A DNA stretch of 64,000 bases from Shinella daejeonensis (GTDB taxonomy: Bacteria; Pseudomonadota; Alphaproteobacteria; Rhizobiales; Rhizobiaceae), in contig NZ_JAHWXY010000001.1 in NCBI RefSeq assembly GCF_024281235.1, positions 1,178,001 through 1,242,000 on the forward strand. Direction: 5' to 3'. The notes beneath the pieces were generated by a model, which was given only the letters and a program-made list of their open reading frames with translations, had not been told where the DNA came from and made no database searches. Numbering within the stretch: position 1 is the first letter of the stretch; every line of letters starts with the position of its first letter. This document shows, in pieces, positions 1 to 64,000 of the stretch. The position numbers and the translations under genes were made by a program.

Positions 1-742
1 TGAAACAGGACCCGTCCGCCTCGATCTCCACCCGGGCGTCGACCCGGAAGATGTCGGCGAGCAGATGGTCGGTCAGGATTTCGGGCGGGCGGCCAAGCGC
101 GGCCAGCCGTCCCTCATGAAGAACCGCGACGCGGTCGCAAAACAGCGCGGCATGGTTGAGGTCGTGCAGGGCGGCGACGACAGTAAGGTTGCGGGAGCGC
201 ACGAGATCGAGAATGCCGACCTGATGCTCGATATCGAGATGGTTGGTGGGTTCGTCGAGGATCAGCAGGCGCGGCTCCTGCGCCAGCGCCCGCGCGATAT
301 GGATCCGCTGGCGCTCGCCGCCCGAAAGGGTCTGCCACGGCCGGTCGGCGAAGGCCCGCATGTCGACATCGTCCAATGCGCGATCGATAATGGCTTCGTC
401 CTCGGCCGACCACGGGGAAAGCGCGCTCAGATGCGGCGTCCGCCCAAGCTCCACCGCCTGGCGCACATTGAGCCTTTCGCCGGTCTCCGCCTGCTGCTCG
501 ACGAAGGCGACCTTCCGGGCGACATCGCGCCGTGGCAGCCGCGCGATATCGCGGCCCTCCAGAAGCACGCTGCCTGTGACGGGCCGGCGCAGGCCGGCGA
601 TCATCGACAGCAGGCTCGTCTTGCCGGAACCATTCGGGCCGACGATACCGAGAAATTCACCGGGCATGATCTCCAGCGAGACATCGTCGACGATCGTCCG
701 GCGGCCGGCCTTCCAGCCAAGATTGCGCGCTGCCAGTTTCAT
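1..742 (-). CDS. btuD: Cobalamin ABC transporter ATP-binding protein (partial, 3' end outside window)
   Basis: This is the ATPase of a FecCD/BtuCD-type importer; it hydrolyses ATP at the inner face of the cytoplasmic membrane. The reverse-strand frame opens with MKLAARNLGWKAG and shows a Walker A (GPNGSGKTSLL), the signature LSGGERQR and Walker B LLILDEPTNHLD. The ATG overlaps the permease stop by 4 bases (ATGA), so the two are translationally coupled. The frame stays open to base 1, so about 247 codons are visible and the C-terminus is missing. The B12 assignment rests on the riboswitch ahead of the operon; the ATPase itself would equally fit a ferric-siderophore system. Confidence 0.85.
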   Translation of the reverse strand, partial: MKLAARNLGWKAGRRTIVDDVSLEIMPGEFLGIVGPNGSGKTSLLSMIAGLRRPVTGSVLLEGRDIARLPRRDVARKVAFVEQQAETGERLNVRQAVELGRTPHLSALSPWSAEDEAIIDRALDDVDMRAFADRPWQTLSGGERQRIHIARALAQEPRLLILDEPTNHLDIEHQVGILDLVRSRNLTVVAALHDLNHAALFCDRVAVLHEGRLAALGRPPEILTDHLLADIFRVDARVEIEADGSCF

Positions 743-1767
743 CGCGTCACCGGCCTTCGGATGAGGATCAGCGCGAAAGCGGGCGCCCCGACAAGCGCCG
801 TCATCACACCGATCGGCAGGACCTGGCCGGGGATGACGGTGCGCGACAGGATATCCGCGCCGATCATGAAAGCCGCACCTGCGAGCGCCGCTGCCGGCAG
901 CAGCACGCCGTGACGAACGCCGACGATCAACCGGGCGGCATGCGGAACGACGAGACCGACGAAGCCGATCGAGCCGACGATGCTCACCATGGTGGCGGTC
1001 ATGAGCGCGGTGACCGCGATCATCGTCGCATAGACGCGACGAACGGGCACGCCGAGCGAAGCCGCCGATTGCGGGCCGAAGGCGAAGGCGTCGAGCGAGC
1101 GCGCATAGAGCCAGCAGATCGCAAGCCCCCCGAGCGCCACCGGCAGCGCCAGAAAGACATCCGGCCAGCGCACGCCGGAAAGGTTGCCCAGCAGCCAGAA
1201 CATGATGCCGCGCGCCTGATCGGCGGTCGCCGATTTCGTCACGACGAAGGACGTGAGCGCATTGAACAGTTGCGACCCGGCAATCCCCGCAAGGATGATG
1301 GCGACAGGGCCGCGCCCGGATCGCAAGGCCAGCAGCGCCACCAGACCGAAGGCGACCAGCGCGCCTGCGAACGCGCCTGCCGACAGCGAGAAAAAGCCGC
1401 CGCCGAAACCGAGGATCGCCACCGCGACGGCGCCGCTCGACGCCCCGGCGGATATGCCGAGGATATAGGGATCGGCAAGCGCGTTGCGCAGCAGCGATTG
1501 CAGCACCACCCCGCAAACCGCAAGCGACGCACCGCAGGCGGCCGCCACCAGCGCCCGGGCGATGCGATAGTTCCAGACGATGCCCGCGTCGATGGGATCG
1601 AGGTCATGGCCGGCATCCCACAGCCGGTTCGCCACGGTCTTGACAACCGTGGCGAGCGGGATCGCGGTCTCGCCGATCGCCGCACCGGACGCCAGCGCGA
1701 CGAACAGCACCGCCAGCGCTGTCACGCCGCCGGCGACGACCCGCAGCAACGCAGGCGAAAACCTCAC
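739..1767 (-). CDS. btuC: Cobalamin ABC transporter permease, FecCD family
   Basis: At 342 residues with about nine to ten hydrophobic segments, this has the usual size and pattern of the FecCD/BtuC permease family. Recognisable family stretches are RNALADPYILGISAGAS near residue 94 and GSIGFVGLVVPHAARL near residue 266, which form the coupling region to the ATPase. It starts inside the end of the binding-protein gene (4-base overlap) and its stop overlaps the start of btuD, so btuF-btuC-btuD are one tightly packed operon. The substrate is inferred to be cobalamin because a B12 riboswitch precedes btuF. Confidence 0.88.
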   Translation of the reverse strand: MRFSPALLRVVAGGVTALAVLFVALASGAAIGETAIPLATVVKTVANRLWDAGHDLDPIDAGIVWNYRIARALVAAACGASLAVCGVVLQSLLRNALADPYILGISAGASSGAVAVAILGFGGGFFSLSAGAFAGALVAFGLVALLALRSGRGPVAIILAGIAGSQLFNALTSFVVTKSATADQARGIMFWLLGNLSGVRWPDVFLALPVALGGLAICWLYARSLDAFAFGPQSAASLGVPVRRVYATMIAVTALMTATMVSIVGSIGFVGLVVPHAARLIVGVRHGVLLPAAALAGAAFMIGADILSRTVIPGQVLPIGVMTALVGAPAFALILIRRPVTR

Positions 1768-2774
1768 TTCGCCAGGCCGGAGGATGCCAGCGCATCGGCC
1801 AGCACCTCGATGCCGTCGATCGTCCTGATCGTCGGATTCATCGCCTGTGCATCCATGACCACGATCCGCTTCTGCGTCACCGCCGGCATCAGGCCTGTCA
1901 CCGGATCGCTGTCGAGGAACTCCAGCTTCACGGCGATATCATCGGCCGGAAAACGGCGACGGTCCATCTTGCCGGCCACGATAACGGTCGGATCGGCACG
2001 GGCGATCGTTTCCCAGCCGACGGTCGGCCATTCTTCCTCGCTCTCGATAACGTTGCGCAAGCCGAGCGTGGACATGATATAGCCCGGCGCGCCGCTCTGT
2101 CCGGCGACATAGGGATCGATGTCGAGTTCGGCGCTGGAGAACCAGAAGACCGCCGAGACATCGCCCTTGAGGCCGGCGATCTTCCGGCGGGCGGCCTCCT
2201 CGCGCGCCTTGAGATCGGCGATGAGCGCATCGCCCTGCGCCTTGACGTTGAAGATGCGGGCGAGATCGTCGATCTCCTGATAGATCAGGTCGGTCGAGAA
2301 TTTCGCCGTCCGCAGGCCGTCGCCGCCCCCGGAATTGTCCTTGCCCACGCAATCGGCGGGCGACGTATAGACCGGAATGCCGAGTTCCAGGAACTGCTCC
2401 GGGGTGGCGACCACGCCTTCCGGGCCGATCTGCCACTGGAACTGGGTCGCCACCATGTCGGGCCGGGTCGCCACCACGCTCTCGAAGCTCGGATCGTTGT
2501 CGGCAAGGCGGGGCACGTTCTCGTTGACCGCCTCATATCCCGGCAGAACGGGACCGATCCACAGCGCCGTACCGACCACCTTCTCGGCAAGTCCGAGCAG
2601 ATAGAGTATCTCCGTGGAACTCTGTCCGACGGCGACGACACGCTTGGGCGCCTCGGCGAAGGTCACGTCCTGGCCGCAATTCTTCAGTGTCAGCGGATAT
2701 TCGGTCTGGTCGGCGAAAGCATGGCCGGCGCCGAGGGCGAGAAAGGTGGCGGCAAGAAGGGCACGGATGGACAA
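1764..2774 (-). CDS. btuF: Periplasmic cobalamin-binding protein, BtuF/FecB family
   Basis: This is the solute receptor of the B12 importer. It begins with a signal peptide (LSIRALLAATFLALGAGHAFA, cleaved before DQTEYP) followed by a helical-backbone binding fold (PKRVVAVGQSSTEILYLLG). I place the start at the TTG at 2774, preceded by an AAAGGA Shine-Dalgarno at good spacing and giving a normal signal peptide. A longer reading from an ATG at 2825 adds 17 residues and has no better ribosome site. It is the first gene after the riboswitch at about 2960-3155, so its expression should fall when B12 is abundant. Confidence 0.85.
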   Translation of the reverse strand: MSIRALLAATFLALGAGHAFADQTEYPLTLKNCGQDVTFAEAPKRVVAVGQSSTEILYLLGLAEKVVGTALWIGPVLPGYEAVNENVPRLADNDPSFESVVATRPDMVATQFQWQIGPEGVVATPEQFLELGIPVYTSPADCVGKDNSGGGDGLRTAKFSTDLIYQEIDDLARIFNVKAQGDALIADLKAREEAARRKIAGLKGDVSAVFWFSSAELDIDPYVAGQSGAPGYIMSTLGLRNVIESEEEWPTVGWETIARADPTVIVAGKMDRRRFPADDIAVKLEFLDSDPVTGLMPAVTQKRIVVMDAQAMNPTIRTIDGIEVLADALASSGLAK

Positions 2775-2959
2775 GGCGGGATCCTTTCGGAAGACAGAGC
2801 GTGGCACGGCGGCGGGCAAAGGCACGTCACGCGCAAAGACCGGGATATCGGAAGAACCGCAGCGCGGAATGCGGCGGAAAATCCGGCTTTCGGGCGAATC
2901 AGCAGGGGATCGGCGTCATGGTCATCCTTTCCGAGCTTCCCCGCTCGCAATGGTGCGTT

Positions 2960-3155
2960 TCGCTTGACGGCAGGTCTCCTGGCTCGCGGATAGGAAGCTT
3001 CTCATCTGCCTTCCCATGCGGGCGCGCCCGCACAGTGGCATGACGCCCGAAAGCGCCACGAGGATGATCGGCATCCGCTTACAGTTGCGGGGGCAGCCAC
3101 GGGTTCGGTCCCATTCGGGTCGCTCTCACCGTGTTCCCTTTTAATCCCGGCGATC
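2960..3155 (-). promoter_or_regulatory. Cobalamin (B12) riboswitch
   Basis: Read on the reverse strand, this leader holds the conserved B12-element blocks in order: AAAGGGAA followed by GGTG, then GCTGCCCCCGCAACTGTAAG (the B12 box core), then GCCACTGT, then GGGAAGGC, then GCCAGGAGACCTGCC at the 3' side. The order and spacing match the cobalamin riboswitch family. It ends about 190 bases before the btuF TTG start, leaving room for an expression platform. The outer boundaries are approximate. Confidence 0.93.
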
Positions 3156-3227
3156 TCTATCGCCCGGAACCGTCATCTCAAGCTCTACGTATGGAAGCGG
3201 TGCGGCGTCAAGGCCCCCCGGCGGCCT

Positions 3228-3292
3228 GCCGTCTTTCCTCCCCGGTTTCCGGCCGGCGGCGGGCGAGACGGAAACCGGGGAGGAAAGACGGC
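3228..3292. repeat. Large perfect inverted repeat (24-bp arms, 15-17-base loop)
   Basis: The arm at 3229-3251 is the exact reverse complement of 3269-3291, and one further base pair (3228/3292) extends it. The arms run through CTTTCCTCCCCGG and its complement. The element lies in the region that should hold the divergent promoters of the B12 operon and dnaJ, so it is not placed like an ordinary terminator. It may be a mobile palindromic element; no second copy was noticed in the window. Confidence 0.8.
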
Positions 3293-3356
3293 CGGTTGCC
3301 GGACGCCGGGTTGCTTCCCATATTGTCGGCAGACCCAGTATTGTCCGGAGTTTGAC

Positions 3357-4262
3357 GTGAAAAACCCCTATGATGTGCTCGGCGTGTCGCCCGCTGCGTC
3401 CCAGGCCGAGATCCAGAGCGCCTATCGCAAGCTCGCCAAGAAGCTGCATCCCGATCTCAACCCCGGCGACAAGACCGCCGAGGACAAGTTCAAGGACGTG
3501 TCCGCCGCCTACGACCTGCTCGGCGACGAGGACAAGCGCCGCAAATTCGACGCCGGCGACATCGATGCGGCCGGAGCGGAACGGCCGCGCCAGCACTTCT
3601 ACCGGGACTATGCCGGGGCGGACACCGGTCACGTCTACAACGACCCCTCCGGCTTTGCGGATTTCATGGAGACGGACGACATCATCGCGGACCTGCTGCG
3701 GCGCAGCCAGCAGGCGCATGCGAACCGTCGCGGCCAGGACATGCGCTACCGCCTGGCGATCAGCCTGGCCGAATCGATCGCCGGGGCGAGCAAGCGCATC
3801 ACCCTGCCGGACGGCGGTACGCTGGATGTGAAGATCCCGGCCGGCATGGTCAGCGGGCAGACCCTGCGCCTCAAGGGCAAGGGCGCCCCCGGCGGCAGGG
3901 GCGGGAAAGGCGGCGCCGGGGACGCGCTGATCGAGATCGAGGTGCTGCCCGATCCCCGCTTCGCGCAGGACGGGGACGATCTGACACTGGAGCTGCCGGT
4001 CTCCCTCAACGAGGCCGTGCTCGGCGGGCGCGTGCGGGTTCCAACGCCGGTGGGGGCCGTCACGATGACCGTGCCGAAAGGCTCGAATAGCGGCACGACG
4101 CTGCGCCTCAAGGGCAAGGGCGCACCCCGCCGCAACGGCGGCTTCGGCGACCAGTTCGTCAGGCTGAAGGTCGTTCTGCCGAGCCCGCCGGACCCCGAAC
4201 TGGAAGCGTTCGTCTCCACCTGGGAAAAGGGCAAGGCGTTCAACCCGCGCAAGGATGGCTGA
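3357..4262 (+). CDS. cbpA: DnaJ-class co-chaperone, CbpA-like (curved DNA-binding)
   Basis: This 301-residue protein has an N-terminal J domain with the HPD motif at residues 31-33, which stimulates DnaK ATPase. It then goes straight to the two C-terminal substrate-binding beta domains (RLKGKGAPGGRGGKGG and RLKGKGAPRRNGGFGD). It lacks the CXXCXGXG zinc fingers of true DnaJ, which is the CbpA/DjlA-type layout. The start is GTG at 3357 with CCGGAG upstream. The next gene, cbpM, begins two bases after the stop, supporting the CbpA-CbpM assignment. Confidence 0.9.
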   Translation: MKNPYDVLGVSPAASQAEIQSAYRKLAKKLHPDLNPGDKTAEDKFKDVSAAYDLLGDEDKRRKFDAGDIDAAGAERPRQHFYRDYAGADTGHVYNDPSGFADFMETDDIIADLLRRSQQAHANRRGQDMRYRLAISLAESIAGASKRITLPDGGTLDVKIPAGMVSGQTLRLKGKGAPGGRGGKGGAGDALIEIEVLPDPRFAQDGDDLTLELPVSLNEAVLGGRVRVPTPVGAVTMTVPKGSNSGTTLRLKGKGAPRRNGGFGDQFVRLKVVLPSPPDPELEAFVSTWEKGKAFNPRKDG

Positions 4263-4264
4263 CC

Positions 4265-4546
4265 ATGACGATGAACGAACGGGAATTTCTCAAGTCCGCC
4301 GGTTTGCAGGTTCAGGTGCTGGAGTTCTGGATCACCCGGGAATGGCTTGTTCCGCAACCCGAGCCGGACGGCAGGCGCTTCACCGACATGGATCTGGCGC
4401 GCGTCCGCCTGATCCGTGAATTGCAGTCGGAACTCGGCGCGAATGACGCCGGCGTCGACGTCATCCTGCATCTCATGGACCAGCTTCACGGGATGCGTCA
4501 GGTGCTCGCGCAACTGCGCCAGGAATTGCAGAAACCGTCCCCCTGA
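4265..4546 (+). CDS. cbpM: Chaperone modulator CbpM
   Basis: This 93-residue protein resembles the CbpM/MerR-like family. An N-terminal winged-helix-like part (EFLKSAGLQVQVLEFWI, then EPDGRRFTDMDLARVRLI) is followed by a helical tail (DVILHLMDQLHGMRQVLAQL) likely to form a coiled coil. In enterobacteria CbpM binds the J domain of CbpA and blocks its action with DnaK. It lies two bases after the cbpA stop, so the pair is co-transcribed. Confidence 0.85.
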   Translation: MTMNEREFLKSAGLQVQVLEFWITREWLVPQPEPDGRRFTDMDLARVRLIRELQSELGANDAGVDVILHLMDQLHGMRQVLAQLRQELQKPSP

Positions 4547-4593
4547 CGCGGCGTCGGAGCGTTTCCGGCCGCAAAGAGGACATCTGCTTATCC

Positions 4594-5106
4594 TTACCCG
4601 CCGGCAGCCTCCGGCGCGGAGGATCGCGGGGCCTGCGTGGCAAGGGCCATGGCGAGGCGCGCGCCGAGCACCAGATCCTCTTCGACCCCGAAGGCCTCAT
4701 GCAGAAGCATTCCGTCCCGCCCGATAATCGCCGAGGACGGCGTGCCGCGAAAACCGTATCGCCGCATGGTGACGGGGCTATCGGATTGGCCATCGGCCAG
4801 ATCGACGCCGACCGGCGAGGTCAGCCGGTATTCGTGGAGGAATGCCCTGAGCGTGACCGGCGTCATCGCCCGATGATGCTCGAAGACGGTGTGAAGTCCG
4901 ACGATCTGGAGATCCGTGGCGGCGAAGGCGCGCTCGACGCGCAGAACCTGCGGGATGGCGTGCGACACGCAGCCGGGACACAGAAGCTGGAAACTGTGCA
5001 GGAAGACCACCCGCCCCCGCAACCCCTTCAAAGTGAGGGGAGCCGGCGTGTTGAACCATTCGCTGACCGCCAGTTCCGGGGCCTCGAGATGGCCGGGCCG
5101 CTCCAT
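4594..5106 (-). CDS. Redoxin/thioredoxin-like protein with CPGC motif
   Basis: This 170-residue protein has a thioredoxin-like fold of the AhpC/TSA-redoxin type. A strand (GRVVFLHSF) leads into LLCPGCVSH, where the two cysteines form a CXXC-like redox site, and a cis-proline region follows (GFRGTPSSAIIGRDG). No signal peptide is visible, so it probably acts in the cytoplasm as a thiol peroxidase or disulfide reductase. It is convergent with cbpM and on the same strand as the downstream-ending ctaD. The exact substrate cannot be told. Confidence 0.72.
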   Translation of the reverse strand: MERPGHLEAPELAVSEWFNTPAPLTLKGLRGRVVFLHSFQLLCPGCVSHAIPQVLRVERAFAATDLQIVGLHTVFEHHRAMTPVTLRAFLHEYRLTSPVGVDLADGQSDSPVTMRRYGFRGTPSSAIIGRDGMLLHEAFGVEEDLVLGARLAMALATQAPRSSAPEAAGG

Positions 5107-5225
5107 GCTGCTTCCCTTTCGCTGCCCATGACCCCGGTGCTTTTACCGGCCGGTGCGTTACGATCATCCTGCACCATCAACCGCAGCGGGCCAACCGCAC
5201 CCGGTGCGGATTTTCAGCCCCTCTC

Positions 5226-6824
5226 TCAGCGGATCAGCGGCAGGGTTTCGAACTGGTGGAACGGCACCGGCGACGGCAGCGTCCATTCCAGCGTCGTGGC
5301 CCCTTCTCCCCAGGGATTGTCCGCCGCCTTGCGCTTGCGGACGAAGGCCTCGATCACCGCGACGAAGAAGACGGCAAGACCGGCGGCCGAGATATAGGAC
5401 CCGACGGAAGAAACCAGATTCCAGCCGGCAAAGGCGTCCGGATAGTCGGCATAGCGGCGCGGCATGCCGGCAAGCCCGAGGAAGTGCTGCGGGAAGAAGA
5501 CCAGGTTGACCCCGATGAAGGTCAGCCAGAAGTGCAGCTTGCCCAGCGTCTCGCTCATCATGTAGCCGCTCATCTTCGGGAACCAGTAGTACCAGGCCGC
5601 GAAGATGGCGAAGGCGGCGCCGAGCGACAGGACATAATGGAAGTGCGCGACGACATAATAGGTGTCGTGCAGGACCCGGTCGATGCCGGGATTGGCGAGA
5701 ACGACGCCGGTGACGCCGCCGATGGTGAAGAGCAGCACGAAGCCCGTCGCCCAGAGCATCGGCGTGGTGAAGCGGATCGAGCCGCCCCACATCGTCGCGA
5801 TCCACGAGAACACCTTGATGCCCGTCGGAACTGCGATGACCATCGAGGCGAAGGCGAAATAACGCTGCGAATCCAGCGACAGGCCGACCGTGAACATGTG
5901 ATGCGCCCAGACGACGAAGCCGATGGCCGAGATCGCCACCATGGCGTAGGCCATGCCGAGATAGCCGAAGATCGGCTTTCGCGCGAAGGTCGAGATCACA
6001 TGGCTGACGATGCCGAAGGCCGGCAGGATCATGATATAGACTTCCGGATGGCCGAAGAACCAGAACAGATGCTGGTAGAGGATCGGATCGCCACCGCCCG
6101 CCGGCTGGAAGAAGGTGGTGCCGAAGTTGCGGTCGGTCAGAAGCATGGTGATGGCCCCGGCCAGAACCGGCAGCGAGATCAGCAGCATGAAGGCGGTGAC
6201 CAGCAGCGACCAGGCAAACAGCGGCATCTTGTGCATGGTCATGCCGGGCGCGCGCATGTTGAAGATCGTGGTGATGAAGTTGATCGCCCCGAGGATCGAC
6301 GAGGCACCCGACAGATGGATCGCCAGGATGACGAAATCGACGGCCGGGCCGGGCTGGCCTTCCGCCGACGAATAGGGCGGATAGAGCGTCCAGCCGCCGC
6401 CGTGGCCGTTGACCGCCGCCGCACCGGGCACGAACAGCGACACCACGAAAAGCAAAAGCGAGGCCACCAGCAGCCAGAAGGAGATGTTGTTGAGGCGCGG
6501 GAAGGCCATGTCCGGCGCGCCGATCATGATCGGGATGAACCAGTTGCCGAAGCCGCCGATCAGCGCCGGCATGATGACGAAGAAAATCATCACCAGCCCA
6601 TGCGCGCTGACGACGACGTTATAGACCCCGGGATCGGAGAAGAATTGCAGGCCCGGTTCCTGCAACTCCATGCGCAGCGCCACCGAAAGGCCCGTGCCGA
6701 GGATACCCGAGAGCATGGACAGCATCAGATAGAGGGTGCCGATATCCTTGTGATTGGTGGAAAGCAGCCAGCGGGCGACGAAGCCCGGCCGGTGATCCGC
6801 TTCGATGACTGTGTCTTGCGACAT
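5226..6824 (-). CDS. ctaD: Cytochrome c oxidase subunit I, aa3 type (orphan)
   Basis: This 532-residue, about 12-helix haem-copper oxidase subunit I has all visible metal ligands: H75 (haem a, SAHGLVM), H259 with cross-link tyrosine Y263 (GHPEVY), H308-H309 (WAHHMF), and H394/H396 (AHFHYV). Proton-path residues D104 (GAPDMAF), E261 and K337 (PTGIKVF) are present, as in A-type enzymes. The start is the ATG at 6824; the frame continues upstream but homology begins at [14 protein letters not shown]. No subunit II, III or assembly genes are adjacent, so it must pair with subunits encoded elsewhere. An FNR-like box lies 172 bases upstream. Confidence 0.93.
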
Positions 6825-7486
6825 CGCTTGCGCCTTTCCCTTGCGGCAGGACGGCGGGGCCGGGGGCGAAAGCGTCCGGCCTTGGAGACCCGCCCCGGTG
6901 CTGTCCTGCAACCGGTCCGCACGATCTGGCCTGATGGATGCCGCGGGACCGGATATAAACGTCGGGCTTCGGCCCCCGACACGGCCAAGGCGTTGTTGCG
7001 GTTCGTCAATTCCGTGGACCGGCGCGCTCCGCAGCGGTTGGAAAGAGTGTGGAGCAGGCCGAAAGCAGTTGGCAAACGGAATTAAATGCCACTTGACCGC
7101 AAGAAAATTGCACTCAACCGGGATATCATCAGGGCTCCGCTCCCGTCCCCGGAAAAGCCCGACACCGGCTTGCCGAAAAAAATAGCAAACGGCCGAGGGG
7201 AATGTTGTCCCAGGAATTTCCTTTGCCGCAAAACGTCCGCCACGCCGCGCGCTGCTATCGTGGAACAGGCATCTCAACTCGCAATGGCTGCAATTCTTTT
7301 GCATTGAAGACGCAATATCATTCGTTTGTCTGCGCTGCGACGCATGGTCGATAGTCCCGCTCGACCCGTGGAAAACACCGGAATTCCAGCGTCTGGCAAG
7401 CAAGCGCCGCCGCCATCGAAACGATGGCGCGGGGGCCGCCTCGGCTGATCCCGGACGGACTATCTGCAAGGAAAGGATTGAAAGCC
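6825..7486. other. Intergenic region between divergent ctaD and rhodanese genes
   Basis: About 660 bases hold no convincing gene. The reverse-strand frame that continues upstream of ctaD is open by chance and has no protein-like content. The region contains one FNR/NNR-type box (6996-7009) and an AT-richer stretch around 7080-7330 suited to promoters. The rhodanese ribosome site GGAAAGGA lies at its right end. Confidence 0.6.
6996..7009. promoter_or_regulatory. FNR/NNR-type box upstream of ctaD
   Basis: The 14-base sequence TTGCGGTTCGTCAA has the TTG-N8-CAA spacing of Crp/FNR-family sites used by FNR, FixK, NNR and DnrR. It lies 172-185 bases before the ctaD start. Two further sites of the same form occur in the same cluster, at 11500-11513 and 11922-11935. 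Confidence 0.5.
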
Positions 7487-8353
7487 ATGACGAAAGCAGC
7501 AACCGATTCCCTCGTGACGGTGGACTGGCTGAAGGACCATCTCGATGATCCCAAGGTGCGGGTCTTCGAAGTCAGCGTCGACACCGGCGTCTATGAGAAG
7601 GGCCATATCCCCGGCGCCGTCGACCTCAACTGGCACACCGATCTCGTCGACACCGTGAACCGCGACATCGCCTCACGCGAGAAATTGCAGGAGCAGCTTC
7701 GCCGCGCCGGCGTCGACAAGGATACGACGGTCATCATCTACGGCGATCACAACAACTGGTTCGCCGCCTGGGGCGTCTGGGTTCTCGACGTCTACGGCTT
7801 CGGCGAACGCGCCAAACTGCTCGACGGCGGCCGCAAGCTCTGGGAAGCGCGCGGCCTGCCGCAGACGGCCGAAGTCCCGACCTATGCCGCCACGACGCTG
7901 GAACTGCCCGAGCGCGACGACAGTCTTCGCGCCCGCCTCGTCAATACGCTCGATTTCGCGGAAGGCCGGGTCGACGGCAAGCTCGTCGACATCCGCTCGC
8001 CCGACGAATACCTCGGCAAGATCTTCGCCCCCGAAGGCGTCAAGGAACTGTCGATCCGGGCCGGGCACATTCCGGGCGCGGAAAACGTGCCGTGGGCGAC
8101 CATCGTCAACGACGACGGCACCTATAAACCCGTTGAGGAGATCCGCCGCATCTATGCCGAAAAAGGTATCGACGGATCGAGCCCGGTCATCACCTATTGC
8201 CGTATCGGCGAACGGTCGAGCCATACGTGGTTCGCCCTGAAACGCCTCCTTGGCTACGACGCCCGCAACTATGACGGCTCCTGGACCGAATATGGCAATG
8301 CCGTCGGCGTCCCGGTGGTCAACCGGAGCGGCACCGTCTGGCTCGGCAAATAG
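7487..8353 (+). CDS. Sulfurtransferase (thiosulfate/3-mercaptopyruvate), tandem rhodanese
   Basis: This 288-residue protein has two rhodanese domains (about 10-125 and 160-285). The second carries the catalytic cysteine C238 in the loop [12 protein letters not shown], a form typical of the CysA2/SseA-like thiosulfate sulfurtransferases. The first domain has no cysteine at its loop (YGDHNN) and is structural. The ATG at 7487 is preceded by GGAAAGGA. A strong terminator follows the stop. Its position beside Fe-S-related genes (NsrR, DUF59) suggests sulfane-sulfur supply or repair of Fe-S centres under NO stress, which is inference. Confidence 0.88.
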
Positions 8354-8376
8354 GCAAGGCCGCACAGGCAATCCTT

Positions 8377-8416
8377 CCGCCCTCGCGGCCATTGTCGCGA
8401 GGGCGGCTTCGTTTTT
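8377..8416 (+). terminator. Rho-independent terminator after sulfurtransferase
   Basis: An 11-base GC stem, CCGCCCTCGCG (8377-8387) pairing with 8396-8406, encloses an 8-base loop. It is followed within six bases by a run of T (8412-8416). It isolates the rhodanese gene from the NsrR operon just downstream. Confidence 0.85.
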
Positions 8417-8425
8417 ATCGTCCCC

Positions 8426-8450
8426 AAAGATATATTGAAAATATATCTTT
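8426..8450. promoter_or_regulatory. NsrR-like operator palindrome
   Basis: Two perfect 11-base arms, AAAGATATATT (8426-8436) and its reverse complement (8440-8450), are separated by GAA. Size, symmetry and AT-rich centre resemble the NsrR site seen in proteobacteria (AAGATGYATTT half-sites). It lies 19 bases before the start of the small gene at 8470 that precedes the NsrR-like regulator, so autoregulation is likely. Confidence 0.65.
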
Positions 8451-8469
8451 TATCGGATAAGAAGGACGC

Positions 8470-8718
8470 ATGAGAAGACAGGCGGGACCAGCCATGACGT
8501 CAGCGACCCATGAGCGGCTCTACATCTCCACGAACGGGCTCCTGCGCCCCATCGGTCCGGATGACACGGCCCTGCGCGCAGCGCTGGAGGCGCGCGCCGC
8601 AAAAGCCTATGACCGCTGTCATTCCGACGACAGTTTCGCCGATCTGAAACGCCGCGCACGCTTTTCCAAGGAGGATCAGGGTCTTCTCAAGGACTGGCTG
8701 GCGGCAGTCGAGGCATAG
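8470..8718 (+). CDS. Small conserved-looking protein of unknown function in NsrR operon
   Basis: I do not recognise this 82-residue protein. It is soluble and charged, with no signal peptide or membrane segment, and has single-site features only (one cysteine in YDRCHSDDSFAD, several histidines). The ATG at 8470 has AAGGA five bases upstream; a second ATG at 8494 would give 74 residues. It is the first gene behind the NsrR-like palindrome and lies about 40 bases before the Rrf2 regulator, so it is probably part of a nitric-oxide-responsive operon. Confidence 0.6.
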   Translation: MRRQAGPAMTSATHERLYISTNGLLRPIGPDDTALRAALEARAAKAYDRCHSDDSFADLKRRARFSKEDQGLLKDWLAAVEA

Positions 8719-8760
8719 GCGGCGAATGTCACCGTCCCGCCGGCTGAACAGGGAGGCATG

Positions 8761-9240
8761 ATGCACCTGACCACTCTCAGCGACTATGCGCTGCGTGTAT
8801 TATTCTATGCGGCGGCCGCGAAGGATCGGCTGGTGACGGTGGAGGAGACCGCCCGCGTCTACCGCATCTCCCGCAGCCATCTGATGAAGGTCGTCAATAT
8901 CCTGACCAGAGCGGGCTATCTGAAAGGCGTGCGCGGACGGGCGGGCGGCTTCACGCTGGCGAAATCCCCCGGCGAGGTCAATCTCGGTGCGGTCTTGCGC
9001 GCCACCGAGCCGGATTTCGGACTGGTCGAATGTTTCACCGCCGGCAATCGCTGCGCCATAACCGGCTGCTGCAAGCTGCCCATGGTGCTGAACGACGCCC
9101 TCAACGCCTTCGTCGCCACTTTCGACCGCTATACGCTTGCCGATATCCTGCTTTCCGAACGGGATTTCCTCGCACCGCCGCCGAAGCCGGGAAGGGTTCG
9201 CGGGCCGCTGCTGCCGGAAAGCCGGCCGGCCGGGCGTTGA
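8761..9240 (+). CDS. nsrR: Rrf2-family transcriptional regulator, NsrR-like
   Basis: This 159-residue winged-helix repressor starts in the family style (MHLTTLSDYALRVLFYAA) and carries an Rrf2 cysteine cluster at C91, C98, C103 and C104 for an Fe-S centre; E. coli NsrR uses C91, C96 and C102. NsrR proteins release DNA when NO reacts with the cluster. An ATG at 8758 is also possible, but the GGGAGG at 8751-8756 is too close to it, so the ATG at 8761 is preferred. The setting beside nirK and a palindrome resembling an NsrR site supports NsrR over IscR or RirA. Confidence 0.82.
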   Translation: MHLTTLSDYALRVLFYAAAAKDRLVTVEETARVYRISRSHLMKVVNILTRAGYLKGVRGRAGGFTLAKSPGEVNLGAVLRATEPDFGLVECFTAGNRCAITGCCKLPMVLNDALNAFVATFDRYTLADILLSERDFLAPPPKPGRVRGPLLPESRPAGR

Positions 9241-9259
9241 GGCCACGCGCCCGGTCCGC

Positions 9260-9559
9260 TCACTCCGCCTGCGCCATCATGTCCGGCGTCCACGGCGGCT
9301 CGTAGGTCAGCCGCACTTCGGCATATTCGACGCCGGGCACATCCCAGACACAGGTCGACACCGCATCCTTGAGATAGTCGCTCGCCGGGCAACCGCGTGT
9401 GGTCGTGGTCATGGCGACCCGGGCGATGCCGCCGTCCTCGACATCGATGGCATAGATGAGGCCGAGATCGACGATATTCCCACCGATCTCCGGATCGATG
9501 ATCACCCGCAGCGCCTCGCGGATCGCCGCAGCAAGGCTCGCCTTTTCCTCCTCGTCCAT
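9260..9559 (-). CDS. DUF59/MIP18-family Fe-S cluster assembly factor (SufT/PaaD-like)
   Basis: This 99-residue protein is of the DUF59 family: IREALRVIIDPEIGGNIVDL, then the cysteine loop TTTRGCPASDYLKD near residue 55, then GVEYAEVRLTYEPPWTPDMM. Relatives (SufT, PaaD, yeast/human MIP18) help to place Fe-S clusters into target proteins. The ATG at 9559 lies five bases after the stop of the DUF2249 gene, so it is the last gene of an operon with the DUF2249 protein and the membrane protein. It probably matures or repairs an Fe-S target under NO or low oxygen, by inference. Confidence 0.82.
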   Translation of the reverse strand: MDEEEKASLAAAIREALRVIIDPEIGGNIVDLGLIYAIDVEDGGIARVAMTTTTRGCPASDYLKDAVSTCVWDVPGVEYAEVRLTYEPPWTPDMMAQAE

Positions 9560-9564
9560 CGCAC

Positions 9565-10107
9565 CTACCCCTTTGCCCGGCCGGCGCGCACGAGGATGCG
9601 ATAGGTCGCACCCGCCTCGTCGAAATTGCCGACCCACTGAAGGCCGCGCGCGACCAGTTCGGGAAAGAGGAACAGCGGCTCGCGCGAAAGCAGCGCGAAA
9701 AGGACCTCTCCCGGCCCCAGTCTTTCGGCTGCGGCGAGGATACGGACCATGGGCTCGGGGGGATCCAGATCGGTCAGGTCGAGATGCAGGCCGGGGTCGG
9801 GCCAGGCTTCCGGACTATCCGCGTCGTAGGAGATCTCGACCGGAGACTCGGCACCCTGCGGCGTGAAGAGCACCTCCCAGTCCCCATCACCGATCTCGCG
9901 GGATACATGATCAAATCCACGATTGGCGAGGAATTGCAGCAGCGGCACCGGATGGAACGTCGCGAGAAGGCGCAGCCCCTGCCCCGGTTCGAGCGCCTGC
10001 ACGGCCGCCATAATCGCCTGGAACGGCTCGCCGCCGCTTTTGAGGATCGGCCGTACGTCAAGCTCCCTCGGCGGAGTCTGGGTGGAAACATCGGGCATGG
10101 TTCTCAT
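9565..10107 (-). CDS. Tandem DUF2249 protein
   Basis: This 180-residue cytoplasmic protein has two DUF2249 repeats. The first is about 12-90 (ELDVRPILKSGGEPFQAI, GLRLLATFHPVPLLQFL) and the second about 100-178 (LDLTDLDPPEPMVRILAA, EVLFALLSREPLFLFPEL). DUF2249 has a SirA/TusA-like fold and is often found near denitrification or hemerythrin genes. Its start overlaps the membrane-protein stop by 4 bases. The biochemical role is not established. Confidence 0.78.
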   Translation of the reverse strand: MRTMPDVSTQTPPRELDVRPILKSGGEPFQAIMAAVQALEPGQGLRLLATFHPVPLLQFLANRGFDHVSREIGDGDWEVLFTPQGAESPVEISYDADSPEAWPDPGLHLDLTDLDPPEPMVRILAAAERLGPGEVLFALLSREPLFLFPELVARGLQWVGNFDEAGATYRILVRAGRAKG

Positions 10108-11456
10108 CTCCTTGAAGCGGACGGGGGGCAGAACAGATGCGGCCGCACGAAACCGGCCGGCGCGCGCGTCGCCGCCGGAACCGCCGACAGCCGGCGTGCG
10201 CGGACGAATTCCCGCATCAGCACCAGCGTCGCGACCGTTTGCAACAGGACCATCGCACGAAAGAACGCGGCATGCCCCCAGAAAAGCGCCAGCGTTGCCG
10301 CCGCGACCGCACCGTAATAAAGCACGAACCAGACGGCGGCCTGTCGTTCGTCGACAAGGTCCTGCACGCGCGGCACCGGGCCGCGTCCGAGCACCGGACC
10401 ATAGGCCTCCAGCCAGGTCAGGAAAGCGACGATCTTATAGAGCTGGGCAAGGCCGAGCCCCGTCAGCCAGCCGAAGACGAAAAGATAGGTGATCGCCGCC
10501 ACCCCCTCGCCGGTCCTGACGATAGGGATATTGACGAAAACGATGGACAACAGCAGAGCCGCGAAGGCGGGAAAGCTCGCGCGGATATTGAGTTCCGCCT
10601 GCCTGCGCCGGCGCGCCCGGTAGATCTGCCGCACGTCGCCGCTGTAAAGCACGCCTGCGGCAAGCGTCAGCAGCAGCGCCGCGACGAACAGAACGTCCTT
10701 GCCGGGAACCGCAAGGAGAACCGTCGCAACGGCGGCCACGACGAGGCCGATCGCTAGGCTGACCACCCACCAGACGGCCCGGCTCGTCGGCCGCTCCGTC
10801 TCCGGCGACAGCAAGAACATGGAAAGCAGGCGGTAACTGACGCCCGCCGCCGTTACGCTCAGCCAGCCGCCGAGACCGAGCACGGCATGCAGCTCCACCC
10901 CGCCGGCCACCAGACGGGCGAGAAACGGGTTCCCGCTCACCCCCGAAAGGACGAGCGTGAAGGCTGCGCCAAGCAGGATCGCGCCGAGCAATGCCACAAC
11001 GCCTGTGGCGACGAAACAGGCGGGCAAGGGCAAGGGCCGGGCGGCAAAAAGCGTGGCCGCAAGAATGATCGCGACAAAGCCGAAGCCGAGACCGAGGAAT
11101 GCGCCTCCCAGCGGCATGAAGAAGAGCGGCAGGTCGGTCGCCCCCGACAAGGCCACGAATCCGGCGATGAGAAAACCGAGCCCCGCAAGCAGGAGCGCCA
11201 GCGCCGGCGCGGCGAGCGGGGCTGCGGAAAGCGGACGGGCGACCAGCACCGGCACGAATTGCAGGAGTGCGCCGGCCATCAGCAGGCTGAGCCAGCCGAT
11301 TGCCAGCACATGCACGAGAACGAGCGTTTCCGGCGCGGCGATATCGGCGGCGGGATAGCCGTAGCCCGCCACCATCAGGCCCTGCCCGGCAAGGAGCATG
11401 AGACAGGCGGCGGCGAAATAGGCCATGGTCCAGCGGGAAAGTGTCGCACCTTGCAT
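10104..11456 (-). CDS. Polytopic membrane protein, NnrS / oxidase-subunit-I-like
   Basis: This 450-residue protein has about 12 predicted membrane helices. Histidines sit inside helices in HVLAIGWLSLLMAGALL (near residue 49) and ELHAVLGLGGWL (near 190), which suggests haem or metal binding as in NnrS or a divergent haem-copper-oxidase subunit I. It lacks the HPEVY motif and the HH pair of real oxidases, so it is not a functional terminal oxidase. It is the first gene of an operon with DUF2249 and DUF59 proteins. An FNR-type box lies 44 bases upstream (11500-11513). A role in NO handling is inferred from context only. Confidence 0.65.
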   Translation of the reverse strand: MQGATLSRWTMAYFAAACLMLLAGQGLMVAGYGYPAADIAAPETLVLVHVLAIGWLSLLMAGALLQFVPVLVARPLSAAPLAAPALALLLAGLGFLIAGFVALSGATDLPLFFMPLGGAFLGLGFGFVAIILAATLFAARPLPLPACFVATGVVALLGAILLGAAFTLVLSGVSGNPFLARLVAGGVELHAVLGLGGWLSVTAAGVSYRLLSMFLLSPETERPTSRAVWWVVSLAIGLVVAAVATVLLAVPGKDVLFVAALLLTLAAGVLYSGDVRQIYRARRRRQAELNIRASFPAFAALLLSIVFVNIPIVRTGEGVAAITYLFVFGWLTGLGLAQLYKIVAFLTWLEAYGPVLGRGPVPRVQDLVDERQAAVWFVLYYGAVAAATLALFWGHAAFFRAMVLLQTVATLVLMREFVRARRLSAVPAATRAPAGFVRPHLFCPPSASRR

Positions 11457-11499
11457 ATCGTTTCACCTTCGCCGCAAAGCGGCCCTGTCCTCATGACCG

Positions 11500-11513
11500 T
11501 TGAAATCCTGCAA
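11500..11513. promoter_or_regulatory. FNR/NNR-type box upstream of the membrane-protein operon
   Basis: TTGAAATCCTGCAA has the TTG-N8-CAA form, with a weaker left half than the other two sites. It lies 44-57 bases before the membrane-protein start and downstream of the DUF2249 gene on the same strand, so a promoter internal to the cluster is possible. It is a chance-prone motif when taken alone. Confidence 0.35.
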
Positions 11514-11546
11514 AGCATGCGCGGCCGGAAGGCCGGCAATATCGCC

Positions 11547-11822
11547 TCAATGTCCGCCGCAGCCGCATTCGCCGTCTTCGTGCCGCAGCCGGCCGATTTC
11601 CACGCGCCAGACGTCCGGCCCCTGATCGAGATAATCCCAGCCGAAACTGCCGGGGAAATTCATCTCCAGCTGAAGGCGCAACGGACGGGGATCATGATCG
11701 CTGGTGATCAGCATCGAAGATCCCGGCGCAAGCGCCCCCAGCATGCCGAAAATGCGCTGATGCCGTTCGTGCGGCGGAATCGTACGGACATCGATGGCGG
11801 GCTTGCTCTGTTCCTCGGGCAT
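11547..11822 (-). CDS. DUF2249 protein with Cys/Gly-rich C-terminus
   Basis: This 91-residue single-domain DUF2249 protein reads IDVRTIPPHERHQRIFGMLG, then GSSMLITSDHDPRPLRLQLE, and ends in GECGCGGH, a short cysteine/histidine tail that could bind metal. The ATG at 11822 is preceded by AAGGAAA. The frame continues upstream without protein-like content. It is divergent from nirK and shares with it the intergenic region carrying a good FNR/NNR box, so the two are likely induced together under denitrifying conditions. Confidence 0.8.
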   Translation of the reverse strand: MPEEQSKPAIDVRTIPPHERHQRIFGMLGALAPGSSMLITSDHDPRPLRLQLEMNFPGSFGWDYLDQGPDVWRVEIGRLRHEDGECGCGGH

Positions 11823-11921
11823 GATCGGGTTTCCTTGTGACCGCAACGATCCTGTCCCGGAGGGATGCGGCCCGACCGACCGGAACCCGTGCATACTAGC
11901 CGCCTTCGATCGGCGGCGACT

Positions 11922-11935
11922 TTGTTCGCGCGCAA
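11922..11935. promoter_or_regulatory. FNR/NNR-type box between DUF2249 and nirK
   Basis: TTGTTCGCGCGCAA is a TTG-N8-CAA site (11922-11935) in the divergent region, 122 bases from the nirK start and 100 bases from the DUF2249 start. Denitrification genes in Rhizobiales are usually switched on by NNR/NnrR or FixK through such boxes, so this is the best candidate activator site for nirK. Confidence 0.6.
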
Positions 11936-12056
11936 ACAGATCGCGGAAAATCCGATGTAAGAGAAATTCGAACACGATCCCGTGTGCACGCAGCCGCCGG
12001 CTGTGTATCGTGCGTGATGTCCAGATCAACCGGCAAGGCGTGAAAGGAAGAAGGCA

Positions 12057-13601
12057 ATGAACTGCAAAAGAACAACCATCCCGACGGCCGATCCGGAAAG
12101 CGGATCGCAAACGGTCCGGGCGACGACCAAGGCGCGTCAACGCCCGCCGACGCGGTTTCTGGCGGCGATCCTCGGCCTCTTCGCCTGCCTGTTTCTCTCC
12201 CCGGCAATCGCCCAGACGCACGATCATGGAGCGGCGGACGAAACACCGGCGATGGAAGCGCCGGCGCCAGCCGCCGGCCGCGAGGCGGCATCGAGCCCCG
12301 CCGTCAGCCACCAGAGCGCCACGGTCTTCACATTCAGGACCGGTATCGCGACCGGACGCATGGTCTATATCGGCGTCGGCGGCGATATAGACGGCCAGGT
12401 CAACCCGACCCTCATGGTCCATGAGGGAGAGCTGGTGCAGATCAACCTCATCAATGGCGAGGGCGCCGAACACGACGTGGTGATCGACCAATATGCCGCA
12501 CGCTCATCGATCGTCATCGGCAAGAACGCATCCTCCACCTTCTCCTTCGTCGCCAACAAGGTCGGCGAATTCGCTTACTTCTGCTCGATCGCCGGGCACC
12601 GCGCGGCCGGGATGGAAGGCCTGATCCAGGTGATGCCCGGTCCCCGCGAGACGATGGACATGGACGTCGCCGACATCGTGCGCGATCCCGCCGATCTTCC
12701 CGGCCCCATCGGGCAGCGCCAGCCGCAAACCGTGCGCATCGATATGGAGACGATCGAACTGGAGGGCCGGCTCGACGACGGAACGACCTATGTCTACTGG
12801 ACCTTCGACCGCAAGGTTCCGGGTCCCTTCATCCGCGTACGCGTCGGCGACATGGTCGAGGTCCACCTCAAGAACGCCGCCGACAGCGTCATGATGCATT
12901 CGGTCGATTTCCACGCGGCGACCGGCCCCGGCGGCGGCGCCGACTTCACGCAGATCGCCCCTGGCGAAGAAGCTGTGGTGAGTTTCAGGGCGCTGAAGCC
13001 GGGCATCTACGTCTACCATTGCGCCACGCCGAGCGTTACCCACCACATCACCAGCGGCATGTACGGGCTGATCCTGGTCGAGCCGGAAGGCGGCCTGCCG
13101 CAGGTCGACCGAGAATTCTACGTCATGCAGGGCGAGCTCTATACCGTCGAACCGTTCGGCACCAAGGGCGAGATGGAGATGGATTACGACAAGCTGCTGT
13201 CCGAAAATCCGGAATATTTCCTCTTCAACGGATCCGTCGGCGCGCTCACCAAGTCACATCCGCTCTATGCCAATGCCGGTGAGACGGTGCGCATCTATTT
13301 CGGCGTCGGCGGGCCGAACTTCACCTCGTCCTTCCATGTGATCGGCGAAATCTTCGATCATGCCTATGCGATGGGCTCGGTGACCTCGCCGCCGCTGACC
13401 AACGTGCAGACCGTCACCGTTCCACCGGGCGGCGCGACGATCGTCGACTTCAAGATCGACCGGGGCGGCCATTATGTCCTCGTCGACCACGCCCTCTCGC
13501 GCGCTGAACGCGGCCTTGCCGGCTACCTGATCGTCGATGGCCCGGAAAACGACGGCATCATGCATAGCGGCCCGGTCGAAAACGACGGGCAGCAGAACTA
13601 G
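12057..13601 (+). CDS. nirK: Copper nitrite reductase, three-domain type with N-terminal cupredoxin
   Basis: NirK reduces nitrite to nitric oxide in the periplasm. The 514-residue protein has a long n-region and signal peptide (cleaved near AIA-QT, residue 52). An extra N-terminal cupredoxin (about 88-195) has a complete type 1 copper site: H139, C176, H181, M186. The two-domain NirK core follows. Core type 1 ligands are H281, C322, H330 and M335; type 2 ligands are H286, H321 and H478; catalytic D284 and H427 are present. The short CATPSVTHHITSGM loop is of the AniA-like class II form. The fused extra cupredoxin recalls Hyphomicrobium denitrificans NirK. The ATG is preceded by GGAAGAAGG. Confidence 0.93.
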   Translation: MNCKRTTIPTADPESGSQTVRATTKARQRPPTRFLAAILGLFACLFLSPAIAQTHDHGAADETPAMEAPAPAAGREAASSPAVSHQSATVFTFRTGIATGRMVYIGVGGDIDGQVNPTLMVHEGELVQINLINGEGAEHDVVIDQYAARSSIVIGKNASSTFSFVANKVGEFAYFCSIAGHRAAGMEGLIQVMPGPRETMDMDVADIVRDPADLPGPIGQRQPQTVRIDMETIELEGRLDDGTTYVYWTFDRKVPGPFIRVRVGDMVEVHLKNAADSVMMHSVDFHAATGPGGGADFTQIAPGEEAVVSFRALKPGIYVYHCATPSVTHHITSGMYGLILVEPEGGLPQVDREFYVMQGELYTVEPFGTKGEMEMDYDKLLSENPEYFLFNGSVGALTKSHPLYANAGETVRIYFGVGGPNFTSSFHVIGEIFDHAYAMGSVTSPPLTNVQTVTVPPGGATIVDFKIDRGGHYVLVDHALSRAERGLAGYLIVDGPENDGIMHSGPVENDGQQN

Positions 13602-13631
13602 GACCCGCCGCGGATCGATCCGCAGCCATCG

Positions 13632-13652
13632 CCCCGCCGGCCGCCGGCGGGG
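13632..13652 (+). terminator. Terminator-like hairpin after nirK
   Basis: A 9-base GC stem (CCCCGCCGG at 13632-13640, pairing with 13644-13652) with a 3-base loop lies 30 bases after the nirK stop. Only three T residues follow, so termination may be weak. Confidence 0.5.
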
Positions 13653-13751
13653 TTTGCCGTCACCGGCGGAACGGCCGGCCGTAAAAGCCCGACCGGTTTT
13701 CCCCGCATTCTCCCCCGGCCTTATGCTTCTGATACCAACAGGAGCCACGCC

Positions 13752-15149
13752 ATGTCCGCGACCGAAAACCTCTCGCTTCCCTATATCCTTCCTGCCCAAG
13801 CGCAAAAACACGTCACCCATAACGAGGCGTTGCGGGCGCTCGACGCGCTCGTGCATCTGGCGGTAATCGATACGACGCTTGTCGCCCCGCCCGCTTTGCC
13901 GCAGGCGGGAGACCGCTATATCGTTCCCGTCGACGCCACGGACGCATGGACGGATCGCGCAGGCGATATCGCCGCCTGGCAGGAAGGGGCATGGAGTTTC
14001 TATTCGCCGCAGGCGGGCTGGATCGCCTGTTCGGGGACGAGCCTCGATCTTCTGGTTTTCGACGGGGCCGGATGGCGCCCGGCGACGACAGACGCCGTTC
14101 TGCCCGCCCGCCTCGGCATCAACGCCACCGCCGACGCTCCCAACCGGCTGGCGCTTTCCGGCGAAGCATCGCTCTTTTCCCATGAGGGCGCCGGCCACCA
14201 GCTCAAGATCAACAAGGCGGACGCCGGCGACACCGCATCCCTCCTGTTCCAGACCGGCTGGTCGGGGCGCGCCGAATTCGGCCTTGCCGGCGACGACAAT
14301 TTCCATGTCAAGGTCAGCGCCGACGGCGATGCCTTCACCGAGGCGCTGGTCATCGACCGCACGACGGGCAAGGCAGCCTTTCCCGCCGGCGTCAGCGGCA
14401 TGCGCGAGCAGCTCCTCGCCAACCGCACCTATCATGTCAGCCCAACGGGCTCCAACAGCAACAGCGGCCTTTCGGCGGGCGCCCCTTTCGCGACCTTGCA
14501 AAAGGCGGTCGACGAGGCGGCGAAGCTCGATTGCTCCATTTACGATGTCACCATCCGGCTTGCCGGCGGCAACTATCCCGGCGCCACGATTTCCCGTCCG
14601 CTGTTCGGCGGCGGGCTGCTGTCGATCATCGGCAATACAGCCTCGCCTTCCACTGTCATCATCAACAGTCCGCTCGCCGTGTCTTCCGCGCGGATCTCCG
14701 TCAGGGGGCTCAAGATGCAGATGCTCGCCGACTGGCAGAACGCCTTTCGTGTCGGCGTGGGGGGAGATCTTTCCATCGGCCTAATCGACTTCGGATGGTG
14801 CGGCGCCAACGCCTCCCATATCCACGCGCAGTCGGGAGGATTGGTGACCGTGGAGGACGATTACATCATCTCCGCCGGCGCCCAGCGCCACATCAACCTG
14901 ATCGGCCTGGCGCAGTTTACGGCCACCAATCGCACGACGACGCTGAGCGGCGTTCCCGCTTTCACGCATTTCGCTTCCGTGATCACCAATTCCTGCCTGT
15001 CCCTCTGGGGTCACAGCTTTATTGGCGCTGCAACCGGAGGGCGATACACGGTCACCACCAACGGCACCGTCAACACCTATGGCAAACCGGCCGATTTCCT
15101 TCCCGGCTCGGCGGCCGGCAGCCTATCGTCCGGCGGCGTCTATGCCTGA
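13752..15149 (+). CDS. DUF2793 protein with beta-helix-like C-terminus (phage-tail related)
   Basis: Residues 1-115 match the DUF2793 family (LPYILPAQAQKHVTHNEALR, GDRYIVPVDATDAWTDRAGD, GAWSFYSPQAGW), found in rhizobial phage-like and gene-transfer-agent regions. After about residue 225 the protein becomes a repetitive strand-rich region opening with YHVSPTGSNSNSGLSAGAPF, the usual entry to a right-handed beta-helix as in tail spikes and surface carbohydrate-binding proteins. No signal peptide is seen. AGGAG lies 8 bases before the ATG. No other phage genes flank it, so it may be a lone relic or a secreted surface protein. Confidence 0.7.
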   Translation: MSATENLSLPYILPAQAQKHVTHNEALRALDALVHLAVIDTTLVAPPALPQAGDRYIVPVDATDAWTDRAGDIAAWQEGAWSFYSPQAGWIACSGTSLDLLVFDGAGWRPATTDAVLPARLGINATADAPNRLALSGEASLFSHEGAGHQLKINKADAGDTASLLFQTGWSGRAEFGLAGDDNFHVKVSADGDAFTEALVIDRTTGKAAFPAGVSGMREQLLANRTYHVSPTGSNSNSGLSAGAPFATLQKAVDEAAKLDCSIYDVTIRLAGGNYPGATISRPLFGGGLLSIIGNTASPSTVIINSPLAVSSARISVRGLKMQMLADWQNAFRVGVGGDLSIGLIDFGWCGANASHIHAQSGGLVTVEDDYIISAGAQRHINLIGLAQFTATNRTTTLSGVPAFTHFASVITNSCLSLWGHSFIGAATGGRYTVTTNGTVNTYGKPADFLPGSAAGSLSSGGVYA

Positions 15150-15345
15150 ACGGAGGCAGCGGCGACAATCTGTGGCTGCCGTCCATGAAGGCGGTCGCCA
15201 CGGCGCGCCGATCGCCGGGCCGGCCGATACCGCAACAGGCGCCGGTCGCCCCGTTCCTTGGGCTTGAACGAAGGAATCTTTCGCCGTAACCTTGCCGGAA
15301 ACCCGCTTGGACGGCGTATCTCGCCGCTTACAGAAGGAACACCTT

Positions 15346-16857
15346 ATGTCCGATCAGGAAAAACACGCTCGTGGTGGCCAGGCCGTCGAGTCCACCACCG
15401 GTTCCGGCGCACCCGCGCCGAGCGACCGCAATTCGCTGACCATCGGCCCTGACGGCCCGATCGTGCTGCACGACGTGCATTTCCTGGAGCAGATGGCCCA
15501 TTTCAACCGCGAGAAGGTTCCGGAGCGCCAGCCGCACGCCAAGGGCGCCGGCGCGTTCGGGGTATTCGAGACCAGCGAGGACGTCTCGGCCTACACCAGT
15601 GCGGCACTGTTCCAGAAGGGCGCCTCGACCGAAATGCTGGCGCGCTTTTCCACCGTCGCCGGCGAGATGGGCAGCCCCGACACCTGGCGCGACGTGCGCG
15701 GCTTCTCGCTCAAATTCTACACGGACGAAGGCAACTACGACCTCGTCGGCAACAACACGCCGATCTTCTTCGTGCGCGACCCGATGAAGTTCCCGCATTT
15801 CATCCGCAGCCAGAAGCGGCTTCCCGATTCCGGCCTGCGCGACAACCACATGCAATGGGACTTCTGGACCAACAATCCCGAGAGCGCGCATCAGGTGACC
15901 TATCTGATGGGCGAGCGCGGCCTGCCGCGCAGCTGGCGGAATATGAACGGCTACGGCTCGCACACCTATATGTGGATCAACGCCAAGGGCGAGAAGTTCT
16001 GGGTGAAGTACCACTTCCACACGCAACAGGGCATGGCGTTCTTCACCAATGAGGAAGCGGCGACCATGGCCGGCTCCGACGCGGATTTCCACCGCCGCGA
16101 CCTGTTCGACGCCATCGCCCGCGGCGATTGTCCGAGCTGGATCCTTTCCGTGCAGATCATGCCCTATGAGGACGCCAAGACCTACCGGATCAATCCCTTC
16201 GACCTGACCAAGACCTGGCCGCATGCCGACTATCCGCTGGTCAAGGTCGGCAAGATGACGCTCAACCGCAATCCGGAGAATTTCTTCGCCCAGATCGAGC
16301 AGGCCGCCTTCTCGCCGGGCAACACCGTCCCCGGCATCGGCCTGTCGCCCGACAAGATGCTGCTCGGCCGCGCCTTCGCCTATGCCGACGCGCAGCGCAA
16401 CCGTATCGGCACCAACTTCCACCAGTTGCCGGTGAATCAGCCCAAGGTGCCGGTGAACACCTACATGTTCGACGGCCAGATGACCTATCATCACAGCGGC
16501 AATGCGCCGGTCTACGCTCCGAACAGCGGCGGACGCAAATGGGCGGACGAGACCGGGGCGATGCCGGAAAGCTGGGAAACCGATGGCGACATGGTGCGCA
16601 GCGCCTATACGCTGCGCAGCGACGATGACGATTTCGGCCAGCCCAGCATCCTCGTGCGCGAGGTGTTCAACGACGCGCAGCGCACGGCGCTGGTGGAGAC
16701 CGTCGCCGGCAGCCTGCTCGGCGGCGTTCGCGAACCGGTACTGGGCCGCGCCATCGACTACTGGAAGAGCGTCGATGCCGACGTCGGTCGCCGTATCGAG
16801 GAAAAGGTTCAACAGCACGCCGGCAGGAAGCCGGCCGAGGGCATGGGTCAGGCCTGA
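15346..16857 (+). CDS. katA: Monofunctional haem catalase
   Basis: This 503-residue small-subunit catalase decomposes hydrogen peroxide in the cytoplasm. The distal histidine is H64 in [18 protein letters not shown]/haem-pocket stretches include [20 protein letters not shown], and the proximal tyrosine is Y346 in [16 protein letters not shown]. The chosen ATG (15346) has AAGGAA seven bases upstream; an upstream ATG at 15292 adds 18 unrelated residues. The size fits clade 3 catalases. It stands alone, with a strong hairpin terminator behind it. No OxyR gene is in the window. Confidence 0.92.
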
Positions 16858-16879
16858 CCCACCGCCTGGATTGTCGAAC

Positions 16880-16912
16880 GAAGGGACGCAGGGTCTCCCC
16901 CTGCGTCCCTTC
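16880..16912. terminator. Bidirectional hairpin terminator between katA and the peptide ABC operon
   Basis: A perfect 14-base stem (GAAGGGACGCAGGG at 16880-16893, pairing with 16899-16912) has a 5-base loop. It lies 22 bases after the catalase stop and 37 bases beyond the stop of the oppF-like gene on the other strand, so it can end both transcripts. Confidence 0.8.
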
Positions 16913-16949
16913 ATCGTTTCCGGATTGCCCGGGAACACCGGCGAATGGA

Positions 16950-17957
16950 TTACGGCACGTCAGCCGATCGCGCCGAAAGCGCCAGCCGCACCCGATGCTC
17001 CGGCGCGATCTCGACGAGTTCGGACGGCGCAGGCGGCACGAAGACATCCGGCGCGACACGGCCGTCGGACACGAAATCACGCCCCCGCGGCGAGGGCACG
17101 CCGGCGAAGCGTTCCGCCCCGGCCCGCCGCCCCATGGCGACTTCCGGATCGGGAATGGCGGCGATCAGCCGGCGCGTATAGGGGTGGGCCGGCGTCTCGA
17201 ATATCTGCCGCCAGCCGCCCTCCTCCACGATCTGGCCGAAAAACATCACGCAGACCCGGTCGCTCATGTGCTCCACCACACTGAGGTCGTGGCTGATCAT
17301 GACATAGGAGAGCCCGCGTTTTTCCTGAAGATCGAGGAGAAGATTGATGATCTGGGCGCGGATCGACACATCGAGCGCCGAGACCGGCTCATCGAGCACG
17401 ACGATCTCCGGTTCGAGGATCAGCGCACGGGCAATGCCGATACGCTGGCGCTGGCCGCCCGAGAATTCATGCGGGTAGCGAACGGCCTGTTCGGGGGTCA
17501 GGCCGACATCGGCCAGCATCGCCTCGATCCGGTCGGAAATCTCCGATGCGGCCGTGATCCCGTGCAGGCGAAGCGGAGCGGCGAGCGAAGCCCGGACGGA
17601 CTGGCGCGGATTGAGCGAGGCATAGGGATCCTGAAACACCATCTGCACCGCCTTGGCGCGCTGCATCCGGCCGGGCGCGCCCGGTCCCGACAGCATCCGG
17701 CCGCGATAGCGGATCGTGCCGTCCGTCGGCTCCTGCAAACCGAGGATCGCAAGCGCCGTCGTGGATTTGCCGCAGCCCGATTCACCGACGATCGACAGGC
17801 ATTCACCCTTGGCGAGCGCGAAGCTGACGCCGTTGACGGCATGCAGCATGCGCCGTCCCGCCCCGAGCAGGCCGCCGCCGGAAATGGGAAAGCGGACATG
17901 CAGGTCGTCCACCTGCAACAGGGGTCCATCCGCAGGCGTCGCCGTCGAGATCGTCAT
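16950..17957 (-). CDS. Peptide ABC transporter ATP-binding protein (OppF/DppF-like)
   Basis: This 335-residue ATPase has Walker A GESGCGKST, signature LSGGQRQR-like FSGGQRQRIGIARAL and Walker B IVVLDEPVSALD, followed by the C-terminal oligopeptide-transporter extension (VEEGGWRQIFETPAHPYTRR) of OppF/DppF. The ATG overlaps the stop of the OppD-like gene by 4 bases. It is the last gene of an operon in the order amidohydrolase, binding protein, two permeases, two ATPases. A di- or oligopeptide substrate is inferred from family and from the neighbouring peptidases. Confidence 0.88.
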   Translation of the reverse strand: MTISTATPADGPLLQVDDLHVRFPISGGGLLGAGRRMLHAVNGVSFALAKGECLSIVGESGCGKSTTALAILGLQEPTDGTIRYRGRMLSGPGAPGRMQRAKAVQMVFQDPYASLNPRQSVRASLAAPLRLHGITAASEISDRIEAMLADVGLTPEQAVRYPHEFSGGQRQRIGIARALILEPEIVVLDEPVSALDVSIRAQIINLLLDLQEKRGLSYVMISHDLSVVEHMSDRVCVMFFGQIVEEGGWRQIFETPAHPYTRRLIAAIPDPEVAMGRRAGAERFAGVPSPRGRDFVSDGRVAPDVFVPPAPSELVEIAPEHRVRLALSARSADVP

Positions 17958-18862
17958 GGGCGCTCCTCCTGCCCGTCGCGCGGCGCGATGAATCGCGTCT
18001 CGGTCAACGCCGAGCGATCGGCGATGATGCTGTCGATATCGACGAGACGCTGGCGGCCGTGCAGGCTGCGGCTGCCGAGGCGGGGAAGCGCTCCCAGCAG
18101 ACCGCGTGTGTATTCGTGGCGGGGATTGCTGAACAGCGCCCGCGTCTCGTTTTCCTCCACCAGGCAACCGGCATACATCACGCCCACCCGCTGGCAGATG
18201 CTGGCGATCACCCCGAGATCGTGGCTGATGAACAGGACGGCGGTGCCGCGTTCGGCGCAGAGGTCCTTGATCAGGCGCAGCACCTCGGCCTGAACCGTCA
18301 CATCCAGCGCCGTGGTCGGCTCGTCGGCGATCAGCAGGTCGGGATTACAGGCAAGCGCCATGGCGATCATCACCCGCTGGCGCATCCCCCCCGACATCTG
18401 GTGCGGATAGTTCCGCGCCCGCCGGTCGGGATTGGGAACGCGCACGCTCTCCAGCGCCTTGACCGCAAGCTCCCGCGCCTCCGCCCAGCTTTTATCCTGA
18501 TGCAGCACGAACATCTCCGCGATCTGCCGCCCGACGGTCGAAAGCGGATTGAGAGCGGTCATCGGCTCCTGGAAGATCATGGCGATGCGATTGCCGCGCA
18601 GGCGGCGCATCTCCCGTTTCGGCAGCGTAAGGAGATTGCGGCCCTTGAACCGGATCTCGCCACCGGCCGCCCTCAGCGGCTTCTTGAGCAGGCCCATCAC
18701 GCCAAGCGACGTCACCGATTTTCCGGACCCCGACTCGCCGACGAGACCATAGGCTTCCCCCGGCATGATGCGAAACGAGACGTCCCTGATGATCGGATGC
18801 GCATAGCGTCCGAACAGGGCGTCCACCTTCAGGCCATCGACATCGAGCAGCGGTTGCGTCAT
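17954..18862 (-). CDS. Peptide ABC transporter ATP-binding protein (OppD/DppD-like)
   Basis: This 302-residue ATPase pairs with the OppF-like subunit. It shows Walker [13 protein letters not shown], signature [15 protein letters not shown] and Walker [13 protein letters not shown]. The DppD-type tail has [14 protein letters not shown], but the family's C-terminal Fe-S cysteine motif is not evident. Its start overlaps the permease stop by 4 bases, showing tight coupling in the operon. Confidence 0.88.
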
Positions 18863-19680
18863 CGGGTGCGCGTCCTCATATGCGGATCGAGACTGTCGCG
18901 CAGGCCGTCACCCAGAAGGTTGAACCCGAGCACGGACAGGAAGATGGCGATACCGGGGAAGAACGCCACCCAGGGCGCGATCTGGATGAGCTGGCGCGCA
19001 TCCGTCAGCATCGAGCCCCAGCTCGGAAACGGCGGCTGGATGCCGAGGCCGAGGAAGGAGAGCGCCGCTTCCGACAACACCGCCGACCCCATGCCGAGCG
19101 TCGCCATGACGAGGATCGGCCCCATCATGTTGGGCAGAATTTGCGTGAACATGATGCGCAGGTCCCCGTAACCGAGCGTCTGCGCCGCCTGGACATAGCC
19201 CTGCGACTTCAGCGACAGCGTCGATGAACGGGCGATGCGGCAGGTCCAGCTCCAGTTGGTAAGACCGAGCGCGATCAGAAGCGACGCCAGACCGGGACCC
19301 AGCACCGCCATCACGGCAAGCGCGAAGATCAGCGACGGAATGGCGAGCATGACGTTGGTGAAACCGTTCACGAGATCGTCCCACCAGCCGCCCCAATAGC
19401 CGGCGGTCATGCCGAGCGTAACGCCGATGATCGAGTTGATCACCTGCGAGACGATACCGACCGTCAGCGAGATCTGTGCGCCATAGAGGATGCGGCTGTA
19501 GACGTCCCGCCCCTGCCCGTCGGTGCCGAACCAGAAAGTGCCGTCCGGCGGCATCTCGAAATTCATCAGATCGGCGTCGAGCACCGGATCAAAAGGCGCG
19601 ATCCATGGCGCAAGAACGCCGGCGAGGATGACGAGGGCCGTCAGGAACGCACCGAGCAGGAAATTGAAGCCGAAACGCAT
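18859..19680 (-). CDS. Peptide ABC transporter permease (DppC-like)
   Basis: This 273-residue permease has about six membrane helices. The OppC-type periplasmic start (APFDPVLDADLMNFEMPPDG then WFGTDGQGRDVYSRILYGAQ) and the EAA loop (QAAQTLGYGDLRIMFTQILP) are clear. I start it at the ATG at 19680, which has AGGAG at 19691-19687, rather than 13 codons upstream inside the previous gene. It lies 4 bases after the DppB-like gene. Confidence 0.88.
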   Translation of the reverse strand: MRFGFNFLLGAFLTALVILAGVLAPWIAPFDPVLDADLMNFEMPPDGTFWFGTDGQGRDVYSRILYGAQISLTVGIVSQVINSIIGVTLGMTAGYWGGWWDDLVNGFTNVMLAIPSLIFALAVMAVLGPGLASLLIALGLTNWSWTCRIARSSTLSLKSQGYVQAAQTLGYGDLRIMFTQILPNMMGPILVMATLGMGSAVLSEAALSFLGLGIQPPFPSWGSMLTDARQLIQIAPWVAFFPGIAIFLSVLGFNLLGDGLRDSLDPHMRTRTR

Positions 19681-19684
19681 TGCC

Positions 19685-20620
19685 TCACTCCTGCTTGATG
19701 CGCGGATCGATCGCGGCATAGATCAGATCGACGGCGGTGTTGATGACAAGAAACCACAGCACGATGATGAGGATCGTGCCCTGCACGACGGGAATATCGC
19801 GGATCGCCACGCTGTCCACCAGAAGCGAGCCGATGCCGGGCCAGGCGAAGAGCTTCTCGATGACCACCGCCTGCCCGATCAGCGATCCGAATTGCAGGCC
19901 GACCGTCGTGACGATCAGCACGAGCGCGTTGCGCGCCACATGCCAGCGCACCACCTTCATCTCGCTCATGCCCTTGGAATGGGCGGTGCGGATGAATTCG
20001 GCATTGAGCACATCGAGAACGCCCGCGCGCGTGGTGCGCGCGAGAAGCGCGAGCGGCGTCACCCCGAGGGTCACGGCGGGCAGGATGAGATTGCGGAACG
20101 ACCCGTCGCCATAGCCGAAGCTCGGCAACCAGTTGAGTTGCAGCGCGAAGAGATACATCAGCAGCAGGCCGAGCCAGAATTGCGGCAGCGAAAGCCCCGA
20201 AACCGCGCCCACCATCGTCACGGTGTCGAGCACCGATCCGGGGCGCAGGGCCGCCAGGAAACCAAGCGGTACGCCGATGACCAGGGCGAAGACCATGGCC
20301 GCGATCGCCAGTTGCAGCGAGGCCCACATGCGGTCGTTGATGAGATCGATCACCGGCTGGCGCGTGCGAAAGCTCGTGCCCAGGTCGAAGCGGGCAAGAT
20401 CGGAAACATAGGCGACGAAGCGCTCGATCACCGGCTTGTCGAGGCCGAATTCCTCGTTCAGGCGGGCGATCAGCTGCGGGTCGGCGGCCCGCCGGCCATC
20501 GGCAAAAAGGCTTGCCGCGAAGCTGCCGGGGACGACGGAGAAGATGACGAAGATCAAAAGCGCCACGACGATGACCGTGGGAATGATCTGGAAGATCCGG
20601 CGCAGGGTGAAGCGAAGCAT
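19685..20620 (-). CDS. Peptide ABC transporter permease (DppB-like)
   Basis: This 311-residue DppB/OppB permease begins with the family signature MLRFTLRRIFQIIPTVIVV. It has a large periplasmic loop (DPQLIARLNEEFGLDKPVIE) and the EAA loop (FIRTAHSKGMSEMKVVRWHV). About six helices are predicted. It follows the binding-protein gene after a 97-base gap holding a GC hairpin. Confidence 0.9.
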   Translation of the reverse strand: MLRFTLRRIFQIIPTVIVVALLIFVIFSVVPGSFAASLFADGRRAADPQLIARLNEEFGLDKPVIERFVAYVSDLARFDLGTSFRTRQPVIDLINDRMWASLQLAIAAMVFALVIGVPLGFLAALRPGSVLDTVTMVGAVSGLSLPQFWLGLLLMYLFALQLNWLPSFGYGDGSFRNLILPAVTLGVTPLALLARTTRAGVLDVLNAEFIRTAHSKGMSEMKVVRWHVARNALVLIVTTVGLQFGSLIGQAVVIEKLFAWPGIGSLLVDSVAIRDIPVVQGTILIIVLWFLVINTAVDLIYAAIDPRIKQE

Positions 20621-20671
20621 GGGCGCGGTTCCGTTTTATTCGCCCGGAACGGGCGCGACAGTCGTTTCGGG

Positions 20672-20703
20672 GCCGGCGGCGGCAGGGTTCTCCCGCCGCC
20701 GGC
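20672..20703 (-). terminator. Intercistronic GC hairpin after peptide-binding protein gene
   Basis: An 11-base perfect stem (GCCGGCGGCGG at 20672-20682, pairing with 20693-20703) lies 15 bases after the binding-protein stop and before the permease genes. No T run follows. Such hairpins usually stabilise the binding-protein message and reduce expression of downstream membrane subunits. Confidence 0.6.
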
Positions 20704-20717
20704 ATGAACGCTCAAGC

Positions 20718-22310
20718 CTATTTGCGTGAAGCGGGCGCCGTATCGTCGATCCAGATCTCCTCGTAAGGCTGGACCGCCAGTTCGTTCGCATTGGGCACCA
20801 GCCCGTGAATCCACGGCTGATAGGCCATGACGGCCTTGTTGTAGTTGAAGAACCACACCGGCGCCTCGTCCTGCACGATATTGTTGGCCTGGCGCAGGAG
20901 ATCGTTCTGCGCGGCCGGATCGCGCTCCTGCTGCGCCGCCTCGTAGAGCTTGTCGAATTCGGCGTTGGCGAAGCTCGTATAGTTGCAGGCCGACTGCGCC
21001 GTCTTCGAATAATAGCAGCGCAGCGCATTGAGCGGATCGGGACCGGACAGGTTCGACCAGATGAAGGCCTGGAAGTTGTTGGTCGTCACCGCCTCGCCGA
21101 GCGCCGAGCTTTCGACCGGCTTCGGCTTCACGGTGATGCCGACCTTCTGCAACATGGGCAGAATGGCCTCGACGATCGGCACGCCCCAGCTCTCGTTCGG
21201 GCTGGCGGTCACCTCGAATTCGAAACCGTCGGCGTAACCCGCCTCGGCAAGCAGCGCCTTGGCCTTGTCCGGATCGAAATCGTAAGGCGCCTTGTCCTTG
21301 TCGAAGGCGGGCGAGGAGATCGGCAGCCAGCCGGCTGCCGGATAGGCCTTGTTCTTGACGAGGCGTTCGATGATCAGCGGCGCATTGATCGCATGGTTGA
21401 TCGCCTGGCGCACCCGCTTGTCCTTGAAGGGCTCATAGGCGGGATTGAAACCGATATTGCGGGTATAGACCTCGGCCACCTCCAGCAGTTGATCCTTCAG
21501 CGCCTCTTCGCCCTGATAGGCCTGATACTGGGTGGGACCGAGGACCGAAACGTCGATTTCTTTGTTACGGAACGCCACGTCGCGCGCGGCATCCTCGGCC
21601 ATCAGCACGATATTCACCCGATCCAGATAGGGCTTGCCCTCTTCGTAATATTTGTCGAACTTCTCGACCACGACCTGCGAGCCCGGCACATGCTCCTTGA
21701 AGACGAAGGCGCCGAGACCGACCGGGTCCTTACCGAAAACCGACTCGTCCTCGACGTTCGACGGATAGATGACCGTCGTGTTCTGCATCAGCGGAAAGCC
21801 GGGGTTGATCGGCCCCGTATAGGTGATCTCCAGCGTATGGTCGTCGATTTTCCGGAGGCCGGAAATCTCCTCCGCCGTGCCGGCGATATAGTCGTCCGCG
21901 CCCTTGATGACCGCGATGAAGCTCGCGCCCGGAAAGGCGTTCTTGGGACTGGCGATCCGCTTGTAGCTGTAGATGATGTCGTCGGCCGTCAGCGGCTTGC
22001 CGTTGTGGAAGACGGCATTCTCGCGCAGGTGATAGGTATAGACCGTCCCGTCCTCGGATACGTCTTGCGCGGTCGCCAGTTCCAGTACCGGCTTGTTGCC
22101 GATCGAATCCCAGCTGTAGAGCCCCCGGTGAATGGCCTGGGTGATGAACTCCTCCTGCGTATTGGGGCTCGCCTGGACGTCCAGCGTGGCGAAGCTCGAT
22201 CCATAAGGCGCGGTGAAGACCAGCGTTCCGCCGTGGCGTTCGCCCTCGGCAAGCGCCACGCTGGCCACGCCGAGGCTGAGCATCGCGGCGAATGTCAATC
22301 GTTTCAGCAT
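20718..22310 (-). CDS. Peptide ABC transporter substrate-binding protein (family 5)
   Basis: This 530-residue periplasmic receptor has a signal peptide (MLKRLTFAAMLSLGVASVALA, cleaved before EGERHGG). Family-5 core features include the N-terminal YTYHLRENAVFHNGKPLTAD and DDIIYSYKRI stretches and the C-terminal PVWFFNYNKAVMAYQPW. Related proteins bind di- and oligopeptides, and some bind nickel or opines. The neighbouring D-peptide enzymes point to unusual peptides. It lies 57 bases after the amidohydrolase. Confidence 0.88.
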   Translation of the reverse strand: MLKRLTFAAMLSLGVASVALAEGERHGGTLVFTAPYGSSFATLDVQASPNTQEEFITQAIHRGLYSWDSIGNKPVLELATAQDVSEDGTVYTYHLRENAVFHNGKPLTADDIIYSYKRIASPKNAFPGASFIAVIKGADDYIAGTAEEISGLRKIDDHTLEITYTGPINPGFPLMQNTTVIYPSNVEDESVFGKDPVGLGAFVFKEHVPGSQVVVEKFDKYYEEGKPYLDRVNIVLMAEDAARDVAFRNKEIDVSVLGPTQYQAYQGEEALKDQLLEVAEVYTRNIGFNPAYEPFKDKRVRQAINHAINAPLIIERLVKNKAYPAAGWLPISSPAFDKDKAPYDFDPDKAKALLAEAGYADGFEFEVTASPNESWGVPIVEAILPMLQKVGITVKPKPVESSALGEAVTTNNFQAFIWSNLSGPDPLNALRCYYSKTAQSACNYTSFANAEFDKLYEAAQQERDPAAQNDLLRQANNIVQDEAPVWFFNYNKAVMAYQPWIHGLVPNANELAVQPYEEIWIDDTAPASRK

Positions 22311-22367
22311 TCCGTTCTCCCCTTTTTACCGTTTCCGGCTTCGTTTCGATTGGTCGTTCCGGCCGCG

Positions 22368-23996
22368 TCAGCCTCGCGCGTCATGGACGACGCGGCCGGC
22401 GAGCAGGGTCAGCAGGCAGCGCGTGCCCGACAGGACGGTTTCCGGCGGCGCTGTCAGAAGATCGTTGTCGAACACGGCGATATCGGCCCACTGGCCGGGC
22501 GCAAGCCGCCCCTTCACCATTTCGGCCTTCTGCGAGAAGGCCCCGTTTTCGGTATAGGCTTGCAGCGCCTCCTCCCGGCTCAGCGTCTCGGCGTCGCCCA
22601 TCGGCGTGCCCTTGCCGGTGCGGCGGGTGATCATCGCATGAAGGTTCGGGAAGGGATCCGGCGAGCAGACCGGCGAATCCGATCCGGTCGAGGGCTTGAG
22701 CCCCATGCGCGTCCATGTGCCGATCGGATAGGACTGCATGGCCCGTTCCTCGCCGAGCACGGAAATATAGCTGTCGCCGAAATCGTGGATGAAGGCCATC
22801 TGCGGGGCCGGCAGAATGCCCGCAGCCTTCATGCGCGCGTTCTGTTGCGGGGTCGCATAGCCGCAATGCTCGACGCGATGGCGGCGGTCGGGATCGGGAT
22901 TGGCCGCAAGCGCCTTCTCATAGGCGGTCACCAATTGTTCGATCGCCCCGTCGCCGATGGCGTGGCAGACCATCTGATACCCCCGGTCGTGGCAGGCCTT
23001 GACGATCGCCTCGACCTCGGCGTCCGGCAGCATCTGCACGCCGAGGTTGTCCGGCTCACCCTCATAGGGCTTGCTCATCCAGGCCGTGCGCCCGCCCGCC
23101 GAGCCGTCGAGGAAGACCTTGACGCCGCCGATCCGCAGCATGTCGTCACCGACGCCCGAAACGAGCCCCGCACGCCAGCAATCCTCGACGATGGACGCGC
23201 CCGGATCGCCGAGCAGGGTCAGCCAGACCCGCACGGGCAGGCGTCCGGCGAGCTTCGCCACCTGATAGGCCCGGATCTCCGCAAAGCCCGCGATATGCCC
23301 GACCGCCGCATCCATGCAACTCGTGATGCCGAAGGAGAGCAGGTGCCGTCCCGCCCGTTCGATACCCTCGACGAGATCCTCGACCGTCGCCTCCGGCATC
23401 GCCGCCTTGACGAGGTTCTGGGCGTTCTCGGCCAGAAAGCCGTTCAGCCGGCCGGCCGTGACGCCGATCAAGCCGCCGTCCGGCACCGGCGTCGCCTCGG
23501 TGATGCCGGCAAGTTCCAATGCGCGCGAATTGGCGATGGAGACATGGCCGCAGGCGCGCGTCAGCAGCACCGGGTGGTCCGGCGCCACGCGGTCGAGATC
23601 CTCGCGCGTCGGGTGCCGGCCGGTATCGAGCTTGACCTGATCGTAGCCGCGGGCGCGGACCCAGCCGCCCTTCGGAGTCGTCGCCGCGCGGTCTGAAATC
23701 CGCTTCATGAGCGCCGCAAGCGTCGGCGCGGCCGCCGGGGTGGCATCGACCCAGCCCATCATCATGCCGGTCGAGATCAGATGCAGGTGATTGTCGATGA
23801 GGCCCGGGCTTGCGAAACGGCCCTCCAGATCGATGACCTCGGTACGCAGCCCCTTGAGTTCCAGCATGTCGGCATCGCGGCCGGTGGCGAGAACCTTGCC
23901 CTGCCATATCGCAAGCGCTTCGCTCACGCCCTCCTGCCGGCCACACCAGATGCGGCCGTTATGCAGGATAAGATCGGCCTCGACCCTGACTGCCAT
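22368..23996 (-). CDS. Amidohydrolase family protein (YtcJ-like)
   Basis: This 542-residue metal-dependent hydrolase is of the amidohydrolase-3 type. It has the N-terminal small beta domain (LILHNGRIW), the HxH metal motif H70/H72 (LIDNHLHL), a lysine-equivalent region (GGVKVFLDGSAGG), further metal histidines (MVCHAIGDGAI, RVEHCGYAT), and the aspartate region TGSDSPVC. YtcJ relatives act on N-acyl amides or ureido compounds, but no substrate can be assigned. It is the first gene of the peptide-transporter operon and is divergent from the LysR gene, so it likely processes an imported compound. Confidence 0.82.
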   Translation of the reverse strand: MAVRVEADLILHNGRIWCGRQEGVSEALAIWQGKVLATGRDADMLELKGLRTEVIDLEGRFASPGLIDNHLHLISTGMMMGWVDATPAAAPTLAALMKRISDRAATTPKGGWVRARGYDQVKLDTGRHPTREDLDRVAPDHPVLLTRACGHVSIANSRALELAGITEATPVPDGGLIGVTAGRLNGFLAENAQNLVKAAMPEATVEDLVEGIERAGRHLLSFGITSCMDAAVGHIAGFAEIRAYQVAKLAGRLPVRVWLTLLGDPGASIVEDCWRAGLVSGVGDDMLRIGGVKVFLDGSAGGRTAWMSKPYEGEPDNLGVQMLPDAEVEAIVKACHDRGYQMVCHAIGDGAIEQLVTAYEKALAANPDPDRRHRVEHCGYATPQQNARMKAAGILPAPQMAFIHDFGDSYISVLGEERAMQSYPIGTWTRMGLKPSTGSDSPVCSPDPFPNLHAMITRRTGKGTPMGDAETLSREEALQAYTENGAFSQKAEMVKGRLAPGQWADIAVFDNDLLTAPPETVLSGTRCLLTLLAGRVVHDARG

Positions 23997-24302
23997 TCCC
24001 CGCCCCTTCCTCGGCCCTTGCGGGCTCCTGCCATACCGGCGCGCCGGCTTACGGGGAGAACGGCGCCGCGCCTTCGCGCCGCGCGACAGGACCTGTACGG
24101 CTCATCCTTATCTTGCAGCATGTCCGGTTTCGCCTCCACGAGACCAGGCACGCCGTCCTCCCGCCTCACCGTGGAAGCTTGCGAGGAGCTTGGCCAATTC
24201 GCTTTTGGCAAAATCCCATGCGAATTCTGCATATCTATTTCAAATGAAACACTTATGATCCTTTCAGCAGGGCAGGCGCGTCAGCGGAAGAGGAACGGCG
24301 GC
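23997..24302. other. Divergent control region between amidohydrolase operon and lysR gene
   Basis: This 306-base region has no gene. It contains the imperfect dyad TTTCAAATGAAA at 24238-24249, 54 bases before the lysR start, within an AT-richer stretch. LysR proteins usually bind such divergent regions at T-N11-A dyads, so this is the candidate operator. A GAGGAA ribosome site for lysR lies at the right end. Confidence 0.45.
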
Positions 24303-25250
24303 ATGGAAATCAAGTGGCTCGAGGATTTCGTCACGCTCGCCGACACATCGAGTTTCTCGCGCGCGGCCGAATTGCGCAACGTGACCCAGCCGGCCTTCAG
24401 CCGCCGGATCAAGCAGCTCGAAAGCTGGCTCGGGGCGACCCTCATCAGCCGCGCCACCATGCCGGCCGAACTGACGGCGGCGGGGCGGAGTTTCCTGCCG
24501 GTCGCCCAGGAGGCGATCCGCACCTTCTATGCGGCGCGCGAGGCGCTGCGGCCCTCATATGAGCCGGGCCTCATCCGCTTTGCCGCCCTGCACACGCTGA
24601 CCGTCACCTTCTTTCCGCAATGGCTGAAGAGGCTCGAGAATACGGGCGGTTCCTTCAGCACGTCGCTGATCCCCGACCGTGGCGGCATAGAGGCGAACCT
24701 CGATGCGCTCGTCGGCGACGAGGCGGATTTCTTCCTCACCTACGCCCATGCCGAAGTGCCGTTCCATCTCGACCGGGGGCAGTTCGCTTCCCTGACCATT
24801 GCCCATGACCGGCTGATCCCGCTGGTGGCGGAACGGGTGACGGTCGCCGGCAACCCGCAGCCGGGGCTCAACCTTCTCGACCGCGCCATCGCGCAGCCGC
24901 GGCTTGCCATTCCCTATCTCAGCTATGGCTTCAATTCGTTCTTCGGCGTCGCGCTGTCACGCCTCCTACTGCGCCGCCCGCCCTTCCGCCGCCGCACCAC
25001 GCATGAGAACACGATCAGCGCCGGGCTGATGAACATGGCCGTGACCGGCGCCGGCGTCTGCTGGCTGCCGGAAAGCCTGGCCCGCGACGAACTGGAGGCA
25101 GGCCGTCTCGTGCCCGCCTCGGCGGACGGAGGGTGGAACCTCGATCTGGAAATCCGCCTCTACCGCCACGCCGGCGGCCGCAGCCGCAAGGTCGAGGACC
25201 TGTGGCGTATCGCAAGGCAATCGCTGGAGCCGGCCGCCGGCCTTTCATGA
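24303..25250 (+). CDS. LysR-family transcriptional regulator
   Basis: This 315-residue LysR protein has an N-terminal winged helix (KWLEDFVTLADTSSFSRAAE, then TQPAFSRRIKQLESWLG) and a C-terminal effector-binding domain (about 90-300). The ATG at 24303 with GAGGAA upstream gives the normal family length. It is divergent from the peptide-uptake operon and convergent with the D-peptidase operon, so it probably controls one or both. The inducer is unknown. Confidence 0.9.
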   Translation: MEIKWLEDFVTLADTSSFSRAAELRNVTQPAFSRRIKQLESWLGATLISRATMPAELTAAGRSFLPVAQEAIRTFYAAREALRPSYEPGLIRFAALHTLTVTFFPQWLKRLENTGGSFSTSLIPDRGGIEANLDALVGDEADFFLTYAHAEVPFHLDRGQFASLTIAHDRLIPLVAERVTVAGNPQPGLNLLDRAIAQPRLAIPYLSYGFNSFFGVALSRLLLRRPPFRRRTTHENTISAGLMNMAVTGAGVCWLPESLARDELEAGRLVPASADGGWNLDLEIRLYRHAGGRSRKVEDLWRIARQSLEPAAGLS

Positions 25251-25286
25251 CGCCGGCTATCGGCGTTGCAAAAGGAGAGGCCGGCG

Positions 25287-26087
25287 TTACACCTTCAGGA
25301 AGAGGAGCGCTCGCAGGATCTCTGCGAAATCGGCGCTCTCGAAGGCGACCGCCCGTGGACCGTGCGCCGTTGCGCCGGGATACCATCCGGCCCGATAGGC
25401 ATCGGTCGGATTGTTGAACTCGATCACCACCTCGTAACGTTCCGCCCGTTCGGGAAGGGCCCGCGTGAAATCGCCGGCCAGCGCCGCCGCGACACCTTCG
25501 CGGATCAGCCGGCGCGACCAGGCCGGCGCAAGCGAGGTCGAGGCGCGACCCTTGCCGTCGAGTGTCTCGACGGCCGCAAGCCCCGGAACCAGCCTGCGGG
25601 CTTCCGCGCAGATGCCGGCGTCACCGGCGAGGAACACCGACGGCACGCCGTAGCCCGCGGCGCAAAGCGCGTTGATCGTGAACTCCGAGGCGACCTCACC
25701 GTTCAAAAGCAGCCGCGATATGCGCAGGTTGGACGTATGGGCGAGCGGATTGGCCTCGCTGCCCGCCTTCGAATGATAGCCCGTATAGATCGCCGCGGCG
25801 AAACCGGCGTCGATGCCGAACATCATCTCGTCGGGATGACCGGACCAGCCCCGGACGATCCGGACATAATCCGGCAACCGGTCGAGGAGGAGGTTACGGC
25901 CGCTGTCGTGGGCATCCTTGATCACCACTTCGGTTGCTCCGGCGGCAAGGGCGCCCTCGCAGGCGGCGACCACCTCCCCGGTCATCAGCGCGCGGAATTC
26001 GGCCCAGTCCGCATGGCCGTGCTCGGCCTCGTCCCAATGGGCGATGCCGGCCGTGCCTTCGATATCGGCGGAAATGAAGACTTTCAT
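25287..26087 (-). CDS. D-aminopeptidase, M55 family (DppA-like)
   Basis: This 266-residue protein matches the M55 peptidases, which remove N-terminal D-residues such as D-Ala. Metal ligands align closely with Bacillus DppA: D8 and E10 in ISADIEGTAG, H60 in KDAHDSGRN, H105 in GYHSKAG, and a conserved H117 in the catalytic loop (AHTSN). It overlaps the P1 peptidase stop by 4 bases (ATGA). The Bacillus relative forms a self-compartmentalised decamer in the cytoplasm. Confidence 0.9.
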   Translation of the reverse strand: MKVFISADIEGTAGIAHWDEAEHGHADWAEFRALMTGEVVAACEGALAAGATEVVIKDAHDSGRNLLLDRLPDYVRIVRGWSGHPDEMMFGIDAGFAAAIYTGYHSKAGSEANPLAHTSNLRISRLLLNGEVASEFTINALCAAGYGVPSVFLAGDAGICAEARRLVPGLAAVETLDGKGRASTSLAPAWSRRLIREGVAAALAGDFTRALPERAERYEVVIEFNNPTDAYRAGWYPGATAHGPRAVAFESADFAEILRALLFLKV

Positions 26088-27142
26088 GGCAGCGGGTTCT
26101 CCTTCAGCCAGTCGGCGAGAGCAGGATAGAGGCGACCGTTGCGCGCCGGCATGGCAGGCGCCGCGCAGAGCGCGTTCAGCACCGCCTCCTGCACGGTTTC
26201 CGCGGCAGCGCGAAAGGCCATGTCGATGAACCCGTCGGAAAGCCGGGCCTGCTGAAAGACCGCTGTCGCCGGCGCATGCTCGACCGGATCGGCAGTGGTG
26301 AAGCACAGGCAGATATCGCCGCTGCCATTGCCCCAGAAGGCCCCGAGCCGGGCAAGCCCGGCCCCGCCGCGCCTTGCGACGCGCTGCAACTGCCGGTCGC
26401 CGAGCGGAAGGTCCGTCGCCATCACCACGATGACCGAGCCCCGTTCGGGACTGGCGTCGGCACGCGGATCCGGCCGCCGGCCATCGGGAAGGACGAGATC
26501 GCCAGCACCGCCGAAATTGGCCAGCACCAGCGTGCCGAGCGTAAAATCATGTCCTTCCACGCGCATCCGCCGCGAGGCCGTTCCGATGCCGGCCTTGAAG
26601 CCGAAGGCCGTCATGCCGGATCCGGCGCCGACCGCCCCCTGCTCCACCGGCCCCGGCCGGGCGGCGTCGATCGCCGCGTCGGCGTCCGCCGCCGTCACCG
26701 CCATCGCCTGGATATCGTTGATCGCGCCGTCATTGCATTCGCAGACCAGCGGATTGACGGTGGAGGTCTTCCGCCCGATCGCCGGATTGGCGGCGATGGC
26801 CCGGCGGATCAGCGCATCCGTGCAGGCCGCCACGCCGAAGGTATTGGTCAGCAGGATCGGCGTTTCGATGGTGCCGAGTTCCGCCACCTGCATCAGGCCG
26901 GCCGATTTGCCGAAGCCGTTGATGATCTCGACGGCGGCGCGCGGTTTCAGCCGGAAGAGATCGCCCGGATGCGGCACCACCGCCGTCACCCCGGTAACGA
27001 TGCCGTCGCCGCTGAGCGAACGATGACCGACCGCCACGCCCGGCACGTCGGTCACGGCGTTTTCCGGCCCCATCGCCAGCCGGCCTGGCGGGATGAGCCC
27101 AAGGTCACGCGCCGTCCTCCTCTTTTCCACCGGCTCCGTCAC
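26084..27142 (-). CDS. P1-family peptidase (DmpA/BapA-like aminopeptidase, Ntn fold)
   Basis: This 352-residue protein belongs to the DmpA family, whose members cleave themselves before a serine to make an N-terminal nucleophile. They release N-terminal L-, D- or beta-amino acids. Family landmarks are NAVTDVPGVAVGH, TNTFGVAACTDAL, VCECNDG, GAVGAGSGMTAFG and the likely autocleavage serine in WGNGSGDI. The start is GTG at 27142, overlapping the aminotransferase stop (GTGA). It sits between two D-amino-acid enzymes, which favours a role on D- or beta-residue peptides. Confidence 0.88.
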   Translation of the reverse strand: MTEPVEKRRTARDLGLIPPGRLAMGPENAVTDVPGVAVGHRSLSGDGIVTGVTAVVPHPGDLFRLKPRAAVEIINGFGKSAGLMQVAELGTIETPILLTNTFGVAACTDALIRRAIAANPAIGRKTSTVNPLVCECNDGAINDIQAMAVTAADADAAIDAARPGPVEQGAVGAGSGMTAFGFKAGIGTASRRMRVEGHDFTLGTLVLANFGGAGDLVLPDGRRPDPRADASPERGSVIVVMATDLPLGDRQLQRVARRGGAGLARLGAFWGNGSGDICLCFTTADPVEHAPATAVFQQARLSDGFIDMAFRAAAETVQEAVLNALCAAPAMPARNGRLYPALADWLKENPLP

Positions 27143-28002
27143 CGCATGTCCCCCGCCGCAAGGCCCGCCGCCTCCAGATAGAGCGCCAGAAGATGCCGGG
27201 TCAGGGGGCCGGGCCGGCCGTCGCCGATCACCCGGTCGCCGATCCGGACGACCGGCGACACCGGGTTGGAGGCGGACGTCTGGAACGCCTCCGCCGCCGC
27301 CTGCGCCTCCTCGGGTGTGAAGGCCCGTTCCTCGATCACGATCCCATGCGCCGCGCCAAGCCGCGCCAGCGCGCGCTGGGTGCATCCCGGCAGCGTCGCC
27401 TGCGACGGCGGGCGGGTCAGGATCCGTCCGTCGGCGGTGACGATATGCGCCGTTGCGGAAGCGCCTTCCGTCACCAGACCGTCCTCGACCAGCCAGACGT
27501 CGTCGAAGCCTTGCGCCCGCGCCGCCTGTTTCGCCATCACCTGCCCGAGCAGCATCGTGGTCTTGATGTCGCGGCGGCGCCAGCGCGGATCCGCGACGAG
27601 CCCCACCGAAATACCCTCGCGCTGCGCCTTCGTGCCCGTCAGCACCCTGGCCTGGGTGAAGCCGATGAGCGTCGACCGCATCCCGACGGGATAGAGGAAA
27701 TCGCGGTCTGCCTCGCCCCGCGAGACCTGAAGATAGATCAAACCGTCGGTCAGGCCGTTACGAGCGAGAAGCACGGACTGGACGGTCTCGATCTCGCGCC
27801 GGGAAAGCGGCATCGGAATATCCAGCGCCCCCAGCGAGCGTTCGAGGCGGGCAAGGTGCAGATCGTTGTCGATCAGTTGCCCCCCGATCACCGCCGTCAC
27901 CTCGTAGACGGCGTCTCCAAACAGGAAGCCGCGATCGAACAGGCTGATGCGCGCCTGCTTCTCGGGGACGAAACTCCCGTGCACATAGACGATCCTGTCC
28001 AT
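27139..28002 (-). CDS. dat: D-amino-acid aminotransferase (class IV PLP)
   Basis: This 287-residue fold-type IV transaminase converts D-Ala and other D-amino acids to 2-oxo acids. The PLP lysine is K147 in RDIKTTMLLGQVMAKQAA. SLFDRGFLFGDAVYEV and EGASATAHIV are family motifs, and R95-type residues in YLQVSRGEADRD favour D-AAT over branched-chain enzymes. The ATG at 28002 with GAGGAA upstream is chosen over a longer reading. It is the first gene of the dat, P1 peptidase, M55 peptidase operon. Confidence 0.88.
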   Translation of the reverse strand: MDRIVYVHGSFVPEKQARISLFDRGFLFGDAVYEVTAVIGGQLIDNDLHLARLERSLGALDIPMPLSRREIETVQSVLLARNGLTDGLIYLQVSRGEADRDFLYPVGMRSTLIGFTQARVLTGTKAQREGISVGLVADPRWRRRDIKTTMLLGQVMAKQAARAQGFDDVWLVEDGLVTEGASATAHIVTADGRILTRPPSQATLPGCTQRALARLGAAHGIVIEERAFTPEEAQAAAEAFQTSASNPVSPVVRIGDRVIGDGRPGPLTRHLLALYLEAAGLAAGDMR

Positions 28003-28150
28003 CGGTTCCTCGCAAGCGTGTTTTCCTGGCGCGGAACATTGCTGCGGCTTGCGGCGGCTGACCAATTCAATTTGGGCAAAGGGTCATGCAAAAATCGCCT
28101 GACTCCTTATTTTACAAAGGCTTGGGCGGCAGACAGCGCGGGCGGGCGAG

Positions 28151-28591
28151 CTACCAGGTGATGAAGAACATGGCCTTCGCGAGGAAGACGATCAGCACCA
28201 CATGGCCGAAGACGCTGAAATGGATGAGGCGGGAATGCCGCAGCCGCAATCGGCCACGGGCGGCCAATGTGACGGCGGTAACGAAATGCGCCAGCACGCT
28301 CAGCGCCAGAAGGATCTTGAGCGACAGGAGCGTGGCGAAGCTGGAGGAGAAGGGCTGCGCGAGATCGCCGCGATATTGCCAGGCCATGGCGATGCCGGCC
28401 CCATAGAGAACGGCGATCGCGAAGGGCATCAGCCGGCGTGCGCGACGGCCGATCGCCGCTTCCACCGGGCGCATGGCCTCCCGCCCGACCGGCCCGCGCA
28501 CGGCTTCGAGAAACAGAACCTCGAAGAAGACGGTTCCGACGAACAGGATGGCCGCGAAAAGATGCAGCGTGACGAGAACGAAATGGCTCAT
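28151..28591 (-). CDS. Small four-helix membrane protein with intramembrane histidines
   Basis: This 146-residue protein has four predicted helices: residues 4-25, 52-70, 83-105 and 122-143. Histidines lie in or at the ends of helices (TLHLFAAILFVG, LAHFVTAV, LIHFSVFGHVV), in the manner of CopD-like or cytochrome-b-like small membrane proteins. I cannot assign a function. It lies 99 bases downstream of ilvD on the same strand and may be co-transcribed. Confidence 0.6.
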   Translation of the reverse strand: MSHFVLVTLHLFAAILFVGTVFFEVLFLEAVRGPVGREAMRPVEAAIGRRARRLMPFAIAVLYGAGIAMAWQYRGDLAQPFSSSFATLLSLKILLALSVLAHFVTAVTLAARGRLRLRHSRLIHFSVFGHVVLIVFLAKAMFFITW

Positions 28592-28690
28592 GGGGAACCC
28601 CGCGCCGTGGAAACTCCACCTGTCCGTCGCCGGCCGGTGACCGCCCCCACGGCGAGAGACGGTCCCACCGCGTGGCGGCGGATTTTCACC

Positions 28691-30364
28691 CTATCCGGTG
28701 ATGGCGCCTTCATCGGCGGGACGCGCCAGCGCCGCGAACTTGGCCAGCACGCCGCGCGTATAGCGCGGCGGCGGCGGCTCCCAGGCCGCGCGGCGACGGG
28801 CGATCTCCGCCGCGTCCACCTCAAGCTGCAACAGCAGCCGGTGCGCATCGATGGTGACGGTGTCGCCTTCCTCGACGAGGGCGATCGTGCCGCCGACATA
28901 GGCCTCCGGCGCGACATGGCCGACGACCATGCCCCAGGTGCCGCCGGAAAAGCGCCCGTCGGTGATGAGGCCGACGCTTTCGCCGAGGCCGCGACCAACG
29001 AGCGCCGAGGTCGGCGCCAGCATCTCCGGCATGCCCGGCCCGCCCCTTGGCCCGAGATAACGCAGCACCACCACGTCGCCGGGCCGGATACGGTCGGCAA
29101 GGATCGCCTCCATGGCGCTCTCCTCGTCGTCGAAGACCCGGGCCGGCCCGCTGATCACCGGGCTCTTCAGGCCGCTGATCTTGGCGACCGCGCCTTTTTC
29201 GGCGAGATTGCCCTTGAGGATGGCGAGATGGCCCTCGCGATAGATCGGTCGTGACATCGGCATGATGACATCCTGGTCGGCACGCGGCTCGGCCGGCACA
29301 TCGGCCAGTTCCTCGCCGAGCGTGCGGCCGGTGATGGTCAGGCAATCGCCGTGGATCAGCCCCGCCGTCAGCAGGATCTTCAGCACCTGCGGCACGCCGC
29401 CGGCGGCATGCAGGTCGACCGCCATGTATCGTCCCGAAGGTTTCAGGTCGCACAGCACCGGCACCTTGCGGCGCATGCGTTCGAAGTCGTCAAGCGTCCA
29501 GTCGATTTCTGCCGCATGCGCGATGGCGAGATAATGAAGCACCGCGTTGGTCGAGCCGCCGAGCGCCATGATCAGCGCCACCGCGTTTTCGATCGACTTG
29601 CGGGTGATGATGTCGCTCGGGCGGATATTCCGCTTCACCGCCTCGACGAGCACACGGCCGGACTCCGCGGCGCTGTCGCGTTTTTCCTGATCCGGGTTCG
29701 CCATCGTCGAGGAATAGAGAAGCGACATGCCGAGCGCCTCGAAGGAGGAACTCATGGTGTTGGCGGTATACATGCCGCCGCAGGAACCGGTCGAGGGACA
29801 GGCGTTCTGCTCGATGCCCGTGAAATCCTCTTCGCTCATGGTGCCGGCCATGAAAGCGCCGACCGCCTCGAAAGCCGAGACGATGGACAGGTCCTCTCCC
29901 TTCCAGCGGCCCGGGCGGATGGTTCCGCCATAGACGTAGATCGCCGGGGCGTTGGCGCGCAGGATGCCGATCATGCCGCCGGGCATGTTCTTGTCGCAGC
30001 CGCCGATCACCAGAACGCCGTCCATCCATTGGCCCTGAACGGAAACCTCGACGCAATCGGCGATAACCTCGCGCGAGACGAGGGAATATTTCATGCCCTC
30101 CGTACCCATCGACATGCCGTCCGAGATGGTCGGCGTGCCGAAGACCTGCGGATTGGCGCCGGCCGCCTTGATGGCGTCGACGGCCGCATCGGCCAGTGGC
30201 TGGAGACCGGCATTGCAGGGCGTGATGGTGGAATGACCGTTGGCTATGCCGATCATCGGCTTGTCGAAGTCGGCTTTCTCATAGCCAAGCGCATAATACA
30301 TGGCCCGGTTGGGCGACCGGGCTATTCCCTGGGTGATATGCTTTGAACGTTCGTTGAAGGGCAT
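28691..30364 (-). CDS. ilvD: Dihydroxy-acid dehydratase
   Basis: IlvD dehydrates 2,3-dihydroxy-3-methyl acids in branched-chain amino-acid synthesis. The 557-residue length is typical. Cluster cysteines occur in [16 protein letters not shown] and [16 protein letters not shown], and the C-terminus has the FSGGTWG phosphate-like loop. The ATG at 30364 ([19 protein letters not shown]) fits the family start; the frame extends further upstream with no homology. It is divergent from the molbindin gene across 227 bases. Confidence 0.93.
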
Positions 30365-30591
30365 GGAAAACCTCGACTGCGGGCGGGGGCCGATCGGCCA
30401 GCCCTTCAAGACTACCCCCCGGACGGAAAAACACAAAGAGATTTGCCGCCTGCCGAGCCTCTTCCGACGGACGGGAACCACCTTCGAAAAGCGAGACACT
30501 TTTGCACGAACGCGAGGGAGGAAGGCCGTGGCCGATCGACGGCCCGCCGTGCTATGGAGAAGGGGCGACCCATAGTGTTCAGGAGCAACGC

Positions 30592-30801
30592 ATGAAAATC
30601 AGCGCACGCAATCGCCTCGAGGGCAAGATTGTCGAAGTGACGAAAGGTGCCACCACCGCTCATGTCCGTATCGAAGTGGCGAACGGCGCGGTTGTCACGG
30701 CATCGATCACCAATGAGGCCGTCGACGAATTGGGACTGGCGGTCGGCGGACAGGCCTATGCCGTGGTCAAGGCGTCGGACGTCATGGTCGCGGTCGACTG
30801 A
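30592..30801 (+). CDS. mop: Molybdopterin/molybdate-binding protein (Mop, TOBE domain)
   Basis: This 69-residue single TOBE (molbindin) domain starts [16 protein letters not shown] and contains [11 protein letters not shown] and DVMVAVD. Mop proteins assemble as hexamers that store molybdate or related oxyanions in the cytoplasm. CAGGAG lies 6 bases before the ATG. It converges on msrC with a 12-base gap, and the nearby DUF2478 gene is another protein often linked to molybdenum loci. Confidence 0.88.
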
Positions 30802-30813
30802 CCGGTTGCCCGC

Positions 30814-31305
30814 TCACAAATCGCTTGCCGCGACATAGAGTGTGGCAAGCGCCTCCAGCCCCGCCTGATCCCCGGCGGTGAAGCGTCCTTGCGTCGGACT
30901 GTCGAGATCGAGCACGCCGAGAGCCGTGCCGTCGCGAAGAAGCGGCACCACCAGTTCCGAGCGCGAGGCCGCATCGCAGGCGATATGTCCCGTGAAGGCG
31001 TGGACGTCGGGCACCAGCAGGCTCCGCCGGCTGGCCACGGCATTGCCGCACACGCCCTTGCCGACCGGGATGCGCACGCAGGCGACCCTGCCCTGAAACG
31101 GTCCGAGCACCAGTTCGCCAGGGGATTTCAGGAAATAGAACCCCGCCCAGTTGATGTCGTCGAGCGCCTCGTAAATCAGGGCGGAAAGATTGGCGGCATT
31201 GGCGATGGCGTCCCGTTCGCCGGCAAGCAGGCCCTCGGCCTGAGCGAGAAGTTCGCGGTAGAAGCCGGGCTTGTCCACGGCCGCGATTTTTCGGATATCG
31301 TGCAT
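30814..31305 (-). CDS. msrC: Free methionine-(R)-sulfoxide reductase (GAF domain)
   Basis: This 163-residue GAF-domain enzyme reduces free methionine-R-sulfoxide. Its three redox cysteines are C76 (VACVRIPVGKG), C86 (KGVCGNAVAS) and C110 (GHIACDAASRSE), in the exact family pattern. The ATG at 31305 starts MHDIRKIAAVDKPGFYREL; the frame is open further upstream without homology. It follows the DUF2478 gene by 85 bases on the same strand. Confidence 0.9.
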   Translation of the reverse strand: MHDIRKIAAVDKPGFYRELLAQAEGLLAGERDAIANAANLSALIYEALDDINWAGFYFLKSPGELVLGPFQGRVACVRIPVGKGVCGNAVASRRSLLVPDVHAFTGHIACDAASRSELVVPLLRDGTALGVLDLDSPTQGRFTAGDQAGLEALATLYVAASDL

Positions 31306-31390
31306 TTGCAGGTCCTCGGAAGAACTGTCGTCAGGACGAGCGATAGACCCGTCGGCGGCTTCCGGCAAGAACGCGATCGCAACCGGCCCG

Positions 31391-31852
31391 TCACGATGCC
31401 TGCGCGGAGCCTCCGCCGGCGACGGCCCACCATTGCCTGATCGAGCCTTCGGCCGGCTGCAACCATTCCGCGTCCGGCGCAAAGCCCCGCCACGCCGCCG
31501 CATGCTTCGGGGAAACCGTCGTCAGCAGCGGCCTGCCTGCCGCCAGCGCGCGCTCGAAGGCCGGCCACAGCCCCTGTCGCATCGCTTCCAGCTTGCCGAA
31601 CTTGCTGAGAATGACGACATCGGCCGTGGCGATGAGGGGAAGCACCTCGGCGCAGGCCGCCTCCACGCCACGACTGTCGAGATGGCAGCTCGTCCCCGCC
31701 GGAACCGCATCGAGCTGGATCGAAAACCGCTTTCCCGAGCCGATGACGCAAAGGAACCCCGCCGCACAGACGGCATCGCCATCCTCCTCGGCAAGCACGC
31801 CGGCGACTTTCACGCCCGCCATGCGCCAGGCCGTCGCCGCACGGGATAGCAA
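31391..31852 (-). CDS. DUF2478-like protein, start uncertain (possibly frameshifted 5' end)
   Basis: About 153 residues resemble DUF2478 proteins, which have a THEP1-like nucleotide-binding fold and are found beside molybdenum genes (LLSRAATAWRMAGVKVAGVL, then ADVVILSKFGKLEAMRQGLW, then GRPLLTTVSPKHAAAW). The only start in frame is a TTG at 31852 with no ribosome site. Family-like residues (RIANREGSDSQA) continue upstream in the same frame to a stop near 31923, but with no start codon. An ATG at 31911 in another frame reads MDRQRTIGVSPIV, which looks like the missing N-terminus. A frameshift or sequencing error is possible. Confidence 0.55.
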   Translation of the reverse strand: MLSRAATAWRMAGVKVAGVLAEEDGDAVCAAGFLCVIGSGKRFSIQLDAVPAGTSCHLDSRGVEAACAEVLPLIATADVVILSKFGKLEAMRQGLWPAFERALAAGRPLLTTVSPKHAAAWRGFAPDAEWLQPAEGSIRQWWAVAGGGSAQAS

Positions 31853-31968
31853 CGCCTGGGAATCCGAGCCTTCACGATTGGCGATACGCCTATGGTTCTC
31901 TGTCGATCCATGATAACCGGCCTATAGCACGAAATGATCGGCCCGTCCCATCGAACCGGCTTGCGGGT

Positions 31969-33264
31969 TCAAACGGCCCGGCCGGGATCGATCGCATCGA
32001 AGAACTCCGTCAGGAAATCGGTTCCGGCAAGCGGCTCGCTGCCCGCCATGACCGCCATGGAAAAGCCCATGAGCGAGGAAGCGGCATTATGGGTCGTGAC
32101 ATCGGCGCGCAAATTCATGACCAGCGTCGGGCAGAGGAACAGCCCCAGCCGGACGACGCGCCGCCAGTCGACCGGCAACAGCGCCTGCCGGTCGAGTTCC
32201 TTCAGCAGCGGACGCCACATCTCCTCGGCCTTGACCTGGAGAAGGTCCCGCCGCACGGCGGTCGGCGACCACGAACTGGTGACCTCCAGCACACCGTCGC
32301 GCACCTGAGCCGTCGCATCGTAACGGTCGGCGGCGATGACCGGATCATAAAGCCAGAACGGATGCGCCAGAACATTGTGGAACGTCGTCTTCACTTCGGC
32401 GAGAAGCGTCGGAACATGCTCGCCGGCGAACGCCGGATCGAAGAAGGACAACGCCGCCCGGTCGCCGCCGTCGCTGAACCAGACATTCGCATTATGGGCG
32501 TCGCCATGGGCCGTGACGCCGCCGGCATCGGCCAGTCGCGCCGGTGCCAGCCGTTCATATGCCGCATCGAACAGGTCACCGACGCTGTCGCGATATTCGA
32601 TGCCATTGATGCGGAAGCGCAGGCGGGAGAATTCCGGCCAGTCGAGCGTCACGCCGGGAAAGGCGAACGTTCGATCGACATAGAAGCTGCCGAACCGCCC
32701 ACCGGGATAGGTCCCGTTTGCGGGATCGACCAGACGTTCGAAAAACAGGCGATGCACGGGTTCCGCCGCCACTTCGCCGGCCGTCACCGGATGCAGCGTC
32801 CGCAGATAGACCGCCAGAACCGCCCGGTTGAGGTCCCGCTCGGCGGCGACGGCCTTCGCCCGCAAGGCGGCGTCGTCTTCCATGTCGAGCACCCGCAGCA
32901 CATCGGAAAAGCGCGGATCGCGACGCCGGCGATAGACGAGGATCTGCTCGCCGGGAAGGGCCGACATCAAAACCGGCTGATCGACGGGCAGGCCCGCCTT
33001 CGCGAGGATATCGGCGCGATAATATTCGCCGCTCATCGCCTCCTCGCCCTCCTCCTGATGGAACTTGAAGAAGAATTCGCCATCGGCCGTATCGAAGAAG
33101 CCGTTGAGGGAATTGAGGCTGTACTGATCGTGGTTGATCTTCAGATCGCTTGCCTCGATCCGGAAAAGGTCCCGCAGCAGGTCCTTCAGAAGCCGTTCGG
33201 CGCTTCCGTCGCCATTTTTTGAACGTCGCCGGATCTCGGCGGTCCGGCTGGATACGACTGTCAT
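31969..33264 (-). CDS. Phosphotransferase-like protein (APH/choline-kinase fold)
   Basis: This 431-residue protein has the Brenner motif of aminoglycoside-phosphotransferase-like kinases, GGVTAHGDAHNANVWF (HGDxHxxN), and a downstream metal aspartate in LSFFDPAFAGEH. The N-terminal lobe (TADGEFFFKFHQ) has the likely ATP-lysine. The ATG at 33264 is preceded by GGGAG. No substrate can be named; the family includes small-molecule kinases for sugars, amino alcohols and drugs. It is alone, with a paired palindromic repeat upstream. Confidence 0.65.
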   Translation of the reverse strand: MTVVSSRTAEIRRRSKNGDGSAERLLKDLLRDLFRIEASDLKINHDQYSLNSLNGFFDTADGEFFFKFHQEEGEEAMSGEYYRADILAKAGLPVDQPVLMSALPGEQILVYRRRRDPRFSDVLRVLDMEDDAALRAKAVAAERDLNRAVLAVYLRTLHPVTAGEVAAEPVHRLFFERLVDPANGTYPGGRFGSFYVDRTFAFPGVTLDWPEFSRLRFRINGIEYRDSVGDLFDAAYERLAPARLADAGGVTAHGDAHNANVWFSDGGDRAALSFFDPAFAGEHVPTLLAEVKTTFHNVLAHPFWLYDPVIAADRYDATAQVRDGVLEVTSSWSPTAVRRDLLQVKAEEMWRPLLKELDRQALLPVDWRRVVRLGLFLCPTLVMNLRADVTTHNAASSLMGFSMAVMAGSEPLAGTDFLTEFFDAIDPGRAV

Positions 33265-33346
33265 GCTGTTCTCCCGAAACCGGAAAGAGGTTGTCTGCGC
33301 CTTGGCGGTTCCGGTTTTCACAAGAACCGGCAGAACCGCTCACTCT

Positions 33347-33468
33347 CTTTGTCCTAGCCGCATTTCCGGGCGCAAAACCGCTTCACACTTTTGCTGGAAA
33401 TGCTTCAGTTCTTTGTTCTAGCCGCATTTCCGGACGCAAAACCGTTTCACACTTTTGCTGGAAATGCT
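33347..33468. repeat. Tandem pair of palindromic intergenic repeats (64-base period)
   Basis: Two 58-base near-identical copies (33347-33404 and 33411-33468, three differences seen) stand 64 bases apart. Each begins CTTTGTYCTAGCCGCATTTC and ends TTGCTGGAAATGC. The GCATTTCC/GGAAATGC ends let each fold into a hairpin. This resembles palindromic elements common in rhizobial intergenic DNA. The second copy ends one base before the stop codon of the alcohol dehydrogenase gene. Confidence 0.85.
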
Positions 33469-34482
33469 CTATCCGCTAAATTCGACGATCGACTTGAGTT
33501 TGGCGGATTCTCCCCTGAGCAGGCGATCATAGGTTGCCGGAACGTCGTCCAGGCTGGCGATCGGCTCGCACAATTGCTCCAGCGCCGGCGACAGTTCGGG
33601 CAGGAGCGAGACCGCCTCCGCAAGCTCGTCGGTGAACGCATGGCAGCCGAGCAGGCCGGTCTCGCGCTCCACGAGAAGGTTGGGATCGAGGTCGAGGCGG
33701 CCATGGCTGATGCCGACCAGCGCGAGAAAGCCGCCGCCCGCCAGAAGGTTCAGCGCCGCCTCGATGGCCTGGACGCTGCCGGTCGCATCGATGGCGAACC
33801 GCAGGCGTCGCCCGGACAAGGCGGCCTCGACGGCACCGCCCGTCAGATTCACCGGCGCTCCCCCCGTCACCGTCCCGATCAGGTGCAGCCGCTCCTTGTT
33901 GAGGTCGGCAAGCAAGAGGGGGCCGTCGTGCATGCGGGAAAGGGCGAGCGCACAGAGCCCTCCGATGGTTCCGCAACCGACGATCAGCACCGGCTCTCCG
34001 CGGGGAAGCGCCAGACGGCGCACCGCATGCAAGGCGACGGCCAGCGGCTCGGCCATGGCCGCGACACGCGCGCCGACGGAAGGCGAATGGCGAAGGAGCA
34101 GCCGCGCCGGAAGCTGGACCTCTTCGGCAAAACCGCCATCGCAAACCTCGCCGACGAAGCCGAGTTTTTCACAGATGTTCGCCCGTCCGCTCGTGCAGGC
34201 CGGGCAGGCGCCGCAGCAGACGCGGGAATCGACAGCGACGGTGTCGCCGACATGGAGGCCGGAGACATCGTCCCCGACAGCGACGATCGTGCCGCAGAAT
34301 TCATGGCCGGCAACCGACGGGCGCCGGGTGATCCACTGGCCGGTCCGATAGTTGTGCAGGTCCGAGCCGCAGATCCCCGCCGCCCGCACCTTCAGGTTCA
34401 CGAACCCCGGCGGCGGCGCGGACGGAGGATCCACATCCTCCACCCTCAGGTCCAGCGGATCGTATAATCTGACCGCGCGCAT
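33469..34482 (-). CDS. Zinc-dependent alcohol dehydrogenase (MDR family)
   Basis: This 337-residue medium-chain dehydrogenase has the catalytic zinc site (GICGSDLHNY, AGHEFCGTIV), a structural zinc loop with four cysteines (RVCCGACPACTSGRANICEK) and a Rossmann turn (VLIVGCGTIGG). It oxidises an alcohol or polyol with NAD(P). The ATG at 34482 lies 4 bases after the stop of the HisD-like gene. It is the last gene of the seven-gene operon behind HutC-type operators. In dihydroxypropanesulfonate pathways a comparable dehydrogenase partners HpsN, but no sulfonate gene is here. Confidence 0.87.
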   Translation of the reverse strand: MRAVRLYDPLDLRVEDVDPPSAPPPGFVNLKVRAAGICGSDLHNYRTGQWITRRPSVAGHEFCGTIVAVGDDVSGLHVGDTVAVDSRVCCGACPACTSGRANICEKLGFVGEVCDGGFAEEVQLPARLLLRHSPSVGARVAAMAEPLAVALHAVRRLALPRGEPVLIVGCGTIGGLCALALSRMHDGPLLLADLNKERLHLIGTVTGGAPVNLTGGAVEAALSGRRLRFAIDATGSVQAIEAALNLLAGGGFLALVGISHGRLDLDPNLLVERETGLLGCHAFTDELAEAVSLLPELSPALEQLCEPIASLDDVPATYDRLLRGESAKLKSIVEFSG

Positions 34483-34486
34483 CGGC

Positions 34487-35815
34487 TCAGCCCTTTTTCC
34501 CGAGGTATTGCTCGCGAACCGGCGAAACGGCGTGAGCGTGAGAGGAAAATCCCTCGTAGACCGCCAGCCTGTGCGCATGGGCCGCGAACTGCGGATAGGC
34601 CGACTTCGTGACATAACCGATGGAACTGCGCTTCACGAAGTCGGTGACCGACAGCGGCCCATAGGTGCGCGCCCAGCGGCTGGTGGGAAGAACGGCGTTC
34701 GGCCCCAGCGCGAAATTGGCGATGCTGACCGGCGTATGCGGCCCCATCAGGATTTCCGCCGCCTCGGTGATATGGCCGAGATGGGCGAAAGGATCCTCCG
34801 ACAGGATTTCCAGATGCTCCGGCGCATAGGCATTGACGAAGGCGTAGCTTTCCTCGATCGACCCCGTGAGAACGATGCCGCCGCACGGGCCTGACAGAAC
34901 CGCCGAGGAAAAGGCGACGCGCTGCTCGCTCATCCGGGCCCAGTGCTCCGGCAGCGCCGCCAGCGCTTCCTCGGCGACCCGCCGGCTGTGCGTCACCAGA
35001 TAGGCCGAGGAATCCGGGCCATGCTCGGCCTCGATCAGGAGGTCGAGCGCGGCGAGCCCGCCGTGGACGGTGTCATCGGCGAAGATGACCGCTTCGGAGG
35101 GGCCGGCGGGCAGGCCCGTATCGATGATGCCGGCCAGTTCGCGCTTGGCCGCGACGACCCACGGGCTGCCCGGACCGACGATCTTCAGGGCCTGCCCGAT
35201 CGTTTCGGTTCCATAGGCGACGGCGGCGACCGCCTGCGCGCCGCCGACCTTGTAGACCGTCTCCACACCGGCAAGCCGGGCGGCCACCAGGGTGGCGGCA
35301 TCGACGGAGCCGTCGGGAGCAGGCGGCGTGACGATGGCGAGATTGGGCACGCCCGCCACCACGGCGGGAACGGAGGTCATCATCGTCACCGAGGGAAAGG
35401 AGCCCTTGCCGCGCGGGACATAGAGGGCCACCGAGGAAATCGGCGTGAACCGGTCTCCTGCAAACGCCCCGGGGCGGATTTCCTTCAGCCACATGGCTTC
35501 CGGCTTCTGTTCCTCATGAAAGCTGCGGATGTTGGCGATGCTGAACTCGATGGCCTCAACGACCTCGCGCTCCACCTTTCCGAAGGCCTCGTCGAACTCC
35601 GCCGGGGTGACCTTGAGGTTCTTTTCGGTGACATCCGCCTTGTCGAGATCGCGGCCGAAACGCGCGACAGCCGCGTCGCCTTCGGTCCTCACCGCCTCGA
35701 TGATCGGCCGGACCTTCTCGATGAAGCCGGAAATATCGGTTTCCGAACGCCGCAGGAGCGCCGCTTTTTCCGCTGCGCTCAACGTGCTGTATTCATGGAA
35801 GGAGACATGGGTCAT
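34487..35815 (-). CDS. Histidinol dehydrogenase-family protein with altered active site
   Basis: This 442-residue HisD homologue keeps the catalytic pair E333-H334 (AYAPEHLEIL) and H265 (EAEHGPDS). Compared with E. coli HisD it has E262 for zinc ligand Gln259, N367 for zinc ligand Asp360 (SIANFALG) and A374 for His367 (GPNAVLPT). It is therefore unlikely to be the biosynthetic enzyme. HpsN (sulfopropanediol 3-dehydrogenase) is a known member of this wider family. It lies within an ABC-transporter operon beside the hut genes, so its substrate may be an imported polyol, amino alcohol or imidazole alcohol. Confidence 0.82.
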   Translation of the reverse strand: MTHVSFHEYSTLSAAEKAALLRRSETDISGFIEKVRPIIEAVRTEGDAAVARFGRDLDKADVTEKNLKVTPAEFDEAFGKVEREVVEAIEFSIANIRSFHEEQKPEAMWLKEIRPGAFAGDRFTPISSVALYVPRGKGSFPSVTMMTSVPAVVAGVPNLAIVTPPAPDGSVDAATLVAARLAGVETVYKVGGAQAVAAVAYGTETIGQALKIVGPGSPWVVAAKRELAGIIDTGLPAGPSEAVIFADDTVHGGLAALDLLIEAEHGPDSSAYLVTHSRRVAEEALAALPEHWARMSEQRVAFSSAVLSGPCGGIVLTGSIEESYAFVNAYAPEHLEILSEDPFAHLGHITEAAEILMGPHTPVSIANFALGPNAVLPTSRWARTYGPLSVTDFVKRSSIGYVTKSAYPQFAAHAHRLAVYEGFSSHAHAVSPVREQYLGKKG

Positions 35816-35848
35816 TTTCTTATCCCTCGGTGGTTCCGACGCCCGGCG

Positions 35849-36649
35849 TCACTTTGATTTCAGGAAGATGTCGAGCCCGACAAGCCGGTCCAGAAGCGCG
35901 ATCACGATTCCCGCGCTGACGATGAAGACGACCGAAACGGCGGCCAGATCGGGGGTGATGATCGACCGGATGTTGTTGTAGATCTGGACCGGCAGCGTGA
36001 CGTTTCGCGCGTCGACCAGCAGCATGCTCACCAGGAATTCGTTGAGCGCGAGAATGAACATCAGCAGGGAGCCGGTAATGACCCCCGGCATCACCGCCGG
36101 CAGCGTCACATAGAGGAACGTCTGAAGCGGCGGGGCGCCGCAATTGGCGGCGGCCAGTTCCAGGTCGGGGTTGAGGTTGCTGGCGCTGGCCGTCACCGCC
36201 CAGATCATGAACGGAATGTTGATGACGCTGCACGCCACGCCGACCGGCCAGAGCTGTCCGGCCAGTCCCATCTCCCCGAAGAACAGCATCATGCCGATAC
36301 CCTGGCTGATCAGCGGGATGGTGAACGGCAGAAGCAGGTAGATCTGGATCGAGTTGGCGAACCGGATCTTGTATTTCGTCAGGGCGATCGCTGCCAGCGT
36401 TCCGACCGGGATCGAGATCGCCGTGCAGATCGTCGCCACATAGAGGGAGCGCAGGAAGGCCTGCCGCAGCCCCGCCGCGCCGAAGATGGTGCCGTACCAT
36501 TTCAGGGAAAGACCTTCCGGCGGGAACGTGATGATGTTTCCAGCCGTGAAGGAGGCGCCCAGAACGACGATGGTCGGCGCCGACAGGATGACGATCGAGG
36601 CGATGACGAATGTCCAGATGATGATCGACTTCGAGCGGCTGCCGGTCAT
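35849..36649 (-). CDS. ABC transporter permease, PotC-like
   Basis: This 266-residue permease has six helices and the EAA loop ELAAANCGAPPLQTFLYVTLP, of the spermidine/putrescine (PotC) type. Its start overlaps the stop of the PotB-like gene by 4 bases, and HisD-like follows after 33 bases. The substrate is unknown; the family also carries opines, thiamine, amino-sulfonates and small polyols. Confidence 0.87.
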   Translation of the reverse strand: MTGSRSKSIIIWTFVIASIVILSAPTIVVLGASFTAGNIITFPPEGLSLKWYGTIFGAAGLRQAFLRSLYVATICTAISIPVGTLAAIALTKYKIRFANSIQIYLLLPFTIPLISQGIGMMLFFGEMGLAGQLWPVGVACSVINIPFMIWAVTASASNLNPDLELAAANCGAPPLQTFLYVTLPAVMPGVITGSLLMFILALNEFLVSMLLVDARNVTLPVQIYNNIRSIITPDLAAVSVVFIVSAGIVIALLDRLVGLDIFLKSK

Positions 36650-37590
36650 TTGCGCGCTCCCTTGATCGCCAGCGATCCGGTTCCAAACAGCCGGAATATG
36701 ATGCCGACCAGAATGGAACCGGCGATGACCAGCAGGATGGAAAGCGCCGATCCCAGCCCCTGGTCGGACGTGCGGAAGAACTGGTCGTAGATGACGTTCG
36801 ACATGAAGTCCTGCGACCCGCCGCCGAGCATCGCCGGAATGGCGAAATTGGTGAGCGACAGCGTCATGACCACCAGCCCGCCGGCGACGAGGCCGGGCCT
36901 GGCGAGCGGCAGCACCACATGGCGGAAGGTCCTGATCCAGTTGGCGCCGAGCGAATTCGCCGCCGCCTCGAGCTCCTCGGGTATCGCCGTCAGGGCCGGG
37001 GCGATCATCAGCACCGCGAAGGGAAGCATATATTGCACGAGGCCGAATATGACGGCCGAATAATTGTAGAGCAGCCGCACGGACGACAGGCCGAAAAGGC
37101 CGAGGAACTCGTTCACCAGTCCCTGGTTGCCCAGGATGATCAGCCAGCCGTAGGCGCGCACCACCTCGCCGATGAAGAACGGGAAGAACAGGGCGACGAG
37201 CAGGAATTTCCGCAGAGCGGGACTTTGCGTGCGCACCATCAGATAGGCGTAGGGCACCGCCACGACGAGCGTTATCGCCGTCACGATGAAGGAGGCGATG
37301 AAGCTTCTGGTGGCCACCGACTGGAAGAAATTCTCCGTCAGCGCCCGGCGATAATTGTCCAGCGTGTAGAAGTCGGACATCAGGAAGGTGTTGGTGTCGA
37401 GCACCCGGAAGCTGGAATCGAGCATCTCGACGAGACCGGCGATGAGGATCGCGACGAGCAGGACGACCGGCACCAGCATCGCATGGGGCAACCCCTTCGT
37501 GAACCGCCGGGGCCAGGCTGTCTCGACAACGCGTTCAAGAACATCCAGCACTCTCCAGTGCCACGGGTAGGCGGAACGGGGCGGTTTCAT
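36646..37590 (-). CDS. ABC transporter permease, PotB-like
   Basis: This 314-residue permease has a long N-terminal segment, then about six helices and the EAA loop ELEAAANSLGANWIRTFRHV. The ATG at 37590 has GAAGGAA upstream. It follows the binding-protein gene after a 192-base gap containing a GC hairpin and partners the PotC-like subunit. Confidence 0.87.
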   Translation of the reverse strand: MKPPRSAYPWHWRVLDVLERVVETAWPRRFTKGLPHAMLVPVVLLVAILIAGLVEMLDSSFRVLDTNTFLMSDFYTLDNYRRALTENFFQSVATRSFIASFIVTAITLVVAVPYAYLMVRTQSPALRKFLLVALFFPFFIGEVVRAYGWLIILGNQGLVNEFLGLFGLSSVRLLYNYSAVIFGLVQYMLPFAVLMIAPALTAIPEELEAAANSLGANWIRTFRHVVLPLARPGLVAGGLVVMTLSLTNFAIPAMLGGGSQDFMSNVIYDQFFRTSDQGLGSALSILLVIAGSILVGIIFRLFGTGSLAIKGARK

Positions 37591-37748
37591 CTGGCATTCC
37601 TTCGTCGTTGATCCGCGCACGCCCCCAAATCCCGTCGGCGGACGCTGCATCCATGCGTTTCGGGGCGCCGCCGGGACGAAAAAGTCCCTTCCGCCGGTCA
37701 GGACGTCCGGCGGCGCTTGCCCGATCGCTCAGGCCCCGTCGTCGGCAT

Positions 37749-37774
37749 CCCGCGGCCCGGCGACGGGCCGCGGG
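37749..37774 (-). terminator. Intercistronic GC hairpin after PotD-like gene
   Basis: A perfect 10-base stem (CCCGCGGCCC at 37749-37758, pairing with 37765-37774) with a 6-base loop lies just after the binding-protein stop. There is no T run, so partial termination or 3' protection of the binding-protein message is more likely than full termination. Confidence 0.6.
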
Positions 37775-37782
37775 AATGCAGG

Positions 37783-38898
37783 TCATCCTTGCATGATTTC
37801 CTTGAATTTCGAGAACCAGACGCTCTCGTTTTCCACCTGCACCTTGGAGGAGATCCGGATCAGATGCTTGAAATCCTCCTCCGTGGTCGGATAGGCCGGA
37901 TCGTTCACCAGATCCTCGGGCGGGGTCAGGCCCGGCACCACGCCCGGCAATCCGAGACCGTCGAGCCAGACCTGCTGGGCCTGCTTGGTCAGGGCATGGT
38001 TGATATATTGCTTGGCCCAGTAGAGTTCGTTCTCCGGCAGGCCCTTCGGAATCCACAGGCCGTCGGTATCGAATTTCGCGCCTTCCTCGGGCACCACCCA
38101 GTCAAGCTCGATGCCGTTCTTCTTGGCTTCGCGAACGTTGGTCGAGATGGTGCAGGCCGCATCGATCTCGCCCTTCTGGAACCAGGTGGTGAAATCCGGG
38201 TCCTCGCCGAGCAGCGGCTGCTGCTGCTTGACCTTCGCGATGAAGTCCCAGGCCGGCTGCATGTTGCCCGGAATATCCTCGAGCGTGCCGCCGCCGGCGA
38301 CCTGCGCGGGGAAATGGAAGCCGATGCCGTCGTTGTAAAGGGCGATGCGGCCCTTCAGCTTCGGATCGAGCAGGTCCTTCCAGGACGTCGGCGGGCCGTC
38401 CGGGAAGGCCGACGGGCGATAGGCCAGCACATAGACATAGCCGTAGGTATTGACGATCGGATAGCCGTCGAGACCGACCGGCTTGGCAAGATCGGTCGTG
38501 TCCTTGAGGTTCGGCAGATCCGAAAGATCCTCGGTCACGCCGCGCAGCGCCGACTTCGTGGCGTTGGTGGTGGTGTCCCAGTTGACATGGATGGGCGGCA
38601 TGCGATTTTGCGCGACGGCCGCCCAGATCTTCGGCTGAATCTCGTTGTCCTCGGTCAGATCGTGACGGATGGCGATGCCGGTCAACTCGGTGAAGCTGTC
38701 GGAGACGCCCGCCTTGAGGCTGTCGACCCAGCTGCCGCCCCAGGCGCGGACAATGATCTCGGCCGGCTTTTCCGGCTCCTGCGCGAAGGCGCGCGCGGCG
38801 CCCAGCGGAGACAGGGCGACCGTCGCCCCGGCGGCGGCGATCGATCCCAGCACCGAACGGCGTCGAAGCGGAATGGAGAGAAATTTCTCGTCTGACAT
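37783..38898 (-). CDS. ABC transporter substrate-binding protein, PotD-like
   Basis: This 371-residue periplasmic binding protein of family 1/PotD type has a twin-arginine-like leader (IPLRRRSVLGSIAAAGATVA, cleaved near AFA-QEP). Fold landmarks are IIVRAWGGSWVDSL, PIVNTYGYVYVLAYRPSAF and FTTWFQKGEIDAACTIS. It lies 29 bases after the ATPase gene. The ligand cannot be read from sequence. Confidence 0.87.
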   Translation of the reverse strand: MSDEKFLSIPLRRRSVLGSIAAAGATVALSPLGAARAFAQEPEKPAEIIVRAWGGSWVDSLKAGVSDSFTELTGIAIRHDLTEDNEIQPKIWAAVAQNRMPPIHVNWDTTTNATKSALRGVTEDLSDLPNLKDTTDLAKPVGLDGYPIVNTYGYVYVLAYRPSAFPDGPPTSWKDLLDPKLKGRIALYNDGIGFHFPAQVAGGGTLEDIPGNMQPAWDFIAKVKQQQPLLGEDPDFTTWFQKGEIDAACTISTNVREAKKNGIELDWVVPEEGAKFDTDGLWIPKGLPENELYWAKQYINHALTKQAQQVWLDGLGLPGVVPGLTPPEDLVNDPAYPTTEEDFKHLIRISSKVQVENESVWFSKFKEIMQG

Positions 38899-38927
38899 TG
38901 TGTTCTCCTCTCTTGAGCAATCATTCT

Positions 38928-40064
38928 CTAAAAGACATGCATATCTTTCGAATTCCAGCCAAGCTGAATGCGCGCACCCGGCTGGAATTGCGTATGAGCG
39001 GCGGGATCGTGATCGAAAACCCGAAGCGATGCTTCGGCAAGCTGCGGCACCGTGATCTCGTAGACGATCCTTTCGCCTTCGAAGATCGTGTCGGCGATGA
39101 CCCCTTCGACGACGATTTCAAACCTGTCCGGCGTTTCACCGCCCGTCACGATACGGATCTGCTCGGCCCGGATCGCGGCCGAACACTGCGCCCCCTCCGC
39201 CAGTTGCGGCGCCGAGCCGCCGGCGATCCCGCGCAAATCCTTGCCGCCGCTGCGGAACGCCACGACCCCGCCGTCGACGCCCGTCACGATACCATGCACG
39301 AAATTGGTGACGCCGATAAAATTGGCGACGAAGGCGTTTTCCGGCTTCCGGTAGGCGAGGATCGGCTGGGCTTTCTGCTGGATCACCCCGTCGTTCATCA
39401 CGATGACCTCATCCGACACCACCAGAGCCTCGCGCTGGTCGTGCGTCACATTGATGGTGGTGACCCCGAGTTCCTTCTGGATACGGCGGAATTCGAGCTG
39501 CATTTCCTCCCGCAACTTCACATCCAGAGCGGCGAGCGGTTCGTCGAGCAGAAGAAGGTCCGGTTCGAAGACCAGGGCTCTCGCGATGGCGACGCGCTGT
39601 TGCTGCCCGCCCGAAAGCGCGTCGATCCGCCGGCCGCCGTATCCGCCGAGCTTCACCAGATCGAGATAGCGCTCCACCTGGTCGGCGATCGTCCGGGCGT
39701 CGCGCCGGCGCATCTTGAGCGGGAAGGCGATATTCTGGGCGGCGGTCATATGCGGAAAGAGCGCCAGCCTCTGGAACACCATGCCGATGGCCCGGCGATG
39801 GGCGGGAACGGCGTTCACCGGCTCTCCATTGATGAAGATTTCGCCGGTCGTCGGCTCTCCGAACCCGGCGATGAGACGCAGCAAAGTGGTCTTGCCCGAC
39901 CCCGAAGGCCCCAGAATCGTCAGGAACTTTCCCTTCGGAAGATCGAAGGACGCATCTTTGACGGCATCGAAATCACCGTATCGCATCCCGACGTTGCGCA
40001 CCGAAACGGCGATGGTCGGATCGGCGTCTGCGGGCTCGCGATCAACGGACGAAAGAGTCATCAA
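38928..40064 (-). CDS. ABC transporter ATP-binding protein, PotA-like
   Basis: This 378-residue ATPase has Walker A GPSGSGKTTLLRL, signature LSGGQQQRVAIARAL, Walker B LLLDEPLAALD and a C-terminal TOBE regulatory domain (about 290-370). It energises the PotBC-like permeases. A HutC-type palindrome (40153-40170) lies 89 bases upstream in the 232-base gap that separates it from the SDR gene, so it may have its own promoter. Confidence 0.9.
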   Translation of the reverse strand: MMTLSSVDREPADADPTIAVSVRNVGMRYGDFDAVKDASFDLPKGKFLTILGPSGSGKTTLLRLIAGFGEPTTGEIFINGEPVNAVPAHRRAIGMVFQRLALFPHMTAAQNIAFPLKMRRRDARTIADQVERYLDLVKLGGYGGRRIDALSGGQQQRVAIARALVFEPDLLLLDEPLAALDVKLREEMQLEFRRIQKELGVTTINVTHDQREALVVSDEVIVMNDGVIQQKAQPILAYRKPENAFVANFIGVTNFVHGIVTGVDGGVVAFRSGGKDLRGIAGGSAPQLAEGAQCSAAIRAEQIRIVTGGETPDRFEIVVEGVIADTIFEGERIVYEITVPQLAEASLRVFDHDPAAHTQFQPGARIQLGWNSKDMHVF

Positions 40065-40152
40065 GATCCCCCTGGCCTTTCATTTCCCGGAACATCCGGT
40101 CCCGGTTCGCGCCCGGCCGACGCCCCCATCCACCGGCGTCAATACAGTTATG

Positions 40153-40170
40153 ATGTATAGACATATACAT
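40153..40170. promoter_or_regulatory. HutC-type operator upstream of the PotA-like gene
   Basis: Perfect 7-base arms ATGTATA (40153-40159) and TATACAT (40164-40170) flank GACA. The site contains TGTATAGACA, the same core as at 41121-41130 (reverse) and one base from TGTATATACA in the hutF/hutI region. Confidence 0.6.
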
Positions 40171-40296
40171 GTCGAAGCGTCACTCTTTCTTGGGCATTTG
40201 CCGCAGGTGCGCAAGTATCGCGCAAGTGCAAAACGCCCGCCTCAGGCAATATCCACCATCTATATGCGCCGCCATCGCCCATTCCCCTTCCATCGA

Positions 40297-41067
40297 TCAG
40301 ATCGAAGCGAGAAAGCCGCCGTCGACGGGAATGCAGTGGCCGGTGACATAGGCCGAGGCATCGCTGCACAGGAACACCACTGCGCCGCCGATATCGTCCT
40401 CGCGCCCGAACCGCCCTTGCGGGATCCTGTCGAGCATGCGGGACTGCCAGCCGGCATCCTCGTAGAAACCCTCCGTCATCGCCGTGCGGAAATATCCGGG
40501 CGCAATCGCATTGACGCGGATGCCTGACGGCGCCCATTCAGCGGCAAGCGCCCGCGTCATCCCGAGCAGGCCGGATTTCGAGGATGTGTAGGCGACTGCG
40601 GTCGGGATGCCGACGAAGGACGAGAGCGAGCACAGATTGACGATGCTGCCGCCGGCTTTTTGCCGGGCCATGTCGCGCGCAACCGCCTGCGACCAGAAGA
40701 ACGCCCCCTTCAGATTGGTGTCGACGATAGAGTCCCAAAGCGCCTCATCGACATCCGTCGACGGGGCCACATGCTCGAAGCCCGCATTATTGACGAGGAT
40801 GTCGATTTTTCCGCATTTTTCCGAAAAAGCGTCGATCGTCGGCGCGATGGAGGCGTGGTCGCGAACGTCCTGAGCGGCGGCAAAGCAGGGCCGGCCCGCA
40901 CGCTCGACCTTCTCCCGGGTTTCCTCAAGCGCCGACAGCGATCTGGCCGTCACGCAGACCTGCGCGCCCGCCTGGGCGAGCGCCTGCGCGATGGCCTGTC
41001 CGAGCCCGCGACTTGCGCCCGTAACAATCGCCGTCTTCCCGTCGAGACTAAAGACAGATGCACTCAT
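40297..41067 (-). CDS. Short-chain dehydrogenase/reductase
   Basis: This 256-residue SDR has the cofactor motif TGASRGLG (residues 16-23), NNAG (103-106) and the catalytic Y160/K164 (YTSSK). It is likely an NAD(P)-dependent alcohol or polyol dehydrogenase. The ATG at 41067 has GGAGGA upstream. It is the first gene of the ABC/HisD-like operon, 50 bases behind a large inverted repeat with HutC-type half-sites. Confidence 0.87.
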   Translation of the reverse strand: MSASVFSLDGKTAIVTGASRGLGQAIAQALAQAGAQVCVTARSLSALEETREKVERAGRPCFAAAQDVRDHASIAPTIDAFSEKCGKIDILVNNAGFEHVAPSTDVDEALWDSIVDTNLKGAFFWSQAVARDMARQKAGGSIVNLCSLSSFVGIPTAVAYTSSKSGLLGMTRALAAEWAPSGIRVNAIAPGYFRTAMTEGFYEDAGWQSRMLDRIPQGRFGREDDIGGAVVFLCSDASAYVTGHCIPVDGGFLASI

Positions 41068-41116
41068 CCCGGTCCTCCAACCCTCTGTCCTGCGACCAGT
41101 CAAACACCTTTCCACA

Positions 41117-41161
41117 TTCATGTCTATACATATTTACCACATTAATAAGTATAGACATGAA
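41117..41161. promoter_or_regulatory. HutC-type inverted repeat upstream of SDR operon
   Basis: Perfect 13-base arms TTCATGTCTATAC (41117-41129) and its reverse complement (41149-41161) are separated by 19 bases. The left arm plus the next base holds TGTCTATACA, the complement of TGTATAGACA. It lies between hutC and the SDR gene, 50-94 bases before the SDR start, as expected for a GntR-family repressor site. Confidence 0.7.
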
Positions 41162-41275
41162 TACGCGGACGGTGATTTTGACCTGTGACCCGCGCGAAGG
41201 ACGGAAGCCCTCCATGACGGATCGACCGCTGCCTATCAGAGACGCGCCGACCCGTATACCGCCTTATGACGCCGC

Positions 41276-42019
41276 TCACGCGGACGATGCCGGCGTGAAC
41301 CTTGCGACGATGGCGTGCTTTTCCGCCGGATAGGTGAAACGGGCGAAGGTGACGGCTCCCTGGTCGTCCCAGGTGCGGCGCTGCACCACCAGACAGGGCG
41401 CCTGCTCGACGACATCGAGATGATCGGCAAGCTCCCGATCGGCCGCGACCGCATAGATCTTATGTTCGGCCGTGCTCCAGGGCACCTGCATCCGCAGCCA
41501 CTGGCCGGGAGCCATGGCATGAAAATCCGCCTCCGCCGCCGTGGGGACGACGTCCAGATTGACGAGGCGATATTCGTAGCAGAACGGCGTGTCTCCGGCA
41601 TGATGGACGCAGGCGATTTCCAGGATGTTCGCCTTCTTGCTGAGACCGAAGGACGCCAGATCCTCCGCCGTCGACGTCCGCACCGACTGCGCCAGCACGA
41701 CGAAGCGGTAATCCCGCTTGAGGGACCGGACCTCCGCCTCGATATCGTGAATTTCGAGGATCGCGGACTGGACCTGCGGCTGGGCGACGAAGCTGCCGGA
41801 CTTCTTGCGCCGCTCGATCAGGCCGGCGCTTGCCAGCCGGGTCAGGACCTTGTTCACGGTCATGCGGGACACATTGTAGGATTTCGCCAGTTCCACCTCG
41901 AAGGGAAGCCGGAAGCCCGGCGGCCACTCTCCCGATACGATGTTCTTCTCGATATCGCCGAGAATTTTCTGATGGAGTGTCGACCGGGCCGACGTCTTGG
42001 ATGTCATCTTCTGGTCCAT
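41276..42019 (-). CDS. hutC: Histidine utilisation repressor, GntR family
   Basis: This 247-residue GntR protein has an N-terminal winged helix (LHQKILGDIEKNIVSGEWPP, then SYNVSRMTVNKVLTRLASAG) and a C-terminal UTRA effector domain (about 90-240), as in HutC, which is released from DNA by urocanate. It lies 46 bases after hutF on the same strand. The ATG at 42019 is the most likely start, though the ribosome site is weak. TGTATA-type palindromes in front of hutI/hutF and of the next operon are its likely targets. Confidence 0.88.
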   Translation of the reverse strand: MDQKMTSKTSARSTLHQKILGDIEKNIVSGEWPPGFRLPFEVELAKSYNVSRMTVNKVLTRLASAGLIERRKKSGSFVAQPQVQSAILEIHDIEAEVRSLKRDYRFVVLAQSVRTSTAEDLASFGLSKKANILEIACVHHAGDTPFCYEYRLVNLDVVPTAAEADFHAMAPGQWLRMQVPWSTAEHKIYAVAADRELADHLDVVEQAPCLVVQRRTWDDQGAVTFARFTYPAEKHAIVARFTPASSA

Positions 42020-42065
42020 GCGCTTGGCGCGGGAGACCGAATCTCCTCCGCACCGGATGGTCGTA

Positions 42066-43418
42066 TCATGAAATTCGCTGACGCAAAGCGTGCATGCTGG
42101 CCGCAAAATGCGTGAAGATCCGCTCACGATCAACATGGCGCCCGTTGCGGACGCGCATTTGCCCGCGCACCCATACGGCATCGACACCCACGCCGCCACC
42201 GAAAATCCACTGGTCCAGAATGGCTTCGACGGGAAGATAGGGAACGGCGGACACATCAAGCGCGACGAAATCCGCATCCCGCCCGACGGCGAGATGCCCG
42301 CCGCCGCCGACCGACCGCGCGCCGCCCCGCACCGCCTCGTCGAACAGGCGATCCCCGGTCGAGCGGCCGGGATGCGCGATGACATTGCGCGAGCGGGTGG
42401 CAAGCCTCTGGGCATATTCCAGCTGGCGCAGTTCCTGCGCGGCCGAGATCAGGACGTTGGAATCGGACCCGATGCCGAAATTGCCGCCGGATTCGAGGAA
42501 AAGCGAAGCGGGAAAGATACCGTCCCCGAGATTGGCTTCCGTGATGGGGCAAAGCCCGGCGACCACGCCGCATCGCGCCATTCCGGCCGTTTCGGTCTCG
42601 CTCATGTGGGTCGCGTGGATAAATGTCCAGCCGGCGTCGACGGGCGCGTTGTCCAGCAGCCACTGAACCGGCCGCGCGCCCGACCAGGCAAGGCAATCCT
42701 CGACCTCAAGGACCTGTTCGGCCACATGGATATGCACCGGCCCGCCCTTCGCCAGCGGCACGATCTCGGCCAGTTCGGAGGGCGTCACGGCCCTGAGGCT
42801 ATGCGGCGCGACCCCGAGCCGACCGCCGGGCAGGCCCGCCACCAGCGTCTCGCAACGCTCCATCAGCCTTGCAAAATCATCGCGTGAATTGATGAACCGC
42901 CGCTGCCCCTCGCCGGGAGCCGCACCGCCGAAAGTGGAATGCGCATAGAAGACCGGAAGCAGCGTCAGCGAAATGCCGGCCGTCTGCGAGGCGGCGGCGA
43001 TGCGTTCGGCCATTTCGGCGAGATTGTCGTAGGGCGCCCCGTTTCTGTCGTGATGCAGGTAATGGAACTCCCCCACCCGGGTGAAGCCCGCCTCCAGCAT
43101 CTCCATATAGAGCTGCGCGGCGACGGCCTCGATCTGCGGCGGATCGAAATTGAGCCCGAAGTCATACATGACCTTTCGCCAGCTCCAGAAATTGTCGTGC
43201 GCCGGCCCGCGAACCTCGGCGAGCCCGGCCATCGCCCGCTGAAAGGCATGGCTGTGCAGATTATCGAGCCCGGGAACGACGATTTCGTGCCGCTCGTCTC
43301 CCGGACCGGGCGCAACGCCGCTGTCGATCGCGCAGATGCGCTCTCCGTCCAGGGTGATGCGGACCCCTTCGGCCCAGCCGGCTTCCAGAAGGGCCGCCCT
43401 TGCATAAACGCTCGTCAA
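42066..43418 (-). CDS. hutF: Formimidoylglutamate deiminase
   Basis: HutF converts N-formimidoyl-L-glutamate to N-formyl-L-glutamate and ammonia in the five-step histidine pathway. The 450-residue protein has the metal HxH in [21 protein letters not shown], and the catalytic/metal region GSDSNVLIS. The start is a TTG at 43418 ([17 protein letters not shown]), preceded by a strong GGGAGG; the longer open frame upstream is unlike the family. It is divergent from hutI and upstream of hutC. Confidence 0.92.
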
Positions 43419-43486
43419 ATCCGCCTCCCATGCCCCAGCGCCCGCATACCGGGCCGATCGAAGTTTCCTGTTGCCAACCACAGTAT

Positions 43487-43498
43487 ATGTATATACAT
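43487..43498. promoter_or_regulatory. HutC operator in hutF/hutI divergent region
   Basis: The perfect 12-base palindrome ATGTATATACAT lies between hutF (start 43418) and hutI (start 43540). The symmetric TGTATATACA core agrees with the TGTA-N2-TACA-like sites used by HutC proteins in other proteobacteria. It can control both transcription directions. Confidence 0.75.
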
Positions 43499-43539
43499 GT
43501 TTTACGGGAAGAAAAGAAAAAACGGGGAGGAACGCACCG

Positions 43540-44769
43540 ATGTCTTCGCTTTCGCGGACCATTTTCCGCAACGCCCGGATCGCCACCCTTGCGACGGAAA
43601 AATCCGGGCTGGGCGTCGTCGAGGACGGGGCCATCGTGGTGAGCGGCGGAAAGATCGACTATGCCGGACCGCAGGCCGCCCTGACGGCGGTGATCGAAGC
43701 GGATGCAGACGTCGTCGACCTCGAAGGCCGCTGGGTGACGCCCGGGCTGATCGACTGCCACACGCACATCGTCCATGGCGGAAACCGCGCACGCGAATTC
43801 GAGATGCGCCTCGAAGGTGCGACCTATGAGGAGATCGCGCGGGCGGGCGGCGGCATCGTTTCCTCGGTCACGGCGACGAATGCGCTTTCCGTCGAGGGCC
43901 TGATGGAAACCGCCCTGCCCCGTCTCGACACGCTGCTTGCCGAAGGCGTCACGACGCTCGAGGTGAAGTCCGGCTACGGTCTTTCCATCGAAGGCGAACT
44001 GAACATGCTGCGGGCGGCGCGGCGGCTCGAAAAGGTCCGGCCGGTCCGCATCGTCACCTCCTATCTGGCGGCCCATTCGACGCCTGTCGAATACAAGGGG
44101 CGCAACGCCGATTACCTCGCCGACGTCGTCGTTCCGGGGCTGCGCCGCGCCCATGCGGAAGGGCTGGTCGATGCCGTCGACGGATTTTGCGAGAAGATCG
44201 CCTTTTCCACCGGCGAGATCGCCCGGGTCTTCGAGGCCGCGCACGATCTCGGCCTGCCCGTCAAGCTTCACGCCGAGCAGCTGTCGAACCTCGGCGGCGC
44301 AAAGCTTGCCGCCGCCCATGGCGCACTCTCGGCCGATCACCTGGAATATCTCGATACGGAGGGCGTTGCCGCCATGGCCGCGGCCGGCACGGTCGCCATC
44401 ATCCTGCCCGGCGCGTTCTACGCCCTCGGCGAGACACGCAAGCCGCCTGTCGCGTCCCTCCGCGCGGCCGGCGTCCCTATTGCAGTCGCCACGGACTGCA
44501 ATCCCGGCACCTCGCCGCTCACCTCGCTGCTGCTGGCGATGAACATGGGCGCGACCCTGTTCGGGCTTACCGTCGAGGAATGTATCGCCGGCGCGACACG
44601 GGAAGGCGCCCGCGCGCTCGGCCTTCTCGGACAGGCCGGCACGATCGAGGAAGGCAAGTCCGCCGACCTTGCGGTCTGGGATGTCGGCAGCCTCGCGGAA
44701 CTCGTCTATCGCATCGGCTTCAATCCGCTCCACGCCTGCTACTTCAAAGGACAAAGGATCGCCCCATGA
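43540..44769 (+). CDS. hutI: Imidazolonepropionase
   Basis: HutI hydrolyses imidazolone-5-propionate to formimidoylglutamate. This 409-residue amidohydrolase shows the metal motif [20 protein letters not shown], and [10 protein letters not shown] near residue 320. The ATG at 43540 follows GGGGAGG. The stop overlaps the hutH start (ATGA). It is the first gene of the hutI-hutH-hutG-hutU operon. Confidence 0.95.
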
Positions 44770-46301
44770 CCGTCACCCTTGTTCCCGGCCGCGTTACGCT
44801 CTCGCAGCTGATGTCCGTTTATTGGAACGGTGAGGCGGCAATCCTCGACCGGGCGGCGGACGCCGATATCGCGCGGGCCGCTGCCCGGATCGCCGAGATC
44901 GCCGGGGGCGATGCCCCGGTCTACGGCATCAACACCGGCTTCGGCAAACTCGCCTCGATCCGCATCGACGGCGCGGACGTGGCCACCCTGCAACGCAACC
45001 TGATCCTCTCCCATTGCTGCGGTGTGGGAGAGCCGCTACCGGAAAATATCGTACGTCTGATGATGGCGCTGAAGCTGATCTCCCTTGGCCGGGGCGCCTC
45101 CGGGGTGCGGACGGAACTCGTGCGACTGATCGAGGCCATGCTCGAAAGAGGCGTCACGCCGGTCGTTCCCGCGAAGGGCTCCGTCGGCGCGTCGGGCGAC
45201 CTTGCGCCGCTGGCCCATTTCGCCGCCGTCATGATGGGCGAGGGCGAGGCGTTTCACGCCGGCAAACGGCTTGCCGGGCGCGCGGCGCTGGAACAGGCGG
45301 GGCTTTCCCCGATCGTGCTGGCCGCCAAGGAGGGGCTCGCGCTGATCAACGGCACCCAGACCTCGACCGCGCTGGCCCTTGCCGGGCTGTTCCGGGCGCA
45401 TCGCGCCGCGCAGGCGGCCCTCGTCACGGGCGCGCTTTCCACCGATGCGGCCATGGGCTCTTCCGCCCCTTTCCATGCCGATATCCACGCGTTGCGCGGC
45501 CACAGGGGCCAGATCGATGCCGGTGCGGCGCTGCGCAAGCTGCTGGACGGCTCGGAAATCCGCGTCAGCCATATCGAAGGCGACGAGCGGGTGCAGGATC
45601 CCTATTGCATCCGCTGCCAGCCGCAGGTCGACGGCGCCTGCCTCGATCTCCTGCGCACCGTCGCCCGCACGCTGGAAATCGAGGCTAATGCGGTCACCGA
45701 CAATCCGCTGGTGCTGTCCGACGGCTCGGTGGTCTCCGGCGGCAATTTCCACGCCGAGCCGGTCGCCTTCGCCGCCGATCAGATCGCGCTGGCGATCTGC
45801 GAGATCGGGGCGATCGCCCAGCGCCGCATCGCGCTTCTGGTCGATCCGGCGCTCTCCTACGGCCTGCCGGCCTTCCTGTCGAAGCGGCCGGGGCTGAACT
45901 CTGGCCTGATGATCGCCGAGGTGACCTCCGCCGCGCTGATGTCGGAAAACAAGCAGATGGCCCATCCGGCCTCCGTCGATTCGACGCCGACCTCAGCCAA
46001 TCAGGAAGATCACGTCTCCATGGCCTGCCATGGCGCGCGCCGGCTGCTGCCGATGACCGAAAACCTCTTCACGATCCTCGGCATCGAGGCGCTCTGCGCG
46101 GTGCAGGGGGTGGAGCTGCGCGCACCGCTTGAAACCGGCCCGGAACTGCGCAGCGCCGCCGCCGTCCTGCGCAAGGTGGTGCCGACGCTGGAGGACGACC
46201 GCTACATGGCGGGCGACCTTGCCGCCGCCGCAGGCCTCATCGCCGACGGCACGCTCGCCGGTGCGGTGTCCGACGGCATTTTGCCCGCACTGGAGACCTG
46301 A
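44766..46301 (+). CDS. hutH: Histidine ammonia-lyase
   Basis: HutH deaminates L-histidine to urocanate. The 511-residue protein carries the MIO-forming A142-S143-G144 triad in [15 protein letters not shown], with Y53 in [10 protein letters not shown]. Its length is typical. It overlaps hutI by 4 bases, and hutG follows one base after its stop. Confidence 0.96.
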
Positions 46302-46302
46302 G

Positions 46303-47130
46303 ATGCGCGTCTTCGAAGTCCATCGGGGCGCATCGCCCGTCATTCTGGCGTTTCCGCACGGCGGAACCGATATTCCCCCGGACATCTGGGAACGGCTCGA
46401 CGACAACGGCCGGCAGCGCGCGGATACCGACTGGCATATCCACCGGCTCTATGACGGCCTGCTTGAAGACGCCACCACCGTCCAGGCGACATTCCACCGC
46501 TACGTCATCGACGCGAACCGGGATCCGGCCGGCACAAGCCTCTATCCCGGACAGAACACCACCGGCCTCGTCCCCGAGACGGATTTCGACGGCAGGGCGA
46601 TCTGGAAGGAGGGACAACGTCCCGATGCGGCCGACATCGCGTTCCGGCTGGAGCGGTTCCATGCGCCCTATCATGCCGCGCTTCTGGCCGAAATCGAGCG
46701 CGTGAAGGCGATCCACGGCGTGGCCATCCTCTATGACTGCCATTCGATCCGCTCGCATATTCCCTTCCTGTTCGACGGCAGGCTGCCGGATTTCAGCATC
46801 GGCACCGACAGCGGCCGGACATGCGATCCGGCCATCGAAGAGGCGACCATGGCCGCCGCCGCAACGGCCGAAGGTTACGACAGCGTGCTGAACGGCCGCT
46901 TCAAGGGAGGCTGGACCACACGCCACTACGCCAATCCGCAACACGGCGTGCACGCCATCCAGATGGAGCTTGCGCAATCGACCCATCTTGAAAGCGAGGC
47001 CCCGCCGTTTGCCTACGACCCGGCAAGGGCGGACCGGCTCCGTCGTCATCTCGGGGAAATCCTGAGGCGGCTGGAACGCCTCGCCTCGACGCTGAACCGC
47101 AACGATCGTGCAAAGGGGGATCGCTCATGA
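46303..47130 (+). CDS. hutG: N-formylglutamate deformylase
   Basis: HutG hydrolyses N-formyl-L-glutamate to glutamate and formate, the last step after HutF. This 275-residue protein has the N-formylglutamate amidohydrolase landmarks [29 protein letters not shown] and [16 protein letters not shown]. The presence of HutF plus this HutG defines the five-step (pathway II) route. It overlaps hutU by 4 bases. Confidence 0.93.
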
Positions 47131-48803
47131 CAGCCAATCCACGCCACAACAGTCGCGAAATCCGCGCGCCGCGCGGCGACAGGCTCAATGCGAAAAGCTG
47201 GATGACCGAGGCGCCGCTTCGCATGCTCATGAACAACCTCGATCCGGACGTGGCCGAAAACCCGCACGAACTGGTCGTCTATGGCGGCATCGGGCGGGCG
47301 GCGCGATCCTGGGCCGACTTCGACGCCATCGTCGCGACGCTGAAGGATCTGGAGGAGGACGAAACGCTTCTCGTGCAGTCCGGCAAGCCGGTCGGCGTGT
47401 TCCGCACGCATCGGGACGCGCCGCGCGTCCTGATCGCCAATTCGAACCTGGTGCCGCACTGGGCCACCTGGGAGCATTTCAACGAACTCGACCGCAAGGG
47501 GCTCGCCATGTACGGCCAGATGACGGCCGGCTCGTGGATCTATATCGGCTCGCAAGGCATCGTGCAGGGTACCTATGAAACCTTCGTCGAGGCTGGCCGC
47601 CAGCATTATGGCGGCGATCTCACGGGCAAATGGGTGCTGACGGCCGGGCTTGGCGGCATGGGCGGCGCCCAGCCGCTGGCCGCCGCCATGGCCGGCGCAT
47701 GCTGCCTCGCGGTCGAATGCAATCCCCAATCGATCGATTTCCGCCTGCGCACGCGTTATCTCGACGCCCGGGCGGAAACGCTGGACGAGGCGCTGGAACT
47801 GATCGGCAGATGGACCGCCGCCGGCGAGGCGAAATCGGTCGGCCTTCTCGGCAACGCCGCCGAAATCCTGCCGGAGATGGTGCGCCGCGGCATTCGCCCC
47901 GACATGGTGACCGACCAGACCTCGGCGCACGACCCCATCAACGGCTACCTGCCGAAGGGCTGGACCATGGCGGAATGGAAGGAGAAGCGCGAAAGCGACC
48001 CGAAGACGGTCGAGAAGGAAGCCCGCGCCTCGATGCGGAAACATGTCGAGGCGATGATCGCCTTCAAGGACAAGGGCATCCCGACCTTCGACTACGGCAA
48101 CAATATCCGCCAGGTCGCCAGGGAGGAGGGACTGGAAAACGCCTTTTCCTTCCCCGGTTTCGTGCCCGCCTATATCCGCCCGCTCTTCTGCCGCGGCATC
48201 GGCCCCTTCCGCTGGGCCGCGCTCTCCGGCGACCCGGAGGATATCTACAAGACCGACGCCCGGGTGAAGGAACTCCTGCCCGACAACAAGCACCTGCACA
48301 ACTGGCTGGACATGGCGCGCGAGCGCATCGCCTTCCAGGGGCTTCCCGCGCGCATCTGCTGGGTGGGGCTCGGCGATCGCCACCGCCTCGGCCTCGCCTT
48401 CAACGAAATGGTGCGCAAGGGGGAACTGAAAGCGCCGGTGGTCATCGGCCGTGACCATCTCGATTCCGGCTCCGTCGCCTCGCCGAACCGCGAGACGGAG
48501 GCGATGCGGGACGGTTCCGACGCGGTATCGGACTGGCCGCTGCTCAACGCCCTGCTCAATACCGCCTCCGGCGCGACCTGGGTTTCGCTCCACCACGGCG
48601 GCGGGGTGGGCATGGGCTTCTCCCAGCACGCAGGCGTCGTCATCTGCTGCGACGGCTCCGAGGCGGCGGACACCCGCATCGCCCGCGTCTTGTGGAACGA
48701 TCCGGCGACCGGCGTCATGCGCCACGCCGACGCCGGCTATGAGACGGCGCTCGATTGCGCCCGAGAAAAGGACCTGCGCCTGCCGGCGATCCTCGGAAAC
48801 TGA
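47127..48803 (+). CDS. hutU: Urocanate hydratase
   Basis: HutU converts urocanate to imidazolone propionate using tightly bound NAD. The 558-residue protein has the family sequence throughout ([68 protein letters not shown]). The cysteine in the [20 protein letters not shown] region is the conserved active-site cysteine. It is the last gene of the operon and is followed by a hairpin. Confidence 0.96.
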
Positions 48804-48829
48804 GGCGCCGGCCGGTCGCAGACGGGATG

Positions 48830-48850
48830 GGACGGGCACCCGGCCCGTCC
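48830..48850. terminator. Bidirectional hairpin between hutU and SDR gene
   Basis: A perfect 8-base stem (GGACGGGC at 48830-48837, pairing with 48843-48850) with a 5-base loop sits in the 52-base gap between two convergent genes. Confidence 0.6.
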
Positions 48851-48855
48851 GTCCA

Positions 48856-49602
<747 letters not shown>

Positions 49603-49635
49603 GAAAGCCTTCCTTTTGCGACTACCGGCCGGGGC

Positions 49636-50538
49636 CTATTCCTTCACAGCGCCGGTCATCGACGAGACGTAATAGTCGACGAAGAAGGAATAGAGAATGA
49701 CCACCGGCAGCGAACCGAACAATGCTCCCGCCATCAGCGATCCCCATTCGAAGACGTCGCCGCGCACCAGTTCCGTCAGCACGCCAACGGGAATGGTCTT
49801 GTTTTCAGAGGACTGGATGAAGGTGAGCGCGTAGATGAATTCGTTCCACGACAGGGTGAAGGCGAAGATGCCGGCCGAAATCAGTCCGGGCACCGACAAC
49901 GGCAGGATGATGCGCACCAGGATCTGCCAGCGGTTCGCTCCGTCGACCAGCGCGCTTTCCTCCAGTTCGAAGGGGATCGACCGAAAATAGCCCATCAGCA
50001 GCCAGGTGCAGAAGGGAATGAGGAACGTCGGATAGGTAAAGATCAGCGCCAGCCGTGAATCGTAGATACCGAAGCGGAAGACGATCACCGCAAGCGGGAT
50101 GAACAGGATCGACGGCGGCACGAGATAGGCGAGAAAGATCAGCAGGCCGACCGGCCGCGAACCCGTGAAACGGACCCGTTCGATGGCGTAGGCGCCGAAG
50201 ACCGAGGCGGCAAGCGACAGCACCGTCGAGCAGACGGCCACCAGCATCGTGTTCCACAGCCAGCCGGGATAGGACGTCTCGAACAGCAGATACCGGATGT
50301 GATCCAGCGTCGGCTTGACGACCCAGAAGGGGCTGTAATTGCGGTAGTCGGTCAGCTGCGCATTGGGCTTCACCGAGGTGATCGCCATCCAGTAGAACGG
50401 AAACAGCAGCACGAAGACGAAGACCGCCAGCGGCAGGTAGACAAGCGCGACGCGGCGCGGCAGCCGGTGCAGGTAGCTCATGCCTTCCGCGTCGTCGGTC
50501 AGGACCTCTGCGGGATTGCGGGATGCATTGGTGGTCAT
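49636..50538 (-). CDS. Carbohydrate ABC transporter permease (MalG/UgpE-like)
   Basis: This 300-residue permease has six helices and the EAA loop ELEESALVDGANRWQILVRI, of the CUT1 sugar family. It lies 19 bases after the MalF-like gene. With the Tat-exported binding protein and the UgpC/MalK ATPase it forms a complete CUT1 importer. Confidence 0.9.
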   Translation of the reverse strand: MTTNASRNPAEVLTDDAEGMSYLHRLPRRVALVYLPLAVFVFVLLFPFYWMAITSVKPNAQLTDYRNYSPFWVVKPTLDHIRYLLFETSYPGWLWNTMLVAVCSTVLSLAASVFGAYAIERVRFTGSRPVGLLIFLAYLVPPSILFIPLAVIVFRFGIYDSRLALIFTYPTFLIPFCTWLLMGYFRSIPFELEESALVDGANRWQILVRIILPLSVPGLISAGIFAFTLSWNEFIYALTFIQSSENKTIPVGVLTELVRGDVFEWGSLMAGALFGSLPVVILYSFFVDYYVSSMTGAVKE

Positions 50539-50557
50539 GATCGTTTTTCTCCCGGTG

Positions 50558-51493
50558 TCAGTCCTGGCCGCCCTGCTGCCATTTGCGCCGTTGCAGGCCG
50601 AAGAAGCTGAACATGATGGCGGCGAGCAGGAAGGGAATCATCGCGACGGCGATCGCCGCGCCCTCGCCGAGCTGGCCGCCGGGAATGCCGCGCTGGAAGG
50701 ACAGCGTCGCCATCAGATGGGTGGCATTGACCGGCCCGCCCCGCGTCAGCACATAGATGAGCTGGAAATCGGTGAAGGTGAAAAGGACCGAAAACGTCAT
50801 GACCACGGCGATGATCGGCGTCAGCATCGGCAGGGTGACATAGCGGAAGCGCTGCCAGCTCGTCGCCCCGTCGAGCGAGGCCGCCTCCTGGAGGGAGGCC
50901 GGGATGGTCTGCAACCCGGCAAGCAGCGAGATCGCCACGAAGGGAATGCCGCGCCAGACGTTGGCGGCGATCACCGAGGCGCGCGCATTGTTCGGATCGC
51001 CGAGAAAGTTGATCGGACCGTCGATGAGGCCAAGCTCCATCAGCGTCCAGGAGACGATCGAGAACTGGCTGTCATAGATCCACCAGAAGGCGAGCGCCGA
51101 CAGCACGGTCGGCACCACCCAGGGCAGAAGCACGATCGCCCGGAACAGCGATTTGAACGGCAGCTTTTCGTTGAGCAGCAGCGCCAGCCAGAGCCCGAGC
51201 GCGAATTTCGCTACCGAGGCGACCGACGTGTAGAGCAGCGTGTTGAACACCGACAGCCAGAACACGCTGTCGTCGGCGAGGAAACGATAGTTTTCCAGCC
51301 CGATGAAGACGCCGTCGCGGCCGATGCGGGTATCGGTGAAACCGAGCCACACGCCAAGGCCGAGCGGATAGGTCAGGAAGCAGACGAGAAAGACCGCCGC
51401 CGGCAACATGAACAGGAAGCCGAGCATATTGTTGTTCTGCATCAGCGCGGCAAAGGCGGATTTCGGCCTCTCTTCGGAAGAAAGCGTGGTCAT
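50558..51493 (-). CDS. Carbohydrate ABC transporter permease (MalF/UgpA-like)
   Basis: This 311-residue CUT1 permease starts MTTLSSEERPKSAFAAL at the ATG at 51493. The EAA loop is SLQEAASLDGATSWQRFRYV. An open frame continues upstream through the binding-protein gene but is not coding. It follows the binding-protein gene after 74 bases with a strong GC hairpin. Confidence 0.9.
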   Translation of the reverse strand: MTTLSSEERPKSAFAALMQNNNMLGFLFMLPAAVFLVCFLTYPLGLGVWLGFTDTRIGRDGVFIGLENYRFLADDSVFWLSVFNTLLYTSVASVAKFALGLWLALLLNEKLPFKSLFRAIVLLPWVVPTVLSALAFWWIYDSQFSIVSWTLMELGLIDGPINFLGDPNNARASVIAANVWRGIPFVAISLLAGLQTIPASLQEAASLDGATSWQRFRYVTLPMLTPIIAVVMTFSVLFTFTDFQLIYVLTRGGPVNATHLMATLSFQRGIPGGQLGEGAAIAVAMIPFLLAAIMFSFFGLQRRKWQQGGQD

Positions 51494-51523
51494 GGACGGC
51501 TCCGGTTGGCCTGTTGCGGCGAA

Positions 51524-51555
51524 GGCGGCGGCCGGCCCTCCAGCCGGCCGCCGCC
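51524..51555 (-). terminator. Intercistronic GC hairpin after sugar-binding protein gene
   Basis: A 13-base perfect GC stem (GGCGGCGGCCGGC at 51524-51536, pairing with 51543-51555) with a 6-base loop lies 12 bases after the binding-protein stop. There is no T run. The position mirrors the hairpins in the two other ABC operons of this window. Confidence 0.65.
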
Positions 51556-51567
51556 GCTTCGTCGTGG

Positions 51568-52884
51568 TCAGACGCGATAGTAGCGGTTGGCGCGGCGCTC
51601 GGCCTCGGCCGCCGCCTCCTCCGGCGTCGACTGCCCGCTGACGGCGGAGGCGAACATGTCGACGAGCACATAGTCCGCCATCACCCCCGCCGAGGCGTAG
51701 CCGAGCGGACCGGCGTAACCGTTCGGCCGCAGGGTCTCGGAGGCGCGGGCGTAGGGCGCATGGATCGGATCCGCGGTCCAGACCGGATTTGCGGCGAAGG
51801 CCTTCAGCGGCTGGCAGCAATAGGCGCTGGAGCCCTCGATCCAGGCGTTCATCTGCTCGGCCTCCATCATGAACTTGATGTAGGCCTTGGCGGCTTCCGG
51901 ATACTTCGTGTGGTTGAACAGCAGCAGCGAACTGGTCTGGTGCAGTTCCACGCTCTGGCCGATCGGTCCGACCGGGAAGTTGGTCGTGCGGATGTCGGCG
52001 GCCAGTTCGGCGGTCGCCGGGTCGTTCTTGGCCGCGTAGTAGAGCGAGACGCCGTTTGCCGTCAGCGACACCTGACCGGCCATGAAGGCGCGGTTGTTGT
52101 TGATGTCGAGCCAGCTCTCCGTGCCCGGAATGAAGGTGTCGTAGAGCGCCTTGGCATAATTGATGGCGGCGATCGTCTCCGGGCTGTTGATGACCACCTG
52201 GCCGCCTTCGTCGACCATTTTTCCGCCATGGCTCCACAGCAGCCAGTGGGCGTAGTTGTTGCCGTCGCCGACGGCCTTGCCGTGCGGGAAACCGGCTGGC
52301 GTGCCCTTGGCCTTCAGCGCCTTGCACAATTCGAGGAAACCCTCGGTATCCTGCGGGAATTCCTCGAAACCGGCCGCCTTCATGTGGCTGTCGCGATAGC
52401 AGATGGCGTTGCCGATCGCCGTCAGCGGCATGGCGATGAACTGGTCGCCGCGCGATGCATATCCCTTCAGGCCATCATACCAGCCGCCATATTTATCACC
52501 GAGATAATTGGCGAGCTCGGTCAGGTCCACCAGCTTGTCGGGATATTGATGCGCATCGTCGAACCAGCACATCACCATGTCCGGGCCGGAGCCGACATTG
52601 GCCGCGACTGCGGCTTTCGGCCGGATATCCTCCCAGCTTTCCTTGTCGATACGAACCTCGACACCGGTCGCCTCGGTGAATTTTGCGCTATTGGCGAGCC
52701 AGGCGTCCTCGTCGCCCTTGACGAAGGGGGTCCAGCGCAGGAGCCTCAGGCTGGCACCGGCCTCCGGCGTATAGCTCGGCTCGGCCGCCTGCGCGAAGCC
52801 GGGGCGGATCGCGAAGGGCGCAAGCCCGGCAAGGCCCGCCGCGGCGGCGGATGCTGCGAGAAAGTCACGTCTTCTGAACGTCAT
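51568..52884 (-). CDS. Carbohydrate ABC transporter substrate-binding protein
   Basis: This 438-residue family-1 sugar-binding protein has a twin-arginine signal (MTFRRRDFLAASAAAAGLAG, cleaved near GFAQAAEP). Fold landmarks are GSGPDMVMCWFDDAHQYPDK and MPLTAIGNAICYRD. The ATG at 52884 is preceded by GGAGGAG. It follows the ATPase gene by 143 bases, and this gap could hold a promoter. Confidence 0.88.
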   Translation of the reverse strand: MTFRRRDFLAASAAAAGLAGLAPFAIRPGFAQAAEPSYTPEAGASLRLLRWTPFVKGDEDAWLANSAKFTEATGVEVRIDKESWEDIRPKAAVAANVGSGPDMVMCWFDDAHQYPDKLVDLTELANYLGDKYGGWYDGLKGYASRGDQFIAMPLTAIGNAICYRDSHMKAAGFEEFPQDTEGFLELCKALKAKGTPAGFPHGKAVGDGNNYAHWLLWSHGGKMVDEGGQVVINSPETIAAINYAKALYDTFIPGTESWLDINNNRAFMAGQVSLTANGVSLYYAAKNDPATAELAADIRTTNFPVGPIGQSVELHQTSSLLLFNHTKYPEAAKAYIKFMMEAEQMNAWIEGSSAYCCQPLKAFAANPVWTADPIHAPYARASETLRPNGYAGPLGYASAGVMADYVLVDMFASAVSGQSTPEEAAAEAERRANRYYRV

Positions 52885-53027
52885 TTCCACTCCTCCTTTG
52901 GTCGCGGGATCTCGCGCCAAACCTCCTTCCCCCGCGTGGAAGGATGCGCTGTTGCAGCGGCGCCCGGGTTCGGCCGGGCCATCGGGCGGCGACGGCGGAA
53001 CTCCTCCTTCCGCAGGGCCGCCGGCGA

Positions 53028-54095
53028 TCAGTCGGTAAGACGCCTCCCCGTCTCCACGTCGAACAGGTGGATATGCCCGGCGTCGATGGCCAGACGGATG
53101 GTCTCGCCGGGTCGGGCGGCAACCCGTTCGCGGAAGATGCAGGTCACATCCGTTCCGCCCAGCTTGACGATCAACTGTGTCTCGTAGCCCGTCGGCTCGG
53201 TGACGGCGACGGTCGCCGGCAACCCTTGACCGTCAAGCGAGATGAATTCCGGACGCAGGCCGTAAATCAATTCCCGCCCGAGGGCCGCCGCCGGCGCTTT
53301 CGCCACCGGCAACCGCGTGCCGTCCGCAGCGACAAAGGCCTTCGGGTCGTCCGGATCGAGCCGGCCCCTGATCATGTTCATCGCCGGCGAGCCGATGAAC
53401 CCGGCGACGAACAGGTTGTTCGGCGTATCGTAGAGATCGAGCGGCGCGCCGATCTGCTCCACGATGCCGTCGTGCATGACGACGATCTTGTCGGCCATGG
53501 TCATCGCCTCGATCTGGTCGTGGGTGACATAGACCGTCGTCGTCTTCAGGCGCTGGTGAAGCTCCTTGATCTCGGCCCGCATGGCGACGCGCAGCTTGGC
53601 GTCGAGGTTGGAGAGCGGCTCGTCGAACAGGAACACCTGCGGATCGCGCACGATGGCGCGTCCCATGGCGACGCGCTGGCGCTGTCCGCCCGAAAGCTGC
53701 CGCGGGTAACGGTCGAGCAGCGCGCCAAGGCCGAGGATCTCCGCCGCCGCCTTCACCCGCCGGTCGATCTCGCCGCGGTCCGTCCTCGCCAGCATCAGGG
53801 AGAAGGCCATATTGTCGGCGACCGTCATATGCGGATAAAGCGCATAGTTCTGGAACACCATGGCGATGTCGCGCTCCTTGGGGGGCAGCGCGTTCACCAC
53901 CCGGCCGTCGATGCGGATCTGCCCGGCGGTGATGTTCTCCAACCCCGCCAGCATGCGCAGCAAGGTCGATTTACCGCACCCCGACGGCCCGACGAGGATG
54001 ACGAACTCGCCGTCCTCGATCTCGATGTCCACCCCCTTGATAACCGGAAAGGTGCCGAAGGACTTTCTCACATCGACGAAGTCAACGCCTGCCAT
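53028..54095 (-). CDS. Carbohydrate ABC transporter ATP-binding protein (UgpC/MalK-like)
   Basis: This 355-residue ATPase has Walker A GPSGCGKSTLLRML, signature LSGGQRQRVAMGRAI and Walker B VFLFDEPLSNLD. The C-terminal OB/TOBE domains (DVTCIFRERVAARPGETIRL) are of the MalK/UgpC type. It belongs to the CUT1 importer of this operon and follows the DenD-like gene by 94 bases. Confidence 0.92.
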   Translation of the reverse strand: MAGVDFVDVRKSFGTFPVIKGVDIEIEDGEFVILVGPSGCGKSTLLRMLAGLENITAGQIRIDGRVVNALPPKERDIAMVFQNYALYPHMTVADNMAFSLMLARTDRGEIDRRVKAAAEILGLGALLDRYPRQLSGGQRQRVAMGRAIVRDPQVFLFDEPLSNLDAKLRVAMRAEIKELHQRLKTTTVYVTHDQIEAMTMADKIVVMHDGIVEQIGAPLDLYDTPNNLFVAGFIGSPAMNMIRGRLDPDDPKAFVAADGTRLPVAKAPAAALGRELIYGLRPEFISLDGQGLPATVAVTEPTGYETQLIVKLGGTDVTCIFRERVAARPGETIRLAIDAGHIHLFDVETGRRLTD

Positions 54096-54189
54096 ACATG
54101 CCTCCTCCCAGGCTTCTGTTTCTTCTTTTCCGCCGGTTGCAACGCCCGCGAACGGCCCTCCTCAAAGCCGCTGTCGCCGGCGATCCCGT

Positions 54190-55182
54190 TCACCCCGGCC
54201 CGATCCGGCCTCCGCATTCATCCTCGATATGGATGCGGATGATCTCGTCGAAACTCGTTTCCGCAACAAACCCCAGCTCACGCGCCCGCCGCGCGTCGAA
54301 ATCGGTGGCCCAGCCGGCGACGATCCGGCGGATCAGCGGGTCGGGCTCGCGGCGGATCAGCGCCACGGCCTTCGGTCCGGCGATGCGGCCGAGCGCCTCG
54401 ATTTCCTCGCCGACGAGGGCGGAAAGGCCCGGCATGGTCAGGTTGCGGCGCGGCCCGATGCGCGCGGTGTCCATGCGCGCGGCATGAACGAAAAAACCGA
54501 CCGCCGAGCGTGGGCTGGCGAACCAGTGCCGCACGGCCTCGTCCACGGGCAACACGGCCTCCTGCCCCGCCAGCGGCTCGCGCAGGATATTGGAGAAGAA
54601 ACCCGATGCGGCCTTGTTCGGCTTGCCGGGGCGGATGCAGATGGTCGGGAGGCGGATTCCGACGCCATCCAGAAATCCCTTGCGCGTATAGTCGGCCAGC
54701 AGAAGCTCCGAGATCGCTTTCTGCGTGCCATAGCTCGTCAGCGGCGTCGTCATGAACTCGTCGCCGATCCGCTCGGGGAACGGCTCTCCGAAAACCGCGA
54801 TGGACGAGGCGAAAATGAAACGCGGCCGGTAGGGCTCCCTCATGCCTTCCTTGCGGATCGCCTCGAACAGCAGGCGTATGCCGTCGAGATTCACGCGGTA
54901 GCCGAGTTCGAAATCCGCTTCCGCCTCGCCCGAGACGATGGCCGCGAGATGAAAGATGACGTCCGGCCGCCGGGCCGCCAGTTGGCCGGCAGCATCTTCG
55001 TGCGAAAGATCGAGCGCCAGGGCGGAGGCGATCGGGGCAAGGGCCTCGGGCGTCGGCGGGGCGATCACGTCGACCAGCGTCAGCCGCCCGACATCATATC
55101 CGAGCGCGGCGGGATCCTCCGCGATCTTGCCTACCAGCTTGCGGCCGATCATTCCGGCCGCTCCGATCACCATGACATGCAT
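54190..55182 (-). CDS. NAD-dependent epimerase/dehydratase family protein, DenD-like (D-erythronate dehydrogenase type)
   Basis: This 330-residue extended SDR starts [17 protein letters not shown] with a GxxGxxG NAD motif and has the YxxxK pair in [17 protein letters not shown]. The overall pattern resembles D-erythronate (tetronate) dehydrogenase DenD. The ATG at 55182 has AAGGAGG upstream. It lies between the FCD-type regulator and the sugar ABC genes. No tetronate kinase or isomerase is in the window, so the exact substrate stays open. Confidence 0.75.
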
Positions 55183-55238
55183 CAGCGGCAAACCTCCTTC
55201 GTTATGCCATCCCGGCCCTGCCGGTCCTTCGTCAACGC

Positions 55239-55991
55239 TCACGCCCGCGCGGGCGCGTCCTGCCGCGCCAGCAGCTCCTTCGTCGTTTCGTAGATCCGCG
55301 ACAGATGCTTGTCGAAGGCGGCCACCACCGCCACCCGGTCGCGCCTCTTCAGGCCCTCGACGATTTCGACATGGTCGCGATAGCTCGCGGCGATCGCCCC
55401 CGGCTGCGACATGGCGGAGCGGCGGAAATCCATCATGTAGGTGTAGAGATCCGTGACGAAATCCGAAAGCAGCGGATTCCGGCAGGCCCGGTAGATCGCG
55501 ACATGAAACTCCCGGTCGCAAATCAGGAACCGCATGGAATCGTTGACGGCAAGCCGATGCGCCTCCAGCAGGTCGTCGAGCTTGCCGAGCGTTGCCGCGT
55601 CGATCCGCTCGGCGGCGTCGCCGACGATGCTGAGTTCGATCAGCCGCCGCGCCGCATGCACGGATTCCAGATCATAGCTGTCGATGGCGCTGGACGAGGC
55701 GATCGTCACCGTCATGTCGCCGAGATCGACATTGTTGACACGCGTCCGGCTGCCCTGCGCCACCTCCAGGATACCGCGGGCAGCAAGCTGCTGGATCGCG
55801 CCGCGCACCGTCTCCCGGCTTACGTGCATGACATTGGCCAATTCACGCTCGCCCGGCAGTTCGTCACCGGCCCTCAGCATGTTGGTGGCGATCAGCACGA
55901 CGATCTTCTCGGCGATCAGGTCGCGGGCCGTACGACGGTCGAGCGACTTGCCCACCTTCGGCATCTCCGCCAGCACCGGACGTTCATCCAT
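55239..55991 (-). CDS. GntR-family regulator, FadR/FCD subfamily
   Basis: This 250-residue regulator has an N-terminal winged helix ([20 protein letters not shown], then [20 protein letters not shown]) and an all-helical FCD effector domain (about 95-235) with metal-type histidines ([26 protein letters not shown]). The ATG at 55991 is preceded by GGAGGCAGG. It is the first gene of the sugar operon and lies 24 bases from a TGGT/ACCA palindrome typical of this subfamily, implying autoregulation. Confidence 0.87.
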
Positions 55992-56014
55992 CGCCACCTG
56001 CCTCCACTGATCTA

Positions 56015-56030
56015 CTGGTTGGTCCACCAG
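56015..56030. promoter_or_regulatory. Putative FCD-regulator operator
   Basis: CTGGTTGGTCCACCAG contains TGGT-CC-ACCA symmetry with outer CTGGT/ACCAG arms. FadR/PdhR-type regulators commonly bind TGGT-N2-3-ACCA. It lies just upstream of the regulator start, between it and pncB. Confidence 0.55.
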
Positions 56031-56210
56031 ATCAGTTGTGAACAGACCCGCAAAATCACGGCCCGTCAAGGCGCCTTCGTCACCGCATCGCACCAAAAGT
56101 TCAGGTATCCGTTGTGCAGCGCAAGGCTCCATCAGGCCAGCCACCGCCGGACGGTGGTTCCATTCATTCCGTCGGCCGCTATTATCCCCACCAGAAACCG
56201 GAGCTTCGAA

Positions 56211-57515
56211 ATGGCCGTCACCGACATCGCAACGCGCGCCTACGATCATAATTTCCGGCTGGACCCGATCGTTCGCAGCCTGCTCGACACCGATTTCTAC
56301 AAGCTGCTGATGTTGCAGATGATCCGCCAGCTCCATCCCGAGGTGCAGGCGACGTTCGCCCTCATAAACCGGACGAGAACGGTGCGGCTCGCCGATCTCA
56401 TCGACGAGGGCGAATTGCGGGCGCAGCTCGACCATGCGCGAAAGATCCGCTTCACCAGAAAGGAACTGATCTGGCTTGCGGGCAACAGCTTCTATGGCAA
56501 CACGCGCATGTTCAGCCCCGACTTCATCGCCTGGCTGGCAGCATTCCGCTTGCCGGACTACGACCTACGCAAGGTCGACGGACAATACGAGCTGCGCTTC
56601 GAAGGGCCATGGACCCAGACGACGATGTGGGAGATCCCGGCGCTGGCGATCATCAACGAGTTGAAATCTCGGGCCGCCCTGCGTGACCAGGGCCGTTTTG
56701 CGCTCGACGTGCTTTACGCCCGCGCCAAGGCCCGGCTGTGGGAAAAGGTGGAGCGTCTCCGGCAGCTCCCGGATCTCGTCATCTCGGATTTCGGGACGCG
56801 GCGGCGACACGGCTTCCTGTGGCAGCGCTGGTGTGTCGAAGCGCTGAAGGAGGGTCTCGGCGAGCGGTTCATCGGCACGTCCAACGTGCTGCTCGCCATG
56901 GACGCGGATCTGGAGGCGATCGGCACCAATGCGCACGAATTGCCGATGGTCGCCGCCGCGCTGGCCGAAGACGAGGCAGCGCTCGCCCGTGCGCCCTACC
57001 GTGTATTGGACGAATGGCGGCGGCATTATCACGGCAATCTGCTGATCGCGCTGCCCGACGCTTTCGGCACCGCCGCCTTCCTCGCCGGCGCGCCCGACTG
57101 GCTCGCGGACTGGACCGGCTTCCGCCCGGACAGCGCGCCGCCCATCGAGGGCGGCGAACAGATCATCCGCTGGTGGAAGGACAAGGGCCGCGACCCGCGT
57201 GAGAAACTGCTAATCTTCTCCGACGGCATGGATATCGACACGATCGAGGAAACCTATCGCCATTTCCACGGCCGCGTGCGGATGAGTTTCGGATGGGGAA
57301 CCAATCTCACCAACGACTTCCGGGGCTGCGCCCCCGATGGCGGAACCGCGCTGGAGCCGATCTCCCTCGTCTGCAAGGTGGTCAGCGCCAATGGCCGGCC
57401 CGCCGTGAAACTTTCCGACAATCCCGCAAAGGCGACCGGCGATCCGGCGGAGATCGAACGATACCGGCGCATCTTCGGCACAGAAAGCCGGAATGCCCGG
57501 CCCGTGGAAGTCTGA
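56211..57515 (+). CDS. pncB: Nicotinate phosphoribosyltransferase
   Basis: PncB makes nicotinate mononucleotide from nicotinate and PRPP in NAD salvage. The 434-residue protein shows [15 protein letters not shown], the catalytic-histidine region [23 protein letters not shown], and [14 protein letters not shown] for phosphate binding. The ATG at 56211 ([15 protein letters not shown]) follows CCGGAG. It is divergent from the sugar-operon regulator. Confidence 0.94.
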
Positions 57516-57600
57516 TACAGATCGCCCGCAGGGCTGCATGCCGCCGGAAATCCACTATTCTGGCCCGGCCTGATTCGGCAGGCCGGGGACTGGAGAAAAA

Positions 57601-58950
57601 ATGCGCGCGACACTGAACGAACTTGCAGCGGATCTCGCCACGGGCAGGACGACCGCCTCTCAACTGGTCGAGACCTCGCTGGCGCGCATCGCCGACGACG
57701 CGGGCGAAGGCGCCCGTGCCTTCGTCAAGGTCCATGCGGAAAAGGCCCGCGTTGCGGCGGGGGCGGCCGATGCGTTGCGCCGGGCGGGCCTCGCCCCCTC
57801 CCGCTTCGCCGGAATCCCGATTGCCGTGAAGGACCTCTTCGATCTCGCCGGAGAGCCGACGTCCGCCGGATCCGTGGTGCTGGCGGACGCAGCGCCGGCC
57901 CCGGCCGATGCCGTCGCCATCGCCCGGCTGAAGGCCGCCGGCTTCATCATCGTCGGCCGCAACAACATGACCGAATTCGCCTTTTCCGGCCTCGGCATCA
58001 ACCCGCATTACGGCACGCCCGCCAATCCCCACGACCGGGCGGCCCGCCGCATCCCGGGGGGCTCTTCTTCCGGCGCCGCCGTCTGCGTGACGGACGGCAT
58101 GGCGGCCGCGGCGATCGGCTCGGACACCGGCGGCTCCTGCCGCATTCCGGCGGCTCTTTGCGGCATCGTCGGCTACAAGCCGACGGCAGGCGCCGTGCCG
58201 CTTGGCGGCACGCTGCCGCTCTCCTTCACGCTCGACTCCATCGGCCCGCTGGCGGCAAGCGTCGACTGCTGCGCCAGCCTGCATGCGATCATGAGCGGCT
58301 CCCCAACCGGGGAAAGCGAGGCCGCAAGGTCCGTCCGGGGCCTGCGCATCGCGGTGCCGCAATCGGTGGTCTTCGACGGCATCGAGCCCCATGTGGCCGC
58401 AACCTTCGAGGCAGCCTTGAAACAGCTGGCGGACGCCGGCGCCCATGTCGACGAGATCCCGCTCACCGAGTTCGAAATGGCCGGCCGTATCAACGCCAAG
58501 GGCGGCTTCGCGGCGCCGGAAGCGCTGTCCTGGCACCGCACCCTGCTTGAACAGCAGCCGGAGCGCTACGACCAGCGCGTGCGCGCCCGCATCCAGCGCG
58601 CCCGGGAGCAAAGCGCCGCCGACTATATCGACATGCTGCATATGCGGCGCGCCTATATCGAGGCGGTCAACCGCGTCATCTCTCCTTATGACGCCCTCGC
58701 CATGCCGACCGTGCCGATGATCGCCCCGACCATCGCCTCGCTGGAAAACGACACCGATCTCTTCGTGAAGACCAACCTGACATTGCTGCGCAACCCGTCG
58801 CTCATCAACCTGATGGACGGCTGCTCGATCTCCCTGCCGATCCAGCGCGACGGCGAAGCCCCTGTGGGCCTGATGCTTTCGGCGGCCGGCGGCCGCGACG
58901 CGGCGCTCTTCGCCAATGCCCGGGCCGTCGAAGCCGCCTTGCGGCGATAG
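57601..58950 (+). CDS. Amidase (amidase signature family)
   Basis: This 449-residue amidase has the Ser-cisSer-Lys triad: K77 (PIAVKDLFD), the cis-serine in IPGGSSSGAAV near 156, and nucleophile S179 (SDTGGSCRIPAALCG). It hydrolyses an amide or ester, and the family includes indole-acetamide, malonamide and nicotinamide-like substrates. GGAG precedes the ATG. It follows pncB by 85 bases on the same strand, so a link to nicotinamide or related amides is possible but unproven. Confidence 0.87.
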   Translation: MRATLNELAADLATGRTTASQLVETSLARIADDAGEGARAFVKVHAEKARVAAGAADALRRAGLAPSRFAGIPIAVKDLFDLAGEPTSAGSVVLADAAPAPADAVAIARLKAAGFIIVGRNNMTEFAFSGLGINPHYGTPANPHDRAARRIPGGSSSGAAVCVTDGMAAAAIGSDTGGSCRIPAALCGIVGYKPTAGAVPLGGTLPLSFTLDSIGPLAASVDCCASLHAIMSGSPTGESEAARSVRGLRIAVPQSVVFDGIEPHVAATFEAALKQLADAGAHVDEIPLTEFEMAGRINAKGGFAAPEALSWHRTLLEQQPERYDQRVRARIQRAREQSAADYIDMLHMRRAYIEAVNRVISPYDALAMPTVPMIAPTIASLENDTDLFVKTNLTLLRNPSLINLMDGCSISLPIQRDGEAPVGLMLSAAGGRDAALFANARAVEAALRR

Positions 58951-59038
58951 GATCACGGTCTCCGCCGAGGCCAGGAACCAGCCCGGTCTCGGCATAATCC
59001 TTCCGGGAGAACGCTACGCCAGCCTCTCCCGCGGGCTT

Positions 59039-59058
59039 CCCGGCCCGATGTGGCCGGG
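59039..59058. terminator. Hairpin between convergent amidase and lsrG
   Basis: CCCGGCC (59039-59045) pairs with 59052-59058 around a 6-base loop. It sits in the 170-base gap between two convergent genes, and nothing else was seen in that gap. Confidence 0.5.
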
Positions 59059-59120
59059 CGCGGTCGAAATCCTCGCCCGTACCGCCGTCGCCGGCAGCGA
59101 CCGACGCCCCGGCCTCCGGC

Positions 59121-59441
59121 CTATTCGCCAGCCTGGCCGGCCTTCAGGAAATCCGCCATCTCGACATTGTAGAAGGTCTTGGTGCGGGGGCCATCGAGAA
59201 TGGGATCGATGCGGCGCACGCATTCCTGATAATGGGCGGTCTTGCGATGCTCGTCCAGCGCCTCGGGCGACGAGAAGACTTCATAGACCAGGAAGCTGTG
59301 ATCGTTATCGGGATTGCGCAGCACATCGAAGCGCAGATTGCCCGGCTCCTTGCGCGTTCCTTCATAATTAATCCGGAAGGCTTCGAGAAATTCGGCCGCA
59401 TGACCCGGCTTGACGTTGATGCTGACCATCTGGATGAGCAT
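59121..59441 (-). CDS. lsrG: Autoinducer-2 degradation protein LsrG (ABM domain)
   Basis: This 106-residue antibiotic-biosynthesis-monooxygenase-fold protein starts MLIQMVSINVKPGHAAEFLE and contains NDHSFLVYEVFSSPEALDEH and KTAHYQECV. LsrG acts on phospho-AI-2 after LsrK. The neighbours lsrK, lsrR, lsrA and lsrC make the assignment much firmer than the small domain alone would. It lies 54 bases after lsrK. Confidence 0.85.
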   Translation of the reverse strand: MLIQMVSINVKPGHAAEFLEAFRINYEGTRKEPGNLRFDVLRNPDNDHSFLVYEVFSSPEALDEHRKTAHYQECVRRIDPILDGPRTKTFYNVEMADFLKAGQAGE

Positions 59442-59495
59442 AGCATAATCCCTGCGTTGTTGATGATTGCGCAGATGCGCCTTGAATGAAGAAGA

Positions 59496-61058
59496 TCACA
59501 GGCCCGGCGCCTTCCACATGGGGGTGGTGACACCCTCGTCGACGAGCTGGCGCTGCAAGGCGTAGGCCCGCGCCCACCGCTCGCCGGCCTCGTCGTAAAT
59601 GGCCTTATGGCTGAAATCGGGCTCGAAGCTCCGGTCCCAGCGCACCCAGCTTGCCGCCGTCTCGACGAAGTCGCGCCTAAGCCCGACGCCGATCGCCGCG
59701 GCGGCCGCGCAGCCGAGCGCCGTCGCCTCCTTGACCACCGGCGTCACCACCGGCAGGCCCGTGGCGCTGGCGAGGATCTGCGACCAATGCGCCGATTTCG
59801 ACGCCCCGGCGGCAAAGACGATCTTGTCGGGCCGCTTGCCCGAAAGCCGGAAGATCGCCTCCAGATTGCGGGCGGCGACGATGGCCGCGTTTTCCTGCAA
59901 GGCCCGGAAGATCACCGCCTTTCCCGATTTCTCGGGGTCGATGGAAAGGTTGAGCAGCGACGGCGCGGCGTGATACCAGTTGCCGTAGTGCATCACATCG
60001 GAAAACACCGGGATGACGCCGTGAGCGCCGACGGGAACGGCGGCGGCCTTTTCCTCCAGCAACTGGTAGGCGTCGCCGCCGGAGCCGGCGGCGAGCATCT
60101 CCTCCGCGCCGAAACTGTCCCTGAACCAGCGCATGACGAGGCCGACGAAGAAGCTGATCGCCTCGGCCTGGTTGAGGCCGGTCACCACATGCGGGTTGAT
60201 GCGCAGGTCCATCGACGGGTCGAAGACCGATGGCCCGACATTCACCACCTGCTGCCAGAAGGTGCCGCCGAGCACGGCGCAATCGCCCTCGTTGACGACG
60301 CCGATCGCCGCCGCCCCGATCTGGCAGTCGCCGCCGCCCATGACGACCGGGGTCCCGGCGGCAAGGCCGGTTTCCTCCGCCGCCTGCGCCGTGACGCGGC
60401 CGATCACCGTGCCCGGCTCGACGCTTGGCGGAAAGATATCGTCGCGCATGCCGGCCTTGCGCATGGCTTCCGGCAGCCAGTCGCGGCGCGTCAGGCTGTA
60501 AAGTCCGGTCGTGCCCGCATTGGACGGGTCGCTGGCGATCACGCCGGAAAGGCGCGCCAGCACCCAGTCGGACAGCATGCCGATCCTGTCGATCCGCTCG
60601 TAGACCTCCGGCATGTTCCGCTTCAGCCAGAAGAGACGCGGCAGCGCCCCGAGCGCGAACGTCTGCCCGGTTTCGGCGTAAAGCTCCCGTTCGAGGCCCG
60701 GGAAATCACGCTTGAGGTCGCACACCTCGCTATTGGCGCGGCTGTCCACATTGGCGCAGGCCCAGATCTCGCGGCCGTCGCGGTCATAGGCGACGAAAGC
60801 CTCGCGCATGCTGGTGGCGCTGACCGCCCGGATATCTCCCGCCGACAGGCCGGCCTGCGCGATCGCCTTGCGGACGGCGCGTGAAAGCAGCGCCCAGTTG
60901 CCTTCCACATCGAAATCCATGGAGCCGGGAAAGCGCGGGTCGGCCTTGTGCCACCATTCCTGCTGGGCGCTGGCGATCTGGTTGCCGTTCTCGTCGAAGA
61001 TCACCGCCCGGCCGCTGCCGGTGCCCGCGTCGACCGCCAGTAGATAGGATGTCGTCAT
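59496..61058 (-). CDS. lsrK: Autoinducer-2 kinase
   Basis: LsrK phosphorylates imported AI-2, trapping it and producing the ligand of LsrR. The 520-residue FGGY-family kinase has the N-terminal phosphate loop LAVDAGTGSGRAVIFD and the second domain GGGDCQIGAAAIGVV and VFAAGASKSAHWSQILAS. The long LsrK-like N-terminus (NQIASAQQEWWHKADP) distinguishes it from xylulokinases. It lies 5 bases after lsrR. Confidence 0.9.
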   Translation of the reverse strand: MTTSYLLAVDAGTGSGRAVIFDENGNQIASAQQEWWHKADPRFPGSMDFDVEGNWALLSRAVRKAIAQAGLSAGDIRAVSATSMREAFVAYDRDGREIWACANVDSRANSEVCDLKRDFPGLERELYAETGQTFALGALPRLFWLKRNMPEVYERIDRIGMLSDWVLARLSGVIASDPSNAGTTGLYSLTRRDWLPEAMRKAGMRDDIFPPSVEPGTVIGRVTAQAAEETGLAAGTPVVMGGGDCQIGAAAIGVVNEGDCAVLGGTFWQQVVNVGPSVFDPSMDLRINPHVVTGLNQAEAISFFVGLVMRWFRDSFGAEEMLAAGSGGDAYQLLEEKAAAVPVGAHGVIPVFSDVMHYGNWYHAAPSLLNLSIDPEKSGKAVIFRALQENAAIVAARNLEAIFRLSGKRPDKIVFAAGASKSAHWSQILASATGLPVVTPVVKEATALGCAAAAAIGVGLRRDFVETAASWVRWDRSFEPDFSHKAIYDEAGERWARAYALQRQLVDEGVTTPMWKAPGL

Positions 61059-61063
61059 GTCTC

Positions 61064-62011
61064 TCAGTCCTTGATCTCGAGGAGGCCGGCGGCCGTGGTT
61101 TCGTCGGTGATCAGGATACCGACGAATTTCCCGCGCAGCGCCGCATGGATGGTCTGGACCTTGTGAAGACCGCCGGCGGCGGCCACGACTTTCTCGGCGC
61201 GGGAGAGCGCCGCCAGTTTCACGCCGATCACCCGGTCGTGCAGCGGCAGCTCCAGCGCGGCGCCGCGCTCGTTGTAGAACTGGCAGAGAATGTCGCCGAC
61301 GGCGCCCTTGCGCCGGAGCGGCTCGACGTCATCGGGGCTGATATAGCCGGCGCGGACCACCGTCGAGGCCGGGGAAAGCTCGCCGATGCCGACAAGCTGG
61401 TAGGTCGCGTTGAGCGCCATGTCGAGCAGGTTCGCGACGGCCGGTTCGGACGACAGGTTGCGCGCGACATCGGGGTCGCGCACGACGAGCGGGGCCGGCA
61501 CCAGATGCACGCTGCTGCCCCAATTGGCCGTGCGCATGCCGTCGACATAGGTGCCGACGCCGCCGGTGAGACTGACGAGGCCGATATTGCGCTCGTTGGC
61601 GAGATGGCCGAGCCGCTGGATCGTGTTGCTGACCGTCGCGCCCCAGCCGACCGCCAGCAGATCGTCCGGCTGAAGCCGCTGCATCAGGAATTGCGCGGCG
61701 GCCTGTCCGAGCCGGTCGCTCGGATCCTGATCGGGAAGCTGCGGCACGACATAGGCCTCAAGCAGCCCGTAGCGCTCCTTGATCCGGCGCTCGAGCGCCA
61801 GGCAACCCTGATAGCGCGAATTGATGCGCACCTGGATGATGCCCGAACGACGGCCGCTTTCCAGCAGCCGCGAGACCTTGATCCGCGACATGTTAAGCTT
61901 TTCGCCGATCTCGTTCTGCGTCAGGCCGTCATTGTAATAGTACCAGGCGATGCGGGTCAGGATCTCCTCGTCCGCGTCGGCGTAGCTCCATTCCCCGTTT
62001 TCCGACGCCAT
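61064..62011 (-). CDS. lsrR: lsr operon repressor, SorC/DeoR family
   Basis: This 315-residue SorC-type regulator has an N-terminal HTH (ILTRIAWYYYNDGLTQNEIG, then MSRIKVSRLLESGRRSGIIQ) and a C-terminal sugar-phosphate-binding domain (GWGATVSNTIQRLG, SLTGGVGTYVDGM). LsrR releases DNA on binding phospho-AI-2. The ATG at 62011 has GGAGGGAG upstream; the longer frame is not protein-like. It is divergent from lsrA and 5 bases before lsrK. Confidence 0.9.
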   Translation of the reverse strand: MASENGEWSYADADEEILTRIAWYYYNDGLTQNEIGEKLNMSRIKVSRLLESGRRSGIIQVRINSRYQGCLALERRIKERYGLLEAYVVPQLPDQDPSDRLGQAAAQFLMQRLQPDDLLAVGWGATVSNTIQRLGHLANERNIGLVSLTGGVGTYVDGMRTANWGSSVHLVPAPLVVRDPDVARNLSSEPAVANLLDMALNATYQLVGIGELSPASTVVRAGYISPDDVEPLRRKGAVGDILCQFYNERGAALELPLHDRVIGVKLAALSRAEKVVAAAGGLHKVQTIHAALRGKFVGILITDETTAAGLLEIKD

Positions 62012-62250
62012 TGATGCGGCTCCCTCCGTCGATATCTGATCATTTGAATAGCAAATAAACTTTTGATCCGTCAACGGCGAGGCGTTCGGAAAAAATCTTC
62101 CTCCCGCCAAATACTTGATTCCCACCATGAATTCAAGAAAATAGCGAGATATGCCGGAACTCCTCGCGATCTCGACCCGCTGAACATATTGACGTCGATT
62201 TAGACCTGTGTTCACATGATAGTCACGAAATACATATGAACAGGTGAGGA
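62012..62250. promoter_or_regulatory. lsr divergent control region with TGAACA half-sites
   Basis: The 239-base AT-rich gap between lsrR and lsrA holds three copies of one 6-base unit: TGAACA at 62181-62186, its complement TGTTCA at 62209-62214, and TGAACA at 62237-62242, with starts exactly 28 bases apart. These are candidate LsrR half-sites. A looser CTTGA/TTCAAG dyad lies at 62114-62137. Confidence 0.5.
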
Positions 62251-63753
62251 ATGACTGGGAGCCCGGCGACCGGGAGGGTTGCGAAGCTGACCGACATCTG
62301 GAAGTCCTACGGCCCGGTTCCGGTGCTGAAGGGCGTTTCGCTCGCCTTGCAGGCCGGAGAGGTGCATGCGCTGCTCGGCGGCAACGGCGCGGGCAAGTCC
62401 AGCCTCATGAAGATCATGTCCGGCATCATTCCCGCCAATTCCGGCGCCATCGAAATCGACGGCAGCCCCCTCACCCACGCATCGCCAGCACTTGCCCAGC
62501 AGCTCGGCCTCTATCTCGTGCCGCAGGAAGCCCATATCCTGCCCAACCAGAGCGTTCTGGAAAACATCTGCCTCGGCCTGTCGCCTTCGCCGCGCAGCCT
62601 GCGCCCGCGGATCGAGCGGCTGGTGACGGAACTGGCCGTGTCGCTCGACCTCGATGCGCAGGCCGCGGCCCTCGAAATCGCCGAACGGCAGATCGTCGAG
62701 ATCCTGCGCGGACTCGTGCGCGACGCCCGCGTCCTCATTCTCGACGAGCCCACCTCCGCCCTCACTCCCTTCGAAACCGCCGCCCTTTTCCAGCGCATTC
62801 GCAAAATGCAGGCCCAGGGCGTCGGCATATTCTTCATCTCGCACAAGCTGCGCGAGATCCGCGAGATCTGCGATACCATCAGCGTGTTGCGCGACGGCGT
62901 GATCGTGCTTTCCGGCCTGCTCGGCGATTTCAGCGACACGGAGATCATCGACGCGATGAGCCGCGTGCAGATTTCCGGACAGGCGGAACGCGAAAGCGCG
63001 GATCGAACGGTGTCGCGGATCGGCCGGCCCCGCCTCAGTGTGCGCGGCCTGAGCGGCGAAGGTTTCCGCGACATCAGCCTGGAAGTGCGGGCCGGCGAAA
63101 TTCTCGGCCTAGCCGGCGTCGTCGGCGCAGGCCGCACGGAATTCGCCGAAACATTGTTCGGGCTGCGCCGCCAGTCGGCAGGTTCGGTCTTTCTGGAAGA
63201 CGCCGAGCTTTCCGACCGCTCGCCGCGCAAATGCATCAACCGGGGTCTCGTCTATCTCCCGGAGGATCGCCAGCAGCATGGCCTCTTCCTCGAGGCGCCG
63301 CTTTACTGGAACGTTTCGTCCTATCTCGTGCACAAGCTGCCCTTCTTCCTGAAACCGGGCGCGGAGCGCAAGGTGTTCGACGGTTTCCGCGAAAGCATGG
63401 GCATCAAGTGCACCGGCGCGGGGCAGCAGGCGCGCGGTCTTTCCGGCGGCAACCAGCAGAAGGTGCTGCTCGCCAAGTGCCTCTCGGCCCGCCCCCGGGT
63501 GCTGATCCTCGACGAGCCGACGCGTGGCGTCGACGTGGCGGCGCGCAACGACATCTACGAACTGATCCGCACGCTTGCCGCCGAAGGGGTTGCCATCGTC
63601 CTCATCTCGTCGGACTTCGATGAAATCGAGCAGCTTGCCGACCGGGTGCAGGTCATGGCGTTCGGACAATCCGGCGGGGAATTGACGGACGATATCTCCA
63701 TCGACGCCATCGCAAGGCTCTCCTTCGGCGCATCGGAGGCCCGTCATGCTTGA
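62251..63753 (+). CDS. lsrA: Autoinducer-2 ABC transporter ATP-binding protein
   Basis: This 500-residue ATPase has two tandem ATPase domains, the RbsA/LsrA form. The first has Walker A GGNGAGKSSLMK and LILDEPTSALTPFE. The second has a degenerate Walker A (GVVGAGRTEFAE), signature LSGGNQQKVLLAKCL and LILDEPTRGVD. It energises AI-2 import. It is the first gene to the right of the lsr promoter and overlaps lsrC by 8 bases. Confidence 0.9.
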   Translation: MTGSPATGRVAKLTDIWKSYGPVPVLKGVSLALQAGEVHALLGGNGAGKSSLMKIMSGIIPANSGAIEIDGSPLTHASPALAQQLGLYLVPQEAHILPNQSVLENICLGLSPSPRSLRPRIERLVTELAVSLDLDAQAAALEIAERQIVEILRGLVRDARVLILDEPTSALTPFETAALFQRIRKMQAQGVGIFFISHKLREIREICDTISVLRDGVIVLSGLLGDFSDTEIIDAMSRVQISGQAERESADRTVSRIGRPRLSVRGLSGEGFRDISLEVRAGEILGLAGVVGAGRTEFAETLFGLRRQSAGSVFLEDAELSDRSPRKCINRGLVYLPEDRQQHGLFLEAPLYWNVSSYLVHKLPFFLKPGAERKVFDGFRESMGIKCTGAGQQARGLSGGNQQKVLLAKCLSARPRVLILDEPTRGVDVAARNDIYELIRTLAAEGVAIVLISSDFDEIEQLADRVQVMAFGQSGGELTDDISIDAIARLSFGASEARHA

Positions 63754-64000
63754 CCTCTTCGCGCGCAACCGCGTGATCACGCTGCTTCTGGTGCTGGCGC
63801 TCGCCTATAGCGCCATCGGTGCGGTCGCTCCGGGTTATCTGTCGGGCGCCACGGCCGCGTCCGTCCTGTCGAGCAGCCTCGTGCTGATGCTGATCTCGCT
63901 CGGCACGATGATCGTCATCCTGACACGCAATATCGACGTATCGAGCGGCTCGGTGCTGGGCCTCAGCGCCGCCGTTCTCGGCCTGTCGCTGAACGCCGGC
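63746..64000 (+). CDS. lsrC: Autoinducer-2 ABC transporter permease (partial, 3' end outside window)
   Basis: The first 85 residues of an RbsC/LsrC-type permease are visible, beginning MLDLFARNRVITLLLVLALA with two to three hydrophobic segments. LTRNIDVSSGSVLGLSAAVL is the conserved sugar-permease stretch and is especially close to LsrC. The ATG at 63746 lies inside the end of lsrA. The reading frame is open at base 64000. Confidence 0.88.
   Translation, partial: MLDLFARNRVITLLLVLALAYSAIGAVAPGYLSGATAASVLSSSLVLMLISLGTMIVILTRNIDVSSGSVLGLSAAVLGLSLNAG

Follow-up and report, generated by a model that had tools for sequence, protein, structure and literature searches.

A candidate HutC-controlled module for taking an imidazole-type alcohol into histidine breakdown in Hyphomicrobiales

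The operon behind hutC in the window (the whole 64,000-nucleotide stretch of DNA that was analysed) is, judged from its sequence, a conserved module of Hyphomicrobiales, and its control by a HutC-family regulator is well supported at that level. Many related bacteria have both the gene set and its switches. The set therefore probably feeds an imidazole-like compound into histidine breakdown. We put a probability of about 0.6 on the reading that this is a HutC-controlled catabolic module which takes an imidazole-type alcohol, its candidate substrate, towards histidine or urocanate.

Genes and operators in the window

The original prediction described a seven-gene operon continuing the hutF-hutC strand. 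The gene families and the minus strand were confirmed, but an eighth gene, encoding a probable APH-type small-molecule kinase (31969-33255), had been missed. The minus-strand genes begin with hutF, the formimidoylglutamate deiminase (42066-43424, start codon approximate; NF006683 712 bits, cut-off 654), and an H-type hutC (41276-42007; TIGR02018 285.2 bits, cut-off 220). They are followed by an SDR dehydrogenase resembling KduD and gluconate dehydrogenase (40297-41067; nearest solved chain 4j2h, 366.1 bits), a PotA-like ABC ATPase (38928-40061), a PotD-like solute-binding protein of the SBP_bac_8 family (37783-38898; 78-90% identity to 30 aligned relatives) and two permeases assigned by profile search, PotB-like (36646-37590) and PotC-like (35849-36649). 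A HisD-like dehydrogenase, HisDL (34487-35815; TIGR00069 423.6 bits, cut-off 243.8; E262, N367), and a zinc MDR alcohol dehydrogenase, threonine/idonate dehydrogenase-like (33469-34482), precede the kinase gene. On the plus strand, at the opposite side of the hut operator, lie hutI, hutH (from 44766), hutG (from 46303) and hutU (from 47127), together spanning 43540-48803 and all above their profile cut-offs.

Polyamine transport was rejected as the function of the transporter, all four PotABCD-like subunits scoring below the curated cut-offs: 325.9 against 355.6 for the potA subfamily, 19.4 against 582 bits for PotD, 153.2 against 348 for PotB and 104.9 against 326 for PotC. The structure model of the solute-binding protein was poor (pLDDT 49.4). 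HGDxHxxN is the catalytic motif of APH-type kinases, and it was invariant in 34 aligned members of the kinase-like protein. The PF01636 score of the window protein was exactly at the cut-off (23.2 bits), with two relatives below it, and the Foldseek matches listed belong to the same kinase superfamily (best E 6e-06), but their TM-scores by query reach only 0.27-0.43.

Three palindromes had been predicted to be shared by hut and the operon, and they were found at the positions given for them. TGTATATACA (43488-43497) lies between the divergent hutF and hutI, TGTCTATACA about 54 bp before the SDR gene (41121-41130, plus strand), and TGTATAGACA, in its plus-strand reading, between the SDR gene and the PotA-like gene, about 90 bp before the latter (40154-40163, minus strand). 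Upstream of the SDR gene there is also a perfect inverted repeat with 14-base arms (41116-41129 and 41149-41162), whose mirror arm carries an imperfect second operator with one mismatch (41147-41158, minus strand). When all 4.66 Mb of the genome were scanned for TGTMTATACA, a pattern that includes TGTATAGACA read from the opposite strand, matches were confined to these three places in the cluster; the same pattern written backwards, as a control, matched once per strand. With up to one mismatch allowed, the 12-mer ATGTMTATACAT had eight matches in the genome, seven in this cluster and one elsewhere, against five for its control. Thus, it is the clustering of the sites that is improbable, not their total number.

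In Pseudomonas, the HutC operator TGTA-N2-TACA has been footprinted, and urocanate relieves the binding, as described in PMC12977541. The hut site of the window matches this palindrome exactly, whereas the module sites each combine one exact half with one GACA half. We counted this GACA-for-TACA deviation against control by HutC. The core of the hutF-hutI operator recurs between hutF and hutI in three genomes of the same genus, and also in the hut loci of R. leguminosarum and Klebsiella.

Conservation of the module and its link to hut

In relatives, the module comprises the SDR, an ABC transporter, the HisD-like enzyme and the zinc alcohol dehydrogenase, often together with a HutC-family regulator and the kinase-like protein. 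Loss of the sites from relatives retaining the operon had been named as grounds for refutation; this was checked, and most of those relatives keep the sites. Operator positions were scored in 75 of 80 orthologous loci. An operator stood before the SDR gene in 61 of the 75 (14 had no exact site there) and before the gene after the SDR in 46 (29 had none). The remaining 16 sites in the 80 loci were nine at hut promoters, six at a DMFA2-like (dimethylformamidase-like) gene and one before PotA. Across all 80 loci the core had 125 matches, compared with two for the reversed pattern, and TGTATAGACA had 105, while 200 shuffled 10-mers averaged 0.68 with a maximum of 13. Genome-wide, the 43 carrier genomes had 90 + 96 matches against 67 + 53 for the control. 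Because this excess is modest, the argument rests on the position of the sites and not on their number. Among the matches listed, several carrier genomes have palindromes far from both hut and the module. In the HisD-like clade at 53-59% identity, hut linkage was seen in one of 16 regions and the operator in three.

The window's hutC is the only gene of its genome above the HutC cut-off; it sits beside hutF in the hut locus and was placed in the hutF-linked rhizobial clade. This H-type separated from a second type, the M-type, with support of 100/100, although long-branch warnings were noted. Most relatives carry the M-type, which forms a separate clade, shares the operator and is encoded within the module; the hutF-linked type is used in the window, in Devosia and in others. 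A HutC-family regulator was present in the flank of 70 of the 80 module copies, and some of the ten copies without one were on short contigs. At the level of sequence, the conserved sites strongly support the predicted HutC-type control of the operon. Control by histidine is what we infer for the HutC of the window.

Hut genes occurred within the fetched flank of 11 of the 80 module copies, and 69 were not seen beside hut. They also occurred in seven of another 20 regions, though a nearby hutU had been the reason for choosing three of these. In a sample of 297 genomes, hutU was present in 43/43 carriers and 204/254 non-carriers (P = 2.7e-4, uncorrected for kinship or genome size). This phylogenetic profile is significant but weak, because 247 of the 297 genomes have hutU anyway. 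The repeated neighbourhood and the frequent HutC-family regulators support the link to Hut that the original prediction proposed, and it is likely that the module product enters the Hut pathway. PMC2912261 reports that a tolC mutant of S. meliloti has lowered expression, by about 8-24-fold, of hisC3, SMa0391-0396 (with SMa0392 for the solute-binding protein), hisD2 and SMa0402, the GntR gene of the M-type regulator, and that hutU, hutG and hutH are down 8-12-fold alongside. This co-regulation may reflect NtrC instead.

Proposed mechanism and competing explanations

We propose that a HutC-family regulator represses the eight-gene minus-strand unit at two promoters, one before the SDR gene and one before the transporter genes. 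In the window strain the repressor would be the hutF-linked HutC itself, bound at the module sites and released as urocanate rises, by analogy with the Pseudomonas hut promoters. The ABC transporter would import a small polar compound. The SDR and the zinc alcohol dehydrogenase might interconvert a secondary alcohol and a ketone, probably in both stereoisomers, and HisDL might carry an adjacent primary alcohol through a four-electron oxidation to the carboxylate, the type of reaction known from HisD and HpsN. Some relatives also have an alpha-hydroxyacid oxidase and aminotransferases of HisC or AAT type, which could complete the conversion to an amino acid. The compound would most likely bear an imidazole, for example an imidazolyl-propanediol or an imidazole-lactate-type alcohol, and its product would enter Hut as histidine or urocanate.

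Histidinol itself had been suggested as a substrate. It would be imported and turned directly into histidine by HisDL acting as a catabolic histidinol dehydrogenase. HisDL does belong to the HisD family by profile, the catalytic Glu-His pair and two of the four metal ligands are retained in 85/85 HisD-like sequences, and hut genes adjoin the module. However, all 85 have the ligands Glu-His-Asn-His in place of the canonical Gln-His-Asp-His (Gln to Glu, Asp to Asn), as well as Ala where the canonical SNHV stretch has His. Because two metal ligands are exchanged, the case for histidinol is weakened. The genome also has a separate canonical hisD elsewhere (532 bits, ligands Gln-His-Asp-His), the SDR, MDR and kinase would have no role, and literature searches gave no histidinol assay for this HisD-like subfamily. 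We regard this route as improbable. It is somewhat less doubtful, but still unlikely, that the module catabolises a non-imidazole compound, for example a sulfonate such as dihydroxypropanesulfonate (DHPS) or another three-carbon diol, and merely recruited a HutC paralog. An SDR, a zinc MDR and a HisD-like enzyme make up the HpsO/HpsP/HpsN trio described in PMC11131964 and PMC11382572. Many Rhizobium copies have an alternative transporter, and the one member tested reached 151 bits against the SsuA sulfonate-binding family, whose cut-off is 163.5. The M-type regulator forms its own clade. Against this, the HpsN motif G-R-Y-A/S-H with its sulfonate-binding His is absent and replaced by GKGSF or GKGAF in 85/85 sequences, on which ground DHPS was rejected as the substrate. 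The solved HpsO ranked only 20th for the SDR (161.9 against 366.1 bits), and 8wwd, which we take to be HpsP from its neighbouring entry code, ranked 16th for the MDR. Such a compound would also leave unexplained the hut linkage in several lineages and the hutF-linked HutC in the window, Devosia and others.

We give hardly any credence to the explanation that the sites serve hut and hutC alone, with the module as a passenger and the shared sequence a functionless ancestral duplicate. None of four genomes sampled from the same genus has an ortholog of the HisD-like gene, which we also counted against our main reading, and the exact module site is missing in some lineages. Yet one or two module sites stay in place even in such distant families as Devosiaceae, Brucellaceae and Xanthobacteraceae, seven loci lacking exact sites at the usual positions (L139-L143, L146, L152) have one-mismatch sites there, and background sites in the loci are almost nil.

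Beyond the HutC-controlled imidazole module, a wider and clearly more speculative idea is that the soil and plant-associated Hyphomicrobiales share a widespread undescribed route. It would import an imidazole polyol or alcohol (of imidazolyl-propanediol, imidazole-acetol or imidazole-lactate type) and, using the ligand-exchanged HisD subfamily and a dedicated second HutC lineage, convert it by oxidation into histidine or urocanate. Since this lineage shares its operators with the hut repressor, the two repressors could replace each other in evolution.

Significance and comparison with known systems

In the open-licence literature, we recognised no description of the module or of the catabolism of histidinol or related imidazoles. 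If our reading is true, a textbook amino-acid regulon would extend from histidine to an upstream nutrient, probably of the soil or root surroundings, and a function would be indicated for the symbiotic-megaplasmid genes now labelled hisD2, hisC3 and polyamine transporter. A HisD subfamily would be defined by a new metal site. The results also suggest which of the present 'histidinol dehydrogenase' annotations are mistaken.

The module shares its ABC architecture and fold family with the PotABCD polyamine importers, although its subunits all fall under their curated cut-offs. With histidinol dehydrogenase, HisDL shares the family and the catalytic Glu-His pair, but it differs in the two exchanged ligands, the lost SNHV His and its place in an uptake operon. 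The dihydroxypropanesulfonate oxidation system, as presented in PMC11382572 and PMC11131964, likewise groups a transporter and a regulator with enzymes of these three superfamilies. The module lacks the HpsN motif and the Gln and Asp ligands, however, and its regulator and transporter are different. Compared with the HutC regulons of Proteobacteria (Leyn et al. 2016, PMC5343134; PMC12977541), a HutC-family repressor, TGTATATACA-type operators and ABC transporters in the regulon are common to both. HutXYZ and HisXYZ are predicted members in Rhizobiales. No mention of a HisD-like/SDR/MDR module was seen in PMC5343134, where 'histidinol' and 'potA' each occur 0 times in the main text. Unlike those known regulons, most copies of the module hold the second HutC type within the module.

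The region behind hutC and its putative operators

The HutC of the window scored 285.2 bits against TIGR02018 (cut-off 220), hutF was identified clearly by profile, and hutI, hutH, hutG and hutU were each above their cut-offs. After hutC, the same strand encodes a KduD/gluconate-dehydrogenase-like SDR, PotA-, PotD-, PotB- and PotC-like proteins, none of which reached the polyamine-transporter cut-offs, a HisD-family protein and a zinc alcohol dehydrogenase. These are the seven genes of the operon proposed originally, but the proposal was one gene short. We counted 31969-33255 as the eighth gene of the module because its homologs come after the dehydrogenases in relatives. Its product looks like an APH-type kinase: the motif HGDAHNAN was invariant among 34 sequences, and the Foldseek matches listed for its structural model (pLDDT 87.8) were kinases of the APH superfamily (best E 6e-06), with low TM-scores. 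Downstream of the module, 27139-30499 on the minus strand encodes a class IV aminotransferase and an IlvD/Edd-type dehydratase.

The three predicted palindromes were present, as putative operators, at 40154-40163, 41121-41130 (accompanied by an imperfect mirror copy, 41147-41158) and 43488-43497. TGTMTATACA had no other occurrence across the 37 contigs (4.66 Mb) of the genome. As the reversed control gave one match per strand, the total of three is unremarkable; the remarkable point is that all three lie inside 3.4 kb around hutC. When the 12-mer was searched with at most one mismatch, seven of the eight genomic matches fell in this cluster, and the control pattern had five matches.

Operators and regulators in relatives

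Searching with the HisD-like protein gave 133 relatives, and the best 80 (79-87% identity) were kept; they came from Rhizobium, Sinorhizobium, Mesorhizobium, Brucella/Ochrobactrum, Devosia, Labrys, Aureimonas and others. Operators were scored in these 80 loci (1.61 Mb); five without the SDR or its upstream stretch were left out, which left 75. Conservation of the sites in relatives with the operon had been set as a test beforehand. Of the 75 loci, 61 had an exact core site upstream of the SDR and 46 had one between the SDR and the following gene. Of the other 16 sites, nine belonged to hut promoters (eight in the hutF-hutI interval and a single one between hutH and hutC), six were upstream of a dimethylformamidase-like gene and one preceded PotA on a truncated contig. 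L139-L143, L146 and L152, which lack an exact site at one of the module positions, had a one-mismatch site there. The core matched 125 times in the 80 loci, versus 2 for the reversed pattern, and TGTATAGACA 105 times, versus a mean of 0.68 (maximum 13) over 200 shuffled versions. Judged from sequence, the regulatory observation is real and far stronger than the original prediction could know.

TGTATATACA also occurred in the hut loci annotated in R. leguminosarum and Klebsiella and, in Acinetobacter, in a locus that lacks annotation but has a HutC homolog. It was absent from three plasmid loci with HutC homologs (L133, L137 and L138), none of which is a plain hut operon. The HutC-annotated protein lies in a hydantoinase/oxoprolinase cluster with hutH in L137 (Agrobacterium vitis) and in a UbiD/UbiX cluster in L138 (S. 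meliloti pSymA). Pseudomonas HutC protects TGTA-N2-TACA, according to an excerpt of PMC12977541.

Several other arrangements were seen. In L123 (4400-4720), the SDR and a hutH-like gene (62% identity) are transcribed divergently, and the DNA separating them contains both TGTATATACA and TGTATAGACA. Among the places listed, genomes G189, G246, G064 and G127 had further TGTATATACA palindromes away from hutU and the module. A dimethylformamidase beta-like gene (PF20254, assigned from one member) lay behind the module's operator core in some TauABC-type copies (near 17400-19500 in L052, L054-L056, L064 and L065); such a gene was also next to a second, more distant HisD-like clade in L158, L163, L164, L166, L167, L169, L170 and L173.

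A tree of 82 HutC-type proteins, in which the program flags long branches, had two sides (split support 100/100). The H-type side holds the window HutC, the hutF-linked genes of Devosia, Ciceribacter and others, and R. leguminosarum hutC. The M-type side (M-type, 62 rows, is found in the module) includes gammaproteobacterial HutC. Among the best 80 of 133 loci, 60 had M-type alone, seven H-type alone, three both and ten none. The operator core was identical with either type, suggesting that the two repressors are able to substitute for each other.

Gene clusters were compared in 85 sources (the 80 loci, four plasmid loci and the window). The HisD-like gene was in 85, the zinc dehydrogenase in 81, the SDR in 80, M-type HutC in 63 and H-type in 12, the APH-like gene in 57, HisC-like in 27, hydroxyacid oxidase in 24 and DMFA2-like in 13. 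With PotD in 54 and a TauA-like transporter in 25, the transporter is either of PotABCD type or of TauABC/NMT1 type, the latter in many Rhizobium.

Linkage of the module to hut

The expected hut linkage of orthologous clusters held in part. Hut genes were in the fetched flank of 11 of the best 80 of 133 loci (L053, L061, L062, L068, L090, L093, L103, L109, L120, L122 and L123, the last with a hutH-like gene only). A further 20 regions gave seven more cases, of which three had been chosen for nearby hutU and three rest on an edge hutF-like fragment (43-52% identity). Devosia L103 repeats the window order: hutI, then hutF-hutC-SDR-PotABCD-HisD-like-MDR-kinase. In the family sample, hutU was present in 43/43 genomes with an ortholog of the HisD-like gene (at least 72% identity) versus 204/254 others (P = 2.7e-4, kinship and genome size ignored). 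Against linkage, the distant HisD-like clade (53-59% identity) was hut-linked in 1 of 16 regions, and three same-genus hut loci (L174-L176) carry the hut operator but lack the module behind hutC. Between the window (41276-48803) and these three, HutC (50-53%), HutF (61-62%) and HutI (64-65%) were far less identical than HutH (80-81%) and HutU (88-89%). The hutC-hutF-hutI side with the module may therefore have another origin.

In an excerpt of PMC2912261, an S. meliloti tolC mutant showed hisC3, SMa0391-0396, hisD2 and SMa0402 down about 8-24-fold and hutU, hutG and hutH down 8-12-fold. From order and names, we infer that the former are the genes of the relative's locus L036. These declines would be consistent with co-regulation of the module with hut, nitrogen control being a possible cause. 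SMa0392 is listed as an AbcR1/2 sRNA target in a passage of PMC8844928. We recognized no published description of the module in the open-licence literature searched.

The HisD-like enzyme and its possible substrate

Residue numbers in the HisD-like tables are those of E. coli. Residues were compared with the HpsN and HisD ligands described in part of PMC11382572. The HisD-like protein retains the catalytic Glu-His pair and two metal-binding His. In 85/85 sequences, Glu replaces the ligand Gln, Asn replaces the ligand Asp, and Ala stands where the canonical SNHV stretch has His; the canonical hisD elsewhere in the same genome keeps all the canonical residues. The Glu and Asn exchanges were in all further module and distant members tabulated, with Ala, Cys or His at the SNHV position. 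With two metal ligands and this His exchanged, histidinol is not favoured as substrate. The feeder route into Hut proposed originally is plausible and partly supported.

The SDR, zinc MDR and HisD-like enzymes form the same set as HpsO, HpsP and HpsN of dihydroxypropanesulfonate oxidation, although the motif of HpsN is absent from the HisD-like protein. As outlined in an excerpt of PMC11131964, that system combines two stereospecific 2-dehydrogenases with a step that removes four electrons from a primary alcohol beside a metal-bound hydroxyl. The module substrate should, by this analogy, be X-CH2-CH(OH or NH2)-CH2OH, and the putative HutC control, the hut neighbourhood and the HisC-type aminotransferases in a third of relatives would favour imidazole as X.
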